Source of the DNA: Gemmata massiliana
Lineage (GTDB): Bacteria > Planctomycetota > Planctomycetia > Gemmatales > Gemmataceae
Direction of reading: 5' to 3'
Length of the DNA stretch: 64,000 nucleotides
Assembly: GCF_901538265.1 (NCBI RefSeq)
Contig: NZ_LR593886.1
Span: forward strand, 8,763,738-8,827,737
The notes below the pieces were generated by a model. That model was not told the origin of the DNA. It was given only the letters and a program-made list of their open reading frames with translations, and ran no database searches. Both the position numbers and the translations under genes were made by a program. Shown piece by piece: positions 1 through 64,000 of the stretch. Positions within the stretch are counted from its first letter, which is position 1, and every line of letters starts with the position of its first letter.

Positions 1-1044
1 CACAATCACCCGTTCGACCGGTGGACGATCGACGACTACTACGGGTTCGCGGCACTGTTCGCCCGCGTCGATTACCGGGTTCTGGAAAACAACAAGAAGG
101 ACAATCTCGACAAGCACGAGTTCGTGGGCGAACAGGTCGTGTGGCAGAACCGCACATCGGAGATGCCGAACCCGCGCACGAAGCAGTCCGCGAAACCGCG
201 ATTCCTGGGCGCCTCCACACCGGAGATGGGCGAAAGCGCCGACCGGCTCACTGCTGTCGCGGACTGGATCGCGGCGCCGAGCAACCCGTTCTTCGCGAAG
301 GCACAGGTGAATCGGATCTGGCTGCACCTGATGGGGCGCGGGCTGGTCGACCCGAACGACGACTTCCGCGCCACCAACCCGCCGACGAACCCGGAACTAC
401 TCGCCTGGCTCGCGGAAGACTTCGCCAAAGGCGAGTTCCGCCTCAAGCGCACCGTGAAGACGATCATGCAGAGTCGCACGTACCAACTGAGCGCGACCGT
501 GCGCGACAGCGCCACAATGGGCGACGATCTTCACCACTCGCACGCGACCGTGGCGCCACTGGAAGCCGAACAGTTACTCGACGCGCTCGCACAAGTGACC
601 GGCGTGGCGGTCCCGTTCAAGGGATACCCGCTCGGAATGCGCGCGAACCAGATCCCGGCACCGCCGCAATCCGGCCGGCGCGGGTTCGAGGGGATGAGTG
701 AGCGCTTCCTGAAAACGTTCGGGAAGCCCGACCGCCTGCTGACCTGCGAGTGCGAGCGCAACGACGATCCCGGACTACTCCAGGCGTTCCAACTCATTAC
801 GGGCGAGTTGATGAACGCGCTGGTGCGGGATTCCAATAACCGACTCGGCAAGATGATCTCCGCGGGCAAAGCAGACGCGGAAATGCTCGACGAGTTCTAC
901 CTCGCCGCACTGTGCCGGTCACCAACTTCGGCCGAAGCGAAGAAGCTGCTGGCGTACATCGCGACCGCGAAGGACCGGCGCGCGGCGTGGGAAGACGTGC
1001 TCTGGGCGCTGCTGAATAGCAAGGAGTTCTTGCTGAGACGCTAG
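1..1044 (+). CDS. PSD1 family protein, DUF1549/DUF1553 (5' end outside window)
   Basis: The frame is open from base 1 and stops with TAG at 1042-1044, so only the last 347 residues are present. The visible start HNHPFDRWTIDDYYGFAALF matches the end of the DUF1549 region typical of planctomycete PSD1 proteins, and the rest (RFLGAS, LADWIAAPSNPFFAKAQVNR, LLTCECERNDDPGLLQAFQ) matches DUF1553. These proteins are usually large, exported and carry cytochrome-c-like or carbohydrate-linked domains at the missing N-terminus. The biochemical role is not established. It is followed 208 bases later by a DUF1501 gene, the standard PSD1-DUF1501 pair of planctomycetes. Identification is firm; function is unknown. 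Confidence 0.9.
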   Translation, partial: HNHPFDRWTIDDYYGFAALFARVDYRVLENNKKDNLDKHEFVGEQVVWQNRTSEMPNPRTKQSAKPRFLGASTPEMGESADRLTAVADWIAAPSNPFFAKAQVNRIWLHLMGRGLVDPNDDFRATNPPTNPELLAWLAEDFAKGEFRLKRTVKTIMQSRTYQLSATVRDSATMGDDLHHSHATVAPLEAEQLLDALAQVTGVAVPFKGYPLGMRANQIPAPPQSGRRGFEGMSERFLKTFGKPDRLLTCECERNDDPGLLQAFQLITGELMNALVRDSNNRLGKMISAGKADAEMLDEFYLAALCRSPTSAEAKKLLAYIATAKDRRAAWEDVLWALLNSKEFLLRR

Positions 1045-1092
1045 TGATTGGCGCTGTGCCGGACACGCGGCTTCATACGATCTTGTTTTGAT

Positions 1093-1176
1093 TGTCTTCT
1101 GTAGCCGGCCTCTGCGAGGCCGGGCGGCCACCGACAGTGGATCTCCCGGCCTCGCAGAGGCCGGCTACAGAAGACA
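1093..1176. repeat. Perfect 32-bp inverted repeat with 20-nt spacer
   Basis: Arms 1093-1124 and 1145-1176 are exact reverse complements. Each arm contains a smaller palindrome (CCGGCCTC-TGC-GAGGCCGG), so it can fold as one long cruciform or two small hairpins. It lies between the PSD1 and DUF1501 genes with no T tract, so it looks like a dispersed palindromic element rather than a simple terminator. That reading is inference. Confidence 0.85.
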
Positions 1177-1252
1177 GTAATCAACACGATTCGGGATCAC
1201 TCTGCGATTTACCACCTGCCGACCCTCTGGGGCCGAAGACCAAGGCGCTGCC

Positions 1253-2614
1253 ATGCCTCACGCTTCACTTCCCTCCCGCCGGGCCGTTCTCCGAATCGGC
1301 GGAGCATCGCTTCTCGGGTTGTCGTTCCCGGAAATGCTCCGCGCTGCGGAAACGCCCAAGGCCAAGCACCGGGCCACGGCCAAGAGCGTCATCTTCTTGC
1401 ACCAGTGGGGCGGACCGGGGCAACACGAAACGTTCGACCCGAAGCCCGATGCGCCGGACAACGTGCGCGGGTGGTACGGCGCCACCAAGACAAAACTCCC
1501 CGGCGTGATCTTCGGCGAGCGCATCCCGAAGATCGCGGCGATGGCCGATAAGCTCACCATCGTGCGCTGCATGCAGCACACGATGAAGAACCACAACTCC
1601 GCGGGATATTACAGCCTCACTGGGATCGCGCCGCCGACCGACGATCAGCGCCTCCGCGACTCGCTCGAACTGTTCCCGGCTTACGGCTCGCTCGTCGACA
1701 AGCTCGCGCCGGCGCCGAAAGGCGTCGCCACGTTTGTCGCGTACCCGCACGTCATCGCGGACGGGTCCATTACTCCGGGGCAGCACGCAAGCTTCTTGGG
1801 CAAGGCACACAGCCCACTGTTCGTGAACCAAGACCCGAACCGGTCCGACTTCAAGCTCCCGGAACTCACGCTGCCGGACAATTTGAGCGTCGAGCGCCTG
1901 GAGAACCGCAAGGACATCCTGAAGCTGATCGACGAGCAGAGCGATTTGCTCGAAACGTCGCTGGTCGCGCAGGGGTTGGACGAGAGCTATCAGAAGGCGG
2001 TCGCGATGCTGACCAGCCCGCGCTTCAAACAGGCCTTCGATCTCACGAAGGAGAGCAAGAAGACGCGAGACGCTTACGGGCGCACCACTTACGGCCAGGG
2101 GTGCTTGCTCGCGCGGCGCGTGGTCGAGGCTGGGGCGAAGTTCGTGAACGTGTACTTCTCGCGCGCGATCGGCGGGAAGGGCCAGGGGTGGGACTACCAC
2201 GGGTTCAACAAGGAGAGCGTCACGGACCGGCTCGACGAGCTGCTGCCGATGACCGACCAGACGCTGCCCGCGCTCCTCACCGACCTCGAAGACCGCGGGA
2301 TGCTGAACGACACGCTCGTGGTGTGGGTGGGCGAGTTCGGGCGCACGCCGAAGATCAGCTCCAACGGGGGCCGCGATCACTGGCCGCAGTGCTACTGTGC
2401 GGTTCTCGCTGGGGGTGGGGCGAAACGCGGATTCGTCTACGGCGCCAGCGACAAGCTCGGCGCGTACTCCACCGTGGGCCAGGCGCGCCCGGAAGATCTC
2501 GCGGCGACGATGTTCGAGGCGCTCGGGATCGACCCGGAAACCGAGATCCGCGACAAACTGAACCGCCCGCTGCCGATCGCCCGCGGGAAGCCGATTCGCG
2601 AATTGTTCGCGTGA
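1253..2614 (+). CDS. DUF1501 domain protein, Tat-exported
   Basis: The product is 453 residues. The N-terminus carries a twin-arginine type signal (SRRAVLRIGGASLLGL) ending near LRAAE, predicting export across the cytoplasmic membrane. The body has the alkaline-phosphatase-like DUF1501 features: IFLHQWGGPGQHETFDPKPD, ARRVVEAGAKFVNVYF, LVVWVGEFGRTPKISSNGGR and DHWP. Length is normal for the family. It sits downstream of a PSD1 gene in the same direction, the arrangement repeated many times in planctomycete genomes; the pair is suspected to act on exported sulfated or other complex polymers, but that is not proven. Start is ATG at 1253. Confidence 0.93.
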   Translation: MPHASLPSRRAVLRIGGASLLGLSFPEMLRAAETPKAKHRATAKSVIFLHQWGGPGQHETFDPKPDAPDNVRGWYGATKTKLPGVIFGERIPKIAAMADKLTIVRCMQHTMKNHNSAGYYSLTGIAPPTDDQRLRDSLELFPAYGSLVDKLAPAPKGVATFVAYPHVIADGSITPGQHASFLGKAHSPLFVNQDPNRSDFKLPELTLPDNLSVERLENRKDILKLIDEQSDLLETSLVAQGLDESYQKAVAMLTSPRFKQAFDLTKESKKTRDAYGRTTYGQGCLLARRVVEAGAKFVNVYFSRAIGGKGQGWDYHGFNKESVTDRLDELLPMTDQTLPALLTDLEDRGMLNDTLVVWVGEFGRTPKISSNGGRDHWPQCYCAVLAGGGAKRGFVYGASDKLGAYSTVGQARPEDLAATMFEALGIDPETEIRDKLNRPLPIARGKPIRELFA

Positions 2615-2985
2615 CACCGAGTTCCCGAGAACGAAATGTCGCCCAGAATGCAAGTACGGCGTCTTCAAAAGCGGTAACTGTTTACGAATTACGCCGTTGG
2701 TCGGGTTCTCACTTGTGCCGAGTGGGTTTGGCACGTAGGTAGCGTTGGTAAATCCGGGTCATACCACGATCGAAAGGCGCATTTACCTCCTCGCCGGTTC
2801 ATCAAAGTTGGTATCGGTGCTCGGAAATCGTGCGTATCTACTTGAACCACCCGGCCTTCGGCCCACAACACCTTCACCCAATTATTGCACCGCAGAGAAC
2901 TTGGCCGCACTCACCTGTGCCCGTCTAGAAACCTCGCGGCCCGGTTCTATCATGAGTGTGTGCCGGGCGTTCTCGCCGGGTACGA
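2615..2985. other. Intergenic region, no gene seen
   Basis: There is no open frame with coding character and no clear terminator between the DUF1501 stop and the tRNA. This is the last stretch of apparent chromosomal backbone before the putative integration site. Confidence 0.6.
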
Positions 2986-3058
<73 letters not shown>

Positions 3059-3158
3059 CTAGGGTTTTTGAAGGTTTCTGACGAGTCGCCGGGTAGAATG
3101 GTACAGAATCGCGGTACAGAATGACTGCCGGGGCCGCGACTCCCCCGGAGAGTTCCAA

Positions 3159-4259
3159 ATGGCGCGCACGGCGAGTCCGTGGTTCTGGGAAGAACGCAAC
3201 GGCTGGTACGTAACCAAGGACGGACAGCGACACTTTCTGGGTGGTCACCCACCCGACTCCCCACCTCCCCGCAAATCCAAGGGCAAGTGGAACGCCCCGG
3301 ATTCTATCCGACAGCGGTTCCACACGTTAATGGCTGCCCCACCCCCAGAGAAAGCTCCGCAATCTCTACACAGTTCCGGTGGTCTCACTCTCGCCGTGCT
3401 GTTCGAAAAGTGCCTTGACTGGTGTCAGAAGCACCGATCCGCCCGCACATACGAGGGTTACGTCGGCCACATTCAAGCGTTCTGCGATCACCTAAAGACG
3501 GCGGCTCAGATGCCGGCTCTCGACCTGAAGCCGTTCCACATTATCGAGTGGCTGGACGCTCACACCACATGGGGACCAACGTACCGCCGCAACGCCATTA
3601 CCGCAATTCAACGAGCGTTCAACTGGGCCGAGGAGTTGGGCCACATCACGACGAACCCGATCCGCAAAATGAAGAAGCCGGCCGCCAAGCGGCGCGAGCA
3701 CTTTATTACACCCGCGGATTGGGAAGTAATCCGCAACCACTACCCGGAGGGTGATCCGTTCCGTGAGTTGCTGGAGTTCGCGTGGGAATCGGGATGCAGG
3801 CCGCAAGAGGCCCGGCATATCGAAACCCGACACGTCCATTTAGATCGAGGCGTGATCGCAATCCCACCGGAAGAGTCGAAAGGACGTAAGAAGTGGCGCG
3901 TGATCCGGTTGGAAGGCCGGGCTGCTGAGATCGCGGCGAAGCGGCTGCCGCGGGCCACGGACAAGCTGTTCGTGAATGCGGACGGCAAACCGTGGACGCC
4001 CTACGCGATGAACTGTCGGTTCTGTCGCTTGCAGAAGACGCTCGGGGTCAAACACTTCGCGTATGCGTTCCGACACGGTTTTGCGAACCGATTATTGGTC
4101 AGTGGGGCGGATCACCTGACCGTCGCGGAACTCCTCGGGCACGCCGACGGGACCATGCTCGCACGGGTGTACCAGCACCTCGACAGTAGCGACGCCCATC
4201 TGAGAAAGGCACTCAGGCGGGCCGGTGGGTCAGGTGATTCGGAGGTGCCGAAAAGCTGA
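3159..4259 (+). CDS. Tyrosine recombinase / integrase of an integrative element
   Basis: This 366-residue protein has an SAM-like core-binding domain (about residues 75-165: LFEKCLDWCQKHRSARTYEG) and a catalytic domain. Catalytic residues visible are the first Arg in ESGCRPQEARH, Lys in EESKGRKKW, the RHGFANRL box where the usual HxxR His is replaced by Tyr (YAFRH), the LGHADGT His and the nucleophile Tyr in ARVYQHL. It starts at ATG 3159 after GGAGAG. Its position directly behind a tRNA gene and its tail-to-tail overlap with an excisionase-like gene support a role in element integration and excision. Two copies of GGTACAGAAT lie just upstream (about 3099-3121) and could be arm-type binding sites. 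Confidence 0.92.
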   Translation: MARTASPWFWEERNGWYVTKDGQRHFLGGHPPDSPPPRKSKGKWNAPDSIRQRFHTLMAAPPPEKAPQSLHSSGGLTLAVLFEKCLDWCQKHRSARTYEGYVGHIQAFCDHLKTAAQMPALDLKPFHIIEWLDAHTTWGPTYRRNAITAIQRAFNWAEELGHITTNPIRKMKKPAAKRREHFITPADWEVIRNHYPEGDPFRELLEFAWESGCRPQEARHIETRHVHLDRGVIAIPPEESKGRKKWRVIRLEGRAAEIAAKRLPRATDKLFVNADGKPWTPYAMNCRFCRLQKTLGVKHFAYAFRHGFANRLLVSGADHLTVAELLGHADGTMLARVYQHLDSSDAHLRKALRRAGGSGDSEVPKS

Positions 4260-4481
4260 CGGCAGTTTCTGGGGGGCCGGGGCTTTGCGGGGTTCCGGCT
4301 CTGCTTTTATTACCTTGAACGCTGCCAGCACCCCGTCCAAGTCCTCGACCGCAATCACGATCTTGCCGCGCTTGCCCTTTGCGCCGAGCCGGAAATGCGG
4401 GAGTGTCCCTTCTCGTATCCATTGGCGGATCAGGCCCTCTGAAACGCAGGCCCGCTCGGCGGCTTGCTTCACGATCAGCAC
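4230..4481 (-). CDS. Excisionase-like helix-turn-helix protein
   Basis: An 83-residue protein whose N-terminus (LIVKQAAERACVSEGLIRQW) is a MerR/excisionase-type winged helix-turn-helix, followed by a second half (LPHFRLGAKGKRGKIVI) typical of HTH_17 proteins. It starts with GTG at 4481 after AGGTGA. It converges on the integrase and the two coding ends overlap by 30 bases. The likely role is Xis-like directionality control of the adjacent integrase; a simple repressor is the alternative. Confidence 0.78.
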   Translation of the reverse strand: MLIVKQAAERACVSEGLIRQWIREGTLPHFRLGAKGKRGKIVIAVEDLDGVLAAFKVIKAEPEPRKAPAPQKLPSAFRHLRIT

Positions 4482-4631
4482 GGCTCACCTGCCTCTCGGG
4501 TGAGCATGCAATAAGGCGTGAACCGCTGGTTGCGGATCCGCCGTTCTAGAACCGTGGCGCATCTCGCCGTGCCTGCGACTGCAAACATGGTTTCCTCGTC
4601 GGGGGTATGGATCGCGGGTTCGAGGTGCCGG

Positions 4632-4826
4632 TCAGTTCGGGCTCGGGAGAGCAATTCGCCAGGGCTCGCGTTCGAGGTACGTGCGGATTGCGGTGTAGCT
4701 CAGGTCGTACAGTAACTCGCGGAGTTCGTCGTGCCGATCCGCGGGCAACCAGTTGGCCAACTGGTGCGCCCCGCACGCGGCCACAGTAGCGGCGACGTCC
4801 CCGGCCCGGTCCGGATCGATGGTCAT
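4632..4826 (-). CDS. Small hypothetical protein
   Basis: A 64-residue acidic protein with no recognised domain. It is preceded by a good ribosome site (GAGGGG, 8 bases before ATG 4826), and codon use looks like that of its neighbours. It contains DELRELLYDLSYTAIRTYLE, predicted helical. It is the first of a run of small minus-strand genes that ends at 6.6 kb. Confidence 0.6.
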   Translation of the reverse strand: MTIDPDRAGDVAATVAACGAHQLANWLPADRHDELRELLYDLSYTAIRTYLEREPWRIALPSPN

Positions 4827-4882
4827 TGCACAATCCCCTCTTTCGTCGAAATGTGCTGACGGTTGCTACAGGTGCGAGCCGG

Positions 4883-5068
4883 TCACGTGCGATGGGACAC
4901 GATTCCGGTTTCGGTGAAGGCCAAGAGCGCGGTCAGGATGATGAGGGTCAGTTCTTGGTGCAGTTCGGGGGCCGACCGCTGGAGCAGATCGCCGCGCAGG
5001 CGCTCGGCCAGGTATGACGCGGTCGGTGCGGCCACATCGAGCGCGCGGGCGTGGGTCAGCGGGTTCAT
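4883..5068 (-). CDS. Small hypothetical helical protein
   Basis: A 61-residue protein. A longer frame extends to 5197, but the start at ATG 5068 has a clear CAGGAG site just upstream, and the extra N-terminus would run through the terminator of the next gene, so the short form is preferred. It contains TASYLAERLRGDLLQRSAPE and a hydrophobic tail LTLIILTALLAFTETG, which may be a single membrane segment. Function unknown. Confidence 0.55.
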   Translation of the reverse strand: MNPLTHARALDVAAPTASYLAERLRGDLLQRSAPELHQELTLIILTALLAFTETGIVSHRT

Positions 5069-5145
5069 CTCGGCTCCTGAGTGGTAAGCAGTGGTGAGGT
5101 TCGGTCGGCAGCGCGAGCGTGACAGGCGTGGGAAACGGGTTCGGG

Positions 5146-5181
5146 AAAAAGAAACCGCCGACGGGTTCGTCCCGTCGGCGG
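5146..5181 (-). terminator. Rho-independent terminator
   Basis: An 11-bp perfect stem (5155-5165 with 5171-5181, 5-nt loop) is followed on the minus strand by TTTCTTTTT. It lies just downstream of the stop of the small gene at 5207-5338. Confidence 0.85.
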
Positions 5182-5206
5182 AAGCGGTGCCGCTCACAGG
5201 GCGGGG

Positions 5207-5338
5207 TTACTTCGTGTTCGGTCTCCTAAACTGCGGCCCGAGTCCGCTCCGAACCCGGTTTACGAGACCGGTCAGCGAGCCCAGCAGGTAGCGCCACGAG
5301 GCCCGCACGCGCGCCCCGAGCTTCTCGTTCAGCTTCAT
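5207..5338 (-). CDS. Tiny basic hypothetical protein (43 aa)
   Basis: ATG 5338 opens a 43-residue frame beginning MKLNEKLGARVRASWRYLLG and ending RRPNTK before TAA at 5207-5209. GGAG lies 8-9 bases upstream of the start, and a strong terminator follows 26 bases after the stop. The product is strongly basic and amphipathic. A self-contained start, stop and terminator argue that it is real despite its size. Function unknown. Confidence 0.55.
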   Translation of the reverse strand: MKLNEKLGARVRASWRYLLGSLTGLVNRVRSGLGPQFRRPNTK

Positions 5339-5418
5339 GTCGCGCTCTCCGAAGGTGGTTTGGGAGGGGTCGGGCACTGTACCCGCCCCTTGTAATCACG
5401 TTCCGGGGGCAGGAAGCG

Positions 5419-5460
5419 GAGCGCCGTGCCCGGTGCATTGCTCGACCGGGCACGGCGCTC
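5419..5460 (-). terminator. Long hairpin, probable terminator
   Basis: A 16-bp perfect inverted repeat (5419-5434 with 5445-5460, 10-nt loop) lies just beyond the stop of the 40-residue gene at 5471. It lacks a strong T tract, so termination is inferred from stem strength and position. Confidence 0.6.
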
Positions 5461-5470
5461 CGGCTCTCGG

Positions 5471-5593
5471 TTACTTCTTCATCCAGCGCCCCAGGGCGCG
5501 GACCAGGAGCCCCGGTTCCTCGGACGTGCCCAGGGCCTTCTTGGCCAGGTACCCGAGCCCGCACAACCCGCCGATCACGAGGAGAAAGGTCAT
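5471..5593 (-). CDS. Single-span small membrane protein (40 aa)
   Basis: The frame from ATG 5593 encodes a hydrophobic start (MTFLLVIGGLCGLGYLAKKA) and a basic tail RALGRWMKK, giving one likely membrane segment with positive-inside tail. GGAG is about 8 bases upstream of the start and a 16-bp hairpin follows the stop. The longer frame to 5809 runs into the neighbouring terminator and is rejected. Confidence 0.55.
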   Translation of the reverse strand: MTFLLVIGGLCGLGYLAKKALGTSEEPGLLVRALGRWMKK

Positions 5594-5800
5594 CGCATGC
5601 TCCGTTCCGTTTCGGGGAGCCCACCGTGAGTTCCCCGGCACTCTTCTATGCCCACCCGGGGACCTAATTTTTTCGCGCGGGTTCGACCAGGCGGGTGTCG
5701 CGCCATTGAGTTCGGCGACACAGCCGTGAGAGCCGAGCGGGCACCGAGTGAATCGAACGAATACCGGAGCGCTGCGCGCGGGATGACACCCGGTAGGCTC

Positions 5801-5838
5801 AAAAAGCACACACCACCGCTCGTGCGGTGGCGTGTGCT
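5801..5838 (-). terminator. Rho-independent terminator
   Basis: A 15-bp stem with one mismatch (5805-5819 with 5824-5838, TCGT-type loop) is followed on the minus strand by TTTTT. It ends the DUF1232 gene at 5897. The plus strand also has a weaker T-rich tail, so it may work both ways. Confidence 0.85.
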
Positions 5839-5896
5839 CGTTTGTTTCTCCATCGCATGCTGGAGCGCGAACGCGGCCCGAGCAGGCTCCAACGGC

Positions 5897-6067
5897 TCAC
5901 GCTCCGAGCGGTTTCGGCTCGTCGGGCGACCGTGTCAAGTACCGGGTGAGCAGCGCCATGACGCCCAGGTCATCGAGCCACCCGAGTACGGGCACCACAT
6001 CGGGGATCAGATCGATCGGGGACGCCAGATAGACCGCGGTCCCGACGACCGCGAGCATCTTCTTCAT
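5897..6067 (-). CDS. DUF1232 (YkvA-like) small membrane protein
   Basis: A 56-residue protein starting MKKMLAVVGTAVYLASPIDL. The motif YLASPIDLIPDVVPVLGWLDDLG is the DUF1232/YkvA signature, normally within a slightly longer protein with two hydrophobic stretches. The start at ATG 6067 is chosen because GGGAG lies 8-9 bases upstream and the motif begins immediately. Role unknown. The terminator at 5801-5838 follows. Confidence 0.75.
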   Translation of the reverse strand: MKKMLAVVGTAVYLASPIDLIPDVVPVLGWLDDLGVMALLTRYLTRSPDEPKPLGA

Positions 6068-6248
6068 GACGAACTCCCGGGTTGTGGGGCGCGAGCCCGC
6101 GCCCCGGTGACAGATTCTGATCGGTCCGTTCCACACCGCGAACGAGCCGCGCGAAGATTTGCGCGGCGAATGTGACGGCTCCAGGCACGTACCCAAACGG
6201 CACGGTACCTAGAACCAGTGCGAGCACGAACCCGGACATTGCGTTCAC
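5970..6248 (-). CDS. Possible small membrane protein overlapping DUF1232 gene
   Basis: GTG 6248 is preceded by GGAGG at good spacing and opens a frame starting VNAMSGFVLALVLGTVPFGY, then GAVTFAAQIFARLVRGVERT, which looks like a real membrane-anchored N-terminus. The rest overlaps the DUF1232 gene by about 100 bases in another frame and has no protein character, so either the C-terminus is spurious through a frameshift or the genes truly overlap. Confidence 0.35.
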   Translation of the reverse strand: MNAMSGFVLALVLGTVPFGYVPGAVTFAAQIFARLVRGVERTDQNLSPGRGLAPHNPGVRHEEDARGRRDRGLSGVPDRSDPRCGARTRVAR

Positions 6249-6297
6249 GAGCGCCTCCGGAAAGGAGGGCCGGGCGCACACACCGGCCCGGTCGGTG

Positions 6298-6564
6298 TTA
6301 CCGTTCCATCCCGAGTTCGGGCTCGCGCTCCGGTTGACGGGCCGCGGCCGCGACCCGGCCCTCGAAATCCACCTCAGACGATGTCGGAACCCCAGGCATC
6401 CCAAGCACCGCCTCCTGTCGCTGTGAGTCCGGGAACGCGTGTACAATAGCGTTCTGCAGGTCCAGCATCCCGCCCCGCGCGTGCGGCGCAAGGTCCGCCG
6501 CCACCTGCTTTATCCCGGCCGCCGCAGCTTCGCCCGTGCGTACCAGCAGTTCTTTCATCCCCAT
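6298..6564 (-). CDS. Small hypothetical protein in coupling-protein operon
   Basis: An 88-residue protein beginning MGMKELLVRTGEAAAAGIKQ. GGGAGG sits 6-10 bases before ATG 6564. No domain recognised; the centre (RGGMLDLQNAIVHAFPDSQR) is helical. It begins 14 bases after the stop of the membrane protein at 6578-7135, so it is probably the third gene of a unit with that gene and the coupling ATPase. Confidence 0.6.
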   Translation of the reverse strand: MGMKELLVRTGEAAAAGIKQVAADLAPHARGGMLDLQNAIVHAFPDSQRQEAVLGMPGVPTSSEVDFEGRVAAAARQPEREPELGMER

Positions 6565-6577
6565 CACACACCTCCCC

Positions 6578-7135
6578 TCACGGTGAGTACCGGTCCTCCA
6601 GGCGCCCGGCCCGCCCGGTCGCCTCCCACTGCGCGTCCAACACGTCCTGGTCCACGTGGCGCTCGCGCGCCGAAGCCAGGCCAACGGTCACCAAGTTCCC
6701 GAGCCCTGCCAGTATGAACCACCACCCGGCCGCCCTATCCACGTCGGCCAACAGCGCCCCGATCGCCATCGCGACGAAACTTTCCAGTTGCCGCGCCCTC
6801 AGCGGGTTCTTCACGAGTCGGGTGAACCCACTCACCCCCATGAACCGGCTGTGCACGTCCCGGCACGCGCGCACCCGGTGCTCGATCTCGCTCAGGACCG
6901 CGACCATCAGTGCGACCCACAGCACATCGGACCGGCCCAGGGCCGCGAACAGGAACAGCGCACCGAGTCCCCACAGTGCGTTGATGTTCGAGATCTCGCG
7001 CCACCCGGGTCCGTCGGCCCCGGTGCGCGTGCACGCCAGGCGCCACGGGCGGCTCACGATCAACAGCAGGTTTGCCACCAGCGTGGCGCGCTCGCGCACC
7101 CCCATCCCGGCACTCTCGTTCGGTTTCGGCCCCAT
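6578..7135 (-). CDS. Membrane protein linked to coupling ATPase
   Basis: A 185-residue protein with about four hydrophobic segments (VANLLLIV, ALWGLGALFLFAAL, VLWVALMVAVLSE, FILAGLGNLVTVGL). The ATG at 7135 directly follows the TGA of the coupling-protein gene, so they are translationally coupled. It resembles the 9941-10501 product in size and layout: both have SD-L at the start of a hydrophobic segment, then an HRV motif. It may be a mating-channel or entry-exclusion type protein, but nothing in the sequence proves this. Confidence 0.7.
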   Translation of the reverse strand: MGPKPNESAGMGVRERATLVANLLLIVSRPWRLACTRTGADGPGWREISNINALWGLGALFLFAALGRSDVLWVALMVAVLSEIEHRVRACRDVHSRFMGVSGFTRLVKNPLRARQLESFVAMAIGALLADVDRAAGWWFILAGLGNLVTVGLASARERHVDQDVLDAQWEATGRAGRLEDRYSP

Positions 7136-8629
7136 TCATTTGCCCTCCTGCCGGACGCTCGCGACGGTAAACGGCCGCCCGGCGAACCGGCGCCCGGCGA
7201 TCGTGACGACGAAGTCCACCCACCGACCGTTCTCGGCGCCCCCGGTCCGCAGCGCGGCCAACTCGCCCGGGGTGAGCCACGGCACGTACTGCTGCTGGAA
7301 GCTACCGGCCGCGGAACCGGCCTTGGACCCAGCGATTAAGTCCCACGGGCTCTCGTACCCACCGGCCGAAGCCGAGCCCCCGAGCATCAGGCGCACGCGC
7401 TGCCCGAGCAGCTTCTCGGTGAGCCAGGCACCGGTGGTCGGGGTTGGGGACATGAACATTCGGATCGCACAGTTGCCCGCGAGCACGTTCACCTTGTGCT
7501 CGGCCCCGGGCCCCGGGAAGCACATCATCAGGCTCTCGTACCCCTGCGTCATCAAGACCATCGGGCCGCGCGCCGAGCGGCACAGCGACAGGTACTCAGC
7601 GTCGAACTCCGAGGCCTGCGTCTGGTACTCGTCGATGGCCAGAATGAACGGGCGCGTTCCGTCCGGTGCGGCCCGGCGCAGGATCGCCCGTTGGAACGCG
7701 TACTTCAGGGCCGTGTTGATGACCGGGCACATGACCCCGGCGTCCCCGAGCGGGAAGTCGGTAATCACCACCGCGTTCCGCGCGACCAACTGGGCCGGGT
7801 CCACGTTCGAGTCCGAGCACAGGATCGCCTTGGGGATCCCGGCCGCGAGCACGTCCGCGGGACCGAGAATGCCGGCGACAAAGCCGGAGCGCTGTCGGTC
7901 CGCGGTGTTGGGCACCTCGAGGAGCCAGAAGTTTTCGATCTCCATGTACTCGGCCCGACGCGGGGTGTGTTCGAGTCGGTCCGCGGCCCGGGCCAGGAGC
8001 TTGAAGCACGTCCCGGCCCGGAACGCTTCGGTCCCGACCGCGGCCGGGCTCGCGGCCGAAGACGTGACGACATCCACCAGGAGCGGGATCGAGGGGCGCT
8101 CCCCGGCCGCGAGGATCAGCCGGAACCCCATGCGGACCCAGCGTTTCGTATTGGTGGCCCAGAACTGATCGTCCTCGCGTCCCCCGCCACCGGCCGCGTT
8201 GAGGGCCTGCCCGAGTTGGGTAAACGCGGCTTCGGCTTGGAGTGCGAGCGTGGCGTCGTCCCCGGTCCCGAGTACCCCGTCGAGAAAATTCACCCGGGAC
8301 CGGCACGTGGAATCGAACAGGACCACGTCCGTGCGCCCGGCCCGGCGCGCCATTTCGGCGTACCGCTGGGCGTCCCCAGGCTTGCCGGCCGGGAGGTACA
8401 TCCCGCACCCGTCGGCGAGTAGTTCCCGGAGGAGCGCGGCCATCGCGGAGCTCTTGCCGCTCCCGGTGGCCCCGGTGACCAGGCAGTTGGCCATGAGCTC
8501 CCGGTACCCGAGGAGGCCGCCCGCAAACGCGAGCGGCGGGTCCGGGCGGTCCCGGGGCTTGCGGGCCGTGCGGCGCTTGCGCCAGGCCAGGAGCCCGACG
8601 AGAGTGACCAGGGCCAGCACCAGTTCCAT
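7136..8629 (-). CDS. Type IV coupling protein (VirD4/TraD/TraG-like ATPase)
   Basis: A 497-residue protein with an N-terminal hydrophobic segment (ELVLALVTLVGLLAW) and basic stop-transfer, Walker A GATGSGKSS at about residue 56, Walker B FILAIDEYQ at about residue 331, and a TraG/TraD-type C-terminal motor region (VLMTQGYESLMM). This family couples the relaxosome to the type IV secretion channel at the inner membrane. The start is taken as ATG 8629 because GGAGG lies 5-6 bases upstream; a GTG two codons earlier overlaps that site. With the MobF relaxase at 20-23 kb it indicates a conjugative or mobilisable element. Confidence 0.9.
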   Translation of the reverse strand: MELVLALVTLVGLLAWRKRRTARKPRDRPDPPLAFAGGLLGYRELMANCLVTGATGSGKSSAMAALLRELLADGCGMYLPAGKPGDAQRYAEMARRAGRTDVVLFDSTCRSRVNFLDGVLGTGDDATLALQAEAAFTQLGQALNAAGGGGREDDQFWATNTKRWVRMGFRLILAAGERPSIPLLVDVVTSSAASPAAVGTEAFRAGTCFKLLARAADRLEHTPRRAEYMEIENFWLLEVPNTADRQRSGFVAGILGPADVLAAGIPKAILCSDSNVDPAQLVARNAVVITDFPLGDAGVMCPVINTALKYAFQRAILRRAAPDGTRPFILAIDEYQTQASEFDAEYLSLCRSARGPMVLMTQGYESLMMCFPGPGAEHKVNVLAGNCAIRMFMSPTPTTGAWLTEKLLGQRVRLMLGGSASAGGYESPWDLIAGSKAGSAAGSFQQQYVPWLTPGELAALRTGGAENGRWVDFVVTIAGRRFAGRPFTVASVRQEGK

Positions 8630-8812
8630 GAGCACCTCCGTGGGAGAAAAGAACGCCTCGCTGCGGGTTGCGATTGGGGTGTGAGGAAGGGTCCGGGTTT
8701 TGCGTTCGGGCGTGTTGCCGCGCTCGCCGGAACGTTCGAGTGTGTGGTGCCCATCACAACCTCAGAAAGTCTTTGGGAAGTGGAGTAATCTGGACGAAAC
8801 GAGAACCGCGTG

Positions 8813-9649
8813 TCACGTCGCGGGGCGATCCGACGATTGGGTACCTTCGTGCGCGGCACGGTCCTTGAACACCTTGGCGAGAGTGGATACGTCCCAGCCT
8901 TGAGTCCGGGCTTTGCGCGCTTCTTTAAGCGTGCTTTCAAGCGCCTCGATCATTGTGTCGAGATGGATTGCGGGACCGACCAGAGTGAGGGAGCGGTTCC
9001 CGGGCAGGCGGCACACGACCCGGCGAACGGAAACGGCAGTGGTCGAGCCTTTCGTCACTTTGGCGGCGCGAACCGCGGTGTCGCGCCGGAGCGAACCGGC
9101 CAGCGCTTCGGTGATGAGGCGGTCGCGCTCGGAACCCTCGGGCAGCCGAGACAGATGGTAGGCGGTTTCTTTGGGCACGTGACCGGTGTGGACCGCGGTG
9201 CGGAGTTCCTCGGGGAGCGCCAGGAGAGCGAGCGCTCGGCTGATCCGGGCCGGGAAAACTTGAAGCTCTTCGGCCGCACGGGCCGCGGTGATCTGGCGCA
9301 CGTCGAGGTAGCGGAAATATCCTTCTGCTTCCTCAATCGGACTCAGGTTCTCGCGGTGCAGGTTCTCGGTCATTTGGGCCGCGAGTATTGCGGCTGCATC
9401 GTGTGGATCGTCGACCACGATGCACTCGGCGGTCGTTGCCCCGATCGCGTGGAGCGCGTTGAAGCGTCGGTGCCCGCTGATAATGACGTGCTTGCCATCG
9501 GCATCCGCCGGCTTGACGCGCAGGGGCTGGAGTTGGCCGCGCGCCAGGATGCTCTTGGCTAAGTCGTCGACTTTATCGTCTGACACGGACTTGCGAGGTT
9601 GCGTTGGGTCCGGGGTGAGTACCGCGAGTGGGAGCGCGACTGAACTCAT
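8813..9649 (-). CDS. parB: ParB/Spo0J-family partition protein
   Basis: The 278-residue protein has the ParB N-terminal CTPase/nuclease-like fold (LTPDPTQPRKS at about residue 11, HVIISGHRRFNALHAIG, NLHRENLSPIEEAEGY) and a central helix-turn-helix (ITAARAAEELQVFPARISRA). ParB binds centromere-like parS sites and supports segregation or element copy control. No ParA neighbour is visible, so it may act alone, as many element-borne ParB-like regulators do. The start at ATG 9649 has AAGGAG about 10 bases upstream. A 10-bp palindrome lies 140 bases upstream. Confidence 0.93.
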   Translation of the reverse strand: MSSVALPLAVLTPDPTQPRKSVSDDKVDDLAKSILARGQLQPLRVKPADADGKHVIISGHRRFNALHAIGATTAECIVVDDPHDAAAILAAQMTENLHRENLSPIEEAEGYFRYLDVRQITAARAAEELQVFPARISRALALLALPEELRTAVHTGHVPKETAYHLSRLPEGSERDRLITEALAGSLRRDTAVRAAKVTKGSTTAVSVRRVVCRLPGNRSLTLVGPAIHLDTMIEALESTLKEARKARTQGWDVSTLAKVFKDRAAHEGTQSSDRPAT

Positions 9650-9788
9650 GGGCTCGTTCTCCTTGGAGCGGGTGGGAACCGACTCAATGAGATATGCCGC
9701 GAAGCAGGCTGAATTTGCTGAAGTGCGTATGCGTAAGTGGCGTGTTTAATTCGGAATCCTGGACCTGTGCTTACCGAATATTTGGTCA

Positions 9789-9825
9789 CCGCAGCGCTAA
9801 CGTGTTCCTGGCGTCAGCGCTGCGG
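9789..9825. promoter_or_regulatory. Palindrome upstream of parB (possible parS/operator)
   Basis: CCGCAGCGCT (9789-9798) and AGCGCTGCGG (9816-9825) form a perfect 10-bp inverted repeat with a 17-nt spacer in the gap upstream of parB. It could be a partition site, an operator or a terminator of the gene at 9941; no T tract supports the last. Confidence 0.4.
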
Positions 9826-9940
9826 CACAGGGGGCTTAAAGAAGGTGGGCGCGGATCCGGGCCGTTTCTCCCGATGCCCCGGACGCCAGAATCCGGGCGC
9901 TCCCGTTCGTGCCTTTCTCGATCGACTGATGCGCGGTCTC

Positions 9941-10501
9941 CTACGCCCGCGCGTGGGCTGCCCGAAGGTTCAAGCACTCGCCGAAGAATTTGGCCGCTGC
10001 ACTGACCATTAGCACCGCCCCCAACGGGGCGCGGCCGAACCCAAACAAGGCGAGGCCAACCCCGAACGCGACCACCGTGTCGGCGAACCGGGCCGCTTGC
10101 TCGGCCCAAGCCCCAGGCCCGAGCCAGAACCACGACAACCCCGGAAACCCGGCGTCACACGCGTACCCGCCTAGGCGGCGAATGACCCCAACGACGCGGT
10201 GGAAAATGAGTAGGGCGGCGGTCGCGATCCAGAAGTAGAACAGGTCGTCACTCTGCAGAGACCGGACACAGGCGATCCCGATCACCCCGAGCCAGGACAA
10301 CCCAACCACGGCCGAACCTGCCAGGAAGCTCGTGCCCCAGGTTCCGGGCTTGGTCGTCCATACCAGCACGGGGAACGCCAACAGCCGGCCGATCTCGGCC
10401 GTAAAGTCGAACGACCGGTCGATGGCGCCGCGGACGTTGTTCGGTTCGATTCGTTCCATACGGGCCACCCATGAGTTAAATGAAATTGCTCGGGTCCACA
10501 T
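9941..10501 (-). CDS. Multi-span membrane protein
   Basis: A 186-residue protein with about five hydrophobic segments (LLAFPVLVW, AVVGLSWLGVIGIACV, FYFWIATAALLIF, VVAFGVGLALFGFG, AVLMVSAAAKFFG). The start is uncertain: the first ATG at 10501 lacks a well-placed ribosome site, and an internal Met at codon 15 (MERIEPNN) is possible. Its layout resembles the 6578-7135 product. Function unknown; the neighbourhood suggests a conjugation-associated membrane protein. Confidence 0.65.
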   Translation of the reverse strand: MWTRAISFNSWVARMERIEPNNVRGAIDRSFDFTAEIGRLLAFPVLVWTTKPGTWGTSFLAGSAVVGLSWLGVIGIACVRSLQSDDLFYFWIATAALLIFHRVVGVIRRLGGYACDAGFPGLSWFWLGPGAWAEQAARFADTVVAFGVGLALFGFGRAPLGAVLMVSAAAKFFGECLNLRAAHARA

Positions 10502-10647
10502 CCTTTCATGCCCCTTCGGCCCGCGATTTTCTTCCCGACCGCTCCAGCCGCGACTCGCGCGCCACGAACATTCGGGAAGCGAAGCGGCCGGCGGGAACGC
10601 CCCGTCGGCTGCGGCTGTTGGTCCGCAGACCAGTTACGGTCTGTTAG

Positions 10648-10685
10648 CGCCGGGGTCTGGTGACATCGCTCACCGGACCCCGGCG
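10648..10685. repeat. 16-bp near-perfect hairpin
   Basis: Arms 10648-10663 and 10670-10685 pair with one G-T wobble around a 6-nt loop. It lies just past the stop of the minus-strand gene at 10711, so a factor-assisted terminator is plausible, but there is no T tract on either strand. Confidence 0.6.
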
Positions 10686-10710
10686 ATGGGTCGTTATAAG
10701 TCGCCTTTGC

Positions 10711-11451
10711 TTAACCTGCCGGCGGGACGCTGTACCCGAGTCGGCGAGCGGCCGTGCGGATCCGCTCGCAGGCCTCCCGGTGGATGGCCCTCACCCGGCG
10801 GACCACTCTCGCGTCGGGCGGGGTGGCGCCCACCGGGCCCGCCCGCCACGAGCGAACCCTCACCACACGGCCGTTGGCGTCGAGGACCGCCAATCGGGCG
10901 ATGTGGGAGTACGCCCCGTGGGCGGTTCCGGATTCGTGCTCGTACCGCCGGTAGGCTTGGGCCACCCCCACGTGGAGCCGGCCGACGCCCCGGGCTTCGC
11001 GGAGCACGGCGGCGAGCAGTTCACCGCGTCCGGCCATGTCGGCCGGATCGATGGTCGGCGTCGCGACGCGATCTACATCAATCCCAGGAGCGTTCGAGTC
11101 GATCTCGGTGCGAGCGGCGTTCCGCGCGAGGTGGCGGAAGTGCATGACGTTCGTGGCCAGCACCCGGAACGTCATTTTCTGGAGGCACTCGACGGTCTCA
11201 ATCCGGCCCGCGGAAACCAGGCGGGCCAGTGTTCGGAGGGAGTACATCAGAACCCGATCGGCCCGGCCATCGACGTGTTGGGCGAGGGCATTGAAGGTTG
11301 TTCCGAACGGGCTGTCCGGGTGGTGCCGGAGCCATTCGACCACGGCGGCACCGTTGCGGCTCTGAATTGCCGTGGCCACCGCGAGGTCCGGTACCCGGCG
11401 TGTGCATTCGGTCGGGACCAGTGCCGGGGTCAAGGGGGTGCGAGTTATCAC
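10711..11451 (-). CDS. Hypothetical protein, possible winged helix
   Basis: A 246-residue protein. GTG 11451 is preceded by AGGAGG 8 bases upstream and is taken as the start; the frame stays open through the DGR template further upstream, but that part is not protein-like. The segment AAVVEWLRHHPDSPFGTTFN to SAGRIETV reads like a DNA-binding winged helix, and the basic C-terminus ends RIRTAARRLGYSVPPAG. No family recognised. It lies downstream of the DGR template in the same direction and could share its transcript. Confidence 0.6.
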   Translation of the reverse strand: MITRTPLTPALVPTECTRRVPDLAVATAIQSRNGAAVVEWLRHHPDSPFGTTFNALAQHVDGRADRVLMYSLRTLARLVSAGRIETVECLQKMTFRVLATNVMHFRHLARNAARTEIDSNAPGIDVDRVATPTIDPADMAGRGELLAAVLREARGVGRLHVGVAQAYRRYEHESGTAHGAYSHIARLAVLDANGRVVRVRSWRAGPVGATPPDARVVRRVRAIHREACERIRTAARRLGYSVPPAG

Positions 11452-11776
11452 GTGCGTTGGCCTCCTGGAGTTGGCCGGGCGATGCGGGCCCGGTTGCTTT
11501 CCGAAGACGCGAGATGGGGTTCTTGCCGACAGAAAATGATCGGACGTGGAGAATCGGAGCGCGACCGCATTGAAGAAGGTGCCGCGCTCAGGCGTTTGAA
11601 TTTTGTGGACGTCGGCTGCCGGGGAAACGGGCGGGCGTGGTGAGCGGGAGGGGAATCGCCGACTCGGGGAGCGTTCGCGAGCGCTACTAGCGCCCCGGTC
11701 GGCTACCGTCGTTTGCCCGCCGCACGGCGGGACCGGGTGAACGGCCGGTTCCTGCGGGGACTTCTGTCCCTCGTTG

Positions 11777-11823
11777 GAGCCGGACGACCGGAACCCGATG
11801 TTCTGGTTCCGGTCGTCCGGCTC
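11777..11823. repeat. 18-bp perfect hairpin at the template-repeat end
   Basis: GAGCCGGACGACCGGAAC (11777-11794) pairs perfectly with GTTCCGGTCGTCCGGCTC (11806-11823) around an 11-nt loop. It overlaps the initiation end of the DGR template. Hairpins near the 3' end of repeats are known to help retrohoming in studied DGRs; here the link is inferred from position. Confidence 0.8.
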
Positions 11824-11902
11824 GGTCCTGTTGCGGTTCGCCGACCGGCAGTTCCTGCCGTCGTTGTTCCAGCTACCGCCCCGGAGAACCCGCGCCGACG
11901 CC
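11788..11902 (-). ncRNA. DGR template repeat (TR)
   Basis: This 115-nt segment is a near-copy of 13583-13697 in the target gene. On the minus strand it reads as adenine-rich AAC codons where the target has varied codons. Of 16 mismatches, 15 fall at template adenines: AAC to TAC, AGC, CTC, GGC and CGC; AGG to TGG; ACC to TCC; GAC to GGC; CAG to CGG. The single exception is a G-to-T change next to a mutated A. That adenine bias is diagnostic of a DGR template RNA. Its 5' part overlaps the last 30 bases of the reverse transcriptase gene, and its 3' part forms a strong hairpin. Confidence 0.95.
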
Positions 11903-12913
11903 TGGGCCTTCACCCGCAAGCTGGTCTAGCGTTCGGCGGCGAAATCGCCAACTCTTGACCCCCGCGGCACGAGCGAAGGAGACCACGGCCTGCCCTCGTC
12001 GTTGGACCTCCGCTTCGCTCATCTCGCCCCGGGCCATCGCCCGTTCGATCGCTCGGAGGTTCCGCCGGTACCGTCGTCGGCTGCGGGCGCTCAGCACGAG
12101 GTGCGTTGGCAAGACCCGGCAGCCGAGGAAATCCAGACCGTGCCGCGTCCGGTTGATGTACGGGTCGGGTTTGACGGCCAACCCCAGCCGCACGTCAAGG
12201 AACGCGCGGATGTCGACCAGGGTGCGCCGGAGTGTATCTGACGAGTCGGCCCAAACGGCCATATCGTCCATGTACCGGACATAGCCGGACCGACGGAGAA
12301 CTTCTTTGACGTACCGGTCGCACCCTCCCAGATAAAAGTTGGCGAAGTGTTGTGAGGTCAGGCTGCCAATCGGCAATCCCCGGCCCGGTGAGGCGGCGTG
12401 CGCGGCGATGATCCGGCCGAACAGGTCCAGAAGCCCCCGGTTCTTGAACCGGCGGCTCAGGAGTTCGTTGAGGGTCTGGTGGTTAATGCTGTCGAAGTAT
12501 TTGCGGACGTCGAGCTTCAAGAAGTACGGGTAACACCGGGCGATCGCCTGCGCCCGTCGGAGGCAGGCGATGCGGCCCTTGCCCCGGCGGCAGGCGTAAC
12601 TGTCGGCGATCAACCCGCGGTCGAACACCGGCTCACAGACGTTCATGATCGCGTGGTGCAGGACGCGCTCGCCGAAGCACGGCGCGGTGATGAGACGCTC
12701 CTTCGGGTCGTGGATGGTGAACTGGTGGGACCGGCCGATGGTCACCGTGCCCGCCAAGATTTGCGTTCGGAGCTCGTGGAGGCGGGCGTCGAGGCGGTAC
12801 ATGAACCGGCGGGCGTCGGGCCGGGCCCTCTTGCCGCGGAGGGCCTTGAGGGCCGCGAGGCGGAGGTTGTCCCAGGCCGCAACGGCGTCAAGCCCCAGGG
12901 TCACGCGCTTCAT
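11873..12913 (-). CDS. DGR reverse transcriptase
   Basis: A 346-residue reverse transcriptase. Visible RT motifs: YFLKLDVRKYFDSINH (catalytic Asp in LDVRKYFD), the DGR-type box GLPIGSLTSQHFANFYL where SQ replaces the SP of most RTs, YVRYMDDMAVWA with the YMDD catalytic pair (about residue 213), and GLDFLGCRV. It copies the template RNA with adenine errors and delivers cDNA to the variable repeat. The start at ATG 12913 overlaps the HRDC gene by 26 bases, and the 3' end overlaps the template repeat. The frame extends upstream to 13279 but without protein character. No maturase or endonuclease domain is present, as expected for a DGR. Confidence 0.95.
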   Translation of the reverse strand: MKRVTLGLDAVAAWDNLRLAALKALRGKRARPDARRFMYRLDARLHELRTQILAGTVTIGRSHQFTIHDPKERLITAPCFGERVLHHAIMNVCEPVFDRGLIADSYACRRGKGRIACLRRAQAIARCYPYFLKLDVRKYFDSINHQTLNELLSRRFKNRGLLDLFGRIIAAHAASPGRGLPIGSLTSQHFANFYLGGCDRYVKEVLRRSGYVRYMDDMAVWADSSDTLRRTLVDIRAFLDVRLGLAVKPDPYINRTRHGLDFLGCRVLPTHLVLSARSRRRYRRNLRAIERAMARGEMSEAEVQRRGQAVVSFARAAGVKSWRFRRRTLDQLAGEGPGVGAGSPGR

Positions 12914-13370
12914 GGTTGAGCCCCGCGGCCACGAGAGCGGCCAGGAAAGCTGGGCCGTACTTGCCGATCCGGGCGTCACCGGCGCCGGCGATCGTCTCCA
13001 GGTCGGCCGGTGTGGCGACCCGGCGGCGGACCATGTCGGCCAGCTGATCGTTGGTGAAGATGGTGTAGACCGGCACCGCCTCGGCCCGGGCCAGTTGCTG
13101 TCGCAACTCCCGAAGTTTGGCGAACGCGGCGAACTCGTGCGGTGGTAGGGCCTCGCGGTAATCCACCCGTGCCTTCTTGCCAAACGAGGTGCCCGGGGTG
13201 CTCGACGCGACCGGCAGGTAATCGACGCAGATGGCCCAAAAGGAGTTCTCGCCCGCGTCCACGAACCGACGGTCCACACCCAGGACGCGGTGGCAACCTA
13301 GAAAGGCGTTCAGCGCCCCTTCGCCCGGTGCCGGATCACGGATCGGCACGGTGAAAAACGTCAGAGCCAT
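12888..13370 (-). CDS. DGR accessory protein with HRDC domain
   Basis: A 160-residue protein between the target and the RT gene. The N-terminal half (MALTFFTVPIRDPAPGEGAL, AICVDYLP) resembles accessory proteins found beside DGR reverse transcriptases, and the C-terminal half (VPVYTIFTNDQLADMVRRRV, LETIAGAGDARIGKYGPAFL) is an HRDC nucleic-acid-binding domain. In DGRs lacking Avd, an HRDC protein often takes that place and is thought to help template RNA priming. It overlaps the RT start by 26 bases. No strong ribosome site is seen before ATG 13370. Confidence 0.85.
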   Translation of the reverse strand: MALTFFTVPIRDPAPGEGALNAFLGCHRVLGVDRRFVDAGENSFWAICVDYLPVASSTPGTSFGKKARVDYREALPPHEFAAFAKLRELRQQLARAEAVPVYTIFTNDQLADMVRRRVATPADLETIAGAGDARIGKYGPAFLAALVAAGLNHEARDPGA

Positions 13371-13549
13371 GTCGCCGCCATGCAGTCATAAGATAATAAC
13401 ACAATTCAAGCAATGGCCACTGCGCGGCCCTCAATGCTCGCCAAGAGCTGACAACCCGACGGCATTCTAACCGCGGCCCGCCCCGCACCTGCGGCTCCGG
13501 CATCCGCCTGCGCCTCCGGGCCTCCGTTCCGACCTCATGCGTGCTGTGT

Positions 13550-16500
13550 TCACTCGGCTCCAACGACAGGAACTGCGGCGAGCCGGAACCCGATGCGCCG
13601 GCTCCGGTCGCCCGGCTCGGACCTGCCGCGGTACGCCGACCGGCAGAGCCAGCCGAAGCTGTACCAGCTACCGCCCCGGAGAACCCGCGCCGACGCCGGT
13701 GCGAAGTTCACGGGGTCTTGAAAAGAGTCCTCTTTGGAAGAATAGAAGCTCGCCAAGTACCAATCCGTGCACCACTCCCAAACGTTTCCATGTATCTGAA
13801 AGACGCCCCACGGGTTCCGACTCCGATCCTCATCAACCGCGTGCGTGCGGTTGTCGCTGTTCTTCCGATAACGGGCCACGGAAGCTAAATCCGCTTCCTC
13901 GCTCCCGCTCCAGTACCGCGTCTCTGTTCCCGCGCGGCACGCATACTCCCACTGGGCCTCGCTCGGCAAAGCCACCCGATAACGCTTGCCACCGATCTCA
14001 ATGGCACCGAGCCACTGGGCGAAACACCAGGCATCGTACCACGACACGTTCACCGCCGGGCACCGGTCGTCCGCACCCGAGCCGGTCGCCGCCACCAGCG
14101 GATGTTGCTCCCCGGTTGCCCAGCGAACGTTTCGATGCCCCGGGTCGTACAGCTCGAATGCGATGTTGCGTACGCAATACCGATGCAACGCGAACGCCGA
14201 CAGTTTCACCTCGTGCCGGGGCGTTTCATCGGCCTGCGCGAGCGGGTCGTCCGCCGAGCCCATCATGAATGATGCCGTGTCGCCGGGCCGACCGATGAGC
14301 GGGATGAACGCTCCTCCGCCTGTCAGTTCCCGCGCGATTCGCTGCCGTTCGGAGCCGGCTTCCCCGAGAATCTTCGGGAATTCGGCCAGGAACGTGGCGC
14401 GCACCTCACGGCCCTTCTTTGAATGGGCCATCGGGTCGACGAAACCCTCGGCGCCGGGTCGGAGCCAACTGCGGTAGAGGAATTCGGGTGAACGGATCGG
14501 TAACCCGTCCTTGTCCGCTGGTGCGACGTAGAGTGGGGTCATTGCCGTGACCCAGGCGTCCGACGGCGATTTCTTGCGGTCGGGCCAAATGACATCCTCC
14601 GGCATTTCCGACGCGTACCGCCACAGCCAGTAAAAGGCCCGGTTCTCGCCGCTGTGTGGGTTCACCACCCAGGCGCCGAGGAGGGACGCGTCGGACGCGT
14701 CCCACCGGCACACCCAGTACGCGGCGAAGAACTCTTGCAACGAGGCGTTCCGCCACAGCAGCGGCTGCGCGTTCGTGCCCAGCCCGTCCGAATCGAGCCA
14801 GCCGTGGCTCACGGCCGCGTTCAGGGTCGAAAGCGTTTTCAGATCATTCTTGAACCTTTCTTTGTCGTAGTTGGGAATGATCGGCTGTAAGCGCTCGAGA
14901 ACGGATCGTTTCCCGTCCCGCGGGCCGTACAGGAAGTCGAGGAGGTCGTCGCCGGCCAGAATGCGATCGAGATTCGGCCGCAGGTTCCCGTTCCCGTCCG
15001 ATTCCGTCTCGGCGTACATCGCAAACGCGAGGGCCCCGAGGATTTGCAGGTACCGGCGCTCGTCCTCCCGGTCGATCTTGCCGCCCGGGTGCGGCCGGAG
15101 CGCGCGGACGAGCATGTACCGAACCGCTGTCCAGTACACGTCCGCGACCGTCCGGAGCGTCGGCAGCTCCTTCTCATCGATCCCGCGGATGCACTCCAGT
15201 ACCCGCGGCGTGGACAGGATGCTCCGCGCTTCCTCGGGAACGGCTCCAAAGCGGCGCTCACCGAGCAGTTGTTCTTGCTGCTTTCGATTTAACTCCCCGA
15301 CCTGAACGTATTGCCAGATCGGTGCGGTAAACAGATCTTCCCAGTGCGATTCCAGGGCAAACGGCCGGCCCGCCACGACAACGTGGCACCGGTCCCACCC
15401 CGCGGTCGGATCGAGTAAGTCCTTGAGCCAGCCGACGGTCTTGGTTTGGTCCAACCCGTCGACGATCAGCGTGATGGCCCCGTCGGTCCTGGCGCCCTCC
15501 AGTATTGCGGCGGCCCGCGTTTCGTCGAGATGCGTGTTGTTCGCGGCCAGCACGCGCTCGGTCAGCCGCCTGGAGACCAGTTGGTGGAGCGGGAGGGCTT
15601 CACTGGCCAGGAGCGAGAAGACCCAGCCCGACCCCCGGGACTGGCACTCGTGTTCGAGCCAGGCCAGGTTCCGGGTCTTGCCCAACCCCGCGTCCGTGGT
15701 GAACGCGATGCGGCGGCCCTTCGCGTCCCCCGTCAGCGACGCGATCAGCGCCTCGCGGTCGAGTTCCTCCCAATACTGGGCGTCCGGGGTCGGCGGTTCG
15801 CCCGAGCGATCATCGCCGGCGAGTCGGGCCGCGCGGAACCGCTCCGGGTGCAGCGCCTCCTTCGCATCGACACCCGGCTTGAGGGTGAAGAGCTGTTGCG
15901 ACGTCAGAAACGGCAGACCCTGCCGCGACGGATCGTTCTCCGGCGCGTCGGGATGCGCCTCGTTATAGAACGTGAAACGGGCACACACCTTCTTGTGGTA
16001 GTTTTCAAGCGCCCGACGCGACCAGTCCATATCTGACGGTCCAGGACTGTCCGGCGCGCTCGCAACCTCTTCGGGCAGCAACAGCGTGCTCAATGCCGCC
16101 AGGACTTGAGCCGCCAGTGCTTCGCGACTGTCGGAGAATAGGATCGCTCTGGCCGTTTTAAGTTCGCTCCGAAGGGCGAGGATCGGCGATGCCCCTAGGG
16201 CCTGCCATTCCACTGACGAATGCGGGTCCCAATGCGGCCTCTCGGACATAAATAGGAGCGGTGTGAGCTTCCAATCCAACGACGCCCGGTACTCGCGTTC
16301 GAGAAGCGACACGGAATCTTCTTTCAAAATCGGGCCGTAATCGAATCCGAATAGCCCGACGTACACGTGACACTGCTCGATCCACTTTTGACACTCCTCA
16401 ACCGGAAAGGCGAATGCTTCTGTGTACTCCTGTGCGGGAAAAACGACGTAGCGATCGGAAGCGGCGCGGATCGCCTCGACGACGGCCCTGCGGAACGGCA

Positions 16501-17854
16501 TCAGTTCCTTAGCTACCGAGGAGACGTAGACCTTCATTGGCGCGGACGCTGAATCGGTCGGCCGACGAATGGCGCGGGGCGCTCGTTCCCGGTTCGGCGG
16601 CGCTCCCGCGCCGGGGGCGGCAATCGCGGCCAGTCGATCGCGGACCGTCGCCGCGTCCGGTCGTTTCGTGGGATGTTCGGCCAACATGGCCCGGATCAAC
16701 GTGTCGAGGCCCTCCGGGATGTCAACCGACCGGTTGGCTTCCCGCGGGTGTGTGTAGCGGAGTCGGGCAATGTTCTCGTCGGTTTGCGTAATTGTGCCGG
16801 CCCAAAACGGGTGCCGCCCCACGACCAACTCGTAGAGTATGACGCCCAAGGCGAAGACGTCGCTCTTGGCGGAAACGGGCCGCCCGGGTCCCGGTCTCAG
16901 TTGCTCGGGGGCCATGTAGACCCGCGTCCCCGCGATCGACGTTTCCGACGTGATGCGCGGTCGCCCCGCCGCCCGGACCAGTCCAAAATCGCACAGCCGC
17001 ACGCGCCACGGGCTGCTGCTCGGGGGGGAATCGGGCCGCCACTCGAGGAGCAGGTTGCTGGGCTTGAGGTCGCGGTGAATGAACCGTTGGGCGTGGGTGT
17101 GAATGCCGTCGAGTCCGGCGGCCGCCTGACGAATCAGCTCGACGGCCAGGCGGACCGGTACCGCGCACCCGTCGGTCTGGAGGAAGTGGGTGACGAGGTC
17201 TTCCAGGCTCGGCCCGTACACGTACTCCATCTCCAAATAGTCGATCTCGCCGACCTCGGTATGAATGACAGTTTCCGCATTGTAGAACGCCACGACGTGG
17301 TCGTGCCGGATGGCACGTAGGCTGTCGGCCTCGGCCTCAAGGCGCTGACGGCTCTTGGTGAGATCGCCCTCCGGAATGAGGATTTTGAGGGCCCGCGGCC
17401 GATTTTTCTCGATCAGGGTTTTCGTGTTGAATGCCCGGAATACGATTCCCAGTCCGCCGCGACCGACCTCACGGATGACCCGAAACTTGTCGAGCCAACC
17501 GATCTCTCCCCCTGCCCGCGGCGGCGCGAAATACGGGTAAGGGGCCGGCTGGGAGCGGCGACACCCGAACAGGTCCAACAGCGGGGCCGCGGATCGGAGT
17601 GTCGGCCCTGTCGCGAGCGCGGGGAACAACTCGAAGCGCGCGCGCATTTCGGCCGCAACGAGCCGAGGGGCGACGTCCTGGTGCGAAAAGAGGGCGTCCC
17701 CAAAATCCGCCCGATAGGCCTCCGCCGGAATCGGCTGGCCGTTCTGCCACCGCGTGAGCAGGTCCCAGGTAGCCTCGAAGACCATCTGGGCGAGGAGCGG
17801 GTTGGGGAAACGTCCCGACCCGCCTGCGGGCGGCGAATCTTGCGGACCGGGCAT
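13550..17854 (-). CDS. DGR target: Ser/Thr kinase - DUF4062 - NACHT-like NTPase - FGE/C-lectin-like protein
   Basis: A 1434-residue multidomain protein. A Hanks-type kinase covers about residues 120-400: glycine loop VGRGGLG (~133), ALKIL lysine, HRDLKPSN (~261), DFG (~289) and APE (~314), so it looks active. DUF4062 starts at about 440 (KVYVSSVAKELMPFRRAV). A P-loop follows at about 720 (TDAGLGKTRN) with Walker B ITLIVDGLDQT (~796), NACHT/STAND-like. The C-terminus from about 1180 is a formylglycine-generating-enzyme/sulfatase-modifying fold (PSEAQWEYACRAGTETRYWS, NVWEWCTDWY, RVLRGGSW) and carries the variable repeat at 1386-1424. The start is set at ATG 17854, 7 bases after the sigma-factor stop, with GGAG upstream; the longer frame to 18019 overlaps the sigma gene. 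It is probably a sensor-effector conflict protein whose ligand-facing tip is diversified. Confidence 0.93.
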   Translation of the reverse strand: MPGPQDSPPAGGSGRFPNPLLAQMVFEATWDLLTRWQNGQPIPAEAYRADFGDALFSHQDVAPRLVAAEMRARFELFPALATGPTLRSAAPLLDLFGCRRSQPAPYPYFAPPRAGGEIGWLDKFRVIREVGRGGLGIVFRAFNTKTLIEKNRPRALKILIPEGDLTKSRQRLEAEADSLRAIRHDHVVAFYNAETVIHTEVGEIDYLEMEYVYGPSLEDLVTHFLQTDGCAVPVRLAVELIRQAAAGLDGIHTHAQRFIHRDLKPSNLLLEWRPDSPPSSSPWRVRLCDFGLVRAAGRPRITSETSIAGTRVYMAPEQLRPGPGRPVSAKSDVFALGVILYELVVGRHPFWAGTITQTDENIARLRYTHPREANRSVDIPEGLDTLIRAMLAEHPTKRPDAATVRDRLAAIAAPGAGAPPNRERAPRAIRRPTDSASAPMKVYVSSVAKELMPFRRAVVEAIRAASDRYVVFPAQEYTEAFAFPVEECQKWIEQCHVYVGLFGFDYGPILKEDSVSLLEREYRASLDWKLTPLLFMSERPHWDPHSSVEWQALGASPILALRSELKTARAILFSDSREALAAQVLAALSTLLLPEEVASAPDSPGPSDMDWSRRALENYHKKVCARFTFYNEAHPDAPENDPSRQGLPFLTSQQLFTLKPGVDAKEALHPERFRAARLAGDDRSGEPPTPDAQYWEELDREALIASLTGDAKGRRIAFTTDAGLGKTRNLAWLEHECQSRGSGWVFSLLASEALPLHQLVSRRLTERVLAANNTHLDETRAAAILEGARTDGAITLIVDGLDQTKTVGWLKDLLDPTAGWDRCHVVVAGRPFALESHWEDLFTAPIWQYVQVGELNRKQQEQLLGERRFGAVPEEARSILSTPRVLECIRGIDEKELPTLRTVADVYWTAVRYMLVRALRPHPGGKIDREDERRYLQILGALAFAMYAETESDGNGNLRPNLDRILAGDDLLDFLYGPRDGKRSVLERLQPIIPNYDKERFKNDLKTLSTLNAAVSHGWLDSDGLGTNAQPLLWRNASLQEFFAAYWVCRWDASDASLLGAWVVNPHSGENRAFYWLWRYASEMPEDVIWPDRKKSPSDAWVTAMTPLYVAPADKDGLPIRSPEFLYRSWLRPGAEGFVDPMAHSKKGREVRATFLAEFPKILGEAGSERQRIARELTGGGAFIPLIGRPGDTASFMMGSADDPLAQADETPRHEVKLSAFALHRYCVRNIAFELYDPGHRNVRWATGEQHPLVAATGSGADDRCPAVNVSWYDAWCFAQWLGAIEIGGKRYRVALPSEAQWEYACRAGTETRYWSGSEEADLASVARYRKNSDNRTHAVDEDRSRNPWGVFQIHGNVWEWCTDWYLASFYSSKEDSFQDPVNFAPASARVLRGGSWYSFGWLCRSAYRGRSEPGDRSRRIGFRLAAVPVVGAE
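13583..13697 (-). repeat. DGR variable repeat (VR)
   Basis: 115 nt at the 3' end of the target gene, colinear with the template at 11788-11902. Twelve codons differ; the template-to-target residues in order are N-Y, N-S, D-F, R-W, N-L, N-Y, N-G, T-S, D-G, N-S, Q-R and N-R. The flank shared at the stop-codon end (ATCGGGTTCCGG) is unmutated and is the expected initiation-of-homing region. The variable residues sit in the C-terminal lectin-like loop region after VLRGGSW, the standard DGR location. Confidence 0.95.
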
Positions 17855-17861
17855 GGAAGGA

Positions 17862-18488
17862 TCACTCCGACTCGTCTTGGTTCGATTTCTGGAACTGCTC
17901 ACGCAGCGCTGCGAATCGACGCTGCATCGGTCGTTCCCATTCCTTGCCGATCTCCCCCCAACTTTTGCCCGCCATTCGCGCTTCTGCAACGGCGCGCTCT
18001 TCCGGCGACAATTGCTCAAGGATCAGGCGCACCAAGTCGCGGTCGTCCACGGACTCTTCGGGACCGGGGTTCGGATCGGTCAGGATCGCGGCGAGGGCGT
18101 CCATCGGCACCACTTTGGGACCGGCGGGTTCGGTGCTGCCGGTTACGTCCGGTGCTCCCGATTTTTTCGGCAGTCGCCGGCTCCGATCGATAACCAGGCG
18201 GGTGGCCACGGTGATGAGCCATCCCAAGCCGTTGTCAATTTGATCCCTCGAGGGCGGCCCGGAATCGGCGGCCGGAGCCTTTCGAGCCTCACGGACGAGC
18301 CGGGCGTGGACGGATTGCAGGATGTCGTTCGTCGTGATGAACGGGCGCAGTGCGTTGCCCGGTTCCAGGGCGAAGCGGATCGCCGCGAGCACCAGCGGTT
18401 CGTGGTCGCGAATCAATTCGCCGATGGCGTCCTCGTCGCCCGCGCGAATGCGATTGATCAACGCCGTCAGCCCATCGGTCGAATTCAT
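17862..18488 (-). CDS. ECF-type RNA polymerase sigma factor
   Basis: A 208-residue protein with sigma region 2 (INRIRAGDEDAIGELIRDHE, LGWLITVATRLVIDRSRR) and region 4 (LSPEERAVAEARMAGKSWGE). It lacks a long extension and matches the planctomycete ECF groups often encoded beside Ser/Thr kinases. The start at ATG 18488 has GGAG 7-8 bases upstream; an in-frame start at 18512 lacks one. It ends 7 bases before the kinase-NACHT target gene, so the two form an operon. The sigma factor may drive the DGR locus or be controlled by the kinase. Confidence 0.9.
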   Translation of the reverse strand: MNSTDGLTALINRIRAGDEDAIGELIRDHEPLVLAAIRFALEPGNALRPFITTNDILQSVHARLVREARKAPAADSGPPSRDQIDNGLGWLITVATRLVIDRSRRLPKKSGAPDVTGSTEPAGPKVVPMDALAAILTDPNPGPEESVDDRDLVRLILEQLSPEERAVAEARMAGKSWGEIGKEWERPMQRRFAALREQFQKSNQDESE

Positions 18489-18678
18489 TGGGGTGCTCCG
18501 TGCGGACGCCACCGCTCCGGGGTTCCAGTCACTGTGGCTCGATTTCCCCGAGCGGTCGCGCCCGCAATGACCAGACGGATCATTTCCGGGGTGCCGACAG
18601 AAAACGGAAAAATTGCCGTCGCCCGTACTCGCCTGGCGCGTCCACCGCGATGGTAACGAATCGTTAACTAGTTGGCAT

Positions 18679-18684
18679 TATAAT
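18679..18684 (+). promoter_or_regulatory. Candidate -10 element
   Basis: A consensus TATAAT lies in the gap between the divergent sigma-factor and LRR genes. The -35 region at about 18656 (TGGTAA/GTAACG) is weak. Transcription would begin near 18691, which argues that the downstream gene starts at 18720 rather than 18690. Confidence 0.35.
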
Positions 18685-18719
18685 GAATCATGTTCGGAAC
18701 CAGATTGTGTCAAATTTTC

Positions 18720-19523
18720 ATGCTCTCCAAACTTCAACCCCCACTCGATCCCGAGGAAGCCGCTCTCATCCGCGCGATCGTTGCCGATCCCGACGACGAC
18801 ACCCCGCGCCTCGTGTACGCCGACTGGCTCGATGAACACGCCCGGCCCGACCGCGCCCGCTTGATCCGCGTCCAGTGCGCGCTCGAAAGCCTCAAGACCG
18901 AAGAGCGGACCCTGCTGGAGAAGTTCGGCGCGCAGTGGATCAAAGAGGCTTACGGGCGGTGCGGCGAAGATCACCGATTTCATCGGGGGTTTCCGGAAGA
19001 AGTCACAATGAGGTTCAGCACCTTCCTGGACCACCACGCGACTCTAAACGATTACACGCCGCTGCGCTACCTGCGACTTCAGGGGCGACTGACGGACAAC
19101 ATGGACGACGACCTCGCGACACTGTCCCGCCTCCCGGCGTTACAGCAAGTTCGCTCGTTGGAATTCGACGAGCCGGGCGTCGCCTTGCCGCACTCGAATT
19201 ACGGCCCGAAGGGGGTCGAAGCACTGGCAGCGTCGCCGTATCTCAAAGGGTTACAACAGCTCCGCCTTCATTCGTCACAAATTGGAGCGGTCGGGGCGCA
19301 GATCATCGCCAACGCGCCGACGTTTCACAACCTGACGCATTTGACCCTGACGGACCGGCGGTTGTGCCCACCGGATTTCGACGCCGTGGCGTTTCTTCGC
19401 TCGGCAAGTTTGAATCGCCTGAAAGAAGTTCAACTGGGCGAGCAGCAATACGGCGAGCACGCGCTGAGCTACATTCGCTCGGCCCCGAACCCGTCCGGAC
19501 CTGACGCCGGCCCGACGCCCTGA
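18720..19523 (+). CDS. TIGR02996 domain / leucine-rich repeat protein
   Basis: A 267-residue protein. The N-terminus (ALIRAIVADPDDDTPRLVYA, then DWLDEHARPDRARLIRVQ) is the TIGR02996 repeat-companion domain common in Gemmata-like planctomycetes and myxobacteria. The rest carries irregular leucine-rich repeats (LRYLRLQGRL, LQQLRLHSSQIG, LTHLTLTDRRL). Such proteins are presumed protein-binding scaffolds. The ATG at 18720 is chosen over 18690 because of the -10 box at 18679. It is divergent from the DGR operon and has no close partner. Confidence 0.85.
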   Translation: MLSKLQPPLDPEEAALIRAIVADPDDDTPRLVYADWLDEHARPDRARLIRVQCALESLKTEERTLLEKFGAQWIKEAYGRCGEDHRFHRGFPEEVTMRFSTFLDHHATLNDYTPLRYLRLQGRLTDNMDDDLATLSRLPALQQVRSLEFDEPGVALPHSNYGPKGVEALAASPYLKGLQQLRLHSSQIGAVGAQIIANAPTFHNLTHLTLTDRRLCPPDFDAVAFLRSASLNRLKEVQLGEQQYGEHALSYIRSAPNPSGPDAGPTP

Positions 19524-19750
19524 AACTGGCAAAAACAGGGATCCTTCGATCATGCAGACGGGCAGCGCCCGAGTTCGAAGTGTGGTTGCTGAATCACGTC
19601 ATCCCGTCGATCCGACGGTCCATCTGCACCACAGTTCTTGCGAGTCGTTCCAGTAAGTGGATTTCACAACGCTGATGCGGATGCTCTAGCGTACTCCATC
19701 GGGGCCGGCCAGCCCCGTCCGACGACGTCTTGGGCGTAGCGGGCGTAGTA

Positions 19751-20164
19751 TCATTTCGTGATGATCTCGATCCGGTTAACCACAACGGCATCCGCGGGCT
19801 TCAAAGCGGCGTGCAGTTCATCAACCTCACCAATCCACGACACTCGGTACCGGTGGATCCCGTCCAACAAGGTGACGCCTGAACTCGACGGGCGTGCCAA
19901 GTTGCGTCCCCGAGCCGTCACCACGGCTCCGAGGAACCGGAGTGTTAAACCTTCAGACGGGTCGAACGAGACGCGCTCCAGTAGCGCGTACGGGAGCGCC
20001 TCCCGATTCCCGTTGCGGAACCGCAGGTCGAGCATCAGGGCACGCTCCTTGACCCCGCGCAACAGCCCGAACGCCCCGCAGTCCTCGCACGCGTCCGGGT
20101 CGTCCTCGGGGGGAATCGTGCGGTGTCCCTGGATTCGCTCGTGGAGCAATGAGGTGGTGCTCAC
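19751..20164 (-). CDS. Hypothetical protein coupled to the relaxase gene
   Basis: A 137-residue protein. Its GTG start at 20164 overlaps the relaxase TGA in a GTGA arrangement, so translation is coupled. A CxxC pair near the N-terminus (CEDCGAFG) and the segment HRYRVSWIGEVDELHAALKP are the only notable features. No family recognised. Position suggests an accessory mobilisation or regulatory role; this is inference. Confidence 0.65.
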   Translation of the reverse strand: MSTTSLLHERIQGHRTIPPEDDPDACEDCGAFGLLRGVKERALMLDLRFRNGNREALPYALLERVSFDPSEGLTLRFLGAVVTARGRNLARPSSSGVTLLDGIHRYRVSWIGEVDELHAALKPADAVVVNRIEIITK

Positions 20165-22806
20165 GCTCGGCCCTCCCGGTACTCGCGGTCGGGACGCGCG
20201 GGCTGCGGTCGGTGCCCCCGAAATCGGTTCAGTAACCGTACCAACCGGGCGCGCATGCGCAGTTGTTCTCGGTGCGCCTCGACTCCGACCAGTTCAGTTG
20301 CGCTAAGCCGGTCGGCGCTGTGCCCGATCGCCTCGCGAAGCGCCTCTTTGTCGTCGGTGTATACGGTCACCTGCTGCCGTGCTCGCGACGCCGAAACGTA
20401 GAACTGCTCACGCGACGCGGCCGCACCTGACCGGCTCGACTGGGCGACCAGCACCCGGTCCACTGTCTTCCCCTGCGACGCGTACGAAGTTGTCACATAC
20501 CCGTGGCTCAGGTGCCCGTAGTCCCGATCCACGATCCATCCGTTGTCGAGTCGGATGTCTCCGGCCCGGGTGAATCCTGAAACCGTGAACAGACCTCCAT
20601 TCTCGATCTTGTGACCATCTTTAGTCTTTCCGCCTTTCGTGACCCGTACCCGATCCCCGGGAGCCAGGATCAGTTCGCTCGGGCGGAACACCTGGAACCG
20701 GGCCGCCTGATCGAGCGGGACCGAAATGCCGGGTTCCACAACGACCCGCTGGCCCAGGGCAAACCCCTTAGCGTTCTGGTGGAACTGAAGCACGTCCCCG
20801 GTTCGGTACGAGTTCGCTTGCGTGCGCTCGGCCTCGGTCAATTCGACCCGGGTCAGGGTCGCGATCGCTCGCTCTTCGGTGCCGAGTTTCCCGGCCGCCT
20901 TGAGTGCCGTGCGGATCGCGCCGGTGGCCTCGGCCCCTTCTGCATGCGTCGGCGAAACTACCAGAGCGCTCTTCCTGCTCGCCACCGCGGCTACGTAGTC
21001 TGCCGCCAGTTGTGTGTACCGGTCCGCGTCGGCAATTTCCCTCACCCACCCGAGTCGATCGAGCGCGTCAAACCCTTCGGCTGCACGTCCTTCGGACAGC
21101 AACTCGACCGCACGCCGGTACGCGCCCTTCTGGCGCTGTACCTCTTTGACCTCGGCCACCGCGAGCCCGGCCTGCTCCTCCAGAACCTTGAGCACCGCGC
21201 CCCGCGCGACCGAGCCGTGCTGCTTGCGATCGCCCGAGAGCACCACCCGGCACGCGAGCCGGTCGGCCAGCGTAAACACGCCGCGCATCGCGGTCGCGCC
21301 CAGGAGCCCGGCCTCGTCGATCCACAGCACCTGCCCCCGAGCCCGCTCTTGTAACTCGGTATCCACGAGCAGTCGCGCCACCGTGTCGGCCCCGGTGAAC
21401 CCTTCTTTCCGGAGCACCCCGCGGCTCGCGTCGGCAGACGGGGCGAACGTGAGTACCCGGGTGCCCGCGCGCTCGATCGCTTCGACCGCCTCCTGCATGA
21501 GGGTTGTTTTACCGGTCCCCGCTGCACCCCGGATCAACATCACTCGATCAGGAGAGCTCAATACGTGCCGCACCGCGGCCTTTTGCCCCGCGTTGAGCCA
21601 GCCGCGCCGGGGGACCGCGTCGCCCCGGCCGAGCGGCGCGCATCGGCCCCGCCCATCGCGCGCGAACGCAATCAACTGTTCCTCTTCGACCAGAACCGCG
21701 CGCGTGGTCGCCAGGCGCCGCCCGTCGAGCTCGCGCACCAACACGTCCGAATCCCGGACCGCACGTTCGGCGTCTGCGAGCGTGAACCGCCCGAGCCCGG
21801 CCCGGAGCGTTTCGGCCAGGAGCTCGCGCTCGGACACGACCGAGCGGCGCTCGAACAGGTGCCGGCACGCGAACGCGAGCGCGGCCCGGGGCTCGAGACC
21901 CGCGGCGGGTTCCGGCTTTACCGGGGGCGGCAGAGGTCGTAGCGCGGCGCGCTCGTGCGAGTCGAGGCGATCGAACCAGAGGGCGCGCAATTCGTCCATG
22001 CTCAAGTGCTCGGCCTTACCCCGGCGGGTCTTTGCCCCGAGTTCCGCCTTCGCGTCCGGGTCTGTGATCCCGCGCGCCGCGGCCAGGTCCTCGATCTGCT
22101 TGGTGCGACGCGAGAACTTGTCGAGCGTCGCCCGGTCGAAACCCCGGACCTCCCACCCCTCGGGCGTTTGTTCCAGCGGGACCCCGAGCGCGCGGAGCCG
22201 GGACGTGAGCTCGGTGTGGAACACAGCCTGGTAAAACGGTGCGTCGCGCTTGAGGTTGCGGAACTGCCCCGCCTTCCACTGGCCCTCGGCCCGGTCGAAC
22301 GTCATATTCTGCACAAAACAATGGCTATGCAGGTGCGGATCAGGAACCCCGCCGATGGGCCGGGCCGTGAAGTGATCGAACCGGGCCCAGACGAGCTCCC
22401 CGGTGGTCCGGTCCTGGTACGTGTACCCCTTGCGCACTCGGGTTTGGGCGTCCGTCTCGATGAGGTCCATCGTAGCGTCGACCGACTCCTGGAACGCGCG
22501 CAGAAGATTCGGGTCGTCAGTCAGCGCGTGCAGGACCGATAGGGATTTAGGGGCATGAAAATTGAAATCGTACCCGATTGTGCGGTTGGCTCGGGTGCTC
22601 GCGGTAATACGTTCGCCCGAACTCGGATCCCGGTTCTCGCACAGGGCGGCGAATTGTTCTTTCTCAACAATACCACTGAGCCCGAGGCGCTCGGCCCCCT
22701 TTCCGCGCCACACGCCCGGGTGCTCCTGGTCCCCGGTGTAGTAGTCCGAATGGCTGTAGTAGCTCTGGGCCTGGGCGGCGGAACGGGTGGGGACGATGCG
22801 GAGCAT
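20161..22806 (-). CDS. MobF-family conjugative relaxase-helicase (TraI/TrwC-like)
   Basis: An 881-residue protein. N-terminal relaxase: tyrosine cluster SYYSHSDYYTGD near residues 16-27 and the metal-binding three-His motif PDPHLHSHCF at about residue 157. It continues into a RecD-like helicase with Walker A GAAGTGKTT (~432), Walker B VLWIDEAGLLG and the late motif GYVTTSYASQGKTVDRVLV. MobF proteins nick oriT, stay linked to the strand and unwind it for transfer. The C-terminus is shorter than F-plasmid TraI. With the coupling ATPase at 7-8.6 kb it shows the region was built for conjugal transfer. No secretion-channel genes are in the window. Confidence 0.95.
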   Translation of the reverse strand: MLRIVPTRSAAQAQSYYSHSDYYTGDQEHPGVWRGKGAERLGLSGIVEKEQFAALCENRDPSSGERITASTRANRTIGYDFNFHAPKSLSVLHALTDDPNLLRAFQESVDATMDLIETDAQTRVRKGYTYQDRTTGELVWARFDHFTARPIGGVPDPHLHSHCFVQNMTFDRAEGQWKAGQFRNLKRDAPFYQAVFHTELTSRLRALGVPLEQTPEGWEVRGFDRATLDKFSRRTKQIEDLAAARGITDPDAKAELGAKTRRGKAEHLSMDELRALWFDRLDSHERAALRPLPPPVKPEPAAGLEPRAALAFACRHLFERRSVVSERELLAETLRAGLGRFTLADAERAVRDSDVLVRELDGRRLATTRAVLVEEEQLIAFARDGRGRCAPLGRGDAVPRRGWLNAGQKAAVRHVLSSPDRVMLIRGAAGTGKTTLMQEAVEAIERAGTRVLTFAPSADASRGVLRKEGFTGADTVARLLVDTELQERARGQVLWIDEAGLLGATAMRGVFTLADRLACRVVLSGDRKQHGSVARGAVLKVLEEQAGLAVAEVKEVQRQKGAYRRAVELLSEGRAAEGFDALDRLGWVREIADADRYTQLAADYVAAVASRKSALVVSPTHAEGAEATGAIRTALKAAGKLGTEERAIATLTRVELTEAERTQANSYRTGDVLQFHQNAKGFALGQRVVVEPGISVPLDQAARFQVFRPSELILAPGDRVRVTKGGKTKDGHKIENGGLFTVSGFTRAGDIRLDNGWIVDRDYGHLSHGYVTTSYASQGKTVDRVLVAQSSRSGAAASREQFYVSASRARQQVTVYTDDKEALREAIGHSADRLSATELVGVEAHREQLRMRARLVRLLNRFRGHRPQPARPDREYREGRA

Positions 22807-22923
22807 GGCGCGACCCTAGGGCCCGGGTGTGACGATCCGGTTAACGGGGTGCGGACGCACCCGTCCCACTTTAAGATGCCCTCGAAAGGGGTAGATTTTG
22901 TCCGGTTGCAAGAACTGTTGCCT

Positions 22924-22978
22924 CGCCGGGCACCGGGCGCACCAGCCGGTGCGAGGGGCGTGCGCCCGGTACCCGGCG
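22924..22978. promoter_or_regulatory. Large inverted repeat upstream of relaxase (oriT candidate)
   Basis: Arms 22924-22942 and 22960-22978 pair over 19 bp with one mismatch and a 17-nt spacer. It lies 120 bases upstream of the relaxase start in a 340-base gene-free gap. Transfer origins often carry such repeats next to the relaxase gene; no nic site could be recognised, so this is inference. Confidence 0.4.
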
Positions 22979-23147
22979 GTTCCAAACCGGTGAGCACGAA
23001 GTCGGAGGTGCCGCTTGTTCGCAAGTACGGCCCGAAATGGTCGAGCGGTCCGGTGCGCGACGTGCTTGACCGGAACATTGTTCTGCGCTACGGTCGGCTC
23101 ACGCATGGGCAATGAAGCCCGGTGAAGGAGCGCAAAGGCAAAGAGAC

Positions 23148-23681
23148 ATGACGGAAGAGTTGAAAACTAAGGTGTGCAAGACCTGCGAGACAGAGAAGCC
23201 GCTCTCCGAGTTCAGCGGATGCGGGTTTACTCGCGACCGCCGTCAGCCGAACTGCAAGCCTTGCCACGAGAGACGAATGCGGGCGGGGAGGGTGGCGGGC
23301 GCGGCAAAGCGCGAAATTCTGGCTTCCGCGCATTCGGAAACGTCGGTTACCGATGCCCGTGTGGGCTGCGAGCCGGTACCCATTCCTTACCCCGGGTTTG
23401 AGGAGATACCCAAAGGAATGTGCGATGGGCGAGTGATGGCAAAGGCCCTGGCCAATCACGCGGTCATGACTCTGAACGCCCGTCCCGATCACCCCAACCG
23501 AGCGCGGATTGCGGACGCGATTCAAAATCAATCGCAGATCGCAGACATGGACGATGAACAGTACCTGAGCCATCAACTGTATGAGGCCAATCCCGTGCAC
23601 AAACTCACTCAGGATGAAAAGTTACAGTGTATTCGCGCACTTCCCCTGGATATCGTGAGAAAGCTCTTTCCGCATGTCTGA
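23148..23681 (+). CDS. Small zinc-finger protein
   Basis: A 177-residue protein from ATG 23148. The N-terminus carries two Cys pairs (VCKTCETEKPLSEFSGCG and NCKPCHERRMRAG) like the zinc ribbon of endonuclease-VII/HNH proteins, but no HNH core follows. The C-terminal half (MAKALANHAVMTLN, then ARIADAIQNQSQIADMDDEQ) is helical. Divergent from the relaxase. It could be a DNA-binding accessory factor; function not established. Confidence 0.6.
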   Translation: MTEELKTKVCKTCETEKPLSEFSGCGFTRDRRQPNCKPCHERRMRAGRVAGAAKREILASAHSETSVTDARVGCEPVPIPYPGFEEIPKGMCDGRVMAKALANHAVMTLNARPDHPNRARIADAIQNQSQIADMDDEQYLSHQLYEANPVHKLTQDEKLQCIRALPLDIVRKLFPHV

Positions 23682-23931
23682 CCGCACGGACACACCATAC
23701 GGCGGCATGACCCCGGTCGAGCTCCGCACGTTTGGGGAGCGGCTCTACGGCACCGAATGGCAGACCCCACTCGCGCGGGCCTTGCCCGTCTCGACACGCG
23801 CGATCCGCTACTGGCTGTCCGGGGAGAGGAAGATCCGAGAGGTGATCGCGCGGCGGATCCAGTCGCTCCGGGCCGAACCCCACGGGGACAGACGAATAGA
23901 AAAGAACGAAGCTCCGACCACGCCCCGTTGA
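23674..23931 (+). CDS. Small helix-turn-helix protein
   Basis: An 85-residue protein whose centre (LARALPVSTRAIRYWLSGER) reads as a helix-turn-helix recognition unit, followed by a basic helix KIREVIARRIQSLRAEP. The ATG at 23674 overlaps the end of the zinc-finger gene by 8 bases, so the two are one transcription unit. Probably a DNA-binding regulator of the mobility region. Confidence 0.65.
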   Translation: MSDRTDTPYGGMTPVELRTFGERLYGTEWQTPLARALPVSTRAIRYWLSGERKIREVIARRIQSLRAEPHGDRRIEKNEAPTTPR

Positions 23932-24538
23932 CCTCGTTCACCGCCACGTGTCCGTGCTACGGGATCGATTCCGGGTCGGACGTGCTCGCGCGGCTCCTGG
24001 AGACCCCAAGCGCCTCGCTGGGTTCTCCAGTGGTCCGAAATCGGGCGCATCGCGACCTGCACTTCACCGAGCGCTTCAGTTTTGCGAACCGATCTTGATA
24101 AGGGCGATGGACTGGATTCGTTCGCGACTTGCGAACGGTTGATCGCGCGGGCGTTCTCTTAGCCGATCGGATCGATTTGGGTGAGTGAACAGAACCGTGC
24201 CCGCTCCTTCGCTTGGATGTTTAGCGAGTACCCGATCCGTTACACCGCCTAGTGCCACCACCTCGCCCCGTCCCTGGTCGAGATTCCAGCCACCCGGACA
24301 GCATGATGTCAGGCCGGCTTGCCAGCTTGCCGGCTTGCTGGCATGACGGCCGGCCGGCTTCGGTCAGCGGGACGGAACCCAATTAGCGGGTGATAAAGGA
24401 CGTTATCGTTCCCAACTTAATATGCGGCAGAGTCAGGACCGCGCCACGCTCGCGCCGTCCGGGATGCGAAAATACTTGACAGATTCGGGATTTTTGTGGC
24501 AATCTAATTTCCGCCACATCAATCCGTTCGGCACGCCA
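23932..24538. other. Gene-free stretch with octamer repeats
   Basis: No protein-like frame was seen. The only clear structure is the GCCGGCTT repeat cluster at 24313-24360, with a candidate TTGACA near 24476 that could serve the toxin-antitoxin pair downstream. Confidence 0.5.
24313..24360. repeat. Imperfect tandem octamer repeats
   Basis: GCCGGCTT, GCCAGCTT, GCCGGCTT and GCTGGCAT occur back to back, followed by a GGCCGGCCGGC palindrome and one more GCCGGCTT. The block lies in a gene-free gap upstream of the toxin-antitoxin genes. Confidence 0.7.
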
Positions 24539-24790
24539 ATGACCCATTACACTCATATCCGACTCGGCGAGGACCGCCGTGTCACCATACCCGCCAAAGT
24601 CTGCACCCGGCTCGGCCTTGTCGCGGGCGAACCCCTCGTCTTGGAAGAGGATCACGGCACACTCCGCCTGATCCCGTGCGACCACCTGCTCCGCGACGTT
24701 CAAGCCGCATTCGCCCCGTACCACACCCCAGGCGAATGCCTCGTCGACGAACTCATCGCCGAGCGCCGTGCCGAGGCTGCTCGTGAGTAG
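24539..24790 (+). CDS. AbrB/MazE-type antitoxin
   Basis: An 83-residue protein. The N-terminus (YTHIRLGEDRRVTIPAKVCT, then RLGLVAGEPL) is the swapped-hairpin AbrB/SpoVT DNA-binding fold, and the acidic C-terminus (ECLVDELIAERRAEAARE) is the expected toxin-binding tail. ATG 24539 is chosen because the AbrB fold begins there; the frame extends upstream without protein character. It should repress its own operon and neutralise the PIN protein that overlaps its 3' end by 8 bases. Confidence 0.88.
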   Translation: MTHYTHIRLGEDRRVTIPAKVCTRLGLVAGEPLVLEEDHGTLRLIPCDHLLRDVQAAFAPYHTPGECLVDELIAERRAEAARE

Positions 24791-25166
24791 CAGTGTTCTC
24801 GACGCGTCGGCATTGATCGCGTTCCTGTTCGAGGAACCCGGAGCCGACATCGTGGCTAACCACATTCCCGGGGCCCTCGTCTCGGCCGTCAACTTGTCGG
24901 AGGTGGCGGCACGAACTCTCGAGAAAGGGATGACCCTGGACCGGTTCGATTACGAACTCGGGCGCCTGCCCCTGACTGTTATCCCGTTCGATGCGACCCT
25001 CGCCAAGGTCGCAGCCGCGCTTCGGGCTCCGACTCGCGCCCTGGGACTTTCGTTCGCGGACCGCGCGTGCCTCGCCCTGTGCCTGGTTCGCGGGATCCCG
25101 GCCGTCACCGGGGATCGAAACTGGACCAAGGCGAACGTCGGAGTAGAAGTCGTCGTGTTCCGATAA
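24783..25166 (+). CDS. PIN-domain toxin (VapC-like ribonuclease)
   Basis: A 127-residue protein starting at GTG 24783 within GTGAGTAG, overlapping the antitoxin stop. The four acidic PIN positions are visible in VLDASALIAFLFEE, NLSEVAARTLEKG, SFADRACLALC and TGDRNWTKAN, so the nuclease site looks intact. VapC-like toxins cut tRNA or rRNA when the antitoxin is lost and help keep mobile elements in place. Confidence 0.88.
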   Translation: MSSSVLDASALIAFLFEEPGADIVANHIPGALVSAVNLSEVAARTLEKGMTLDRFDYELGRLPLTVIPFDATLAKVAAALRAPTRALGLSFADRACLALCLVRGIPAVTGDRNWTKANVGVEVVVFR

Positions 25167-25336
25167 CCGATGTGGTCCCGCTCACACCTCACCACATCCT
25201 GTGAACCGGCAATACCGGCGTGCGTGGCTGCCACTGGTGCGAACGCGCGGTTCGCCGATCAGCCACTGGTCGGCTCGGCATAGCAACAGTTCCTCTCGGC
25301 TACATCCTTGTCGGTCTCGACTGCTGTGTCCCATGA

Positions 25337-25362
25337 CCGGTGTGGCCCGTTGGCCACACCGG
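25337..25362. repeat. 11-bp perfect hairpin
   Basis: CCGGTGTGGCC and GGCCACACCGG flank a 4-nt loop upstream of the XerC-like recombinase. It could be the terminator of the toxin-antitoxin operon or a recombinase binding site; no T tract follows. Confidence 0.6.
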
Positions 25363-25452
25363 CGAACAATTCGTGCCCTCGAGTTGACATTCTTCTTGAC
25401 TCACCTCCCCGCACCCGCATGGTGCGCGAAACACACTTTTCGCGCATTATCC

Positions 25453-26430
25453 GTGACCCACTTCCCAACCCTTAATATTCCTGGCTCGCATTCACCGCCT
25501 GTTAACGATCTCCGCTCCCAATTCGGCGAGGCGGTCGCGGCTTGGCTCACTCGTTCCCCTTCGGCCGAGACCCGGTCCGGTTACACCCGCGACCTGAGCC
25601 AGTTCATGGCGCATGCCAAGATCCCAGCAGGAGCATGGGACGAATTGCCTCGGGTCCGGCCGCGGCATATCGCTGCTTGGCGCGACGCGTTACTCTCGGC
25701 AGGACTCTCAAACGCCGCGATCACCCGGAAGCTCTCAGTAGTACGCTCCCTGTTCGGCTACCTGCGAGCCTATGGATATGACGGCCTTAACCCGGCCGAT
25801 ACCGCATTCGTGGCCGCGCCCCCCGTGCCACGTGACGGGAAAACGGTGGCCCTCACCCCAGAGGATTGTCGCCGCCTACTTGATGCGCCGGCGCTGACCA
25901 CGCCAGAGGGAATACGTGACCGCGCGCTCCTGGCGGTGCTGGCCTTCACTGGTTGCCGGGTCGGTGAGCTCTCCCGCTTGCGGGTCGCGGACTACAAAAC
26001 CAGCGGCGGGCACAAAGTCGTTGAGGTGCGCGGCAAAGGGGGTAAAGAGCGACGCATCCCACTCCATCCGGAAGCATTCGAGCGACTGGACGCGTGGCTT
26101 GAGGCGGCTGAGCTGGTTGGCGTAGCCGGGCCGCTGTTTCGCCCGCTACGGACCGCTCGAGGCGGCGGGAAAAGCGGCTTCCACACAGCACCGCTGTCAC
26201 GTAGGGCGGTACAGGCACTGGTGGAACGTTATGTTGCCCGGTTGAAGCTCGACCCAAATGTCACCGTTCACTCGTTCCGGGCCACCGCACTTACCACCGC
26301 TCGCGAGCGTGGGGCCGACATAGTAGACTTGCAGGATTTCGCTGGCCACGCGGACCCACGCACCACACTCGGTTATATCCGCAACCGAGACCGACTCAGT
26401 CGCTCTCCCGCCTATGTCCTGAAGTATTAA
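25453..26430 (+). CDS. XerC/D-like tyrosine recombinase
   Basis: A 325-residue protein. The core-binding domain (WLTRSPSAETRSGYTRDLSQ) is followed by a catalytic domain with Arg in FTGCRVGELSRLR, Lys in VRGKGGKERRIPLH, HSFRATALT, the GHADPRTTLGY His and nucleophile Tyr. All residues are intact. The start is uncertain: GTG 25453 gives a normal Xer length, while upstream codons run through a hairpin and look non-coding. It is unrelated in sequence detail to the integrase at 3159, so it may belong to a second nested element or serve cassette excision. Confidence 0.85.
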   Translation: MTHFPTLNIPGSHSPPVNDLRSQFGEAVAAWLTRSPSAETRSGYTRDLSQFMAHAKIPAGAWDELPRVRPRHIAAWRDALLSAGLSNAAITRKLSVVRSLFGYLRAYGYDGLNPADTAFVAAPPVPRDGKTVALTPEDCRRLLDAPALTTPEGIRDRALLAVLAFTGCRVGELSRLRVADYKTSGGHKVVEVRGKGGKERRIPLHPEAFERLDAWLEAAELVGVAGPLFRPLRTARGGGKSGFHTAPLSRRAVQALVERYVARLKLDPNVTVHSFRATALTTARERGADIVDLQDFAGHADPRTTLGYIRNRDRLSRSPAYVLKY

Positions 26431-26624
26431 TCGGCCGATCAGGGGTTGGTGTACGGGCCGGAACTGTGCGACGCGTCCGTCCTGAACAACGGCACCTTTG
26501 AACAATTCCACGCGCGGCTCTGGTCGCTCGCGCGGTTCGGGGGGGGCTGTTGCGGTAAAAGGCGCGCGAACCGACTCGATCGCTCCGGTATCATTCCATT
26601 GGCTGGGAGTTCGAGGAGGTGCTT

Positions 26625-28028
26625 ATGTTCCAAGACTGGCTCGATGTTCTTCTGAGCGGCTCCTACGAGGAGGCGCTTCCAACACTGACTCTCACCAGCG
26701 AAGCCACCGGTGAAACAACGGGGAGCGGGCGGCTGATTTGGCGCGGCGGGGACGATCTCCGAATTCAAGCGGCCACACGCAAGGTGGAAAATCCCACCGT
26801 TGTGGAACCGTCTGAACCCGCGGAGAAGCAAGACGTCCCGGCCAAAATCCTGCCCGGTGATTTAATCCCCCACTCCACTTTCTTGACCGCGGTTGGTCGC
26901 ACTAAGCGCCAGTGGACCGCGCGCACCGATCCTTGCTCGCTCGACGGGCTCACCACATCCGGTTCGGATCTGATTTGGGATTTCTCCGTCACCGGCGCGT
27001 GCCTCTCGAACGAAACTAGCAGCACGAAGCACCACTATTTGAGGTTCCTGCTGTCTCCGTGCCCCGAGACGTGGACCCGATTCACCCACACGACGGTAAC
27101 GAACGGTCTTTCCGAGGAGCCTCGCACCCGCAGCTCTCTGGACTGGCTGATGTGCCTTCCGTCGTTCGGAAACGTTTCCGCGATCCGACAGAACAAGGAC
27201 TGGTTCGAGGTGTTCGTTGAGTTCAAAGAGGGCACCCCGGAGTGCGACCCGCACGACATTGTTGCCGCAATCGGCCGCGCCTTCAGCTTCTTTCTCGGGC
27301 GTCAGTGCATCTCTCGCGGCTACGAGTACGTCGCTCCGGGCAAGCACGTTCGCCGGCTCGACGTGCGCCGGGTAGAGGCGAAAAGGGGAACGCTGCGCCA
27401 GCCGCTCGGCTGGCAACTAACACTCAGGAATAACATCGAACCCACGCTCGGTCCGACCATCGACTTCTTCCTGACGGAGCGCGGCCAGCGGGTTGCGCAG
27501 TATTTGTTCCTCTGCTGGGACACGGTCGACAACGCGTTCGCGACGCAGCAAGCGATTGCAAGCATTTGCATCGAGGGAATGCTCCGCGTGGCTGCCGAAG
27601 TGTGGGGACCAGAGGAAGGGGGAGGAAGCAAAGTTGAGGGGATTCAAAAGATACTCACGTGGCTCGAGGTGGACCCGAATCCGATCGGTCTCACCCCCAA
27701 CTTCGTCAACCGCATAAAGGGCATGGTCAACGGGATGATGAAGGCGAAGCTCAGCGCGAAAGACGTCCAGCGCGACTGGACGGCGCGAGGGCTACTCGGG
27801 GACACGAAGGGCGAGTTCCAGGCGTGGAGCGACACCCGCCAGCCGCTCGCGCACGGGAAAATCCCACCGGCCGCGGAATCGCAGACGGACCTTCAGGTGC
27901 GGCTCAACCAGCACTCAGCGATCCTGAATCTGCTAAACAAAATGGTGCTTGGATTGATCGGCTACGAAGGGGAGTATGTCGACCACTCGAAGCGGGGTTA
28001 TCCGCCCGCGCCATTCCCAAATCCGTAA
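26625..28028 (+). CDS. Unknown large protein with C-terminal HEPN-like motif
   Basis: A 467-residue protein. ATG 26625 has GAGGAGG just upstream, a clear start. No family was recognised in the N-terminal 250 residues. The C-terminal 180 residues are helical and end with WSDTRQPLAHGKIPP, an R-x4-H motif of the kind found in HEPN ribonucleases and Apea-like HEPN proteins. The next plus-strand gene (28224-29540) also ends with a HEPN motif. It lies between a recombinase and a DUF5131/TcmP module, so an anti-phage role is reasonable but unproven. Confidence 0.7.
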   Translation: MFQDWLDVLLSGSYEEALPTLTLTSEATGETTGSGRLIWRGGDDLRIQAATRKVENPTVVEPSEPAEKQDVPAKILPGDLIPHSTFLTAVGRTKRQWTARTDPCSLDGLTTSGSDLIWDFSVTGACLSNETSSTKHHYLRFLLSPCPETWTRFTHTTVTNGLSEEPRTRSSLDWLMCLPSFGNVSAIRQNKDWFEVFVEFKEGTPECDPHDIVAAIGRAFSFFLGRQCISRGYEYVAPGKHVRRLDVRRVEAKRGTLRQPLGWQLTLRNNIEPTLGPTIDFFLTERGQRVAQYLFLCWDTVDNAFATQQAIASICIEGMLRVAAEVWGPEEGGGSKVEGIQKILTWLEVDPNPIGLTPNFVNRIKGMVNGMMKAKLSAKDVQRDWTARGLLGDTKGEFQAWSDTRQPLAHGKIPPAAESQTDLQVRLNQHSAILNLLNKMVLGLIGYEGEYVDHSKRGYPPAPFPNP

Positions 28029-28034
28029 ATAAAA

Positions 28035-28059
28035 GCGGGGCCGCAACCCGCGGCCCCGC
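28035..28059 (-). terminator. Minus-strand rho-independent terminator
   Basis: A 10-bp perfect GC stem (28035-28044 with 28050-28059) is followed on the minus strand by TTTTATTT. It serves the small minus gene at 28074-28229. Confidence 0.8.
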
Positions 28060-28073
28060 CGTGAAGTCGACGA

Positions 28074-28229
28074 TTACTTCTTCTTCGTGGGCGGGGCCGG
28101 GGTGTCGGTCGCTTCGGTTTCCGCCTCCGCCTCGACCGGCGCCGCGAGCGCGGGCAGGGCGCGCTTTTCCGGTTCAGTCAACTCGAGGTCGAGCTTTCGC
28201 TTGATGTAGCCCACGAGGACGACATGCAC
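28074..28229 (-). CDS. Small protein or gene remnant (51 aa)
   Basis: The minus-strand frame from GTG 28229 to TAA at 28074-28076 reads VHVVLVGYIKRKLDLELTEP, then an Ala/Glu-rich tail ending PAPPTKKK. A proper terminator follows. Upstream the frame also looks coding (KALRFF) until an in-frame TAG near 28249, so this may be the 3' end of a longer gene cut off when the plus-strand gene at 28224 was inserted. The two coding ends overlap by 6 bases. Confidence 0.45.
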   Translation of the reverse strand: MHVVLVGYIKRKLDLELTEPEKRALPALAAPVEAEAETEATDTPAPPTKKK

Positions 28230-29540
28230 GAAGAACCGAAGCGCCTTCTAGCGCAAGCACTCCGCGACACCTCAACCCTCCTCGTCGAAGCGCTGCCGCA
28301 CTTCATGCGAACGGTGGAGGTTCCTCGACCCGCCGAAGGGGGCGGATTGACTATCGTTGAAGAGCGGCAACCGAACTTCAAACGAGCGATGATTGCCATC
28401 ACACTGAAGCAGATGGATGTGGGCGCGGCGTTCGTCGAATCCTTCGTGAAGCACCACCCGGAGTTTTCGGGCATGGTGTTCGTTTCCACCGGCAGCGGTC
28501 TGGATCTCAAAACCTTCCTGGTCGGCGCGGTGGTTGACTACCTCTGGAAGAAACACCGAGCGATCCCGTTCCAGGAGCCGCAGATCTTCGGCGCCATTTC
28601 GCAACTTGAAAAGCTCCTCGACGAGAGAATGGCCACACTTTCCTTCCACGCAGAGCTGATGAACTTCACGATGGACGGCGACCTGCTCGAACTCCCGCTG
28701 GGCTGCCGAATCCGGCGCCTGAGCCCAGACGAGCTCATCAAAATCGTACCTAACCCAGAGACCGCGTTCTCCGAAATCGTTCGGAGCCACGATGAGTTCT
28801 GTATCGAAGGCGACCTGACGGCGACGATCACCACGGACGATAAAGCGTTCGGCTCGAAGGATCGAGTCTCGGCCGCGGAGATGGTTCTGAAAATCGTCGC
28901 CGGGATCCGGGCATTCAAAAGCGGCGGGATTCACACCAAGGAATTTCTCCTCCGCCCGAAGGGCTTTTTCCCATTCTCGACGGGGACGATGACCTTCGGG
29001 CACACGTGGCCGCACCTCGAGAAGACCGAGATCAAGAAGGAGGATGAGGCCCCACTCGTCGAGCACCTCAAGCAATACGTCGAGCTCAAAGAGAAATCGA
29101 TGCTGATGGCGTGCGCGCGACTCTGTGAGGCCCAGGTGCGAACGAGCCCACTCGATCGCGTGCTCGATGCGTGCATCGCACTCGAGTTGTTGTTGCTGGG
29201 CGGCATGCCAAAAGATGACCGAAAGGGAGAGCTGAAATACCGGTTCTCGATGAACTACGCCTCGCTTCACACAGGCGCCGCCCAGCGCCATGCCGCCTAC
29301 CAGGAGGCGCGGCACATTTACGATCTCCGTAGCACGATCGCCCACGGAAGCACTCCGGACGAACCTATCCGGCTCGGAGCCGACAAGGTCGGATTAATTG
29401 AGGCCGCTAACCGCACCATTGAGGTGCTTCGATTCGTCATCAAGCATTTCCTGCCGCAAGTTCAGGACACCCCGTACAAGAAGCCGGAATTCTGGGACGC
29501 GGCGCACTTCGGACTTCCCTATCCGCCACCGAAGAAGTGA
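28224..29540 (+). CDS. HEPN (Apea-like) domain protein
   Basis: A 438-residue protein. The C-terminal third (LDRVLDACIALELLLLGGMP, RHIYDLRSTIAHGSTPDEPI) matches Apea-like HEPN domains, with the RSTIAH motif as the expected RNase or nucleotide-transfer active site. The N-terminal part (VEALPHFMRTVEVPRP, LEKLLDERMATLSFHAELMN) is unassigned. Related HEPN proteins act in abortive infection. No strong ribosome site is seen before ATG 28224. Confidence 0.75.
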   Translation: MHEEPKRLLAQALRDTSTLLVEALPHFMRTVEVPRPAEGGGLTIVEERQPNFKRAMIAITLKQMDVGAAFVESFVKHHPEFSGMVFVSTGSGLDLKTFLVGAVVDYLWKKHRAIPFQEPQIFGAISQLEKLLDERMATLSFHAELMNFTMDGDLLELPLGCRIRRLSPDELIKIVPNPETAFSEIVRSHDEFCIEGDLTATITTDDKAFGSKDRVSAAEMVLKIVAGIRAFKSGGIHTKEFLLRPKGFFPFSTGTMTFGHTWPHLEKTEIKKEDEAPLVEHLKQYVELKEKSMLMACARLCEAQVRTSPLDRVLDACIALELLLLGGMPKDDRKGELKYRFSMNYASLHTGAAQRHAAYQEARHIYDLRSTIAHGSTPDEPIRLGADKVGLIEAANRTIEVLRFVIKHFLPQVQDTPYKKPEFWDAAHFGLPYPPPKK

Positions 29541-29766
29541 GCCGTTGCTTGACGGGGTGAGGCATGGCATGCTCGCAGGAATGGAAATCCCCAAACCGCC
29601 CCCGTCCTCTACGGCATCAATTTGAACTTTGGCTGGGTCGCGTCAGAAGCGAAGCCGAGCGAGCTGATAGTGTGCCAAAGCGGGGGTGGGGCTGAGAAGT
29701 GCTTATGGCCGTTGCTTGACGCGCGCGGGTCGTGATAGCGTCGATGCTCGTAATTGACGGAGGTTC

Positions 29767-30115
29767 ATGAGCACGCAGCAACTCTTCATTCCCGACTGGA
29801 TCAAGACCGGATTTCAGAACCGCCAAGGCACTTACACCGGCAAGTTCGCCTATGTCATCTACTTCGACGGCAAGGGCACGCTGCGCAAAGAAACGTCCTG
29901 GCAGTCGTGACGGAACAAGGACATCGAGCCCATTGAGTTCGATAACGTGCCGAGCCCCGAGCTTCGGGCAGAACCTTCCGGAAAGCGATACCTCACGCTC
30001 GTTCGATGTCGGCGTGGATTGCTGGAACCTGACGCCCGTGAGCTTCAACCAGGTCGCGGAGAAGATGGCGACGAAGAGGTTCGAGACGGTGGATCATCAC
30101 GGGGAGGAAGAGTGA
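29767..30115 (+). pseudogene. Decayed gene: in-frame stop and frameshift
   Basis: ATG 29767 opens MSTQQLFIPDWIKTGFQNRQ, then GTYTGKFAYVIYFDGKG, ending at TGA after SWQS. The same frame continues sensibly (RNKDIEPIEFDNVP), so the TGA probably replaced a Trp codon. Further on, coding character moves to another frame (SFDVGVDCWNLTPVSFNQ, KMATKRFETVDHHGEEE). The parent resembles uncharacterised phage-like proteins with the same opening. It ends in the GTGA junction with the next gene. Confidence 0.6.
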
Positions 30116-30399
30116 CTCTCGAGTCCATTCTCTGCGTCACGATGCGACTCCAGGACGGCCGCACGTTCTCGGTTGCAGGCCCCGCGCGTCACCCAAGTCT
30201 GTTCCTCGTTGCCCAGCGGAACGAATGGTCAACGGCGGGAGCGACGCAAGGGTTCCTGACGTCCGGAAGGCGGTTCGTAGATCGGGCCGAAGCATTCAGT
30301 ATTGCGCTCGCAGCGGGGCAGATCCTTTATGACGTGAACAACCCACCGCAGAGCATCGCTCCAACGCCGGGAATGCTTTATTCGGAAGACGTGTGGTGA
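30112..30399 (+). CDS. Small phage-like conserved protein
   Basis: A 95-residue protein starting at GTG 30112, overlapping the stop of the decayed gene before it. The pattern VTMRLQDGRTFSVAGPARHP, GFLTSGRRFVDRAEAFSIA, and the end GMLYSEDVW fits a small family found in phages and planctomycete islands. Function unknown. It lies 107 bases ahead of the DUF5131 gene. Confidence 0.6.
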   Translation: MTLESILCVTMRLQDGRTFSVAGPARHPSLFLVAQRNEWSTAGATQGFLTSGRRFVDRAEAFSIALAAGQILYDVNNPPQSIAPTPGMLYSEDVW

Positions 30400-30506
30400 G
30401 GTCGGGGAACTCGATTCCGTTCCTTCAAAATGTCCTCGAGTTCCTGTTCGGATAGGGTATTTTGAACAATGGTTCAGGACGGAATTTACGGCCTGGTGAT
30501 CACGAT

Positions 30507-31310
30507 ATGAGCGACAACTCCAAGATCGAGTGGACGGACGCAACGTGGAACCCCGTTCGGGGATGCACGAAGATCAGCCCCGGGTGCAAGCACTGCTACG
30601 CCGCCACGTTCGCCGAGCGGTTCCGCGGAGTGAAGGACCACCCCTACGAACAAGGATTCGATCTCCGCCTGGTCCCCGAGAAACTGGCGGAACCGTTCCG
30701 ACTGACCAAGCCGCGCAGAATCTTCGTCAACTCGATGAGCGACCTGTTCCACGCCGACATCGAAACCGATTACATCCTCCGCGTCGCCGAGGTGATGCGG
30801 GTCGCCAACTGGCACACCTACCAGGTGCTCACGAAGCGGTCGGAGCGGCTTCGCGACCTGCTCCGCGACGAACTCTCCGAGTTCGCAGATCAAGCGCACA
30901 TCTGGTGGGGAGTGAGCGTCGAAAACCGCAAGCACGGCCTGCCGCGCATCGACCATCTCCGGGACGCGCCGGCAGCGGTCCGTTTCCTCTCGGTCGAACC
31001 GCTACTCGAAGACCTTGGCGCCATCGATCTGACGGGGATATCATGGGTGATCGTCGGCGGAGAAAGCGGACACGGCGCGCGACCCATGAATGAGGCTTGG
31101 GTTCGGAGCATTCGTGACCAATGCGAAGCCGCGGGCGTCGAATTCTTCTTCAAGCAGTGGGGCGGGGTGAAGAAGGCGGAGGCCGGGCGCACCCTCGACG
31201 GCCGCACCCACGACGCGGCGCCGTCCGCGAGCCCGCACCCGATCGCTGACCGGGCGTCCCGCGCAGCCCAAATTCAACGGTTTGAACTCCAGTTGGCCGC
31301 GACTCAATGA
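30507..31310 (+). CDS. DUF5131 / phage Gp37-Gp68 family, three-Cys motif protein
   Basis: A 267-residue protein from ATG 30507. The opening KIEWTDATWNPVRGCTKISP and the Cys triad GCTKISPGCKHCYA define DUF5131 (Gp37/Gp68); the triad suggests a radical-SAM-like iron-sulfur site. Further family marks are FVNSMSDLFHADI, VLTKRSERL, GVSVENRKHGLPRIDHLR and WVIVGGESGHGARPM. It is followed 18 bases later by TcmP, the usual partner. The biochemical reaction is unknown; nucleic-acid modification or phage defence has been suggested for the pair. Confidence 0.9.
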   Translation: MSDNSKIEWTDATWNPVRGCTKISPGCKHCYAATFAERFRGVKDHPYEQGFDLRLVPEKLAEPFRLTKPRRIFVNSMSDLFHADIETDYILRVAEVMRVANWHTYQVLTKRSERLRDLLRDELSEFADQAHIWWGVSVENRKHGLPRIDHLRDAPAAVRFLSVEPLLEDLGAIDLTGISWVIVGGESGHGARPMNEAWVRSIRDQCEAAGVEFFFKQWGGVKKAEAGRTLDGRTHDAAPSASPHPIADRASRAAQIQRFELQLAATQ

Positions 31311-31328
31311 CACACTGAGGAGCCCACC

Positions 31329-32252
31329 TTGATCTCGTCGTTACAGAAGTTCGGCGACAAGACCTGGACCCAAGACAAGCTCGAGCGCGTCCGGAAGTAC
31401 CTGACTGCGTACACCACGATCATGCGGAAGCGAAGCCATCAGTTCGCGTACATCGACGGCTTCGCGGGAACGGGCTACCACGAGCTCAAGCAAGAGGCTG
31501 ACGACGGCGCGGGACTGTTCTCGGAGCCGGCCGAGCCCGAAGTGACCGCGTTCCTCGACGGCTCGGCGCGGATGGCGCTCCAAGTCGAACCCCGGTTCCA
31601 CAAGTACATCTTCATCGAGAAGAGCGCGAAGAAGGCCGCCGAGTTGGAGAAGCTGAAGTCCGAGTTCACGGACCGTGGCCCGGACATCCGCATTGAGACG
31701 GCCGACGCGAACGAGGCCATTCAGAAACTCTGCCGCGCTTCCTGGGACAAGCACCGCGCCGTTCTCTTCATGGACCCGTTCGGGATGCAGCTCACCTGGG
31801 ACACGGTAAGGGTAGTCGCCGCCACCCGAGCCATCGACACCTGGATCCTGTTCCCGCTCAGCGCGGTCAACCGGCTCCTGAAAAGCGACGCCAATATCCC
31901 GCTGTCGTGGAGGGCGAGACTCGACACGATGTTCGGCGAGCCGAACTGGTTCGACGAGTTCTTCCCGGAGAACCGGTCGGACAATCTCTTCGAAACCGAC
32001 GCGGTTCGCCGCCGGAAAGCTGCGACGATGGAGAAGATCGGCGAATACTTCAACCGCCGCCTGGCATCCGTGTTCGCGGGTGTCGCCCCGAACCCCTACA
32101 CCCTAAAAAACAAACTGGGAGTGCCTCTCTTCCAGTTGTGCTTCGCGGCGGGCAACCCGCACGCGGTCGACACCGCGGTCAAGATCGCCAAGGACATCCT
32201 GAAACGCGACCCCGTGAAGCCCGCACGCCTCCCCATGATGGAAGACGATTGA
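31329..32252 (+). CDS. tcmP: Three-Cys-motif partner protein TcmP
   Basis: A 307-residue protein starting with TTG at 31329. It carries the TcmP signature: QKFGDKTWTQDKLERVRKYL, FAYIDGFAGTGYH (a methyltransferase-like glycine loop), FIEKSAKKAAELEKL, VLFMDPFGMQLTW. The fold resembles an SAM-dependent methyltransferase. TcmP is defined by its fixed neighbourhood with DUF5131, which holds here. The module may modify RNA or DNA, but no reaction has been demonstrated. Confidence 0.9.
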   Translation: MISSLQKFGDKTWTQDKLERVRKYLTAYTTIMRKRSHQFAYIDGFAGTGYHELKQEADDGAGLFSEPAEPEVTAFLDGSARMALQVEPRFHKYIFIEKSAKKAAELEKLKSEFTDRGPDIRIETADANEAIQKLCRASWDKHRAVLFMDPFGMQLTWDTVRVVAATRAIDTWILFPLSAVNRLLKSDANIPLSWRARLDTMFGEPNWFDEFFPENRSDNLFETDAVRRRKAATMEKIGEYFNRRLASVFAGVAPNPYTLKNKLGVPLFQLCFAAGNPHAVDTAVKIAKDILKRDPVKPARLPMMEDD

Positions 32253-32306
32253 CGGCCGCCCCGGGCGATGAGAACGTGGCTGAGTAAAGCAGCTTAACGG
32301 AGGCGT

Positions 32307-32671
32307 GTGGAACTCGAAAGGAAGCGGTGCTCATCCTGTAAGGAAGAGAAAGAGCTTGGCGCCTTCGGGCGTAACGCCAGCAAAGTGGACGGGCTCCAGA
32401 CGTTTTGCCGCGCCTGCAACACCGTTTGGAGCCGCGAACGGTTCCGCGAGAACAAGGAACGATACCGGGCCTACAACAACGAGGTCCGCTACCGCAACCG
32501 GCAGCTCGCGCTCGACTACCTAGCCGCTCATCTCTGCGTCGACTGCGGAGAACTGTACCCATCGTTCTCGACTTCGACCACGTCAGCGAGGAAAAACGAA
32601 ACGACGTCTCGGCAATGCTCGGGGACTGTCTCGCGTGGTCGACCATCGAAACCGAAATCGCAAAGTGCGTT
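32307..32671 (+). pseudogene. HNH-type endonuclease-like gene, frameshifted and truncated
   Basis: Start at GTG or the downstream frame at 32307: MELERKRCSSCKEEKELGAF, then FCRACNTVW and AHLCVDCGE. Coding then moves to another frame near 32550 (PIVLDFDHVSEEKRNDVSAM, TEIAKC), the HNH-like second half. After EIAKC the expected CxxC end is missing and the sequence is the antisense of the SET gene. So the gene has a frameshift and has lost its 3' end. Confidence 0.7.
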
Positions 32672-32878
32672 GGCCAATTCGCCGGTCCCCTCGTCCCACT
32701 CGAACACGTAGTGCTCGAGAGCCTTGCCCCCGTCCCCTTCGGGCTGAGCCGGGATCCGGACGACCGGGCACACCTCGATTACCTCGCCCGCACGGTAGGC
32801 GCGTCCGGCGAACACGCCGCGCCCCATCCCGCGGACCTTGCGGACGTAGAGATCGGGCAATTCCTTCGCGGTGTTCAT
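32528..32878 (-). pseudogene. SET-domain protein, C-terminus lost
   Basis: The first ~70 residues from ATG 32878 match a small SET protein: VRKVRGMGRGVFAGRAYRAG, IEVCPVVRIPAQ, HYVFEWDEGTGELANAL. SET proteins then need an N-H-S/GEEITxxY segment, but here the frame runs into antisense of the HNH gene from about 32670. The catalytic half is therefore absent and the product is probably inactive. Confidence 0.7.
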
Positions 32879-32899
32879 GCGCCTGGCGGGGTGTTTTGA

Positions 32900-33320
32900 C
32901 GGTTCGGATCAATGGTTTTGCCGGGATCGATTCGGTCGGGCCGCCGCCTTGAGTTCAAAATGCGAGAGAACCGGAACTTGAAATCCGTGCCGCATGCGCA
33001 CTCGGAGCGATCCGCGTTTTCGCGTGAGCGGTTTCAAACGGGGGCACATTCCCGCACTGGAGCCGATCTCCGCGTGTCCGCTGTCGCACCGAGAACACGC
33101 ACGTACTGCACGTGCGGCGCCGGTTCTGCCTCGGCAAGCAACGATCCGACACAGTTCCGCGAATCGGGCGTGCCAGCGACATTGACCGTGAGCCGGTACG
33201 GTGCCGGTTTCATCATGTGATATCTGTGGAACGAAAGTGCTGGCGCGCTGAACGGATTTGTGACAAAAGTGGGAACTCGGCTCCGGCCGAGTCCCGCATC
33301 ACGATCCGAGGAGCACCACC
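32900..33320. other. Gene-free stretch
   Basis: No convincing coding frame, hairpin or repeat was seen between the SET remnant and the small gene at 33321. Confidence 0.4.
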
Positions 33321-33590
33321 ATGATCCCACAACTCGTCACGCAAACCGAGCGTACCGTCGACACGGTCCCAGCGAACACGAACCATCAGATCCAATCCCT
33401 GTCGGATCTGCTCGCCGCCCTCACGGGCAAACTGTCCCAGGCCGGACAATCGGCGACCGAGGCGCAGGTCGCACTGAGCTGCGGACAAACGACGGCCGCC
33501 ATCAGCACCTTGCTACCGACCGAGCAGGTGCTCCGGGACGCCCTGGCGCTGCACACCGCGGCCGTCGTGCTCCATCTCGAATCGTGCTGA
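33321..33590 (+). CDS. Small hypothetical helical protein
   Basis: An 89-residue protein starting at ATG 33321 with GAGGAG 6-9 bases upstream. The sequence (IQSLSDLLAALTGKLSQAGQ, LPTEQVLRDALALHTAAVVL) is Ala/Leu-rich and predicted to be a helical bundle. No family recognised. Confidence 0.55.
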   Translation: MIPQLVTQTERTVDTVPANTNHQIQSLSDLLAALTGKLSQAGQSATEAQVALSCGQTTAAISTLLPTEQVLRDALALHTAAVVLHLESC

Positions 33591-33860
33591 CCTACGTGCA
33601 CCTCGTCCGGGCCCGTTCGTCGGTGCCGCCTGACCGGCGGTTCAACGGGGGGATTCCCCCGCGGGCGTCAAGATCGAGCCCGGTGGGTGCCCCGGGCACG
33701 ATTTTCCCCTCGCGGTGCGATTCCTCGCGGACCAAAATCGCGCCCCGGTCAATCTGGACACCCGCTCCCCCTGAGCGACGGGCATCCGTGCTTCATAAGG
33801 CTCGGCCCGCTCTGCGAGCCGTGTCTTACGAAGCAACTACTCAGTAATAAGGACGCACTC

Positions 33861-34094
33861 ATGACACATACAACAGAAACCGACGCCCGCCCGGAACGGA
33901 ACCCAACGGAAGATGCGGACGAGCGCGCGGAGTTACTCGCGGCCCTGAAGGCGGCGTCCGAGTGGATCGACGCACAACTCTTCGTGCGGCGGACCGGGAT
34001 CCAGGAGCGGGTCCGTAACGCGATCACCCGGGCCGAGGCGACCAAGCCCGCACCCGACCCCGATCCTGCTCCGGTCGAACGTCGAGAGATTTAA
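33861..34094 (+). CDS. Small hypothetical protein
   Basis: A 77-residue protein from ATG 33861 with AAGGA upstream. Contains ELLAALKAASEWIDAQLFVR, helical, and a Pro-rich acidic tail. The longer frame beginning 33687 lacks protein character. Function unknown. Confidence 0.5.
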   Translation: MTHTTETDARPERNPTEDADERAELLAALKAASEWIDAQLFVRRTGIQERVRNAITRAEATKPAPDPDPAPVERREI

Positions 34095-34380
34095 TCCCGG
34101 GCAACCGCTGGAACTCGGTGGCATAACAACCGGTCCCAGTGTTCCTCCGTTTCGTGGACCCGCTGCGGGTCCAGGTCGGAGGTGGCTGCGGGCACGACGC
34201 GTGAGTGGACAGCTGAGCTGGCTAGTCGACCGGGAGGAGTTCGCGGTCAAGGCGGTGACGTGGGTGTCAACTGAAGTCGAGAATAGAGAGCCGCGACTCG
34301 TGCTCGGGCGAGAGCATCGGCACTTGCTCTTGTTCGCGGCTCCTGCTAGCGTGCGAGACGATCCCATTAGAAGACCACGT

Positions 34381-35562
34381 ATGGCCCAAAAGAAACCTGC
34401 CCCCAAATCTCGCACCCCGGCGAAGCCGAAGACGGGACTTCTGCCCGGCAGCGCGGGCGCACCGTATCACGGGCTGCTCTCCGAGCTGTCCGCACTTCTC
34501 GCTCACGCTCGTGCCGCAACGGCCCGGGCGGTCAACGGGGTGATGACCGCGACCTATTACGAACTGGGCCGCCGCATCGTTGAGTTCGAGCAGGGCGGAA
34601 AGGAGCGCGCCGGGTACGGGGAAGAAATCATCACGCGGCTTTCGGCGGACCTGACCAAGCAATTCGGGCGCGGGTTCTCGCGGTCCAACCTGTTCCAGAT
34701 CCGCGGCTTTTACCTCGGCTGGCAGATAGTCCAGACACCGTCTGGACTTTTCCAAATCCGGGCGGCGCACGATCCGGGCGGAGAATTTGGGCCCCTACCG
34801 GCGCCGGCGGGAGCACTGGTCACGACCGAAACTTTTCCGCTGCCGTGGTCCCATTACGTCCGGCTGATGACCGTTGCCGGTGCTGCGGCCCGTCAGTTCT
34901 ACGAAGAAGAAGCGATTAAGGGCGGCTGGTCGGTGCGCCAGCTCGACCGCCAGATCTCGACTCAGTTCTACGAGCGTCTGGCGGGATCGAAACGCAAAAA
35001 CGAATTGCTCGCCAAGGTACACGTCCCGCAGGCACAAGATGCGATCGACCCGTCGCTCCTGGTGCGCGACCCGTACTTGTTAGAGTTCCTGAATCTGGCG
35101 GACGAGTACGGGGAAAGCGAACTCGAAGAAGCGATCATCCGCAACCTCGAAGGGTTCCTCGTCGAACTCGGCCGCGGGTTCACCTTCGTCGCGCGCCAGC
35201 GGAAGATCCGCATCGACGCGCAGTGGTACAAAATCGACCTGCTTCTCTTCCACCGGCAGCTCCGGTGCCTCGTCGTCATTGACTTGAAAATCGGTGCATT
35301 CAGCCATGCCGACGCCGGGCAGATGAACATGTACCTGAACTACGCGCGCGAGCACTTAACGGAGCCCGGCGAGAACGAGCCCGTCGGCCTGATCCTGTGC
35401 AGCGAGAAGAGCGACACGGTCGTGCGCTACGCGATGGGTGGCATCAACGCCAAGGTGTTCGCGTCCGAATACCTCACGGTCCTGCCCCCGGAAGACGAAC
35501 TGCGGGCGACCATCGAACGCACCCGGCAGGCGCTATCCATACGGCCGAGGAAGAGTGACTAA
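34381..35562 (+). CDS. YhcG/DUF1016 PD-(D/E)XK nuclease-like protein (copy 1, intact)
   Basis: A 393-residue protein from ATG 34381. The DUF1016 N-terminal domain (TATYYELGRRIVEFEQGGKE, FSRSNLFQIRGFYLGW) is followed by PDDEXK_nuc: EEAIIRNLEGFLVELGRGFT, DLLLFHRQLRCLVVIDLKIG with the D-x-K active-site pair, GQMNMYLNY. The usual length is about 340-390. YhcG proteins occur in mobile and defence islands and are predicted DNA nucleases. A second copy, split by an intron, lies at 39313-42775. Confidence 0.9.
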   Translation: MAQKKPAPKSRTPAKPKTGLLPGSAGAPYHGLLSELSALLAHARAATARAVNGVMTATYYELGRRIVEFEQGGKERAGYGEEIITRLSADLTKQFGRGFSRSNLFQIRGFYLGWQIVQTPSGLFQIRAAHDPGGEFGPLPAPAGALVTTETFPLPWSHYVRLMTVAGAAARQFYEEEAIKGGWSVRQLDRQISTQFYERLAGSKRKNELLAKVHVPQAQDAIDPSLLVRDPYLLEFLNLADEYGESELEEAIIRNLEGFLVELGRGFTFVARQRKIRIDAQWYKIDLLLFHRQLRCLVVIDLKIGAFSHADAGQMNMYLNYAREHLTEPGENEPVGLILCSEKSDTVVRYAMGGINAKVFASEYLTVLPPEDELRATIERTRQALSIRPRKSD

Positions 35563-35795
35563 CCTCGTGTTCGTTACGCGGCAACCACCGGTCGCCCAGC
35601 GCGCGATGGGTGGAGCACGTGCCGTGGATCGAATGGCGTCTGGCGTGATGGCATGACCACATTTGCCCGGACGGGATCTTGTGGTAGTACTATTGTCTGG
35701 GACGGGCAGACTCCCGTTTGCTGAAGTGCGTTCCTGGTGCGGTACCAATCAAGGTCGCATTGACGCCATTCGGGTGGAAGGCGTGAGGATCCGCC

Positions 35796-36701
35796 TCAAG
35801 TAGCCCGGGGCACCCGGTGAAACTCGGTAGCGTAAAGGAGCAACCGTTTCCACCGCTCCTCCGCTTCGCGCACCCGCTGCAGGTCCAAATCGAGTGTGAA
35901 CTTGAGTGTGCGGGAGGACTCGTCCTGTTCCTGAATGCCGACGGCTCGGGTTCCGTAGATTCCGGTGTCGCACAGCAAGTCCGGCTCGCGCGATATTTCG
36001 GCCTCGCGAACGATCCAGAGGCGTACCCCGCGATGGTGCTGCTCCGCGAGCCACGGGTAAATGCCGGCCTCGGGTACCGGCGCGCGGCTCGGCCACAACG
36101 CGCGTGACAGGATCACGATCCGTTCGACCGCCACTCCGCGGCCCACGGCCTCGAAATTCGCACGCATGCTCTGGCGCCCCGGTGCGTCCTGCCAGTAGTC
36201 CTTCGTTCGCACCCACGCGACCGAGCGGTACGACTTGAGTCCTGGGGACATCAACAGGTGCTCGTACACTGTGCGCCAACTTTCGGTCAGCGCGAACACC
36301 ACACGCCCCTCCCCCAATTCCGCGACCTGCGCCGCGACCGATTCGAGCTTCTGGACCGCAGCGTCACGCAGGATCCCGTCAGATAACCGGGCCACGGCCA
36401 GCAACCCGTCGCACAGGGAGCGGTACACACGGAATACGTCCGGATCGCCGGCCAGGGCCAGCGGGACCGACAGATTTTCGAAGGCTGCGTTGCGGCGTCG
36501 CTCACGCTCTTCTTCTTGGCCCAGGTATGTGAGGAACAGTCCTCCCACGACGCTCACCAAGCATCCAAGTGTTGCGAGCTGTGTCGGTAGCGTGCCGAAT
36601 GCCGCGACGAGGCCCATGAGAACGGACCCGAGTGCTGCGCTGAATAGGAACCGGAAACTCAGCAAAGCCGAGCGCTTTTGAAGAGGTTGTTCACGTGACA
36701 T
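35796..36701 (-). CDS. Membrane-anchored protein, paralog A
   Basis: A 301-residue protein from ATG 36701 (MSREQPLQKRSALLSFRFLF). Two hydrophobic segments follow (SAALGSVLMGLVAAFG, LATLGCLVSVVGGLFLTYLG), then a soluble domain with RANFEAVGRGVAVERIVILS, RALWPSRAPVPEAG and RLWIVREAEI. The soluble domain is clearly related to that of the 38048-38953 product. No family recognised. The two genes flank an aminotransferase in the same direction, so all three probably function together. Confidence 0.7.
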   Translation of the reverse strand: MSREQPLQKRSALLSFRFLFSAALGSVLMGLVAAFGTLPTQLATLGCLVSVVGGLFLTYLGQEEERERRRNAAFENLSVPLALAGDPDVFRVYRSLCDGLLAVARLSDGILRDAAVQKLESVAAQVAELGEGRVVFALTESWRTVYEHLLMSPGLKSYRSVAWVRTKDYWQDAPGRQSMRANFEAVGRGVAVERIVILSRALWPSRAPVPEAGIYPWLAEQHHRGVRLWIVREAEISREPDLLCDTGIYGTRAVGIQEQDESSRTLKFTLDLDLQRVREAEERWKRLLLYATEFHRVPRAT

Positions 36702-36815
36702 GGTGCGCACATTAGAGCACACGCAGCACGCGCGCAAGTACAAGGTAAAATTCGGGTTGACAACTGGAGCGTGTAACTCGATGCGGGGCGTCGAACGTGG
36801 TGCGGTGTTTTGGGA

Positions 36816-38018
36816 TCACGCCACTGTGTGCAACGCGCGGGACAGGTGCTCCCGTTCCGCGGGAGTAAACTCGGTGGCGGGCATCGACAGGCGGACCAAC
36901 CCGCCCTCGTACGTCGTCGCCGAAACCCCGGCGTCCCGTAGCGTCGATCGTAAAATATCGGGAGAAATGGACCGCACCGACGCCCGCTCTGCTTCCAAGA
37001 GTAAGATTCCCGAACGGAGCAGAGGGTCCGGCAATAGGGGTTTCCACCCGACCGACGGCGCGAGTTCTGTCACCACGCGCATGTTCTCCGCGCGAGACAT
37101 CATGCTTTGGGGTCGCGCGTCCACAATCGCCGCGCGGGCCGTGAACAACGGCACCAAGTTCACGGTTTCCGTGCCACTCGGAGCGCCCGTTTCCAACAGG
37201 GTCGAGAACCGCAAGAGCGGGTCGTCGAGATCATCCGTTGTCGTCATGTTCTCGATCACCGCATCAATCGTTCGGACCGATCGCGGGCGACCGTAGAACC
37301 CGAGTCCCATCGGGTGGTGCGCGCCGAGCCACTTGTGGGTCCCGGTCAGGTACAAGTCGCAATACTCGGCGCCCAGTTGCCCCGGCACGTGGCAGAACTC
37401 CTGGGCCCCGTCCACGACCACGAACCACACCCGGTGTGTCGCTTCCAGGCGCCGTACGATGCGCTCGACCGGGAGCCGAACGCCCCAGTTACTCACCGCC
37501 GAAAGGAACAGGCCGTCGCATCGACCCAGACCGTACGCGCGTGTCACGCGGTCGATCAATTCGGCCTCGCTGAGTCGACCGGACAACGCGTCGGACCGCA
37601 ACTCCAAAGTGGTTACGGACCGTCTCTCCCGTTCTGCCTCGTGTCTCAAAAGGGTGTGGTACCCGGGCCAACCGAGGTCCGTGACCAGGACGTTGCGGCA
37701 CGTCCAGAGCAGTGCTTGAGCGGCCAACTTCATCAACAGGGCCGACCGGTGGGCCACGAGCACAGGCAGATCCGCGCGGTGCCCGACGAGTGCGCGCAAG
37801 GACTGCTTCAGTTCGCCAATCCCCGCCCAGTGCTCGAGCCCGGTGTACCGCGGTTCTGCGGTGAGCGGGCACGCCTTCAACCCGTGCCGCATGAAGCGCT
37901 CGAAGTAGGCGGAATTACCCTCTGCGGCCGCAAGTGTGTTGAGCGCCCGTTCGGCCCGTTGGGCCGTTGGGGACGTGAGGCCGAACCGGGCCGTATCGAG
38001 ATACAGGAGGTCGGGCAA
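36816..38018 (-). CDS. Class-V aminotransferase-like PLP enzyme
   Basis: A 400-residue protein of the cysteine-desulfurase/kynureninase fold: LYLDTARFGLTSP at the start, VWFVVVDGAQEFCHVPGQLG with the cofactor Asp, and DLYLTGTHKWLGAHHPMG with the Schiff-base Lys. TTG 38018 is taken as start because GGAGAG lies just upstream and the fold begins there; the longer frame to 38360 overlaps the previous gene. The substrate is unknown. Its place between two membrane paralogs suggests a signalling or conflict role rather than housekeeping. Confidence 0.85.
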   Translation of the reverse strand: MPDLLYLDTARFGLTSPTAQRAERALNTLAAAEGNSAYFERFMRHGLKACPLTAEPRYTGLEHWAGIGELKQSLRALVGHRADLPVLVAHRSALLMKLAAQALLWTCRNVLVTDLGWPGYHTLLRHEAERERRSVTTLELRSDALSGRLSEAELIDRVTRAYGLGRCDGLFLSAVSNWGVRLPVERIVRRLEATHRVWFVVVDGAQEFCHVPGQLGAEYCDLYLTGTHKWLGAHHPMGLGFYGRPRSVRTIDAVIENMTTTDDLDDPLLRFSTLLETGAPSGTETVNLVPLFTARAAIVDARPQSMMSRAENMRVVTELAPSVGWKPLLPDPLLRSGILLLEAERASVRSISPDILRSTLRDAGVSATTYEGGLVRLSMPATEFTPAEREHLSRALHTVA

Positions 38019-38047
38019 CGGTGCTCTCCGGGAGTCGGTGCCTGATC

Positions 38048-38953
38048 TTACCCGCCCCGGGCGGCCCGGTCCAAGAGGTCTCCGAACGGAATCCCCAAAT
38101 GGGACAATCGGTCCAAGCGGTCCTGTGCCGAGTGAACCGCGTCGGTGGCAAAATCGAGTACGACACGCGCGGTTTGGTCCCGGCCCTCGAGTTCCCGTGT
38201 ACCGGCGGCCCAGTCGTCGAACACGCACACGTCGCCCGTTCCCGCTAACTCCGCGGGCAGATTGCACTCGCGGACCACGATCAACCGGGGGGCGTGCGCC
38301 TGCTGGTCTTCGAGCCACGACCGAACGCCTTCGATCGGAAGCAACTGGTCGGCGGGCCACAGCGCGTCCGGGAACACGAGGATCCGTTCGACCAGAACCC
38401 CTCGGCGCACGGCCGCAAAAGTCGCGCGAAGGCTCTCAAGCTCGGCCGGTTCGCGGGTCCGTTCGATGGTGCGGATCCGAACGACGGCTCGGTACTCCTT
38501 TAACTCCGGAACGGCGAGCACCGCGTCATGAGCCACGTACCAGGAACCGGTCCCGTTGAACGCCTCACCGTGGCCCGACGCCGCAGCTCGGAACTGCACT
38601 CCCAGTGCAATTAACCGTTGAATCCGTATGTCCTTGAAGCTCCCGTTCGGATGGGCGGCGACCGTGCTCAGCGCCTCGCCCAAGATGCGGTCCAGGCGCG
38701 CCAGTTCCGTGTCCGCCGTAATTTCGGGAGGGGCCTGTGGCCTTTCGAGTGGGTCGGTACGGGACCGCGCCCGTTTGATCGATGCCCCAACCGCGCCGCT
38801 CACGATGCCGAGAATGGTACCCGCGATTGCGAGCGGCATGGCGCCTACACCGGTTAGAGCGAGGATGACCAACAGTGCCCCTCCGGCGGCGGGAACCCAG
38901 ACGTGAGTACCGCCGAGAGCGGAGAAGCAGAACACGGAGCGCGCACGTGACAT
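38048..38953 (-). CDS. Membrane-anchored protein, paralog B
   Basis: A 301-residue protein from ATG 38953 (MSRARSVFCFSALGGT), with two hydrophobic segments (AAGGALLVILALTGVG, PLAIAGTILGIVSGAVGA) and a soluble domain: RATFAAVRRGVLVERILVFP, DALWPADQLLPIEG, RLIVVRECNLPAEL. It aligns with paralog A over this domain (R-x-F-x-A-V-x-R-G-V, VERI, ALWP, VRE). It ends 29 bases before the aminotransferase. The domain has no catalytic signature that I recognise and could be a sensor. Confidence 0.7.
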   Translation of the reverse strand: MSRARSVFCFSALGGTHVWVPAAGGALLVILALTGVGAMPLAIAGTILGIVSGAVGASIKRARSRTDPLERPQAPPEITADTELARLDRILGEALSTVAAHPNGSFKDIRIQRLIALGVQFRAAASGHGEAFNGTGSWYVAHDAVLAVPELKEYRAVVRIRTIERTREPAELESLRATFAAVRRGVLVERILVFPDALWPADQLLPIEGVRSWLEDQQAHAPRLIVVRECNLPAELAGTGDVCVFDDWAAGTRELEGRDQTARVVLDFATDAVHSAQDRLDRLSHLGIPFGDLLDRAARGG

Positions 38954-39312
38954 GGGGCGCAGGGTAAGGAACCGGCCCCCGAAGGCAAGCACGACCTGAT
39001 GTGCAAGGCCGTAAGGTGTTCGGGCGCGGCGAACACACCGAATGCGGGGGGTTGTAAAGATCCCGGGAGCAACACGCGACCCCGCGGTATCGTGTTCTCA
39101 AATCACTCATTACTCACCGGAGCGTGCCCCCGTCAGCACGGGAACCGCGTCCGAGTTGATCATGGCCATGCTGAGCCTGTTCGAGTCGCACATTAACGCC
39201 CCGCGGCGCTCGGGGCCGTCACGCCATTTTATGTCACCGGGGCGGAGGGAATCGTTGCTTGAGTTCTCTTGCCGGGTGCGGTAGGGTCGGCGGTGAAAGG
39301 AACAGCGTCCCT
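38954..39312. other. Gene-free stretch
   Basis: No supported gene, terminator or repeat was seen between paralog B and the split yhcG gene. Confidence 0.4.
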
Positions 39313-39879
39313 ATGGGCAAACGCAAACTGCCAGCAAAGACGGCACCTCAATCAACTACCCTGCCCGCTGACTTCGAGGCGGTGGTGGCAATGATCCGCG
39401 ATGCCCGGGCGCGGGTCGTGGCGCAGGTGAATTCCACGCTCGTCGATCTATACTGGCGCATCGGCGCCCACTTGTCCGCGAAAATCGCGGTGGGTGAGTG
39501 GGGGGATGGAACCGTTGAACAACTTGCCACTCACATTCGCCGGATGCAGCCGAACGCCACCGGGTTCTCGGCCAAAAACCTGTGGCGAATGCGGCAGTTC
39601 TACGACACGTACGCGAACTCCCCAATTCTCTCGCCGCTGGTGAGAGAATTGTCCTGGACCCACAACCTCATCATTTTGAGCCGCAGCAAGCGGGAGGACG
39701 AGCGGGAATTTTACCTGCGGGTGTGCCAGCGGGAGAGGTGGACCAAACGGGAATTGGAACGCCAGCTCGATGGCGCATTGTTCGAGCGCGTCGCTTTATC
39801 GCCTGTGAAACTGTCAATCCCGATGGCGCAAGCTCATCCCAGCGCAACGGACGTGTTCCGGGACAGTTATTTGGTCGAA
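39313..39879 (+). CDS. YhcG/DUF1016 protein copy 2, exon 1
   Basis: The first 189 codons of a second YhcG-like gene: MGKRKLPAKTAPQSTTLPAD, VDLYWRIGAHLSAKIAVGEW, ATGFSAKNLWRMRQFYDTYA, ending DVFRDSYLVE. The frame is interrupted exactly after GAA at 39877-39879 by a group II intron starting GTGCG. Splicing to 42275 restores FLELPHPHAEADLQRGLVER in frame and yields a normal 355-residue protein. If splicing fails, a truncated N-terminal domain results. Confidence 0.9.
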
Positions 39880-40336
39880 GTGCGCCATGACAACCGTGAA
39901 GGCATTACTGACTCAGTCAGCAGAACACTCGGGAGGGGGTGTCTAAGCCGATCAACTTACTCACCGTCGAAAGACGTTGGGGAACATAGCCTGTTGGTGA
40001 AGCGGCGGTGGGCGACGAAGTGCCCGAACCCACGTGCCGCAAGGCTTGCGAAGAAGGGTGAAGGCTATACTGCTTGAACTCCAGTTCCACCGGACCTCAG
40101 GTAGTCCCGTCGGCATGGCACTCGATGACGACGTCGACCGCTCCGCTCGCTTAAATCGATGGCGTGCGGAATCCCGGCGGTCGGGGTGACGGGTGATGAG
40201 CCCGCCCACGGAACGAACGGAGCACCTACCCTTCGCTCGGACGTGTCTTCACGGCGAAGCATGGGATGGCCTACCGGGCGCGAGCCCCACGGCCACGGAG
40301 TCCCCGTAGTAGTCCGCGCCGGGGAAAGCCCGGCAC

Positions 40337-42172
40337 ATGGCGAAGGGGGACAGGTCACTCGGTGCCACGGATCCTGAGGTGCGCGAGATGCGTAACGCCG
40401 AAACGATCCTGGGCATCATCCGGGAGCGCGGTCGGAAACGGCTGCCGCTCGGGGACGTCTACAGACAACTGTTCAACCCGGCTCTGTACCTGCACTCCTA
40501 CGCACGGCTCTACCGTAACAGTGGAGCCCTGACGCAAGGAGCGACAGCCGAGACCGTGGACGGGATGTCGCAGGGGAAGATCCACGGGATCATCGAGCGG
40601 GTCCGCCGCGAGAGTTACCGTTGGGCCCCCGTGCGACGGGTTCACATTCCGAAACCGAAAGGAGGTACCCGGCCGCTCGGGATTCCCACCTGGTCGGATA
40701 AGCTGCTCCAAGACGTAGTCCGCGCCATTCTGGAGGCGTACTACGAATCGCGCTTCTCTGACCGCTCCCACGGTTTCCGGCCGGGGCGCGGGTGCCACAC
40801 CGCCTTGACGACGATCAAGAAGGTGTGGACCGGCACCAAGTGGTTCATCGAGGGTGACATCCGGGGCTGCTTCAACAATATCGAGCATTCGGTCCTGTTG
40901 GGCATCCTCCGGCGAGACATCACTGACAACCGCTTTCTCCGGCTGATACAGAACCTCATCCGGGCGGGTTACCTGGAGGACTGGCGACTACACCCCACCC
41001 TGAGCGGGTCACCGCAGGGCGGGACGGTCAGCCCAATCCTCTCGAACATCTACCTGGACCAGTTGGACCAGTTCGTCGAGCAGACACTGATTCCGGAGTA
41101 CACGAAAGGCAACCGGCGGGCGAAGAACCCGGACTACAATCGGATCTCGAGCCGGGCGCGGTACTGTCGGAGGACGGGGCGGGTGGAAGAGGCGAAGGCG
41201 CTGGAAGCGGCCCGACGGGCCGTCCCGGCGAACGACCCTCACGACCCCAACTACCGCCGACTGTATTACGTCCGGTACGCGGACGATTTTTTGCTCGGGT
41301 TCGCCGGACCGAGGTCGGAGGCGGAAGCGATCCGGGACCGACTGTCGGCGTTCCTGGCTCAAGAACTGAGACTGGAACTGTCGGCGGAGAAGACCCTGAT
41401 CACCCACGCCCATACCGAGAAAGCTCGCTTTCTCGGGTACGACATCTCGGTCGCCCACTGCGACACCAAGATCGCCGCCAACCGGCGTTCGGTGAACGGG
41501 GTGATGACCCTGCGGATGCCACCTTCCTTCGTGGCGGAACGGAGCCGCTTCTACACGAGGGACGGCAAGCCCATCCACCGGATGGAACGAACTCACGACT
41601 CGGACTACAGCATCGTCTGTGGTTACCAGGCGGAGTATCGGGGCTTCGTGCAGTACTACCAACTCGCGGATAATATCGCCTGGCTGAACCGGCTACACTG
41701 GGTCATGCAGACCTCGCTGTTGAAAACGTTGGCCCACAAGCACCGGTCATCGGTCGCGAAGTTGGCCCGCCGATTCAAGGCGAAAGTCGAAACGCCGCAT
41801 GGTCCCAGGACGTGCCTGGAGGTGCGGGTGACGCGGGAGGGGAAACCGCCGCTGGTCGGACGATTCGGCGGGCTGCCACTTCGGACAACCCTGTCGGCGT
41901 CCATCGACGATCGACTTCTTGCTCGCAAGAGCCGGGGCCGCAGCGAACTGCTCCAGCGTGTTCTGGCGGACGCGTGCGAGGCGTGTGGGTCCACGGAGAA
42001 CGTGGAAGTCCACCACGTCCGCAAGCTCGCCGACTTGAACCGCCGGAACGGACGCCCGCCACCCGACTGGGTGCGACTCATGGCCTCTCGGCGGCGGAAG
42101 ACGCTGGTCCTCTGCCGCGTATGCCACGACAACATCCATGCTGGGCGGCCGCTGCGACCCAAGTCGGAATGA
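40337..42172 (+). CDS. ltrA: Group II intron reverse transcriptase/maturase with HNH endonuclease
   Basis: A 611-residue intron-encoded protein. RT motifs: RRVHIPKPKGGTRPLGIPTW, HGFRPGRGCHTAL, FIEGDIRGCFNNI, SGSPQGGTVSPILSNIYL and YYVRYADDFLLG with the YADD catalytic pair. A maturase X region follows (YSIVCGYQAEYRGFVQYYQL), then an HNH domain at the C-terminus (CEACGSTENVEVHHVRKL, LVLCRVCHDNIHAG) for second-strand cleavage. All motifs look intact. It promotes splicing of its intron and retrohoming. Confidence 0.96.
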   Translation: MAKGDRSLGATDPEVREMRNAETILGIIRERGRKRLPLGDVYRQLFNPALYLHSYARLYRNSGALTQGATAETVDGMSQGKIHGIIERVRRESYRWAPVRRVHIPKPKGGTRPLGIPTWSDKLLQDVVRAILEAYYESRFSDRSHGFRPGRGCHTALTTIKKVWTGTKWFIEGDIRGCFNNIEHSVLLGILRRDITDNRFLRLIQNLIRAGYLEDWRLHPTLSGSPQGGTVSPILSNIYLDQLDQFVEQTLIPEYTKGNRRAKNPDYNRISSRARYCRRTGRVEEAKALEAARRAVPANDPHDPNYRRLYYVRYADDFLLGFAGPRSEAEAIRDRLSAFLAQELRLELSAEKTLITHAHTEKARFLGYDISVAHCDTKIAANRRSVNGVMTLRMPPSFVAERSRFYTRDGKPIHRMERTHDSDYSIVCGYQAEYRGFVQYYQLADNIAWLNRLHWVMQTSLLKTLAHKHRSSVAKLARRFKAKVETPHGPRTCLEVRVTREGKPPLVGRFGGLPLRTTLSASIDDRLLARKSRGRSELLQRVLADACEACGSTENVEVHHVRKLADLNRRNGRPPPDWVRLMASRRRKTLVLCRVCHDNIHAGRPLRPKSE

Positions 42173-42181
42173 GTGGCTGGA

Positions 42182-42215
42182 GAGCCGGATGATGCGAAAG
42201 TATCAAGTCCGGTTC
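42182..42215 (+). ncRNA. Group II intron domain V
   Basis: A 34-nt hairpin: GAGCCGGAT at the 5' side pairs with GTCCGGTTC at the 3' side, with AGC catalytic triad, inner stem GATGC/GTATC and a GAAA tetraloop. This is the catalytic core of the ribozyme. Confidence 0.93.
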
Positions 42216-42274
42216 GGAGGGGGGCGGATGGAAAAGGTCCGGGCGACCGGAACCTCGCCAGCCGCCTACCCAAC

Positions 42275-42775
42275 TTCTTGGAACTGCCACACCCGCACGC
42301 GGAAGCCGATCTGCAACGCGGGTTGGTGGAGCGGCTGAAAGACTTTCTGCTCGAACTCGGCCGCGATTTTTGCTTCGTCGGCAGCCAGTATCCGCTCCAG
42401 GTCGGGGGCAAGGATTTCGCCCTCGACCTGCTGTTCTTCCACCGCGGGATGGCCGCTCTGGTTGCGATCGAGCTCAAGATTTCGGAGTTCGAGCCCGGGC
42501 ACCTCGGGCAGTTAGAATTCTACCTCGAAGCCCTGGACCGGGACGTGCGCAAGCCGCACGAGCGCCCGTCCGTCGGGGTGCTCTTGTGCGCCACCAAAAA
42601 CGCGGAGGTCATCGAATACGTGCTCAGCCGGTCGGCCTCCCCGGCTGTCGTCGCTGAATACCACACCCAGTTGCCGGACAAAGCCCTTCTTCAAGCCAAA
42701 TTGCACGAATTCTATCAGCTCGCTTCACCACCGGCGGGTGAGGCCTCGCAGTTGGAAACAAAGAAAACGGAATAA
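42275..42775 (+). CDS. YhcG/DUF1016 protein copy 2, exon 2
   Basis: The last 166 codons plus stop of the split gene. It carries the nuclease half: GLVERLKDFLLELGRDFCFV, DLLFFHRGMAALVAIELKIS with the E-x-K pair, GQLEFYLEALDR, and the end LPDKALLQAKLHEFYQLASP. It has no start of its own worth calling and depends on intron splicing with 39313-39879 for expression as a full protein. Confidence 0.9.
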   Translation, partial: FLELPHPHAEADLQRGLVERLKDFLLELGRDFCFVGSQYPLQVGGKDFALDLLFFHRGMAALVAIELKISEFEPGHLGQLEFYLEALDRDVRKPHERPSVGVLLCATKNAEVIEYVLSRSASPAVVAEYHTQLPDKALLQAKLHEFYQLASPPAGEASQLETKKTE

Positions 42776-43027
42776 TGGCGCGTTTCGCGGCGAGATATTC
42801 CGTCAACAGAGTTGAGAGAAGACGTCTGTCACGGGTCGCGATTCGCCTTGAGTGAGATATTCGTGCTCAATTAGCCGCATCTGCGGCTCAGTGCTTGCCC
42901 CCCGCGGCGCTACCGGTGTCCCGATCTTTTATGTTTGCGCTGTTCCTCGGCTGTATGCTGATGAGCGCGCACGGTAGTTGAGTCGATGAACACTCGGCGC
43001 ACGCCGTCGAACTGCGGGTCGGCATTC

Positions 43028-43396
43028 ATGGCCGACGATTACCGGTTGAGGAAGACACTTGTTGAGCAGAAGAGAGTGATCCTGGCCCTCGATGGACTCT
43101 GACCCGACGGCAGGCACGAGGTGCTGTGGGTCGTCCGCGACGGCCTCCGCGGCGAGATCCTTCACGCGAAGAGCCTGTTGTCGGCCCGGAACCAGAACCT
43201 CGCCGAACTGCTGAACGCGGTAAAGGCAAGTTGCCCGGTACCGGTTTCTGGGGCGGTGCCCGACCGCCAACACTCGATCCGTAAAGCGGTCGAAGACGTT
43301 CCCCGGTGCGCCGGGTGCCGCACCCCGTTACCGGATCAGGCGCTGCTCTGGGCACAGTGGCACGAGTTCGATCAGGTTCCCGCACCGGGTTTATGC
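43028..43396 (+). pseudogene. Transposase remnant joined to a yhcG 3' remnant
   Basis: From 43028 the frame reads MADDYRLRKTLVEQKRVILA, LDGL, then TGA at 43100-43102, then PDGRHEVLWVVRDGLRGEIL, SLLSARNQNLAELLNAVKAS, PVPVSGAVPDRQHSIRKAVE. This is part of a DDE-type transposase with an internal stop. After about 43310 the sequence changes to LPDQALLWAQWHEFDQVPAP, close to the end of the YhcG protein upstream (LPDKALLQAKLHEFYQLASP), so two damaged genes have been joined. Confidence 0.65.
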
Positions 43397-43655
43397 TGAC
43401 CGGGCGACGCGCGTTCCGCACCACGCCGACTTTCTGCGCCGAGGCGGCCACATTTCAGAACGTCATCAAAGAGGTGCTCGGGCTGATCGCGGGCCAACCG
43501 GACACGCAGGTGTTCGCGCCGACCACGGAAGGTGAGTGGATCAGCCGCCTGAATCAACTGAGGTAAGGTATTCGCCCCATTTGCATCCCCTCCCGTCGCT
43601 TGGCACATTGATTGCAGGATCTACCTCCATCATCTCGCCCCAGGTCGAGAACGCC

Positions 43656-43889
43656 ATGAGCAAGAAAAACCATAGCCCCGGCCCTGTACCTCCCGGTAAC
43701 GAGGCCCGCGCCGGACCGGGCTTCCAGGCGCAGGACGAGCAGGCCGATGCCGCCGCTGACGGCACCGGCTTCCAGGAGCAGGACCCGAAGCGTCGGCTCG
43801 GTGACTTCACCGGAGCCGGCGAGCACTCCCGCCAGCAACCCGGCCCGAAGAATGACGGCGGGCAGCGGCACGGTGAAGACGTGGGCTGA
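43656..43889 (+). CDS. Small hydrophilic hypothetical protein
   Basis: A 77-residue Gly/Gln/Pro-rich protein from ATG 43656: MSKKNHSPGPVPPGNEARAG, then GFQAQDEQ and GFQEQDPKRRLGDFTGAGEH, with the GFQ-QD unit repeated. Likely disordered. Similar small proteins accompany stress genes in several bacteria. It is followed by another disordered small protein. Confidence 0.6.
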   Translation: MSKKNHSPGPVPPGNEARAGPGFQAQDEQADAAADGTGFQEQDPKRRLGDFTGAGEHSRQQPGPKNDGGQRHGEDVG

Positions 43890-43921
43890 CCCCATCCAGA
43901 GCACACATCAGGGAGACGATC

Positions 43922-44110
43922 ATGGCCGAGCGAACGAAACGCGGCGACGAAGACCGCAAGAAAGAGGACGAGGAGATGACGACGGGCGAGCCGGTCGGAG
44001 CGGCAGCCGGAGGTACGGGTGGCGGAGGCACGCAAGCCGCCAACACGACCAAGGACAAGGGCGTTCCGCCCGCCGACGACAACCAGCGGGGCGCGGACAA
44101 GAAGAGCTGA
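43922..44110 (+). CDS. Small disordered hypothetical protein
   Basis: A 62-residue charged, Gly-rich protein (MAERTKRGDEDRKKEDEEMT, then GAAAGGTGGGGTQAANTTKD). GGGAGA precedes ATG 43922. Probably disordered; function unknown. Pairs with the preceding small gene, 32 bases apart. Confidence 0.5.
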   Translation: MAERTKRGDEDRKKEDEEMTTGEPVGAAAGGTGGGGTQAANTTKDKGVPPADDNQRGADKKS

Positions 44111-44172
44111 GGTGGCCCGCGGAATGGCTCGAAGGAGGCCGTGGATGATGTCCACGGCCTCGCTCGTTTGGG

Positions 44173-44934
44173 GTGTTCGACGTGGCTCAAGCCAAAACGG
44201 TAAATGCCATCTACCTCGGCTGCGCCGGGTGGGCTCTTCGCAAGGAGCATGCGGACGAGTTCCCGGGCAAAGGCACGCACCTCACGCGATACGCCGGGCG
44301 GTTCCCGGCGGTGGAGATCAACTCGTCCTTCTACAAGCCGCACAAACCCGCCACTTATATGAAGTGGGCCGCGTCGGTGCCGGAGCACTTCCGCTTTGCG
44401 GTCAAGGTGCCGAAGGAGGTGACCCACTCGCGGCGCTTGGTAGGCACGGAGGATGTGCTCGACCGCTTCCTGCCAGAAGCCACCGCGCTCGGCGAAAAGC
44501 TCGGGCCGCTGCTCGTTCAGCTACCGCCGAGCCTGGAGTTCGACGCTGACGTTGCCGAAGGATTCTTCGGAGTGCTGCGCGACCGGTTCGACGGGCACGT
44601 CGTCCTTGAGCCCCGGCACCCGACGTGGTTCCAGAGCAGGGCCGAACGGCTCGCGACGAAGTTTCGTGTTGCCCGCGTCGCGGCCGACCCGGCGATCATC
44701 GGAGAAGCTGGAGAGCCGGGCGGGTGGGACGGGATGGCCTACTACCGGCTGCACGGTTCGCCGAAGGTGTACTACTCGCCCTACGGCGACAGCTACCTCG
44801 CGGCTCTAACCGAGGAGCTCACCGCTGCGGCGACGTCGGCGGCCGTGTGGTGCATCTTTGACAACACCGCGGAAGGGGCCGCGACTATGAACGCCCTCGG
44901 CGTTCTCGGCCGGGCCTCGGCCCGAAGCGAATAA
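44173..44934 (+). CDS. DUF72 (YecE-like) protein
   Basis: A 253-residue protein starting GTG 44173 (GTG 44182 is an alternative). DUF72 features: YLGCAGWALRKEH, FPAVEINSSFYKPHKPATYM, FRFAVKVPKEVTHSRRL, LLVQLPPSLEFDADV, AYYRLHGSPKVYYSPY and VWCIFDNTAEGAATMNALGV. The family forms a TIM-barrel with unknown activity. Length is normal. Confidence 0.92.
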   Translation: MFDVAQAKTVNAIYLGCAGWALRKEHADEFPGKGTHLTRYAGRFPAVEINSSFYKPHKPATYMKWAASVPEHFRFAVKVPKEVTHSRRLVGTEDVLDRFLPEATALGEKLGPLLVQLPPSLEFDADVAEGFFGVLRDRFDGHVVLEPRHPTWFQSRAERLATKFRVARVAADPAIIGEAGEPGGWDGMAYYRLHGSPKVYYSPYGDSYLAALTEELTAAATSAAVWCIFDNTAEGAATMNALGVLGRASARSE

Positions 44935-44981
44935 CCCGTTACGGTGCGCCCGGGAATGCTTACAGCCGAAACGGAGCCCGG

Positions 44982-45341
44982 TCAGACCTGCGCTGGTGCG
45001 TTGATCCCGGCCACGACTTCGTCAATGAGCTGCTCCCGCTCGATGCGATTTAGCAACGGGGCCGCCGCGTCCACCATGTGCTCGACCACGGGGCGAAGGT
45101 CACGCCGGATGTCCTCAGCGGGCCGCGACCAGTCGAACCTCCCGCCACGTAAGGCCCGGACGAGTTCGCCACGGATGGCCCGCAGCAGCTCGTCGAAGGT
45201 GGCCGGGCTGGGCGGCACCCACACCGGGACCGCGTTGCGGGTCAGGAGCGGGTTGACCCGGATGTGCCGCAGGCCGCGCGCGACCACCCACAGGCAGACG
45301 ATCACGACCGCTGCGACTGCTGGTGCTACGTAGTCCGCCAT
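44982..45341 (-). CDS. Membrane-anchored hypothetical protein
   Basis: A 119-residue protein from ATG 45341 with GGAGG 9 bases upstream; an upstream extension to 45530 is rejected. One N-terminal membrane segment (YVAPAVAAVVIVCLWVVARG) precedes a soluble helical part ending LLNRIEREQLIDEVVAGINA, which faintly resembles the start of CpaF-like ATPases. Function unknown. Confidence 0.6.
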   Translation of the reverse strand: MADYVAPAVAAVVIVCLWVVARGLRHIRVNPLLTRNAVPVWVPPSPATFDELLRAIRGELVRALRGGRFDWSRPAEDIRRDLRPVVEHMVDAAAPLLNRIEREQLIDEVVAGINAPAQV

Positions 45342-45851
45342 CCGAAGAACCTCCGAGACGATGAGGGAGCATAGAACACCTGCTCCGGCTTGAGGATGGC
45401 CTGCCGCCTCTGCTGCACCATTCTCACGGGGATGAACCGCGAACCCCGCGGGGGCGACTTTGAGACGGCGACGGGATGGCTCCGGCAGGGGGGTGAGTTG
45501 GGCAACCGAGTGGGTGGGAAATGAGGGCACATCGCCGAGATGAGAATTGCGAAAGCCGTGAAGAGGGGGAGAATCCCAAGAAATTTTCCAGCTATCAAAC
45601 CCTCTCCGCCGTTTTCAACGTTCGGCCTCGCACCGTGCAAGCGGTAAATTCCCCTCCTCGTTTTTGTTTTGCGGCGAAATTCTCGGGGAAGACGTTTGCA
45701 ACCACTTGCGCACTTCGATAACTCATTTTCGTATAATAATGAGATTATCGTGAGCGCGGAATTCCGGCTAAGGTTCGACTGCGTTCCGGGTGACCCGCTG
45801 AGATATTGCACTGCATCTCTTCGCGTGAATCGATCGGCGATAAACAAACGC
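45342..45851. other. Gene-free, partly AT-rich stretch
   Basis: No supported gene. The right half is clearly richer in A and T than its surroundings and holds the palindrome at 45717-45749. Confidence 0.45.
45717..45749. promoter_or_regulatory. AT-rich palindrome with embedded TATAAT
   Basis: GATAACTCATT and AATGAGATTATC are inverted copies apart from one bulged base, around a centre containing TATAAT (45732-45737). An operator over a promoter is the simplest reading; no gene start is placed right for it on the plus strand until 46242. Confidence 0.35.
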
Positions 45852-46064
45852 TTACCGTTCTCCCGAAACGCGCTCGGCCCAGTTGCGCCCGGTGGCGCCC
45901 TTGAGCGTGTCCAGCTCCACCCGCAGCCGGGCGATCTCGTCGCGCTGGCGCTCGATGATCCGGTACGCCAGCTTCTCGCGCGGCTTGCCCGCTAGCAACC
46001 ACTTGTAGTGCTTCAGGAAGGCCGCCACCTGGGCGTCCGGGACCGGGAACCGACGCGCGCTCAT
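45852..46064 (-). CDS. Small coiled-coil hypothetical protein
   Basis: A 70-residue protein starting MSARRFPVPDAQVAAFLKHY and ending with a heptad-like helix (RIIERQRDEIARLRVELDTL). It might be a DNA-binding or scaffold fragment. No ribosome site is obvious before ATG 46064. Confidence 0.5.
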   Translation of the reverse strand: MSARRFPVPDAQVAAFLKHYKWLLAGKPREKLAYRIIERQRDEIARLRVELDTLKGATGRNWAERVSGER

Positions 46065-46241
46065 GTCACGTTGGTAGCACCATCAGAAAGTTCTTTCAAC
46101 CCCCGCGCGAACGCGCTACGACTCGCCGCTCTGGTGCGGCTTTGTGTCGCGTTCCGTCGGGTGGTCCGGCGGAATCAAGTGGGCCGGGCGAGTGCTCGCA
46201 ACACTCCCCGGCCCGTGGCCCTGTCAGGAAAGGACAGGACG

Positions 46242-46901
46242 ATGGCCACGATACGTTCGCTGTTGGCCCTGGGCAACGCCAAGCTCGGGCGCGCGATACA
46301 CCACTTCGACTTGGCGGCGGTACACACGTGCCCCGGGCGCTCGAAGACGTGCGAGGCGGCATGTTACGCCACGCGCGGGCGGTTCCACACCACCTTGGTG
46401 CGGGACCGGTTACGCTGGTGCCTCGCGCAGTCGAAGCGCCCGGACTTCGCGTCCCGCATGGTGCACGAGGTCCGGGGCAAGGGTGCGCTGGTGGTTCGGG
46501 TCCACGTGTCCGGGGATTTTTACGACCCCGAATACGCGGGCAAATGGCTCTCGGTGTTTCGCCGGTGCCCGGCCGCCACGTTCTACTTCTACACGCGCTC
46601 GTGGCGCGTGGCGGAAGTGGTGCCGGTGCTGGAACAGGCCACGGCGCTCGAGAACGTCCGCGCGTGGTACTCGGCCGATGTCGAAACGGGGCTGCCTGAT
46701 CCGCTCCCCGAAAGGGTGCGGGTGGCGTGGCTCCAGACGGACCCGGACGAACCGGTCGCGGGGAACTTGGTGTTCCGGGACGAGCCGGTTCGGGGCACGC
46801 GCCCGCGCACAGCCCTGCCGGTGGTGTGCCCGAACGAGACCCCGGCCGGGCACCGGTTCGGGGTCAACTGCGGCAACTGCGGGCACTGCTGGAAGGCGTG
46901 A
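46242..46901 (+). CDS. GP88-like phage/plasmid protein
   Basis: A 219-residue protein from ATG 46242, preceded by AGGAC. The opening LLALGNAKLGRAIHHFDLAA then HTCPGRSKTCEAACYATRGR matches the GP88 family of phage and plasmid proteins, with a conserved N-terminal Cys cluster and a C-terminal one (CPNETPAGHRFGVNCGNCGH). The Cys layout suggests a metal or Fe-S site. Reaction unknown. Confidence 0.82.
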   Translation: MATIRSLLALGNAKLGRAIHHFDLAAVHTCPGRSKTCEAACYATRGRFHTTLVRDRLRWCLAQSKRPDFASRMVHEVRGKGALVVRVHVSGDFYDPEYAGKWLSVFRRCPAATFYFYTRSWRVAEVVPVLEQATALENVRAWYSADVETGLPDPLPERVRVAWLQTDPDEPVAGNLVFRDEPVRGTRPRTALPVVCPNETPAGHRFGVNCGNCGHCWKA

Positions 46902-47186
46902 CCGCGTCCCCCACATCCTGCTGGGTGTGGGGGCTTTACGGCGCCGGATGTCGTAGGTGACGGTGCGGACCGGTTGCCGTTTTGGGAAAAGGAGGGCCGG
47001 TCCACGCACTGGTTCCGTGACGGCGCAAGTTGCTGACACTCGGGCGCACTGAACACGCTCGCGGGGCCCAGGCATAGAAGAAAAAGGGCGCCACCTGCGC
47101 GACGTGACGCTATTGCCGGACGGAGTAACCTTGTGCCCCATGATTCCGCCTTCGGGTGGGTCCGGGGCCTCTCTTTTGTGGACCAC

Positions 47187-47966
47187 TCAAGTGCATTCGA
47201 GGACCACCTTCACCTGCCCGAATTCCATTTGATCGAGGTCTCCCTTCCGAACGTAAAAGTTCAGCCGGTCGCCCATCTGACCGAAGGTGGACAGCAACTG
47301 GTGTCCCCTCGGGGCCGGGTACTTGGCCTCGAATCGCGGAACGCCGAACAGGCGGTGGATCGTTGGGGAGAAGCGCCTGTGAAACATCTCGTGGAAGTAG
47401 TCGAAGTTCTCGGGATCGTCCCGGCCAATCACGGCTGGAGCGCGAGGATCTTTCGGGTCCGCCCACACCGCGCGCTCACGGGGCGTCAACCCGTACCGCC
47501 GAATTTCGTCCGGTAGGCGGTACCCCTGGGACAGCGTGAGGAGCCGTGGGTGGAGGTGGCTGTTATGGAACTGCGTCCCGTATCTCGGGTCCACTACCAC
47601 GTCGGCACGGCGCAGCCCTTTGGGCGGGAAGAAATACACGCGTGAGCCCGGACCCGGCGGACCGCTGTCCTCGTGGTAGAAGAACGACAGCAGCCCCGCC
47701 CGGGGGAGGCAAAAACCGGTTTTCAGCAATCGCATCTCGGCCAAGTTAAACTGAGCGATGAACCAGCACGGAACATCATCGGCAGCGGGCCATTCGAAGC
47801 CGCCGGGGACGTCCGGGTGGCCGCACAGCTTGGAATGGCCGAGCGGGATGTCTGCGTCGGCCACGTCGGCGTCTTCGGCATTGACGCACGGCCGTATCCG
47901 GGCGAAGACCTTACCCGCGATTCCAGGCACACGCTCGTGGACAAAGGATTCGACTTTGGAGTCCAT
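47187..47966 (-). CDS. DUF1963 (YwqG-like) protein
   Basis: A 259-residue protein from ATG 47966. DUF1963 marks: GHSKLCGHPDVPGGFEWPAA, FIAQFNLAEM, LLSFFYHEDSGPPGPG and HQLLSTFGQMGDRLNFYVRK. Its ATG overlaps the TAA of the aldo/keto reductase gene by one base (TAATG), so they form an operon. The family role is unknown. Confidence 0.85.
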   Translation of the reverse strand: MDSKVESFVHERVPGIAGKVFARIRPCVNAEDADVADADIPLGHSKLCGHPDVPGGFEWPAADDVPCWFIAQFNLAEMRLLKTGFCLPRAGLLSFFYHEDSGPPGPGSRVYFFPPKGLRRADVVVDPRYGTQFHNSHLHPRLLTLSQGYRLPDEIRRYGLTPRERAVWADPKDPRAPAVIGRDDPENFDYFHEMFHRRFSPTIHRLFGVPRFEAKYPAPRGHQLLSTFGQMGDRLNFYVRKGDLDQMEFGQVKVVLECT

Positions 47967-48997
47967 TACCCTGGCCCTTTGTCGTGCTCGCCTAACCAGG
48001 AGGGATTCTTCGCCGTCCCGTCGAACGCGTTGGTCGTCTTGAACCGCTCGAACTCGCCCTTCATCGCGGCCGGCTTTGTCTTGGCGAGCAGATCGGCAGT
48101 TTCCTTTTCGGTCAGCGGCTTGAACCCCTTCGCCACGTCCAGGGCCTGCCTGAGGATCGCCATGCTGTCGATCCCGGTGATGACCACCGAGGCCGGCAGG
48201 GAGAGGGCGTACTGCAGGCACTCGACCGGGGTGGCGGTCTTGCTCTTGAGCACCAGTCCGTCTCCCAGCGCCTTCATGCCCAGCACCCCGACGCCCTCTT
48301 TCAGGAGTACCGGAACAACCTGCTTTTCGAAGCTGCGGAAGTGCGCGTCAAGGACGTTCAGTGGCATCTGTGCGGTGTCGAACTTGAACCCGTGCTCCTT
48401 CGCCACTTCCACCATCCGCAGGTGGACGAGCGGGTCCTTGTGCCCGGTGAACCCGATGTAACGGATCTTCCCGGCCTTCTTCGCGGCCTCGACCGCCTCC
48501 TGGGCGCCGCCCGCGACGAAGATGCGGTCCGGGTCTTCCATGCGGATGATCTCGTGGTGCTGGACCAGGTCGATCACGTCCGTTTGGAGCCGCTTCAATG
48601 ATTCGTCGATCTGCTCGGCGGCCGCTTTCTTGGTGCGGCCGTCGATCTTGGTCATCAGGAACACCTTCTTGCGGTACCCGTCCTTCAGGGCCTTGCCCAT
48701 GCGGACCTCGGACCCGCCGTCGTGGTAGTCCCAGCAGTTGTCCATGAACGTGATGCCCGCGTCGATCGCCGCGCGGATGATGGCGATCGAATCTTTCTCG
48801 TCCTTCTGGCGGCCGATGTGGTGCCCGCCGAGGCCGATGGCGGACACCTCCTCCTTGGTGCTCCCGAGCTGCCGATACAATATGTCACCGCGGCGGGTCT
48901 CCTTCGGCCGAGCCGGCTTGTCCTTTGGCTCGTCTCCTTTGGCGGTCAGTACGGCTGCTGCGGCGGTGACCGCACCAATGAACTCACGTCGTTGCAT
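47966..48997 (-). CDS. Tat-exported aldo/keto reductase
   Basis: A 343-residue protein. The N-terminus MQRREFIGAVTAAAAVLTAK is a Tat signal, so the enzyme is likely periplasmic. The barrel has ILYRQLGSTKEEVSAIGLGG, MDNCWDYHDGGSEVRMGKAL with the catalytic Asp and Tyr, the Lys in VFLMTKIDGRTKK and the His in VIDLVQHHEI. AGGAAG precedes ATG 48997; the longer frame to 49681 is not coding. Such exported oxidoreductases are common in planctomycetes. Confidence 0.9.
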   Translation of the reverse strand: MQRREFIGAVTAAAAVLTAKGDEPKDKPARPKETRRGDILYRQLGSTKEEVSAIGLGGHHIGRQKDEKDSIAIIRAAIDAGITFMDNCWDYHDGGSEVRMGKALKDGYRKKVFLMTKIDGRTKKAAAEQIDESLKRLQTDVIDLVQHHEIIRMEDPDRIFVAGGAQEAVEAAKKAGKIRYIGFTGHKDPLVHLRMVEVAKEHGFKFDTAQMPLNVLDAHFRSFEKQVVPVLLKEGVGVLGMKALGDGLVLKSKTATPVECLQYALSLPASVVITGIDSMAILRQALDVAKGFKPLTEKETADLLAKTKPAAMKGEFERFKTTNAFDGTAKNPSWLGEHDKGPG

Positions 48998-49210
48998 GAT
49001 CGGCTTCCTGTGTGCGCGGGCAAACAATCCTGACAAGGTTTGCAAAACGAGTGCCGGGTGTTTGAGGCTTCGAGCGGTGCCGCCCCACGCAAGGCGCGCC
49101 TTTTGCAGACCGAATGACGGGCTTTTACGTCTCATGTCGGGAAATGGCCGGACACAAATAGCGAGCAAGGCTCCGGCGCTGACCGGGGTCTTTCGTTTCG
49201 GGAGGCGGGG

Positions 49211-49876
49211 ATGGGTATCACCGGCGTGCTGCTCGACATCGACGGCACCTTGGTCGACAGCAACGACGCTCACGCCCACGCCTGGATGAAGGCTTTGGCC
49301 GAGGCGGGTGTGAGGGCCGAGTTCGCCACCGTCCGGCGGTTGATCGGCAAGGGCGGGGACAAACTGCTGCCCGAAGTTTCCGGGATCGACGCCGAATCCG
49401 AGAAGGGCAAAGCGATCAGCAAGCGGCGGGGCGAGATCTTCCAGACTGAGTACCTGCCGAAACTGAAGCCGACCCCCGGTGCGAGGGAGCTGCTCGCGCG
49501 GATGAAGAAGGCCGGGTTGGAACTCGCGGTCGCCAGTTCGGCGAAAGAGGACGAACTCAAAGCTCTGCTGAAAGTGTGCGGGGCGGACGAGTACATCGAA
49601 GCGGCCACATCTTCCGACGACGCGGAGAACTCGAAGCCCGACCCGGACATCGTCCACGCCGCGCTCGAAGAACTCGGTCACCCGAAGGAAAAGGTCATCT
49701 TGCTGGGCGACACTCCTTACGACGTCGAAGCGTCCCTCAAGGCGGGCATTCGCGTGGTCGCGCTCCGCTGCGGTGGCTGGGGTGATGCCGACCTGAAGGG
49801 CGCTGTCGCGATCTACGACGACCCTGCCGACCTGCTCGCACGATTCGATGATTCTCCGTTCGGAGGGGACAAGTAA
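49211..49876 (+). CDS. HAD-superfamily hydrolase (phosphoglycolate phosphatase-like)
   Basis: A 221-residue protein. HAD motif I GVLLDIDGTLVDSNDAH, motif II ELAVASSAKEDEL, motif III around DDAENSKPDPDIV and motif IV VILLGDTPYDVEASLKAGI are all intact. The cap is the small helical type of beta-phosphoglucomutase/phosphoglycolate phosphatases. The stop overlaps the SDR start by one base. It opens the plus-strand stress/redox block. Confidence 0.92.
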   Translation: MGITGVLLDIDGTLVDSNDAHAHAWMKALAEAGVRAEFATVRRLIGKGGDKLLPEVSGIDAESEKGKAISKRRGEIFQTEYLPKLKPTPGARELLARMKKAGLELAVASSAKEDELKALLKVCGADEYIEAATSSDDAENSKPDPDIVHAALEELGHPKEKVILLGDTPYDVEASLKAGIRVVALRCGGWGDADLKGAVAIYDDPADLLARFDDSPFGGDK

Positions 49877-50685
49877 TGGGAGACCAGAAAGTCGTGCTCG
49901 TCACCGGTGCCACGTCGGGCATTGGAAAGGCCACGGCCGAACTACTCGCCGCCAAGGGTTACCGGGTGTTCGGCACCAGCCGCGACCCACAAGGGAAGAC
50001 TGGCAACGGGCACGAGCTGCTGCAACTGGACGTCACATCCGACGAATCGGTCGCGGCGTGCGTGAAAGCTGTCGCGGAGCGCACTGGCGGACGGATCGAC
50101 GTGCTCCACAATAACGCCGGCACGGGGATCATCGGGGCGGCCGAGGAGATCACGCCCGAAGAGGGGATGCGGCTGTTTCAGATCAACTTCTTCGGCATCA
50201 TGCGGATGACCAACACGGTGCTCCCGTTCATGCGCGAGCGGAAAGCAGGCACGGTCATCAACATGAGCTCGTCGGGCGGCGTTGCAGCGCTCCCGTTCGC
50301 CGCTTTGTACTGCGCCACCAAATTCGCGCTCGAAGGGTACACAGAAGCCATTCGCCACGAACTCCGACCGTTCAACGTCGCCGCTGTGATCGTCGCACCC
50401 GGTCCGGTGAGCACCCCTGCGGGCGAGAAGGCGATGCGGGCGGAGAAGCACATCCCCGAGTACGCCGACCGCCGGAAGAAGGCCGACGAGTTGTCCCTGA
50501 AGGGCATCCGCGGCGGCATGGACCCGAAGAAGGTGGCGGAGACCATCCTGAAGGTCGTAAAGGCGGACTGGCCGTCGCCCCGGTACACGATCGGCATGCA
50601 GTCGCGGGCGACGAACCTGGCTCACGGCCTGCTCCCGCCGAGTACGTTCGAGGCCGCCGTCCGCTGGGGCGTCGGCCTCGGCTAA
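49876..50685 (+). CDS. Short-chain dehydrogenase/reductase (SDR 1)
   Basis: A 269-residue classical SDR: nucleotide motif TGATSGIGKA, NNAG in VLHNNAGTGIIG, catalytic Ser in INMSSSGG and YCATKFALEGY with the Tyr-x3-Lys pair. Coupled to the HAD gene. Substrate unknown. Confidence 0.92.
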   Translation: MGDQKVVLVTGATSGIGKATAELLAAKGYRVFGTSRDPQGKTGNGHELLQLDVTSDESVAACVKAVAERTGGRIDVLHNNAGTGIIGAAEEITPEEGMRLFQINFFGIMRMTNTVLPFMRERKAGTVINMSSSGGVAALPFAALYCATKFALEGYTEAIRHELRPFNVAAVIVAPGPVSTPAGEKAMRAEKHIPEYADRRKKADELSLKGIRGGMDPKKVAETILKVVKADWPSPRYTIGMQSRATNLAHGLLPPSTFEAAVRWGVGLG

Positions 50686-50697
50686 TAGGAGCACACA

Positions 50698-51402
50698 ATG
50701 GCGACGAATCGAATCCTCACCATCGTCACGAACGTCGGTGAGTACGAGAAGGTCGGGTACCGCACCGGGCTGTGGCTGGGTGAACTCACGCACTTCATGG
50801 ACGTCGTCGAGCCGTCCGGTTTCCAGTGCGACATCGCAAGCCCGAAGGGCGGTTACGTGCCGATCGACCCGGAGAGCCTGATGCTCCAAGAACTCGGCCA
50901 CGCCATCTGTTTGGGTGGTGCTGTCCACAAGCGGTACGAGGACCGGGCGTTCATGGACCGGCTGAAGGACACGATGAAGGTCGCGGACGCAGACGCGTCG
51001 AAGTACGACGCCATTTACATGACCGGCGGCCACGGGGTGTGCTTCGACTTCCAGAACCCCGACCTTGCGAAGCTGACCGCCGCGTTCTGGGAAGCCGGGA
51101 AGATCGTCTCCGCCGTCTGCCACGGGCCGGCCGGGTTGCTGGAGGTGAAGGTCGGCAGCGAATACCTGGTGAAGGATAAGAATCTGACGGGGTTCTCCTG
51201 GACCGAAGAAGGGCTCGCCAAGCGGGAGAAGGCGGTGCCTTACAGCCTGGAAGACGAGTTGAAGAAGCGGGGCGCGAAGTACGGCAAGGCGACCCTGCCG
51301 TTCGTCAGTCACGTGGTCGAGGACGGGAGCCTGATCACGGGACAGAACCCGGTGAGCGCGGCTGCCGTGGGCGAAGCGGTCGCCAAGAAACTGAAGGCGT
51401 GA
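50698..51402 (+). CDS. DJ-1/PfpI family (Hsp31-like) protein
   Basis: A 234-residue protein. Family marks are YDAIYMTGGHGVCFDFQNPD and the nucleophile elbow VSAVCHGPAGLLEVK with the reactive Cys. The class I glutamine-amidotransferase-like fold is used by glyoxalase III and chaperone-type Hsp31 proteins. GGAG precedes ATG 50698. It lies 12 bases after SDR 1. Confidence 0.92.
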   Translation: MATNRILTIVTNVGEYEKVGYRTGLWLGELTHFMDVVEPSGFQCDIASPKGGYVPIDPESLMLQELGHAICLGGAVHKRYEDRAFMDRLKDTMKVADADASKYDAIYMTGGHGVCFDFQNPDLAKLTAAFWEAGKIVSAVCHGPAGLLEVKVGSEYLVKDKNLTGFSWTEEGLAKREKAVPYSLEDELKKRGAKYGKATLPFVSHVVEDGSLITGQNPVSAAAVGEAVAKKLKA

Positions 51403-51410
51403 GGGCGGAC

Positions 51411-52013
51411 ATGTCGGGAAACAGCGAAAACCTGCGCGGCAGCGCGCCGGACAAGCACCCGGTGGCCCTGTTGCTCGTCGACGTCATCAACCCGCTCGAC
51501 TTCCCCGAAGCGGACCAACTGCGCCCCCATGCGATCCCGGCGGCAAAGAAGCTGGCCGAGCTGAAGGGGCGGGCGCGGAAGGCGAAGGTGCCGGTCGTCT
51601 ACGCGAACGACAACTTCGGGCGCTGGCGGTCGGACCTGAACGCAGTGGTCGAGCGGTGCCGGGAGCCGGGCTGCAAGGGGAGCGAGCTGGTCGAACTGCT
51701 CCGGCCCGAGAAGGACGACTACTTCGTGCTGAAGCCGAAGCACTCGGCGTTCTTTTCCACCACGCTCGACACGCTCCTGCGGTACCTGGGAACCCAGACG
51801 CTCGTGATCGGCGGGTTCGCCGCCGACATCTGTGTACTGTTCACCGCCAACGACGCATACATGCGCGACCTGCGAGTGGTTATCCCTTCGGACGGCGTGG
51901 CCTCGAACCAGGCCGCCGACCGCGATTCCGCCCTCGCGCTCATGGCACGCGTCCTCAAGGCCGACACGCCCCGCATGGCCGACATCGACTTCGCTTCACT
52001 GGCCACAGAGTAG
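51411..52013 (+). CDS. Isochorismatase-like cysteine hydrolase
   Basis: A 200-residue protein from ATG 51411 (an in-frame GTG at 51399 overlaps the previous stop). The catalytic triad can be seen as Asp in LLLVDVINPLDF, Lys in VLKPKHSAFFST and Cys in GGFAADICVLFTANDAY. Substrate unknown; probably small amide hydrolysis. Confidence 0.88.
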   Translation: MSGNSENLRGSAPDKHPVALLLVDVINPLDFPEADQLRPHAIPAAKKLAELKGRARKAKVPVVYANDNFGRWRSDLNAVVERCREPGCKGSELVELLRPEKDDYFVLKPKHSAFFSTTLDTLLRYLGTQTLVIGGFAADICVLFTANDAYMRDLRVVIPSDGVASNQAADRDSALALMARVLKADTPRMADIDFASLATE

Positions 52014-52100
52014 TGCCCCGCTGGCCCACAACTTGCTCTCGCATACCTCGTGCGCGCACGCGCACATCAATCGCATTAACACCATAGATGGAAGGCCGAT

Positions 52101-52685
52101 ATGTCGCTGAATTCGCTTCACGACCTGTACGTGGAAGAGCTGAAGGACCTCTACAGCGCCGAGAACCAACTCCTGAAAGCACTGCCCCGGATGGCCAAGG
52201 CGGCGACCGCCCCGGAGCTCAAGGCGGCGTTCACCGAGCACCTCACGGTCACCCAGAAGCAGGTCGAGCGGCTCGACCAGATCTTCGAGGAACTGGGCGT
52301 CAGCCCGAAGGGGAAGAAGTGTAAGGCGATGGAGGGGCTGATCGAGGAGGGCAAGGAGATCATGCAGGAGGACGGTGAGGATTCGGTCATCGACGCAGCG
52401 CTGATCGCAGCGGCCCAGCGGGTCGAGCACTACGAGATGGCCGGGTACGGGTGCGTGCGGACCTTCGCCAACCTGCTCGGTTACGAGGACGCCGTGACGC
52501 TCCTGCAGGAGACGCTCGACGAGGAGGGCGAGGCGGACAAGAAGCTCACCGAACTCGCCGAGACCGTCATCAACGTCGAGGCCGAAGAAGCCGACGGTGA
52601 GGAAGGTGAGGAGGAGGAAGAAGGCGAAGTAGAAGCCGCTCCGAATGCCAAGAAGTCCCCACCCAAGAAGCCCGCGAAGAAGTGA
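52101..52685 (+). CDS. YciF/YciE-like ferritin-fold protein (DUF892)
   Basis: A 194-residue protein. HDLYVEELKDLYSAENQLLK and RVEHYEMAGYGCVRTFANLL are DUF892 marks with the expected di-iron Glu/His positions. The C-terminus is an acidic then Lys/Pro-rich tail (SPPKKPAKK). Family members are stress-induced. Followed by a YghA-like SDR, a common pairing in general stress clusters. Confidence 0.92.
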   Translation: MSLNSLHDLYVEELKDLYSAENQLLKALPRMAKAATAPELKAAFTEHLTVTQKQVERLDQIFEELGVSPKGKKCKAMEGLIEEGKEIMQEDGEDSVIDAALIAAAQRVEHYEMAGYGCVRTFANLLGYEDAVTLLQETLDEEGEADKKLTELAETVINVEAEEADGEEGEEEEEGEVEAAPNAKKSPPKKPAKK

Positions 52686-52749
52686 CCATCTTGACAATCC
52701 TGACCGGCCCGCGTCACCCGGCGCGGGTCCTTTCATTTCGAGGAGCATC

Positions 52750-53622
52750 ATGAGCCAGCAGAACCAACCGAAGGGTCCGATGAAGCCGCAGTCCCAGCCG
52801 AAACCCGGCCTCGACTCGGCGATGGACCCGAAGCCGAAATATAAAGCACCGTTGTACAAGGGCGCGGATAAGCTGAAGGGCAAGGCCGCACTCATCACCG
52901 GCGGCGATTCCGGAATCGGGCGGTCGGTCGCCGTTCTGTTCGCCCGGGAAGGCGCGGATGTGGCGATCGTGTACCTGCCCGCCGAGCAATCGGATGCGGA
53001 AGAGACGAAGACGGCGGTGGAGGAAGAGGGCCGGAAGTGTCTACTCCTGCCCGGCGACGTTCAGGACGCCAAGTTCTGCCGGGACGCGGTCGAGAAGACG
53101 GTGGCGGAGTTCGGGCGGCTCGACGTTCTGGTTAACAACGCCGCCTACCAGGAGACGCAGGAGAAGCTAGAAGACATCTCCGACGAGCAGTTCGACACGA
53201 CGTTCAAGACGAACATCTACGGGTACTTCTACATGGCGAAGGCCGCGGTTGCTTACCTTCCGAAGGGTGGGGCGATCGTGAACTGCGGCTCGATCACCGG
53301 GCTGGAGGGTAATAAGACGCTGATCGACTACGCCAGCACCAAAGGCGCGATCCACGCGTTCACGAAGTCGCTGGCGCAGAACCTCATCGATCGCGGCATC
53401 CGGGTGAACTGCGTCTCTCCCGGCCCAATCTGGACCCCGCTGCAGCCGGTGTCGAAGCCGGCGGACAAGGTGGCCGAGCACGGGGCCGGAACTCCGCTCA
53501 AGCGACCAGGCCAACCGGAGGAAGTCGCTCCGGCGTTCGTGTTCTTCGCGTCCGAGGCGGACAGCAGCTACATCAACGGCGAGATCCTGACACTTCTCGG
53601 CGGCGAGACGCGGGCGGGGTGA
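52750..53622 (+). CDS. YghA-like SDR oxidoreductase (SDR 2)
   Basis: A 290-residue protein starting ATG 52750 with GAGGAG upstream. A Gln/Pro-rich N-terminus precedes ALITGGDSGIGRSVAVLFAR, LVNNAAYQ, INCGSITG-like NCGSITGLEG and YASTKGAIHAFTKSL with the Tyr-Lys pair. The N-terminal extension and HGAGTPLKRPGQPEE are typical of YghA general-stress reductases. Confidence 0.92.
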   Translation: MSQQNQPKGPMKPQSQPKPGLDSAMDPKPKYKAPLYKGADKLKGKAALITGGDSGIGRSVAVLFAREGADVAIVYLPAEQSDAEETKTAVEEEGRKCLLLPGDVQDAKFCRDAVEKTVAEFGRLDVLVNNAAYQETQEKLEDISDEQFDTTFKTNIYGYFYMAKAAVAYLPKGGAIVNCGSITGLEGNKTLIDYASTKGAIHAFTKSLAQNLIDRGIRVNCVSPGPIWTPLQPVSKPADKVAEHGAGTPLKRPGQPEEVAPAFVFFASEADSSYINGEILTLLGGETRAG

Positions 53623-53711
53623 GTGGCACGGCAGTTGCAACCCTATTCCGTCATAACGGTGGCCGGGCTGATAAACCCGGCAGGGACGAATCACCAACTT
53701 GGAGCGTCATC

Positions 53712-53900
53712 ATGGCCGATACCATTCGCGAGAAGATCGAGAACGCTGGTGAGTCCGTAAAGGACGCCGCAAAGAAGGCCGGTGAGAAGGTTCAGGAGGG
53801 GGCCGAAAAGGTGGCCGAGAAGACCGCTGATGCGGCCCATAACGCTGGCCAAGCGGTGAAGGACGCCGGGCAGAAGCTGAAGGACAAGAGCGGCGCGTGA
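53712..53900 (+). CDS. Small LEA-like stress protein
   Basis: A 62-residue protein of 11-mer-like repeats rich in Lys, Glu and Ala (ESVKDAAKKAGEKVQEGAEK, VAEKTADAAHNAGQAVKDAG). Predicted to be disordered in water and helical when dry, as in group 3 LEA proteins. ATG 53712 is chosen because the repeats start there. Confidence 0.8.
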   Translation: MADTIREKIENAGESVKDAAKKAGEKVQEGAEKVAEKTADAAHNAGQAVKDAGQKLKDKSGA

Positions 53901-53993
53901 CCTCTCCTCCGCGCACTCCAGTGGCCCGCCCTGTTTGGGGCGGGCTGCTTCGTTTTGTGTTCCATCAACCGACGAAAGCCGCCGGGGAAGACG

Positions 53994-54425
53994 ATGAACG
54001 ACGAGAAACCACCGGCGGGGTATTTGTACCTGCGAGAGGAACTGCGGTTCGAGCACCAGTTGCTCGGGTCGCGGATGACCTACTATATGACCAGCCAGTC
54101 GTTCCTGTTCACCACCGCTGCCATCGCCCGGTCGGTGCAGTGGAACGGGGTGTATTGGTTCTCCGGGGTCATGGTGCCGGTGGTCGGGATCGCGGTCTCG
54201 GTCGTCCTGCTGTACTCGATCTACGCCGCTTACGAGCGGATGGCCCAGTGGCGGGAACAGGAGAAGACATTTGTCGGCAAGCACCCGCTGGTGATGCCGT
54301 ACCCCGAAGACAAGCACCGCAAGAGCCTAATGTTCACCACCCTCATGCCCTGGCTGCTCATCGGCGTGTGGGTGGCTCTTGCAGTCTTGATCCACATCTT
54401 CGAGCCGCAAGGCGGCGGAATGTAA
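53994..54425 (+). CDS. Small two-span membrane protein
   Basis: A 143-residue protein from ATG 53994 with GGGGAAG upstream. Two hydrophobic segments (VMVPVVGIAVSVVLLYSIYA and LMPWLLIGVWVALAVLIHIF) and an N-terminal soluble part (LYLREELRFEHQLLGSRMTY). No family assigned. It lies at the end of the stress block. Confidence 0.75.
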   Translation: MNDEKPPAGYLYLREELRFEHQLLGSRMTYYMTSQSFLFTTAAIARSVQWNGVYWFSGVMVPVVGIAVSVVLLYSIYAAYERMAQWREQEKTFVGKHPLVMPYPEDKHRKSLMFTTLMPWLLIGVWVALAVLIHIFEPQGGGM

Positions 54426-54437
54426 CCCTCTCGGGCC

Positions 54438-55190
54438 TTACACCTGGGCCATCCCGCCGTCGACGAACAACTCCACCCCGGCGACGAAGCTCGCGTCGTC
54501 GGAGGCCAGGAACACCGCGACCTTGGCGATCTCGTCCGGAGTGCCCACCCGGCCGAGCGGCACCTGAGCGGCCATCCCCGCCTTGAACTCCTTCGACTTC
54601 TCCTCGGACCCCGTGAGGGTGTCGACCGCCGGCGTGTCGATCGGCCCCGGGCTGACCGCGTTCACCCGAATCTTCCGGTCCTTCAGGTCGCTGGTCCACG
54701 ACCGGGCGAACGACCGCACCGCCGCCTTGGTCGCGCTGTACACGCCGAACGCAGGCATCCCCTTGATCGACACGATCGAGGCGTTGAGGATGATGGCTCC
54801 GCCGTCGGGTATCAGAGGAAGGGCCTTCTGGACGGTGAACAGCAGCCCCTTCACGTTCGTGTTGAACGCCTTATCGAAGTGCTCCTCGGTGATCTGGCCG
54901 ATGGGCGCGAACTCCCCGCCGCCCGCGTTGGCGAACACCACGTCCACCTTCCCGTACTTCTCCCTTACGGTCGCGTACAGCCGGTCGAGGTCGGCGAGGT
55001 TCGCCACGTCCCCGCGGACGCCGATCGCCCCGTGCCCGATCTCCTTCACCGCCGCGTCGAGTTCGGGCTGCCGACGGCCGGTGATGACCACCTTCGCTCC
55101 TTCGGTCGCGAACCGCTTGGCGGTCGCCAGCCCGATCCCGCTGTTGCCGCCCGTGACGACCGCGACCTTGCCTTCGAGTTTGCCAGCCAT
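54438..55190 (-). CDS. Short-chain dehydrogenase/reductase (SDR 3)
   Basis: A 250-residue classical SDR from ATG 55190, with GGAG 7 bases upstream. Motifs: VTGGNSGIGLATAKRFATEG, VFANAGGGEFAPIG, catalytic Ser in LNASIVSIKG and YSATKAAVRSFARS. It ends FVDGGMAQV. Convergent with the membrane protein gene before it, and downstream of SDR 4 in the same direction. Confidence 0.92.
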   Translation of the reverse strand: MAGKLEGKVAVVTGGNSGIGLATAKRFATEGAKVVITGRRQPELDAAVKEIGHGAIGVRGDVANLADLDRLYATVREKYGKVDVVFANAGGGEFAPIGQITEEHFDKAFNTNVKGLLFTVQKALPLIPDGGAIILNASIVSIKGMPAFGVYSATKAAVRSFARSWTSDLKDRKIRVNAVSPGPIDTPAVDTLTGSEEKSKEFKAGMAAQVPLGRVGTPDEIAKVAVFLASDDASFVAGVELFVDGGMAQV

Positions 55191-55246
55191 TGGAGTGCTC
55201 CTAAAAGAACCGGCCACAGAACGGCCGGGGATGGTTCGAGTTTAGG

Positions 55247-55996
55247 TTACCGCAGTCCGCCGGTGGCCAGGAGGGTCTCCCCCGTCAGCCAGCCGGCGTC
55301 CTCCGAGGCGAGGAAAACGGCGACGGAGGCGATGTCCCCGGGCCGACCCGCACGCCCGAGCGGGGTCTGTGCCACGAACCCGGCTTCCATCTCCGAACCG
55401 ATCACACCCAGCGTCCGCGCGCCTTCGGTGTCGACCAGGCCCGGGTTGATCGAGTTCACCCGGATCTTCTTCGGCCCGAGTTCCTTCGACAGCACCCCGG
55501 TGATCGCGTCCACCGCCCCCTTGGTGGCCGTATACACGGCGGTGTTCGGCGGGGTGACGCGGCTGACCCCGGACCCGATGTTGATGACGCTCCCGCCCTC
55601 TTTCAAGTGCTTGGCGGCGGCCTGGGTGGTGAGGAGCAGGCCGAGGACGTTGATGTTGAACAGGCGGTGGAAGTGCTCTTCGGTGACCTGCTCGATCGGG
55701 GCGAACTCGTACACCCCGGAGTTGTTGACCAGGACGTCGAGCCGGCCGTAGGTCTTGACCGCGGCGTCGATGATGGCCTCGGCGTCGGCCTTCTTCGACA
55801 CGTCCCCCCTCACGGCCACGGCCTTACCACCCTTCGCGGTGATGTCGGCCACCACTTTGTCGGCTCCGGCCTTGCTGGACGCATAGTTCACCACCACCGA
55901 CGCGCCCTCGGCCGCGAGGTGGCGGGCGATCTCGGCCCCGATGCCCTTCGACGCCCCGGTGACCACCGCCACTTTGCCTTCGAGTTTCTTCGCCAT
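55247..55996 (-). CDS. Short-chain dehydrogenase/reductase (SDR 4)
   Basis: A 249-residue classical SDR similar to SDR 3: VTGASKGIGAEIARHLAAEG, VLVNNSGVYEFAPIEQ, INIGSGVS and YTATKGAVDAITGVLSKELG. Divergent from an HxlR regulator with two inverted repeats in between, so it is probably the regulated gene. SDR 3 and 4 share the EFAPI-Q-TEEHF segment and look like a tandem duplication. Confidence 0.93.
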   Translation of the reverse strand: MAKKLEGKVAVVTGASKGIGAEIARHLAAEGASVVVNYASSKAGADKVVADITAKGGKAVAVRGDVSKKADAEAIIDAAVKTYGRLDVLVNNSGVYEFAPIEQVTEEHFHRLFNINVLGLLLTTQAAAKHLKEGGSVINIGSGVSRVTPPNTAVYTATKGAVDAITGVLSKELGPKKIRVNSINPGLVDTEGARTLGVIGSEMEAGFVAQTPLGRAGRPGDIASVAVFLASEDAGWLTGETLLATGGLR

Positions 55997-56017
55997 GACC
56001 GTCTCCCGTTTGGATCA

Positions 56018-56071
56018 GTTGCAGTTCGCAACTTGCGAGGTATACAATGGGTAGTAGTTGTTCCTTGCAAC
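56018..56071. promoter_or_regulatory. HxlR operator/promoter region
   Basis: Two inverted repeats lie between the divergent genes: GTTGC-AGTTC-GCAAC (56018-56032) and GTTG-TTCCTTG-CAAC (56057-56071). TTGCAG and TATACA (56041) at 16-bp spacing form a plausible promoter for hxlR overlapping the first repeat. The layout suggests autoregulation and control of SDR 4. Confidence 0.6.
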
Positions 56072-56107
56072 CGATTTCCAGAATTCTCCCGCAGTGGGAG
56101 GAAAGCC

Positions 56108-56566
56108 ATGAAGCGAAAGAGTTTGGAGAACGAGGAGTGCCCGCTGGCCCGGTCCCTGGAAGCGATCGGTGACGCGTGGTCGGTCCTGATCGTCCGTCAG
56201 GCGTTCGCCGGGGACCGGCGCTTCGGGGAGTTCGAGAAGAACCTCGGGGTGGCCAAGAACATCCTGACGGTGCGGCTGCGGAAACTGGTCGCGCTCGGCG
56301 TCCTGGAACAGGTGCCGGTCGAGGGGAGTTCGTACCAGGAGTACGCTCTGACCGAGAAGGGCTGCGGGCTGTTCCTAGTGCTGATGGCGATCCGGCAGTG
56401 GGGCGAGGGGTGCGGTGGCGACAACCCCTACGCGCTGGTGGACAAGCGGGATAAGAAGCCCGTCAGGCCGCTGGCGTTCCACGCGCACGACGGGCGGGAA
56501 CTCGGACCGGATGATACGGAGTTGATCCCCGCGGCCGAGGTCTGCCGTCCCGCCAAGCGGAAGTGA
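56108..56566 (+). CDS. HxlR-family transcriptional regulator
   Basis: A 152-residue winged-helix protein: ECPLARSLEAIGDAWSVLIV, RRFGEFEKNLGVAKNILTVR, LRKLVALGVLEQ and YQEYALTEKGCGL. The Cys near residue 9 is the position used for redox or aldehyde sensing in HxlR and related proteins. GGAGGAAAG precedes ATG 56108. It likely controls the divergent SDR gene. Confidence 0.93.
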   Translation: MKRKSLENEECPLARSLEAIGDAWSVLIVRQAFAGDRRFGEFEKNLGVAKNILTVRLRKLVALGVLEQVPVEGSSYQEYALTEKGCGLFLVLMAIRQWGEGCGGDNPYALVDKRDKKPVRPLAFHAHDGRELGPDDTELIPAAEVCRPAKRK

Positions 56567-56569
56567 CGA

Positions 56570-56911
56570 TTACTCCATCAGGTCCGGCTCCCCGTTGGCG
56601 AGCGCCTCGCGGAGCACCGCCGGGTCGGCCGTCGCTTCTTTCATCAGCTTCGCGAGCCGGAGAACGACCTCACGGTCGGTACCGTGCGCCACGAACGTGC
56701 TCGCCTCCGGGTCGAACCGGACCTTCTTCTTGAGCAGCGGTGCTTTCAGTCTGATGAGTGCATCGGCGACGCCGTGCCACCCGCGCCCGCCGCCCTCGTA
56801 CCCCGCGTCCTCGAACGCCCCGTACCAGCCGTCGAACTCCTCCCGAACCAGGCTGAACGTCCCGCCCTCTTCGAGCAGGCGGACCGGGGCGATGTCGTCA
56901 TTCGTGGGCAC
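56570..56911 (-). CDS. Imm51-like immunity family protein
   Basis: A 113-residue protein. LLEEGGTFSLVREEFDGWYG, GRGWHGVADALI, VRFDPEASTFVAHGTDREVV and LRLAKLMKEATADPAVLREA resemble the Imm51 family. No toxin gene is visible nearby, so it may be an orphan immunity gene. It begins within the last 14 bases of the TfoX-like gene. Confidence 0.65.
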   Translation of the reverse strand: MPTNDDIAPVRLLEEGGTFSLVREEFDGWYGAFEDAGYEGGGRGWHGVADALIRLKAPLLKKKVRFDPEASTFVAHGTDREVVLRLAKLMKEATADPAVLREALANGEPDLME

Positions 56912-57251
56912 GGGAACCCCCTTGTGCCGCGGCCAGCGACGAAACGAACGACCACGCCCGCTCGATCCACCCGTTCAACGGCTCGTCGTCCTCAATACCT
57001 TCGGGCTCGACCGCGACCCAGCCCTTCATCGGCCGGCCGGTGATGTCGAACACCCGGACGTGCGGTTCGAGCAGCGCCCCCTCGTACTCGTCCGGTCCGA
57101 CGCGGGCGACGAGCGACTCCTTCCACACGCCGACGAGCACGTTGCCGCCCAGCATGAAACAGGCGCAGCCGAACAGCGTTTTTTCCTGGACGCCACTTCG
57201 GCGATCGAGGCATTCGCGGATGCGGTCCGCAAGTGTGTCGTCGAACGGCAT
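56898..57251 (-). CDS. TfoX/Sxy N-terminal domain protein
   Basis: A 117-residue protein: LADRIRECLDRRSGVQEKTL, FGCACFMLGGNVLVGVWKES, LVARVGPDEYEGAL, and FDITGRPMKGWVAVEPEGIE. This is the TfoX N-terminal domain alone, which in most bacteria is not tied to competence. It overlaps the Imm51-like gene by 14 bases, so they are one unit. Confidence 0.88.
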   Translation of the reverse strand: MPFDDTLADRIRECLDRRSGVQEKTLFGCACFMLGGNVLVGVWKESLVARVGPDEYEGALLEPHVRVFDITGRPMKGWVAVEPEGIEDDEPLNGWIERAWSFVSSLAAAQGGSRAHE

Positions 57252-57823
57252 GTGCCAACCTCCTAAAAACTGGGAGTAGAGCAGCGCCCGGTGGTAGTGT
57301 CGAGGTCAGCAGAAACGAGAAGCCGGGAGCCGGGGGAAGGTGCTGACCCTTTTGAAGGGTCAGGGGGACAGGGTTCAGCCTTGGGGAAGGCTGTGGTTTT
57401 TTGAGACCGGGGAAGGGCCTCGATGCCGAAAGGTAAAGCAGCGACTGTGCCAATGGAATGAATCCGAAGGCGCTCGGCACCAAGGTCGCCCCTAGTGCTT
57501 TCTTTTTGTCGGAAACGTCCGTTTCCCACCTCCTTATTCCAAACGCACAAAGGTTGACTCCGAGCGGCCTCGGGCTCAAGAGGGGAGCAAAACATCGCCT
57601 CCCTCGGACGTATCGCCTCTGTCCGTCGTCGCCGCGCCCCAGCTCGGGCGAGGGCACGGCGATGACGGCCGACGGCGACGGAGGGGAACTTTGGGAGAAG
57701 ATGCCGGTCGCGCAGCGACCGGCACGAAACGGAAGACCGGTCCGGTTGCGCGCCGCCCGGCGCCGGTGCGGAAATTGCTAAACCGCTGCCCGCCATGCCG
57801 ACCGGGTGAGAAACGAGGGCCAA
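57252..57823. other. Gene-free stretch
   Basis: No supported gene. A short CCGGTCGC/GCGACCGG palindrome lies near 57704-57722; otherwise nothing stands out. Confidence 0.45.
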
Positions 57824-58333
57824 ATGGGCGGCAAAGGGACGTGGCTGGAGCGGGCATCCGGGTGGGCGACGAAGTGGACCGGCAGTTCCCTCGCGTTCGG
57901 GCTCGCGGTGGGCACGATCGTCGTGTGGGCCGTGACCGGACCGATCTTCACGTTCTCGGACACGTGGCAGCTCGTCATCAACACGGGCACCACGATCGTG
58001 ACCTTCCTGATGGTGTTCCTGATCCAGCGGGCCCAGAACAAGGACTCGCGGGCCGTGCACCTGAAATTGAACGAGATCGTGGCCGCGCTGCCCTGATCGA
58101 GCAACCGGCTCATCAGCGCCGAGGACCTGACCGAGGACGAGGTGCGGGTGCTCACGGAGCACTTCCGCAAACTGGTCGAACTGGCGAAGCAGGACGAGGA
58201 CTTTAAGGCGTCGCACTCGATCGAAGAGGCACGGATCGAGCACGAGCGCAAACAGGCGAACCGCTCACCGAGGAGCGGGGCCGTTACTGCCCCGGACGAA
58301 CTTCGCGACCGTAGCGCGCGGGCGGCTTCTTAG
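57824..58333 (+). pseudogene. Low-affinity iron permease-like gene with in-frame stop
   Basis: From ATG 57824: [77 protein letters not shown], then TGA at 58094-58096. The same frame continues in family sequence (SSNRLISAEDLTEDEVRVLT) to 58333. The family is the low-affinity Fe/Cu permease type with two membrane spans. The stop falls after the membrane part, so a shortened protein could still be made. Confidence 0.8.
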
Positions 58334-58457
58334 TTCTTGCGTATCGAGCAACCGGCGGCCGCGCCCCCGGTGCGGTGCTCACAACGAACCCGAACCGGGC
58401 ACACCCCTTGCTTTCTTTGCGTTCACCACCGGCGCGGTGGGTGCAAAGGTGCGAGCG

Positions 58458-59062
58458 ATGACCGAGGCACAATGGCTGACGAGTATCGAACCCGGGCTCA
58501 TGTTCGATGCGCTTGCCGAGCGGACCGGGCCGATCAGTGAACGTAAGGCGCTCCTGTTCCGTCGGGCGTGCGGCCGGGTCGTCTGGAACGCGCTGGTCCG
58601 CGAGTGGTCCGACCAGGGGCGGGCCCGGTGCCACCGCACGGGACCAACGGGCTGCCGGTCCTGGCGGCCTCGTACGGGAGTCGGGCACCGGGGCTCGAGG
58701 ATCTGTTCACCCCGAACTGGCCGTGGCCCCGCGAGCCCTGGGAAACCGCTTCGGATTTGTGGACGTGCGTCCGGTGGATCACCTATGGGACGACGTTCGG
58801 GGCAGATGTGGCCGCGCTCCTGCGTGACATCACGGGTAATCCGTTCCGCCCGGTGGGCTTCGATCCGGCGTGGTGCACGGACACGGTCCGTGCCCTGGCG
58901 CGGGGTATTGACGAGGCCGGCACGTTTGAAGCCCTGCCGATTTTAGCGGACGCGCTGCAAGACGCGGGGTGCGAGGACCGCGGCATTTTGGACCACTGCC
59001 GTGCGGGCGGGCCGCACGTGCCCGGGTGTTGGGTGGTCGATCTGGCACCGGGCCGGCCGTGA
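58458..59062 (+). pseudogene. Gemmataceae-type protein, internally deleted and frameshifted
   Basis: The start MTEAQWLTSIEPGLMFDALA then RKALLFRRACGRVVWNAL is in one frame, and the end (LLRDITGNPFRPVGFDPAWC, LARGIDEAGTFEALPILADA, LDHCRAGGPHVPGCWVVDL) is in another. This head and tail belong to one protein family common in Gemmata-like genomes. The middle is shortened and the frame shifts near 58600-58640. Confidence 0.75.
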
Positions 59063-59153
59063 TCGCCCGCCGGGGCACTTTGATCCCGACACTTCTCCCG
59101 GTCGGGCAGTTCCGATAACATCGTCCTGCCCAACCTCCAACCCGCATTTAACC

Positions 59154-59561
59154 ATGAGTGCCCTCGCAAGGGCTTCGTGCCGTGTCTCCGTTCTCGTTGT
59201 GGACGACCACGGCGACACGGCCGAGAGCCTGACCGAATTGCTCGTCCAGCACGGGTTCCACGTGTGCACGGCCCGCGACGGGGCGGACGCGGTGTGCCGG
59301 TGCTCAGTCGAAGCGCCCGATATCGTTGTCACGGACGTGGTCATGAGCGGAATGGACGGGTTCGAGGTCGCGCGCCAGATCCGTGCGGCCCGGGCGGTTG
59401 CCCTGTTCGTGGTGGCCATGACGGCTTACGAACAGGCCACCGCCAAGGGGCCGAACCCGCACGGGTTCGATTTGCTGGTGCTGAAGCCCCTGAACGTTCC
59501 CGCGCTGATGGAGGCGTTGAACCGGGTGCGTGCGGCCCGGGACCGTTCGACCGCCCCGTAG
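59154..59561 (+). CDS. Single-domain response regulator
   Basis: A 135-residue receiver domain: acidic pair in VLVVDDHGDTAESL, phospho-acceptor Asp in IVVTDVVMSGMDGFE, Thr in VAMTAYEQ and Lys in LVLKPLNVPALM. No output domain and no adjacent kinase, so it probably relays phosphate or docks to a partner elsewhere. Confidence 0.92.
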   Translation: MSALARASCRVSVLVVDDHGDTAESLTELLVQHGFHVCTARDGADAVCRCSVEAPDIVVTDVVMSGMDGFEVARQIRAARAVALFVVAMTAYEQATAKGPNPHGFDLLVLKPLNVPALMEALNRVRAARDRSTAP

Positions 59562-59921
59562 CGAGCGGCGCGCGTGTGCCGCCGCTCACCGCGTGATCCG
59601 GGCGTGATCCGCATCGGGCCGACGCGGCCGTCACAAACGCGGTCCCCACGGCGAACCCTACCGCGGCCGGTGTGAACGCCAGCGCCTGCCTGCCGGGCAA
59701 CCCAACACTCACCCACCCCGCGCAGATCGATGCGGGCGGCCACCGTTGCTCCGGCCCGCACAGTGCGGCCGTGCCCGAACCGTCCGACGGGCACAGACGC
59801 AACTGTCAGCAGGGCCGGACGACGGAATTGGGTTGGGGCACCACCGCTAGCGCCCTTGGTAACCGGCACGAACCGAACGCACCGGCCGGTGAGCCGACCG
59901 TTTGTCCCTGAACGAGTCGAG
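59562..59921. other. Gene-free stretch
   Basis: Nothing with coding character or clear structure was found between the response regulator and the next minus-strand gene. Confidence 0.4.
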
Positions 59922-60197
59922 TCACACGGCCGGCTTCGCACCATTCTCGGAACGCATCCCGGGAAGGCAACGCCCGGCCGGTGGAGCGGGATCCGCCAAG
60001 AGGGCTCGTTCGGGTACGAGTGCCCGGAGCGTGGCGCCGTCCCGGCGCAACTCGGCCGCACGGGCTATGACCGCCCAGCGCGGCGCGCGCGGGCCGACGC
60101 GCGCGAGGATCTGTGCCGCCACCTCATCGAGTGACCCGGCCGCGTTCCACAGGGCGATGAACTCCTCCCGCGGCACCTGCCATACCTTCTCACCCAT
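59922..60197 (-). CDS. Small hypothetical protein, possible DNA-binding
   Basis: A 91-residue protein from ATG 60197 with GAAGGAG 6 bases upstream. EFIALWNAAGSLDEVAAQIL and RWAVIARAAELRRDGATLR resemble small helix-turn-helix proteins that pick sigma-like positions on DNA. No family confirmed. Confidence 0.55.
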   Translation of the reverse strand: MGEKVWQVPREEFIALWNAAGSLDEVAAQILARVGPRAPRWAVIARAAELRRDGATLRALVPERALLADPAPPAGRCLPGMRSENGAKPAV

Positions 60198-60227
60198 CCC
60201 GACTCCTTCTTGTCCGCACGGAACGAT

Positions 60228-60620
60228 CTACGAGGTACCACTGGCCGCACGGATGCGTGCTCGTCCGGGCGGGCCCCGCAAGGCTTGAACCGGGTGCTCA
60301 CGTGGCCCGGCCGGTTGGGCCGCATGAGCACCCGGTGCGTTTGGCCTTTGTGGGCCGCGTTTCCGGTACCGGCGTGCGGGGGACGTACTCGGCCGCGTGC
60401 ACCCCAGCGGGGTCAGCGCGTACGTGGCCCCGAACGGGTCCCCTTCGCTCCCGACCGCGTACGCCAGGAGCCCGCGCGACACCAGCGCGGTGAGGAACGA
60501 TCCGTCCTTGGTGCGCCGGGTCGGGGCCAGGCGCAGGGCGCCCGGCACGGGCTTGCGGCGGCCCCCCACGGCCCGCAGCACCTGCCACTCGAGATGGAGT
60601 ACCGGGAGTATCAGTTTCAT
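60228..60620 (-). CDS. Possible winged-helix regulator
   Basis: A 130-residue protein from ATG 60620. LAPTRRTKDGSFLTALVSRG then LLAYAVGSEGDPFGATYALT, TPLG reads like a MarR-type wing and recognition region. The C-terminal 40 residues are basic and low-complexity, so the true stop may be affected by a frameshift. The ribosome site is weak. Confidence 0.45.
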   Translation of the reverse strand: MKLILPVLHLEWQVLRAVGGRRKPVPGALRLAPTRRTKDGSFLTALVSRGLLAYAVGSEGDPFGATYALTPLGCTRPSTSPARRYRKRGPQRPNAPGAHAAQPAGPREHPVQALRGPPGRARIRAASGTS

Positions 60621-61142
60621 CGGTTCTCTGATGGGAACGGGTTCGGAACCTTGCAACTGCAGCGTATCCGCCACTGCGACCGGCGCCCAGTCGACGCGCT
60701 CGGGCGCCCGATCCGGATACGCGAACCCGGTCGTTACGAGCGGATCGCGTTGTCCTGACGGCGCGAATCCCGTGCCGCGCACGTCCGTTCGATCAGCCGG
60801 TTCCGGGACGCGCGGCCGCCTCACGCTCGTAGAACCCCCGGTTGAGCCCGCGTGTCGCTCCCGGCGCGGCCGGTTCCGGCTTATTCACTCGTGCACCGAG
60901 GCCGATCAAAGCGGCCGCCGCCCAGTTCCTCCTCTTAACTTGGGTGGCCCGAGCCCCGGGTCTTGGTGTGGGACACTGAACCGGGCGCCGGGGGCCGCAA
61001 GGACAATGACGGTTCCTCCGCTGCGCGGCCCCGCCGTAATTGTCCGTGCACCCGCGCTGCGCTCCCGGCTCGACCCGGTTCCCATCACGGTCCCACAAGG
61101 CCCGAGGGTCGGGCCCCACAACGCAACGTAAGGAGAAACATC
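60621..61142. other. Gene-free stretch
   Basis: No supported coding frame, terminator or repeat. It probably contains the promoter of the gene at 61143. Confidence 0.4.
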
Positions 61143-61403
61143 ATGTCACAACCCGTTCACAAGATCCGCACCGGCGCACTACAAGCCACGATCTGGCGAA
61201 ACTTTGCCGAGAAGGGCAACTGGTACTCGGTCAAACTGACCCGCGGGTACAAGACCGACGAGGGGTGGCGCGAGACCGAGAACCTGGGCCACGACGACTT
61301 GCTCCCGGCTGCCAAGCTGCTCGACCTCGCGCACACGTGGGTGATGCACCAACTCGAGGCCGACCGCAAGGGCCGCAAGCAGTCCGAACAGGTCGTCAAG
61401 TAA
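61143..61403 (+). CDS. Conserved small protein of planctomycete elements
   Basis: An 86-residue protein from ATG 61143 with AAGGAG 7-8 bases upstream. VHKIRTGALQATIWRNFAEK, WYSVKLTRGYKTDEGWRETE and LGHDDLLPAAKLLDLAHTWV match a small family seen beside mobile-element genes in planctomycetes. The pattern of beta strands suggests a compact nucleic-acid-binding fold. Function unknown. Confidence 0.7.
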   Translation: MSQPVHKIRTGALQATIWRNFAEKGNWYSVKLTRGYKTDEGWRETENLGHDDLLPAAKLLDLAHTWVMHQLEADRKGRKQSEQVVK

Positions 61404-61575
61404 CCCCAACCGGGCGGGCCGATGTGCGGCCCGCCCCCAATGAAAGGACATCCGATGACCCAATACTGCTTGCACCTGGTCCCGATCCGGTCTACAACCC
61501 CGGGGCGAACAACTCCACTTCTTACTCCCGCGATGGCCCCGCAGCCCTCCCTCCCCTTCGACCCGGACGAACCCG

Positions 61576-61818
61576 ATGCTCTACCAGACGATCGTGCTCG
61601 AACTGCTGCAAGCCCGGTCGGGCCTGCACACGTACCTGCGCCGCTCGCGCAAGCTCCTGGCGGAGACGGAGCGCTACGCGACGGACCTGAGAACGGCCCA
61701 CCTGAGCGGGAAGGACCGGGGACTCGATTCGAGCGCGGCGCTCGAAGTGGCGCTGGCGGAGCTCGAGGCGCGCCTCGACCGGGAGGCCACGCGGCACGAG
61801 TCGCCCGACGAACCGTAA
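61576..61818 (+). CDS. Small coiled-coil protein upstream of the methylase-helicase
   Basis: An 80-residue helical protein: LYQTIVLELLQARSGLHTYL, RRSRKLLAETERYATDLRTA, LEVALAELEARLDREATRHE. It ends TAA at 61816, next to the presumed start of the large methylase-helicase gene, so translational coupling is likely. Function unknown. Confidence 0.6.
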   Translation: MLYQTIVLELLQARSGLHTYLRRSRKLLAETERYATDLRTAHLSGKDRGLDSSAALEVALAELEARLDREATRHESPDEP

Positions 61819-61826
61819 CGCGGAGC

Positions 61827-64000
61827 CTGTTCGACCCGTTCCCGGACGAGGGTCCGAAACCCGCGCCGGCCCCGACCGCACCGGCCGCCCCGCCCCCACC
61901 CGTTCCGGACCCGCTCCCCGCGTTCGCTTCGGGCGAAAAGGCCAAGGCCCGCGACCTTTTGACCGCGATCCGCACCCTCCAGCGGGTCGAAGCCGAGGCC
62001 CGACCCGCAACCACCGAGGAGCGCGCGGCACTGGCCCGGTTCGGGGGCTTCGGGCCGGTCGCCCTGTCACTGTTCCCGAACCCGGCCACGGGCCGATACA
62101 AGGACGAGTCGTGGGCCGCGCTGGGCGCCGAACTCCAGACGCTCCTCGCGCCCGAGGAGTACGCCAGCGCCAAGCGTACCACGTTCAACGCGTTCTACAC
62201 CTCGCCCACCGTCATCACCGCGATGCACGCGGCCCTCACCCGGCTCGGGGTTCCCGACGACGCCCTGGTGCTCGAACCGGGGTGCGGCACCGGCAACTTC
62301 CTGCTCCCGGGCAAGCGATATATCGGGATCGAGCAGGACTCGATCTCCGGGCGCATCGCCCGTGCCCGCCATCCCGACCAGGACGTCCGGATCGAGAACT
62401 TCGCCGACACCACGCTCCCGGAACTGGACGCGGTCATCGGCAACGTGCCGTTCGCCGACGTGCGGCTCGAGTACCGCGGCCAGAAGTTCGCGCTGCACGA
62501 CTTCTTCCTGGCCAAATCGGTCGACGCACTCGCACCGGGCGGGGTACTGGCGCTCGTGACCTCGCACTACACGCTCGACAAGCAAAACGGCGCGATCCGC
62601 GAGTACCTGGCCGACCGGGCCGACTTCCTCGGCGCGGTCCGGCTCCCGTCCGACGCGTTCCGGCGAGAAGGAACCGCGGTCGTAACCGACATCGTGTTCC
62701 TGCGCAAGCGTGCCCTCGAGGAACCCCCGGGGCACGTCGATCCCGACTGGCTGAAAGCGGCGCCGACCGAGATCGAGGGCGTCACCGTTCCCATCAACAA
62801 CTACTTCCGGAACCACCCGGAGCAGGTGCTCGGCACCTACACGAGCCGGGACTCGCTCTACGGGGCGGGCTACGGGGTCCGCTCGACCGGTGACCTCGCG
62901 CACCAGCTTCGGGACGCCGTCGCGCGGCTCCCCGAACTACCGGCACGACTGCCCCGCCCGCGCCCGGTCACAACGGCTGCGTTCGTGCCCCCTCCCCCCG
63001 AGCGCCACATCGCCGAGGGCAGCTTTTTTGTCCACGACCAGCGCGTTCACCAGGTCGTCGACGGCCAACCCGCCTCGGTAGTCTACGGCGGCTCGGAACT
63101 GTGGGCCCACGGCGGGCTGGTCGGTCGGCGCGTGGCCGCACTGATCGAACTGCGTGATCTCGCGCGGCACGTGTTGCAATCCCAGAACGAAGGGTGGTCC
63201 GAACTCAACCGTGCGAACGCCCGCCGCGAACTGAACCGCGCCTATGACTGGTTCGTCTCCGCCTTCGGGCCGATCAACAAGACCACGTTCAGCGCCACCG
63301 CCGACGGGTCGGTCACCCGGCGCATGCCCAACCTGGTGAAGTTCCGCGAGGATCCGGACGCCATGCTCGTGATGAGCCTGGAGGAGTACGACGAGGTCAC
63401 CGGGGAGGCGCAAAAGGCCCCGATCCTGCTCAAGGACGTGGTGGGCCGGGCCGCGCCCGTCACCGCGGTCTCGTCCGCCGAGGACGGGTTACTCGTCGCC
63501 CTCGACCAGACGGGCACGGTCGACCTCCCGTTCATCGCCCGGCTCTACGGCAGGTCCGAAGACGCGGTCATCGCCGAACTGGGCGAACGGATCTACCGGG
63601 ACCCGGAAACGCGGCACTGGGTGCCGGCCGACGAGTACCTCTCGGGCAACGTCCGGGCCAAACTCGCCGCGGCCGAGCGGGCCGGCGTCACACACAATAT
63701 TGAGGCCCTGCGCGCGGTCCAACCCGAGGACGTGCTCCCCGGCGACATCGACGCCAACCTCGGGGCGCCCTGGATCCCGTCCGAAGACGTTCAAGCGTTC
63801 GCCGCTCACCTGTTCCAGGTGCCCGCCGACGCGGTCACCGTCGCGCACCTCCCGAAAGACGCGGTGTGGGCAGTCGAAGGGGATTACCGGGCCCAGCGCG
63901 CGGTCGCGGTCACGGCCGATTACGGCACCGAGCGGGCCGGCGGGCTGTGGCTCCTGGAGCTGGCGCTCAACATGAAGGCCCCGGTGATTTACGACCCCGA
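61827..64000 (+). CDS. DarB-like N6-methyltransferase/helicase (3' end outside window)
   Basis: The frame is open to the window end, giving about 725 residues of what is normally a protein of over 1500. Methyltransferase features: AFYTSPTVITAMHAAL, VLEPGCGTGNFLLPGKRYIG (SAM loop), DAVIGNVPFADVRL (NPPY-like NVPF), HDFFLAKSVDALAPGG. Such giant methylase-helicases (phage P1 DarB-like) ride on conjugative elements and protect incoming DNA from restriction. The start is unclear: protein character begins at LFDPFPDEGPKPAPA, whose first codon is CTG 61827; an in-frame ATG at 61455 overlaps the coiled-coil gene. A CTG start or a sequencing frameshift are both possible. Confidence 0.85.
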   Translation, partial: MFDPFPDEGPKPAPAPTAPAAPPPPVPDPLPAFASGEKAKARDLLTAIRTLQRVEAEARPATTEERAALARFGGFGPVALSLFPNPATGRYKDESWAALGAELQTLLAPEEYASAKRTTFNAFYTSPTVITAMHAALTRLGVPDDALVLEPGCGTGNFLLPGKRYIGIEQDSISGRIARARHPDQDVRIENFADTTLPELDAVIGNVPFADVRLEYRGQKFALHDFFLAKSVDALAPGGVLALVTSHYTLDKQNGAIREYLADRADFLGAVRLPSDAFRREGTAVVTDIVFLRKRALEEPPGHVDPDWLKAAPTEIEGVTVPINNYFRNHPEQVLGTYTSRDSLYGAGYGVRSTGDLAHQLRDAVARLPELPARLPRPRPVTTAAFVPPPPERHIAEGSFFVHDQRVHQVVDGQPASVVYGGSELWAHGGLVGRRVAALIELRDLARHVLQSQNEGWSELNRANARRELNRAYDWFVSAFGPINKTTFSATADGSVTRRMPNLVKFREDPDAMLVMSLEEYDEVTGEAQKAPILLKDVVGRAAPVTAVSSAEDGLLVALDQTGTVDLPFIARLYGRSEDAVIAELGERIYRDPETRHWVPADEYLSGNVRAKLAAAERAGVTHNIEALRAVQPEDVLPGDIDANLGAPWIPSEDVQAFAAHLFQVPADAVTVAHLPKDAVWAVEGDYRAQRAVAVTADYGTERAGGLWLLELALNMKAPVIYDP

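What the first reader, a model, noticed from the sequence alone, without database searches (positions are those of the whole stretch)
39313..42775. Group II intron splits a yhcG gene exactly in frame
Exon 1 ends at 39879 with GAA and exon 2 starts at 42275 with TTC; joined they restore the YhcG sequence DSYLVE-FLELPHP. The intron has GTGCG and AC ends, domain V and an intact RT-maturase-HNH protein. Splicing may act as a switch on a predicted nuclease. Insertion in a protein gene rather than after a terminator is less common for bacterial introns.
Basis: partly seen in the sequence, partly recalled or inferred. Interest (0 to 1): 0.62.

Follow-up and report, generated by a model that had tools for sequence, protein, structure and literature searches.

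The report
Homing intron splits predicted yhcG nuclease
A self-splicing mobile intron sits inside a predicted bacterial nuclease gene at a position that clean splicing would repair, and related introns occupy exactly the same spot of the same gene in bacteria of two other phyla, so this gene looks like a recurrent landing site for such introns.

Summary
A 2,395-nt group II intron (39880-42274) lies in phase 0 between exon 1 (39313-39879, DUF1016_N) and exon 2 (42275-42775, PDDEXK domain) of a yhcG gene. The joined protein matches the nuclease model across the junction. The intron's reverse transcriptase-maturase-HNH protein is intact. Exon-binding sequences covary with exon sequence across 46 related introns (0 of 5000 shuffles), and domains V-VI fold as expected. 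The same site of yhcG holds related introns in Gemmata sp. IIL30, a cyanobacterium and an acidobacterium; a single origin of the four is rejected (AU p 0.016), though that group was named after a first tree. Intron-free yhcG genes exist in relatives. I read it as an Ll.LtrB-like homing intron that recurrently enters a conserved codon motif of a candidate anti-phage nuclease (PADLOC PDC-S02) and is spliced out. Splicing in the cell and any switch role are untested. It is a new member of a known kind; searches of the open-licence library found no paper that joins group II introns with yhcG or DUF1016.

The parts
39313..39879 (+). yhcG exon 1 (DUF1016_N; 189 codons, ends in phase 0)
   Evidence: PF17761 2.4e-42; PADLOC PDC-S02 models down to 7.2e-63
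39867..39879 (+). intron-binding sites IBS2+IBS1 (exon -13..-1), identical in Gemmata sp. IIL30 although exon 1 codons 86-183 are only 72% identical in DNA
39880..42274 (+). group II intron, 2395 nt, GTGCG...AC
   Evidence: RF00029; ends agree with relatives
40098..40104 (+). EBS2 (CAGGTAG): 7 of 7 pairs with exon -7..-13, three of them G-U
40153..40154 (+). delta-like nucleotides (AA), can pair with exon 2 +2 and +1
   Evidence: positions
40156..40160 (+). EBS1 (TCGAT): pairs with exon -2..-6, one of them G-U; -1 does not pair
40337..42172 (+). intron-encoded protein: RT (YADD), maturase, HNH; true start possibly 40388
   Evidence: Pfam; LtrA 2.2e-113; start
42180..42274 (+). ribozyme domains V and VI; unpaired A at 42268, 7 nt from the 3' end, is the predicted branch point
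42275..42775 (+). yhcG exon 2 (YhcG_C PDDEXK domain; IELK motif read by eye)
   Evidence: PF06250 1.7e-49
34201..35562 (+). second, intron-free yhcG in the window; scores 9 of 13 against this intron's EBS1+EBS2, the interrupted gene 12 of 13

Best explanation
A mobile group II intron of the IIA, Ll.LtrB-like kind that has homed into yhcG. It recognises the 13 nt before and the first nucleotides after the insertion point through EBS2, EBS1 and delta-like pairing; these nucleotides code for the conserved motif D-x-Y-x-x-[DE]|F-L-x-L. In RNA, helped by its own maturase, it is expected to splice out and restore a 355-aa YhcG; the excised intron with its protein can then enter intron-free yhcG alleles. 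It spreads between distantly related yhcG genes because the target codons are conserved, and probably two sublineages reached this site independently. Shown here: anatomy, open frames, covariation of pairing, same-site relatives, intron-free alleles. Inferred: splicing in the cell, retrohoming, direction of transfer.
For: Exact in-frame junction with a model match across it. RF00029 and the fold of domains V-VI. EBS1 and EBS2 columns covary with each intron's own upstream exon in 46 dereplicated introns (of 52 aligned, of 84 rows): 0 of 5000 shuffles reach the observed value, z 10.7-13.9. The two nucleotides just 5' of EBS1 covary with exon +1 and +2, ranks three and one of all columns tested. 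Same insertion point in yhcG in L080, L037 and L041. Intron-protein identity exceeds both exon identities in 6 of 6 pairs (99 v 81/92, 69 v 29/46, 69 v 31/46, 60 v 37/51, 60 v 37/53, 61 v 40/50 %). 4 of 4 intron proteins (read from codon 18) and 8 of 8 exons hold no stop. AU test against one origin of the four, p 0.0156. 32 yhcG loci align straight through the site; the seven nearest score 11-12 of 13 against this intron's EBS, a level reached at 0.08% of positions in six of them.
Against: No RNA data. NCBIfam's equivalog for group II RT-maturases scores 263.6 bits, under its cut-off of 300. Low dN/dS in the exons (0.11-0.26) cannot be dated after the insertion, since exon dS (0.18-1.14) far exceeds intron-protein dS (0.015). 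The near-identity of the intron in Gemmata sp. IIL30 is not unique: neighbouring stretches are 96-100% identical, so exchange of a block explains it as well as homing. A higher identity of intron proteins than of exons may partly reflect different rates of the two proteins. The clade that holds this intron has members elsewhere (L038 antisense to a transposase-like frame, L039 in another transposase-like frame, both named by eye), so it is not strictly yhcG-specific. Position -1 does not pair and pairing leans on G-U. L037 pairs only 4 of 7 at EBS2 and L041 4 of 7 at EBS1 in the fixed register. Outside Gemmata there are two cases, one titled a metagenome-assembled genome with masked bases in exon 2.
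Confidence: 0.84

Rival explanations
1. The intron landed recently and splices poorly or not at all, so in effect it knocks out yhcG; the exons look intact only because too little time has passed.
For: Exon divergence between the two Gemmata alleles is older than the intron's divergence (intron-protein dS 0.015 against exon dS 0.18-1.14), so intact exons say little about splicing in these two.
Against: Intron protein and both exons are open in 4 of 4 copies from three phyla; domains V-VI fold well in the window (in the other copies only read by eye); EBS sites largely match the local exon.
Confidence: 0.1
2. Splicing, or re-targeting of the spliced mRNA by the free intron particle, sets the level of the YhcG nuclease (a switch or damper), as Ll.LtrB does to its relaxase gene. 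This adds to the main reading and does not exclude it.
For: LtrA of Ll.LtrB is the nearest solved relative; its spliced intron re-opens ligated exons and lowers host-gene mRNA (PMC6003770, abstract). The pairing sites this needs are present.
Against: No evidence from this locus. I made no search for regulatory elements beyond the Rfam scan of the window, which gave only a tRNA and this intron. The read-through from exon 1 into the intron is 195, 195, 69 and 81 nt in the four copies, so no common truncated product is kept outside Gemmata.
Confidence: 0.12
3. The two parts are made as separate proteins from unspliced RNA (a split DUF1016_N / nuclease pair).
For: In the window exon 1 stays open 195 nt into the intron, and a GTG at 42173 follows the intron protein's stop and is in frame with exon 2. 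In L041 exon 2 is open 249 nt upstream, with an in-frame ATG.
Against: The open stretch before exon 2 differs in length and content (102, 81, 84, 249 nt), and in L080 a 1-nt deletion cuts off the GTG. Ribosome-binding sites were not looked for.
Confidence: 0.04

Closest known systems
Ll.LtrB of Lactococcus lactis (in a relaxase gene) and its homologue Ef.PcfG
   Same: Intron protein aligns to LtrA over residues 41-600 (2.2e-113), HNH included; EBS1/EBS2 and delta-type exon pairing; in a protein gene; horizontal spread of such introns is described (abstracts)
   Different: Host gene is a predicted nuclease; other phyla; splicing and mobility untested here
Group II introns in radC (O.i.I2 of Oceanobacillus iheyensis)
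   Same: Intron in a protein gene whose product must be restored by splicing (PMC4424553, passage); two relatives found here lie near the 3' end of radC-like frames (L093, L095, product named by eye)
   Different: O.i.I2's protein lacks YADD; this one keeps it
Other introns of the same protein family found here
   Same: In-frame insertion in frames with Rad52, CHAP, Helicase_C, DUF6094, FtsK-like, MPTase-PolyVal and TraG domains
   Different: Other target genes, with EBS1/EBS2 that fit those targets

Membership tests
Group II intron (mobile, RT-bearing) | Domains V/VI with unpaired branch-point A, GTGCG...AY ends | tested here: met
Group II intron (mobile, RT-bearing) | RT with YADD, maturase and endonuclease domains | tested here: met
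   Pfam; YADD. NCBIfam TIGR04416 is below its cut-off (263.6 v 300)
Group II intron (mobile, RT-bearing) | Exon recognition by base pairing (EBS1-IBS1, EBS2-IBS2) | tested here: met
Group II intron (mobile, RT-bearing) | Splicing and retromobility | not testable with these tools
   needs RNA and genetics
Group IIA / mitochondrial-like class | 3' exon pairs with nucleotides next to EBS1 (delta-delta') | tested here: met
   exon +1 and +2 covary with the two nucleotides 5' of EBS1 (38 introns, not dereplicated, 100 shuffles); that this marks IIA is recalled
Group IIA / mitochondrial-like class | Intron protein groups with ML proteins | tested here: inconclusive
   LtrA ahead of the other solved RTs, several of them shorter chains (2e-113 v 2e-38 and weaker); no tree with reference classes was built
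Group IIA / mitochondrial-like class | Full IIA secondary structure of domains I-IV | not tested
   only domains V-VI were folded
Group IIC (terminator-inserting) | Insertion after an intrinsic terminator | tested here: not met
   the insertion lies inside a coding frame
YhcG / DUF1016 predicted nuclease | DUF1016_N followed by YhcG_C PDDEXK domain | tested here: met
PADLOC PDC-S02 phage-defence candidate | Match to its models | tested here: met
   PDC systems are candidates by 'guilt by embedding', not validated (PMC10855318, passages)
Splicing switch | Condition-dependent splicing that changes nuclease level | not testable with these tools
   no data

The most novel reading that the evidence does not exclude
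yhcG, a candidate anti-phage nuclease, is a standing home for LtrB-like introns across phyla, and the intron, by re-opening spliced yhcG mRNA through its EBS/IBS pairs, damps the nuclease: a selfish RNA that both depends on and holds down a defence gene.
Probability: 0.12. Interest if true: 0.72.

Novelty: new member of a known kind. Interest (0 to 1): 0.42.

Why it matters
It is a clean natural case of an intron using a conserved protein motif as a homing site in three phyla, with intron-free alleles in the same family as controls. It makes testable whether group II introns merely survive in candidate defence genes or also control them. Beyond that it is an ordinary example of how such introns persist in bacterial coding genes.

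Tried and rejected
Intron younger than the alleles, hence homed separately in the two Gemmata species: weakened, because identity along the locus is a mosaic (36807-39006 96-100%, 39007-39606 94-95%, 39607-39806 71%, intron 98-100%, exon 2 about 92-98%, 35807-36806 74-85%).

A conserved unspliced nuclease product: not kept in L080, though L041 leaves one open.

Further split yhcG copies among partial hits: seven regions fetched, none with a match to this intron or its protein. Contig ends explain L214, L215, L217 and the pair L218/L219; L213 is cut by a transposase-like frame at the same motif; L216 ends its match at codon 134 and what follows was not resolved.

More yhcG-sited introns: strict searches found only the centre genome itself in 392 Planctomycetota (window's genome, E 1e-120), 386 genomes of L037's phylum (E 1e-150) and 396 of L041's phylum (E 1e-120), all drawn from larger groups. 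Of 339 relatives in genome contigs 79 loci were returned; a yhcG search over these, the 46 viral-contig loci and the relatives' loci (L008-L165) found split yhcG only in L008/L080/L119 (one locus), L037 and L041, and an intact yhcG beside L040. Ends could not be set for 23 of 84 rows. A remnant in G005 lacks its 5' part and lies beside an IS66-like frame (named by eye).

Literature: no paper in the held library has 'group II intron' with 'yhcG' or with 'DUF1016'; most subscription papers are not held. Searches were seen as listings, and five papers as outline or passages. No solved structure matches YhcG of L037 by sequence.

Full report
What is there. The window lies in a 10.1-Mb single-contig genome of the same genus as G009. 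G009's contig has the same length as Gemmata sp. IIL30 scaffold00007, so I take the host to be a Gemmata species (inference). Between 39313 and 42775 a yhcG gene is cut by a 2,395-nt group II intron. Joining GAA|TTC gives a 355-aa protein in which the YhcG_C model crosses the junction.

The intron. Its protein has RT, maturase and HNH domains, keeps YADD and is nearest, among solved structures, to LtrA of Ll.LtrB (2.2e-113 over residues 41-600; next 1.6e-38, a shorter chain). Domain V folds as a hairpin with a GAAA loop and a two-nucleotide bulge, and domain VI has one unpaired A seven nucleotides from the 3' end (42268).

Pairing. I aligned the first 430 nt of 52 related introns whose 5' ends were set by motif alone (of 84 rows: 8 left out by name as repeats or wrongly oriented or otherwise unsuited, 24 without the motif in range) and asked which columns are complementary to each intron's own exon. 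Two places stand out. After dereplication to 46, EBS1 (z 10.7-11.7) and EBS2 (z 12.5-13.9) are not matched by any of 5000 shuffles. At least 5 of 7 positions pair for EBS1 in 38 of 52 introns and for EBS2 in 35 of 52; the rest pair worse, some not at all. In 38 introns with both ends set (37 with a letter in those columns, not dereplicated), exon +2 and +1 covary with the two nucleotides just before EBS1 (z 5.2 and 3.5, ranks one and three; 100 shuffles each). That is the delta-delta' arrangement, recalled as typical of group IIA. The 3' ends in that set came from a motif and, where several fitted, from the more open joined frame.

The site. Four interrupted yhcG genes share one insertion point: the window (SYLVE|FLEL), Gemmata sp. 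IIL30 (SYLVE|FLEL), Phormidesmis priestleyi (PYILD|FLML) and a Pyrinomonadaceae assembly (EYLFD|FLDL). In 36 aligned YhcG proteins, some near-duplicates, the F after the junction is invariant and the seven-residue window there ranks 29th of 349 in conservation. The three distinct introns differ in EBS1: the window's pairs at 5 of 7 positions, L037's at 6 of 7, L041's at 4 of 7 in the fixed register, or 6 of 6 at -2..-7 when I shift the register by one by hand on the sequence. EBS2 pairs at 7, 4 and 5 of 7.

History. Intron proteins are more alike than either exon in 6 of 6 pairs. This fits movement between alleles, but the proteins may also differ in rate. In the 84-row tree the window, L080, L037, L038 and L039 form a supported clade and L041 lies outside. 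In a 28-row tree, rows chosen by me, holding the four yhcG introns together costs 47 log-likelihood units, AU p 0.0156; the group was named after the first tree had been seen, so this suggests two arrivals rather than proves them. Window+L080+L037 form a branch of moderate support, 87/82.

The two Gemmata copies. Exon 1 codons 86-183 are 72% identical in DNA, exon 2 codons 94%, the intron protein gene 99.3%. The last 15 nt of exon 1, which hold IBS1 and IBS2, are identical. Along the locus identity jumps between 71% and 100%. Either the intron homed into an already different allele, or a block was exchanged and then recombined. Because exon dS exceeds intron-protein dS, low dN/dS in the exons does not prove selection after insertion.

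Intron-free alleles. In 95 genomes of the family 37 carry a yhcG relative at E 1e-20 or better. Of 46 loci tried (some near-duplicates) align through the site in one piece; that is the rule by which they were counted. The other 14 are the split copies of the interrupted genes and partial or weak hits. The seven nearest (61-64% identity) score 11-12 of 13 against the window intron's EBS (position -7 counted twice), against 0.08% of positions at 11 or more in six of these loci. Four farther, near-identical loci also reach 11, the remaining ones 6-10. The match is partly due to shared ancestry of the exon. The intron-free paralogue in the window scores 9.

What relatives do. Ten spliced frames (eight other host genes and the yhcG of L037 and L041) were scanned, picked by me from the open joined frames. 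In seven of ten one Pfam domain crosses the junction (L050, L087, L104, L113, L114, L037, L041); in three it does not (L060, L088, L108), and L060's matches are below Pfam's cut-offs (junctions). Other relatives lie next to domain V sequences of further group II introns or in RT frames. A review states that most bacterial introns lie outside housekeeping genes, while CL and ML lineages are found in some (PMC4424553, passages).

The host gene. Both exons match PADLOC's PDC-S02 models, a candidate phage-defence gene found by context and not validated. The surroundings hold a TrwC-type relaxase, a phage-integrase-family recombinase, a second yhcG and a kinase/FGE protein, as in a mobile or defence-rich region. 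Whether YhcG cuts DNA, or defends, was not tested.

Verdict. A well-preserved homing group II intron in a conserved spot of yhcG, very probably spliced. The repeated use of this one site in three phyla is the part worth keeping. A regulatory role is possible by analogy with Ll.LtrB (PMC6003770, abstract) but rests on no evidence from this locus.

Noticed in passing
window 11788-13702 (- strand): A diversity-generating retroelement: RT frame 11873-13279, template repeat 11788-11907, variable repeat 13583-13702 at the FGE-type C-terminal domain of a 1489-aa protein with kinase and DUF4062 domains (13550-18019). 16 of 18 differences between the repeats are at template adenines.
   Followed up: partly
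window 20161-35562: TrwC-type relaxase, phage-integrase-family recombinase, DUF5131, a PADLOC PDC-M41A match and an intron-free yhcG close together: a mobile or defence-rich region.
   Followed up: partly
L213 (G1288:C1107) 1799-2434: Another yhcG of the family is cut at the same KDSY motif by an antisense transposase-like frame, not by an intron (product named by eye).
   Followed up: partly
L039 6805-6960: Domain V of this relative is itself interrupted by a sequence with a GTGCG start, probably a nested second group II intron.
   Followed up: no
L042, L043, L044, L054 (Calothrix sp. NIES-4105): Four copies of a relative interrupt RT frames, probably of other group II introns, at the conserved DIE|NFD motif.
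   Followed up: no
L040 4534-8489 and L009 (G014): Two relatives share a target in a small unnamed gene whose second exon starts YGGSGPAQLAL (L009 read by eye on its reverse strand). In L040 an intact yhcG, 70% identical to the window's second yhcG, starts about 0.5 kb after the intron.
   Followed up: no
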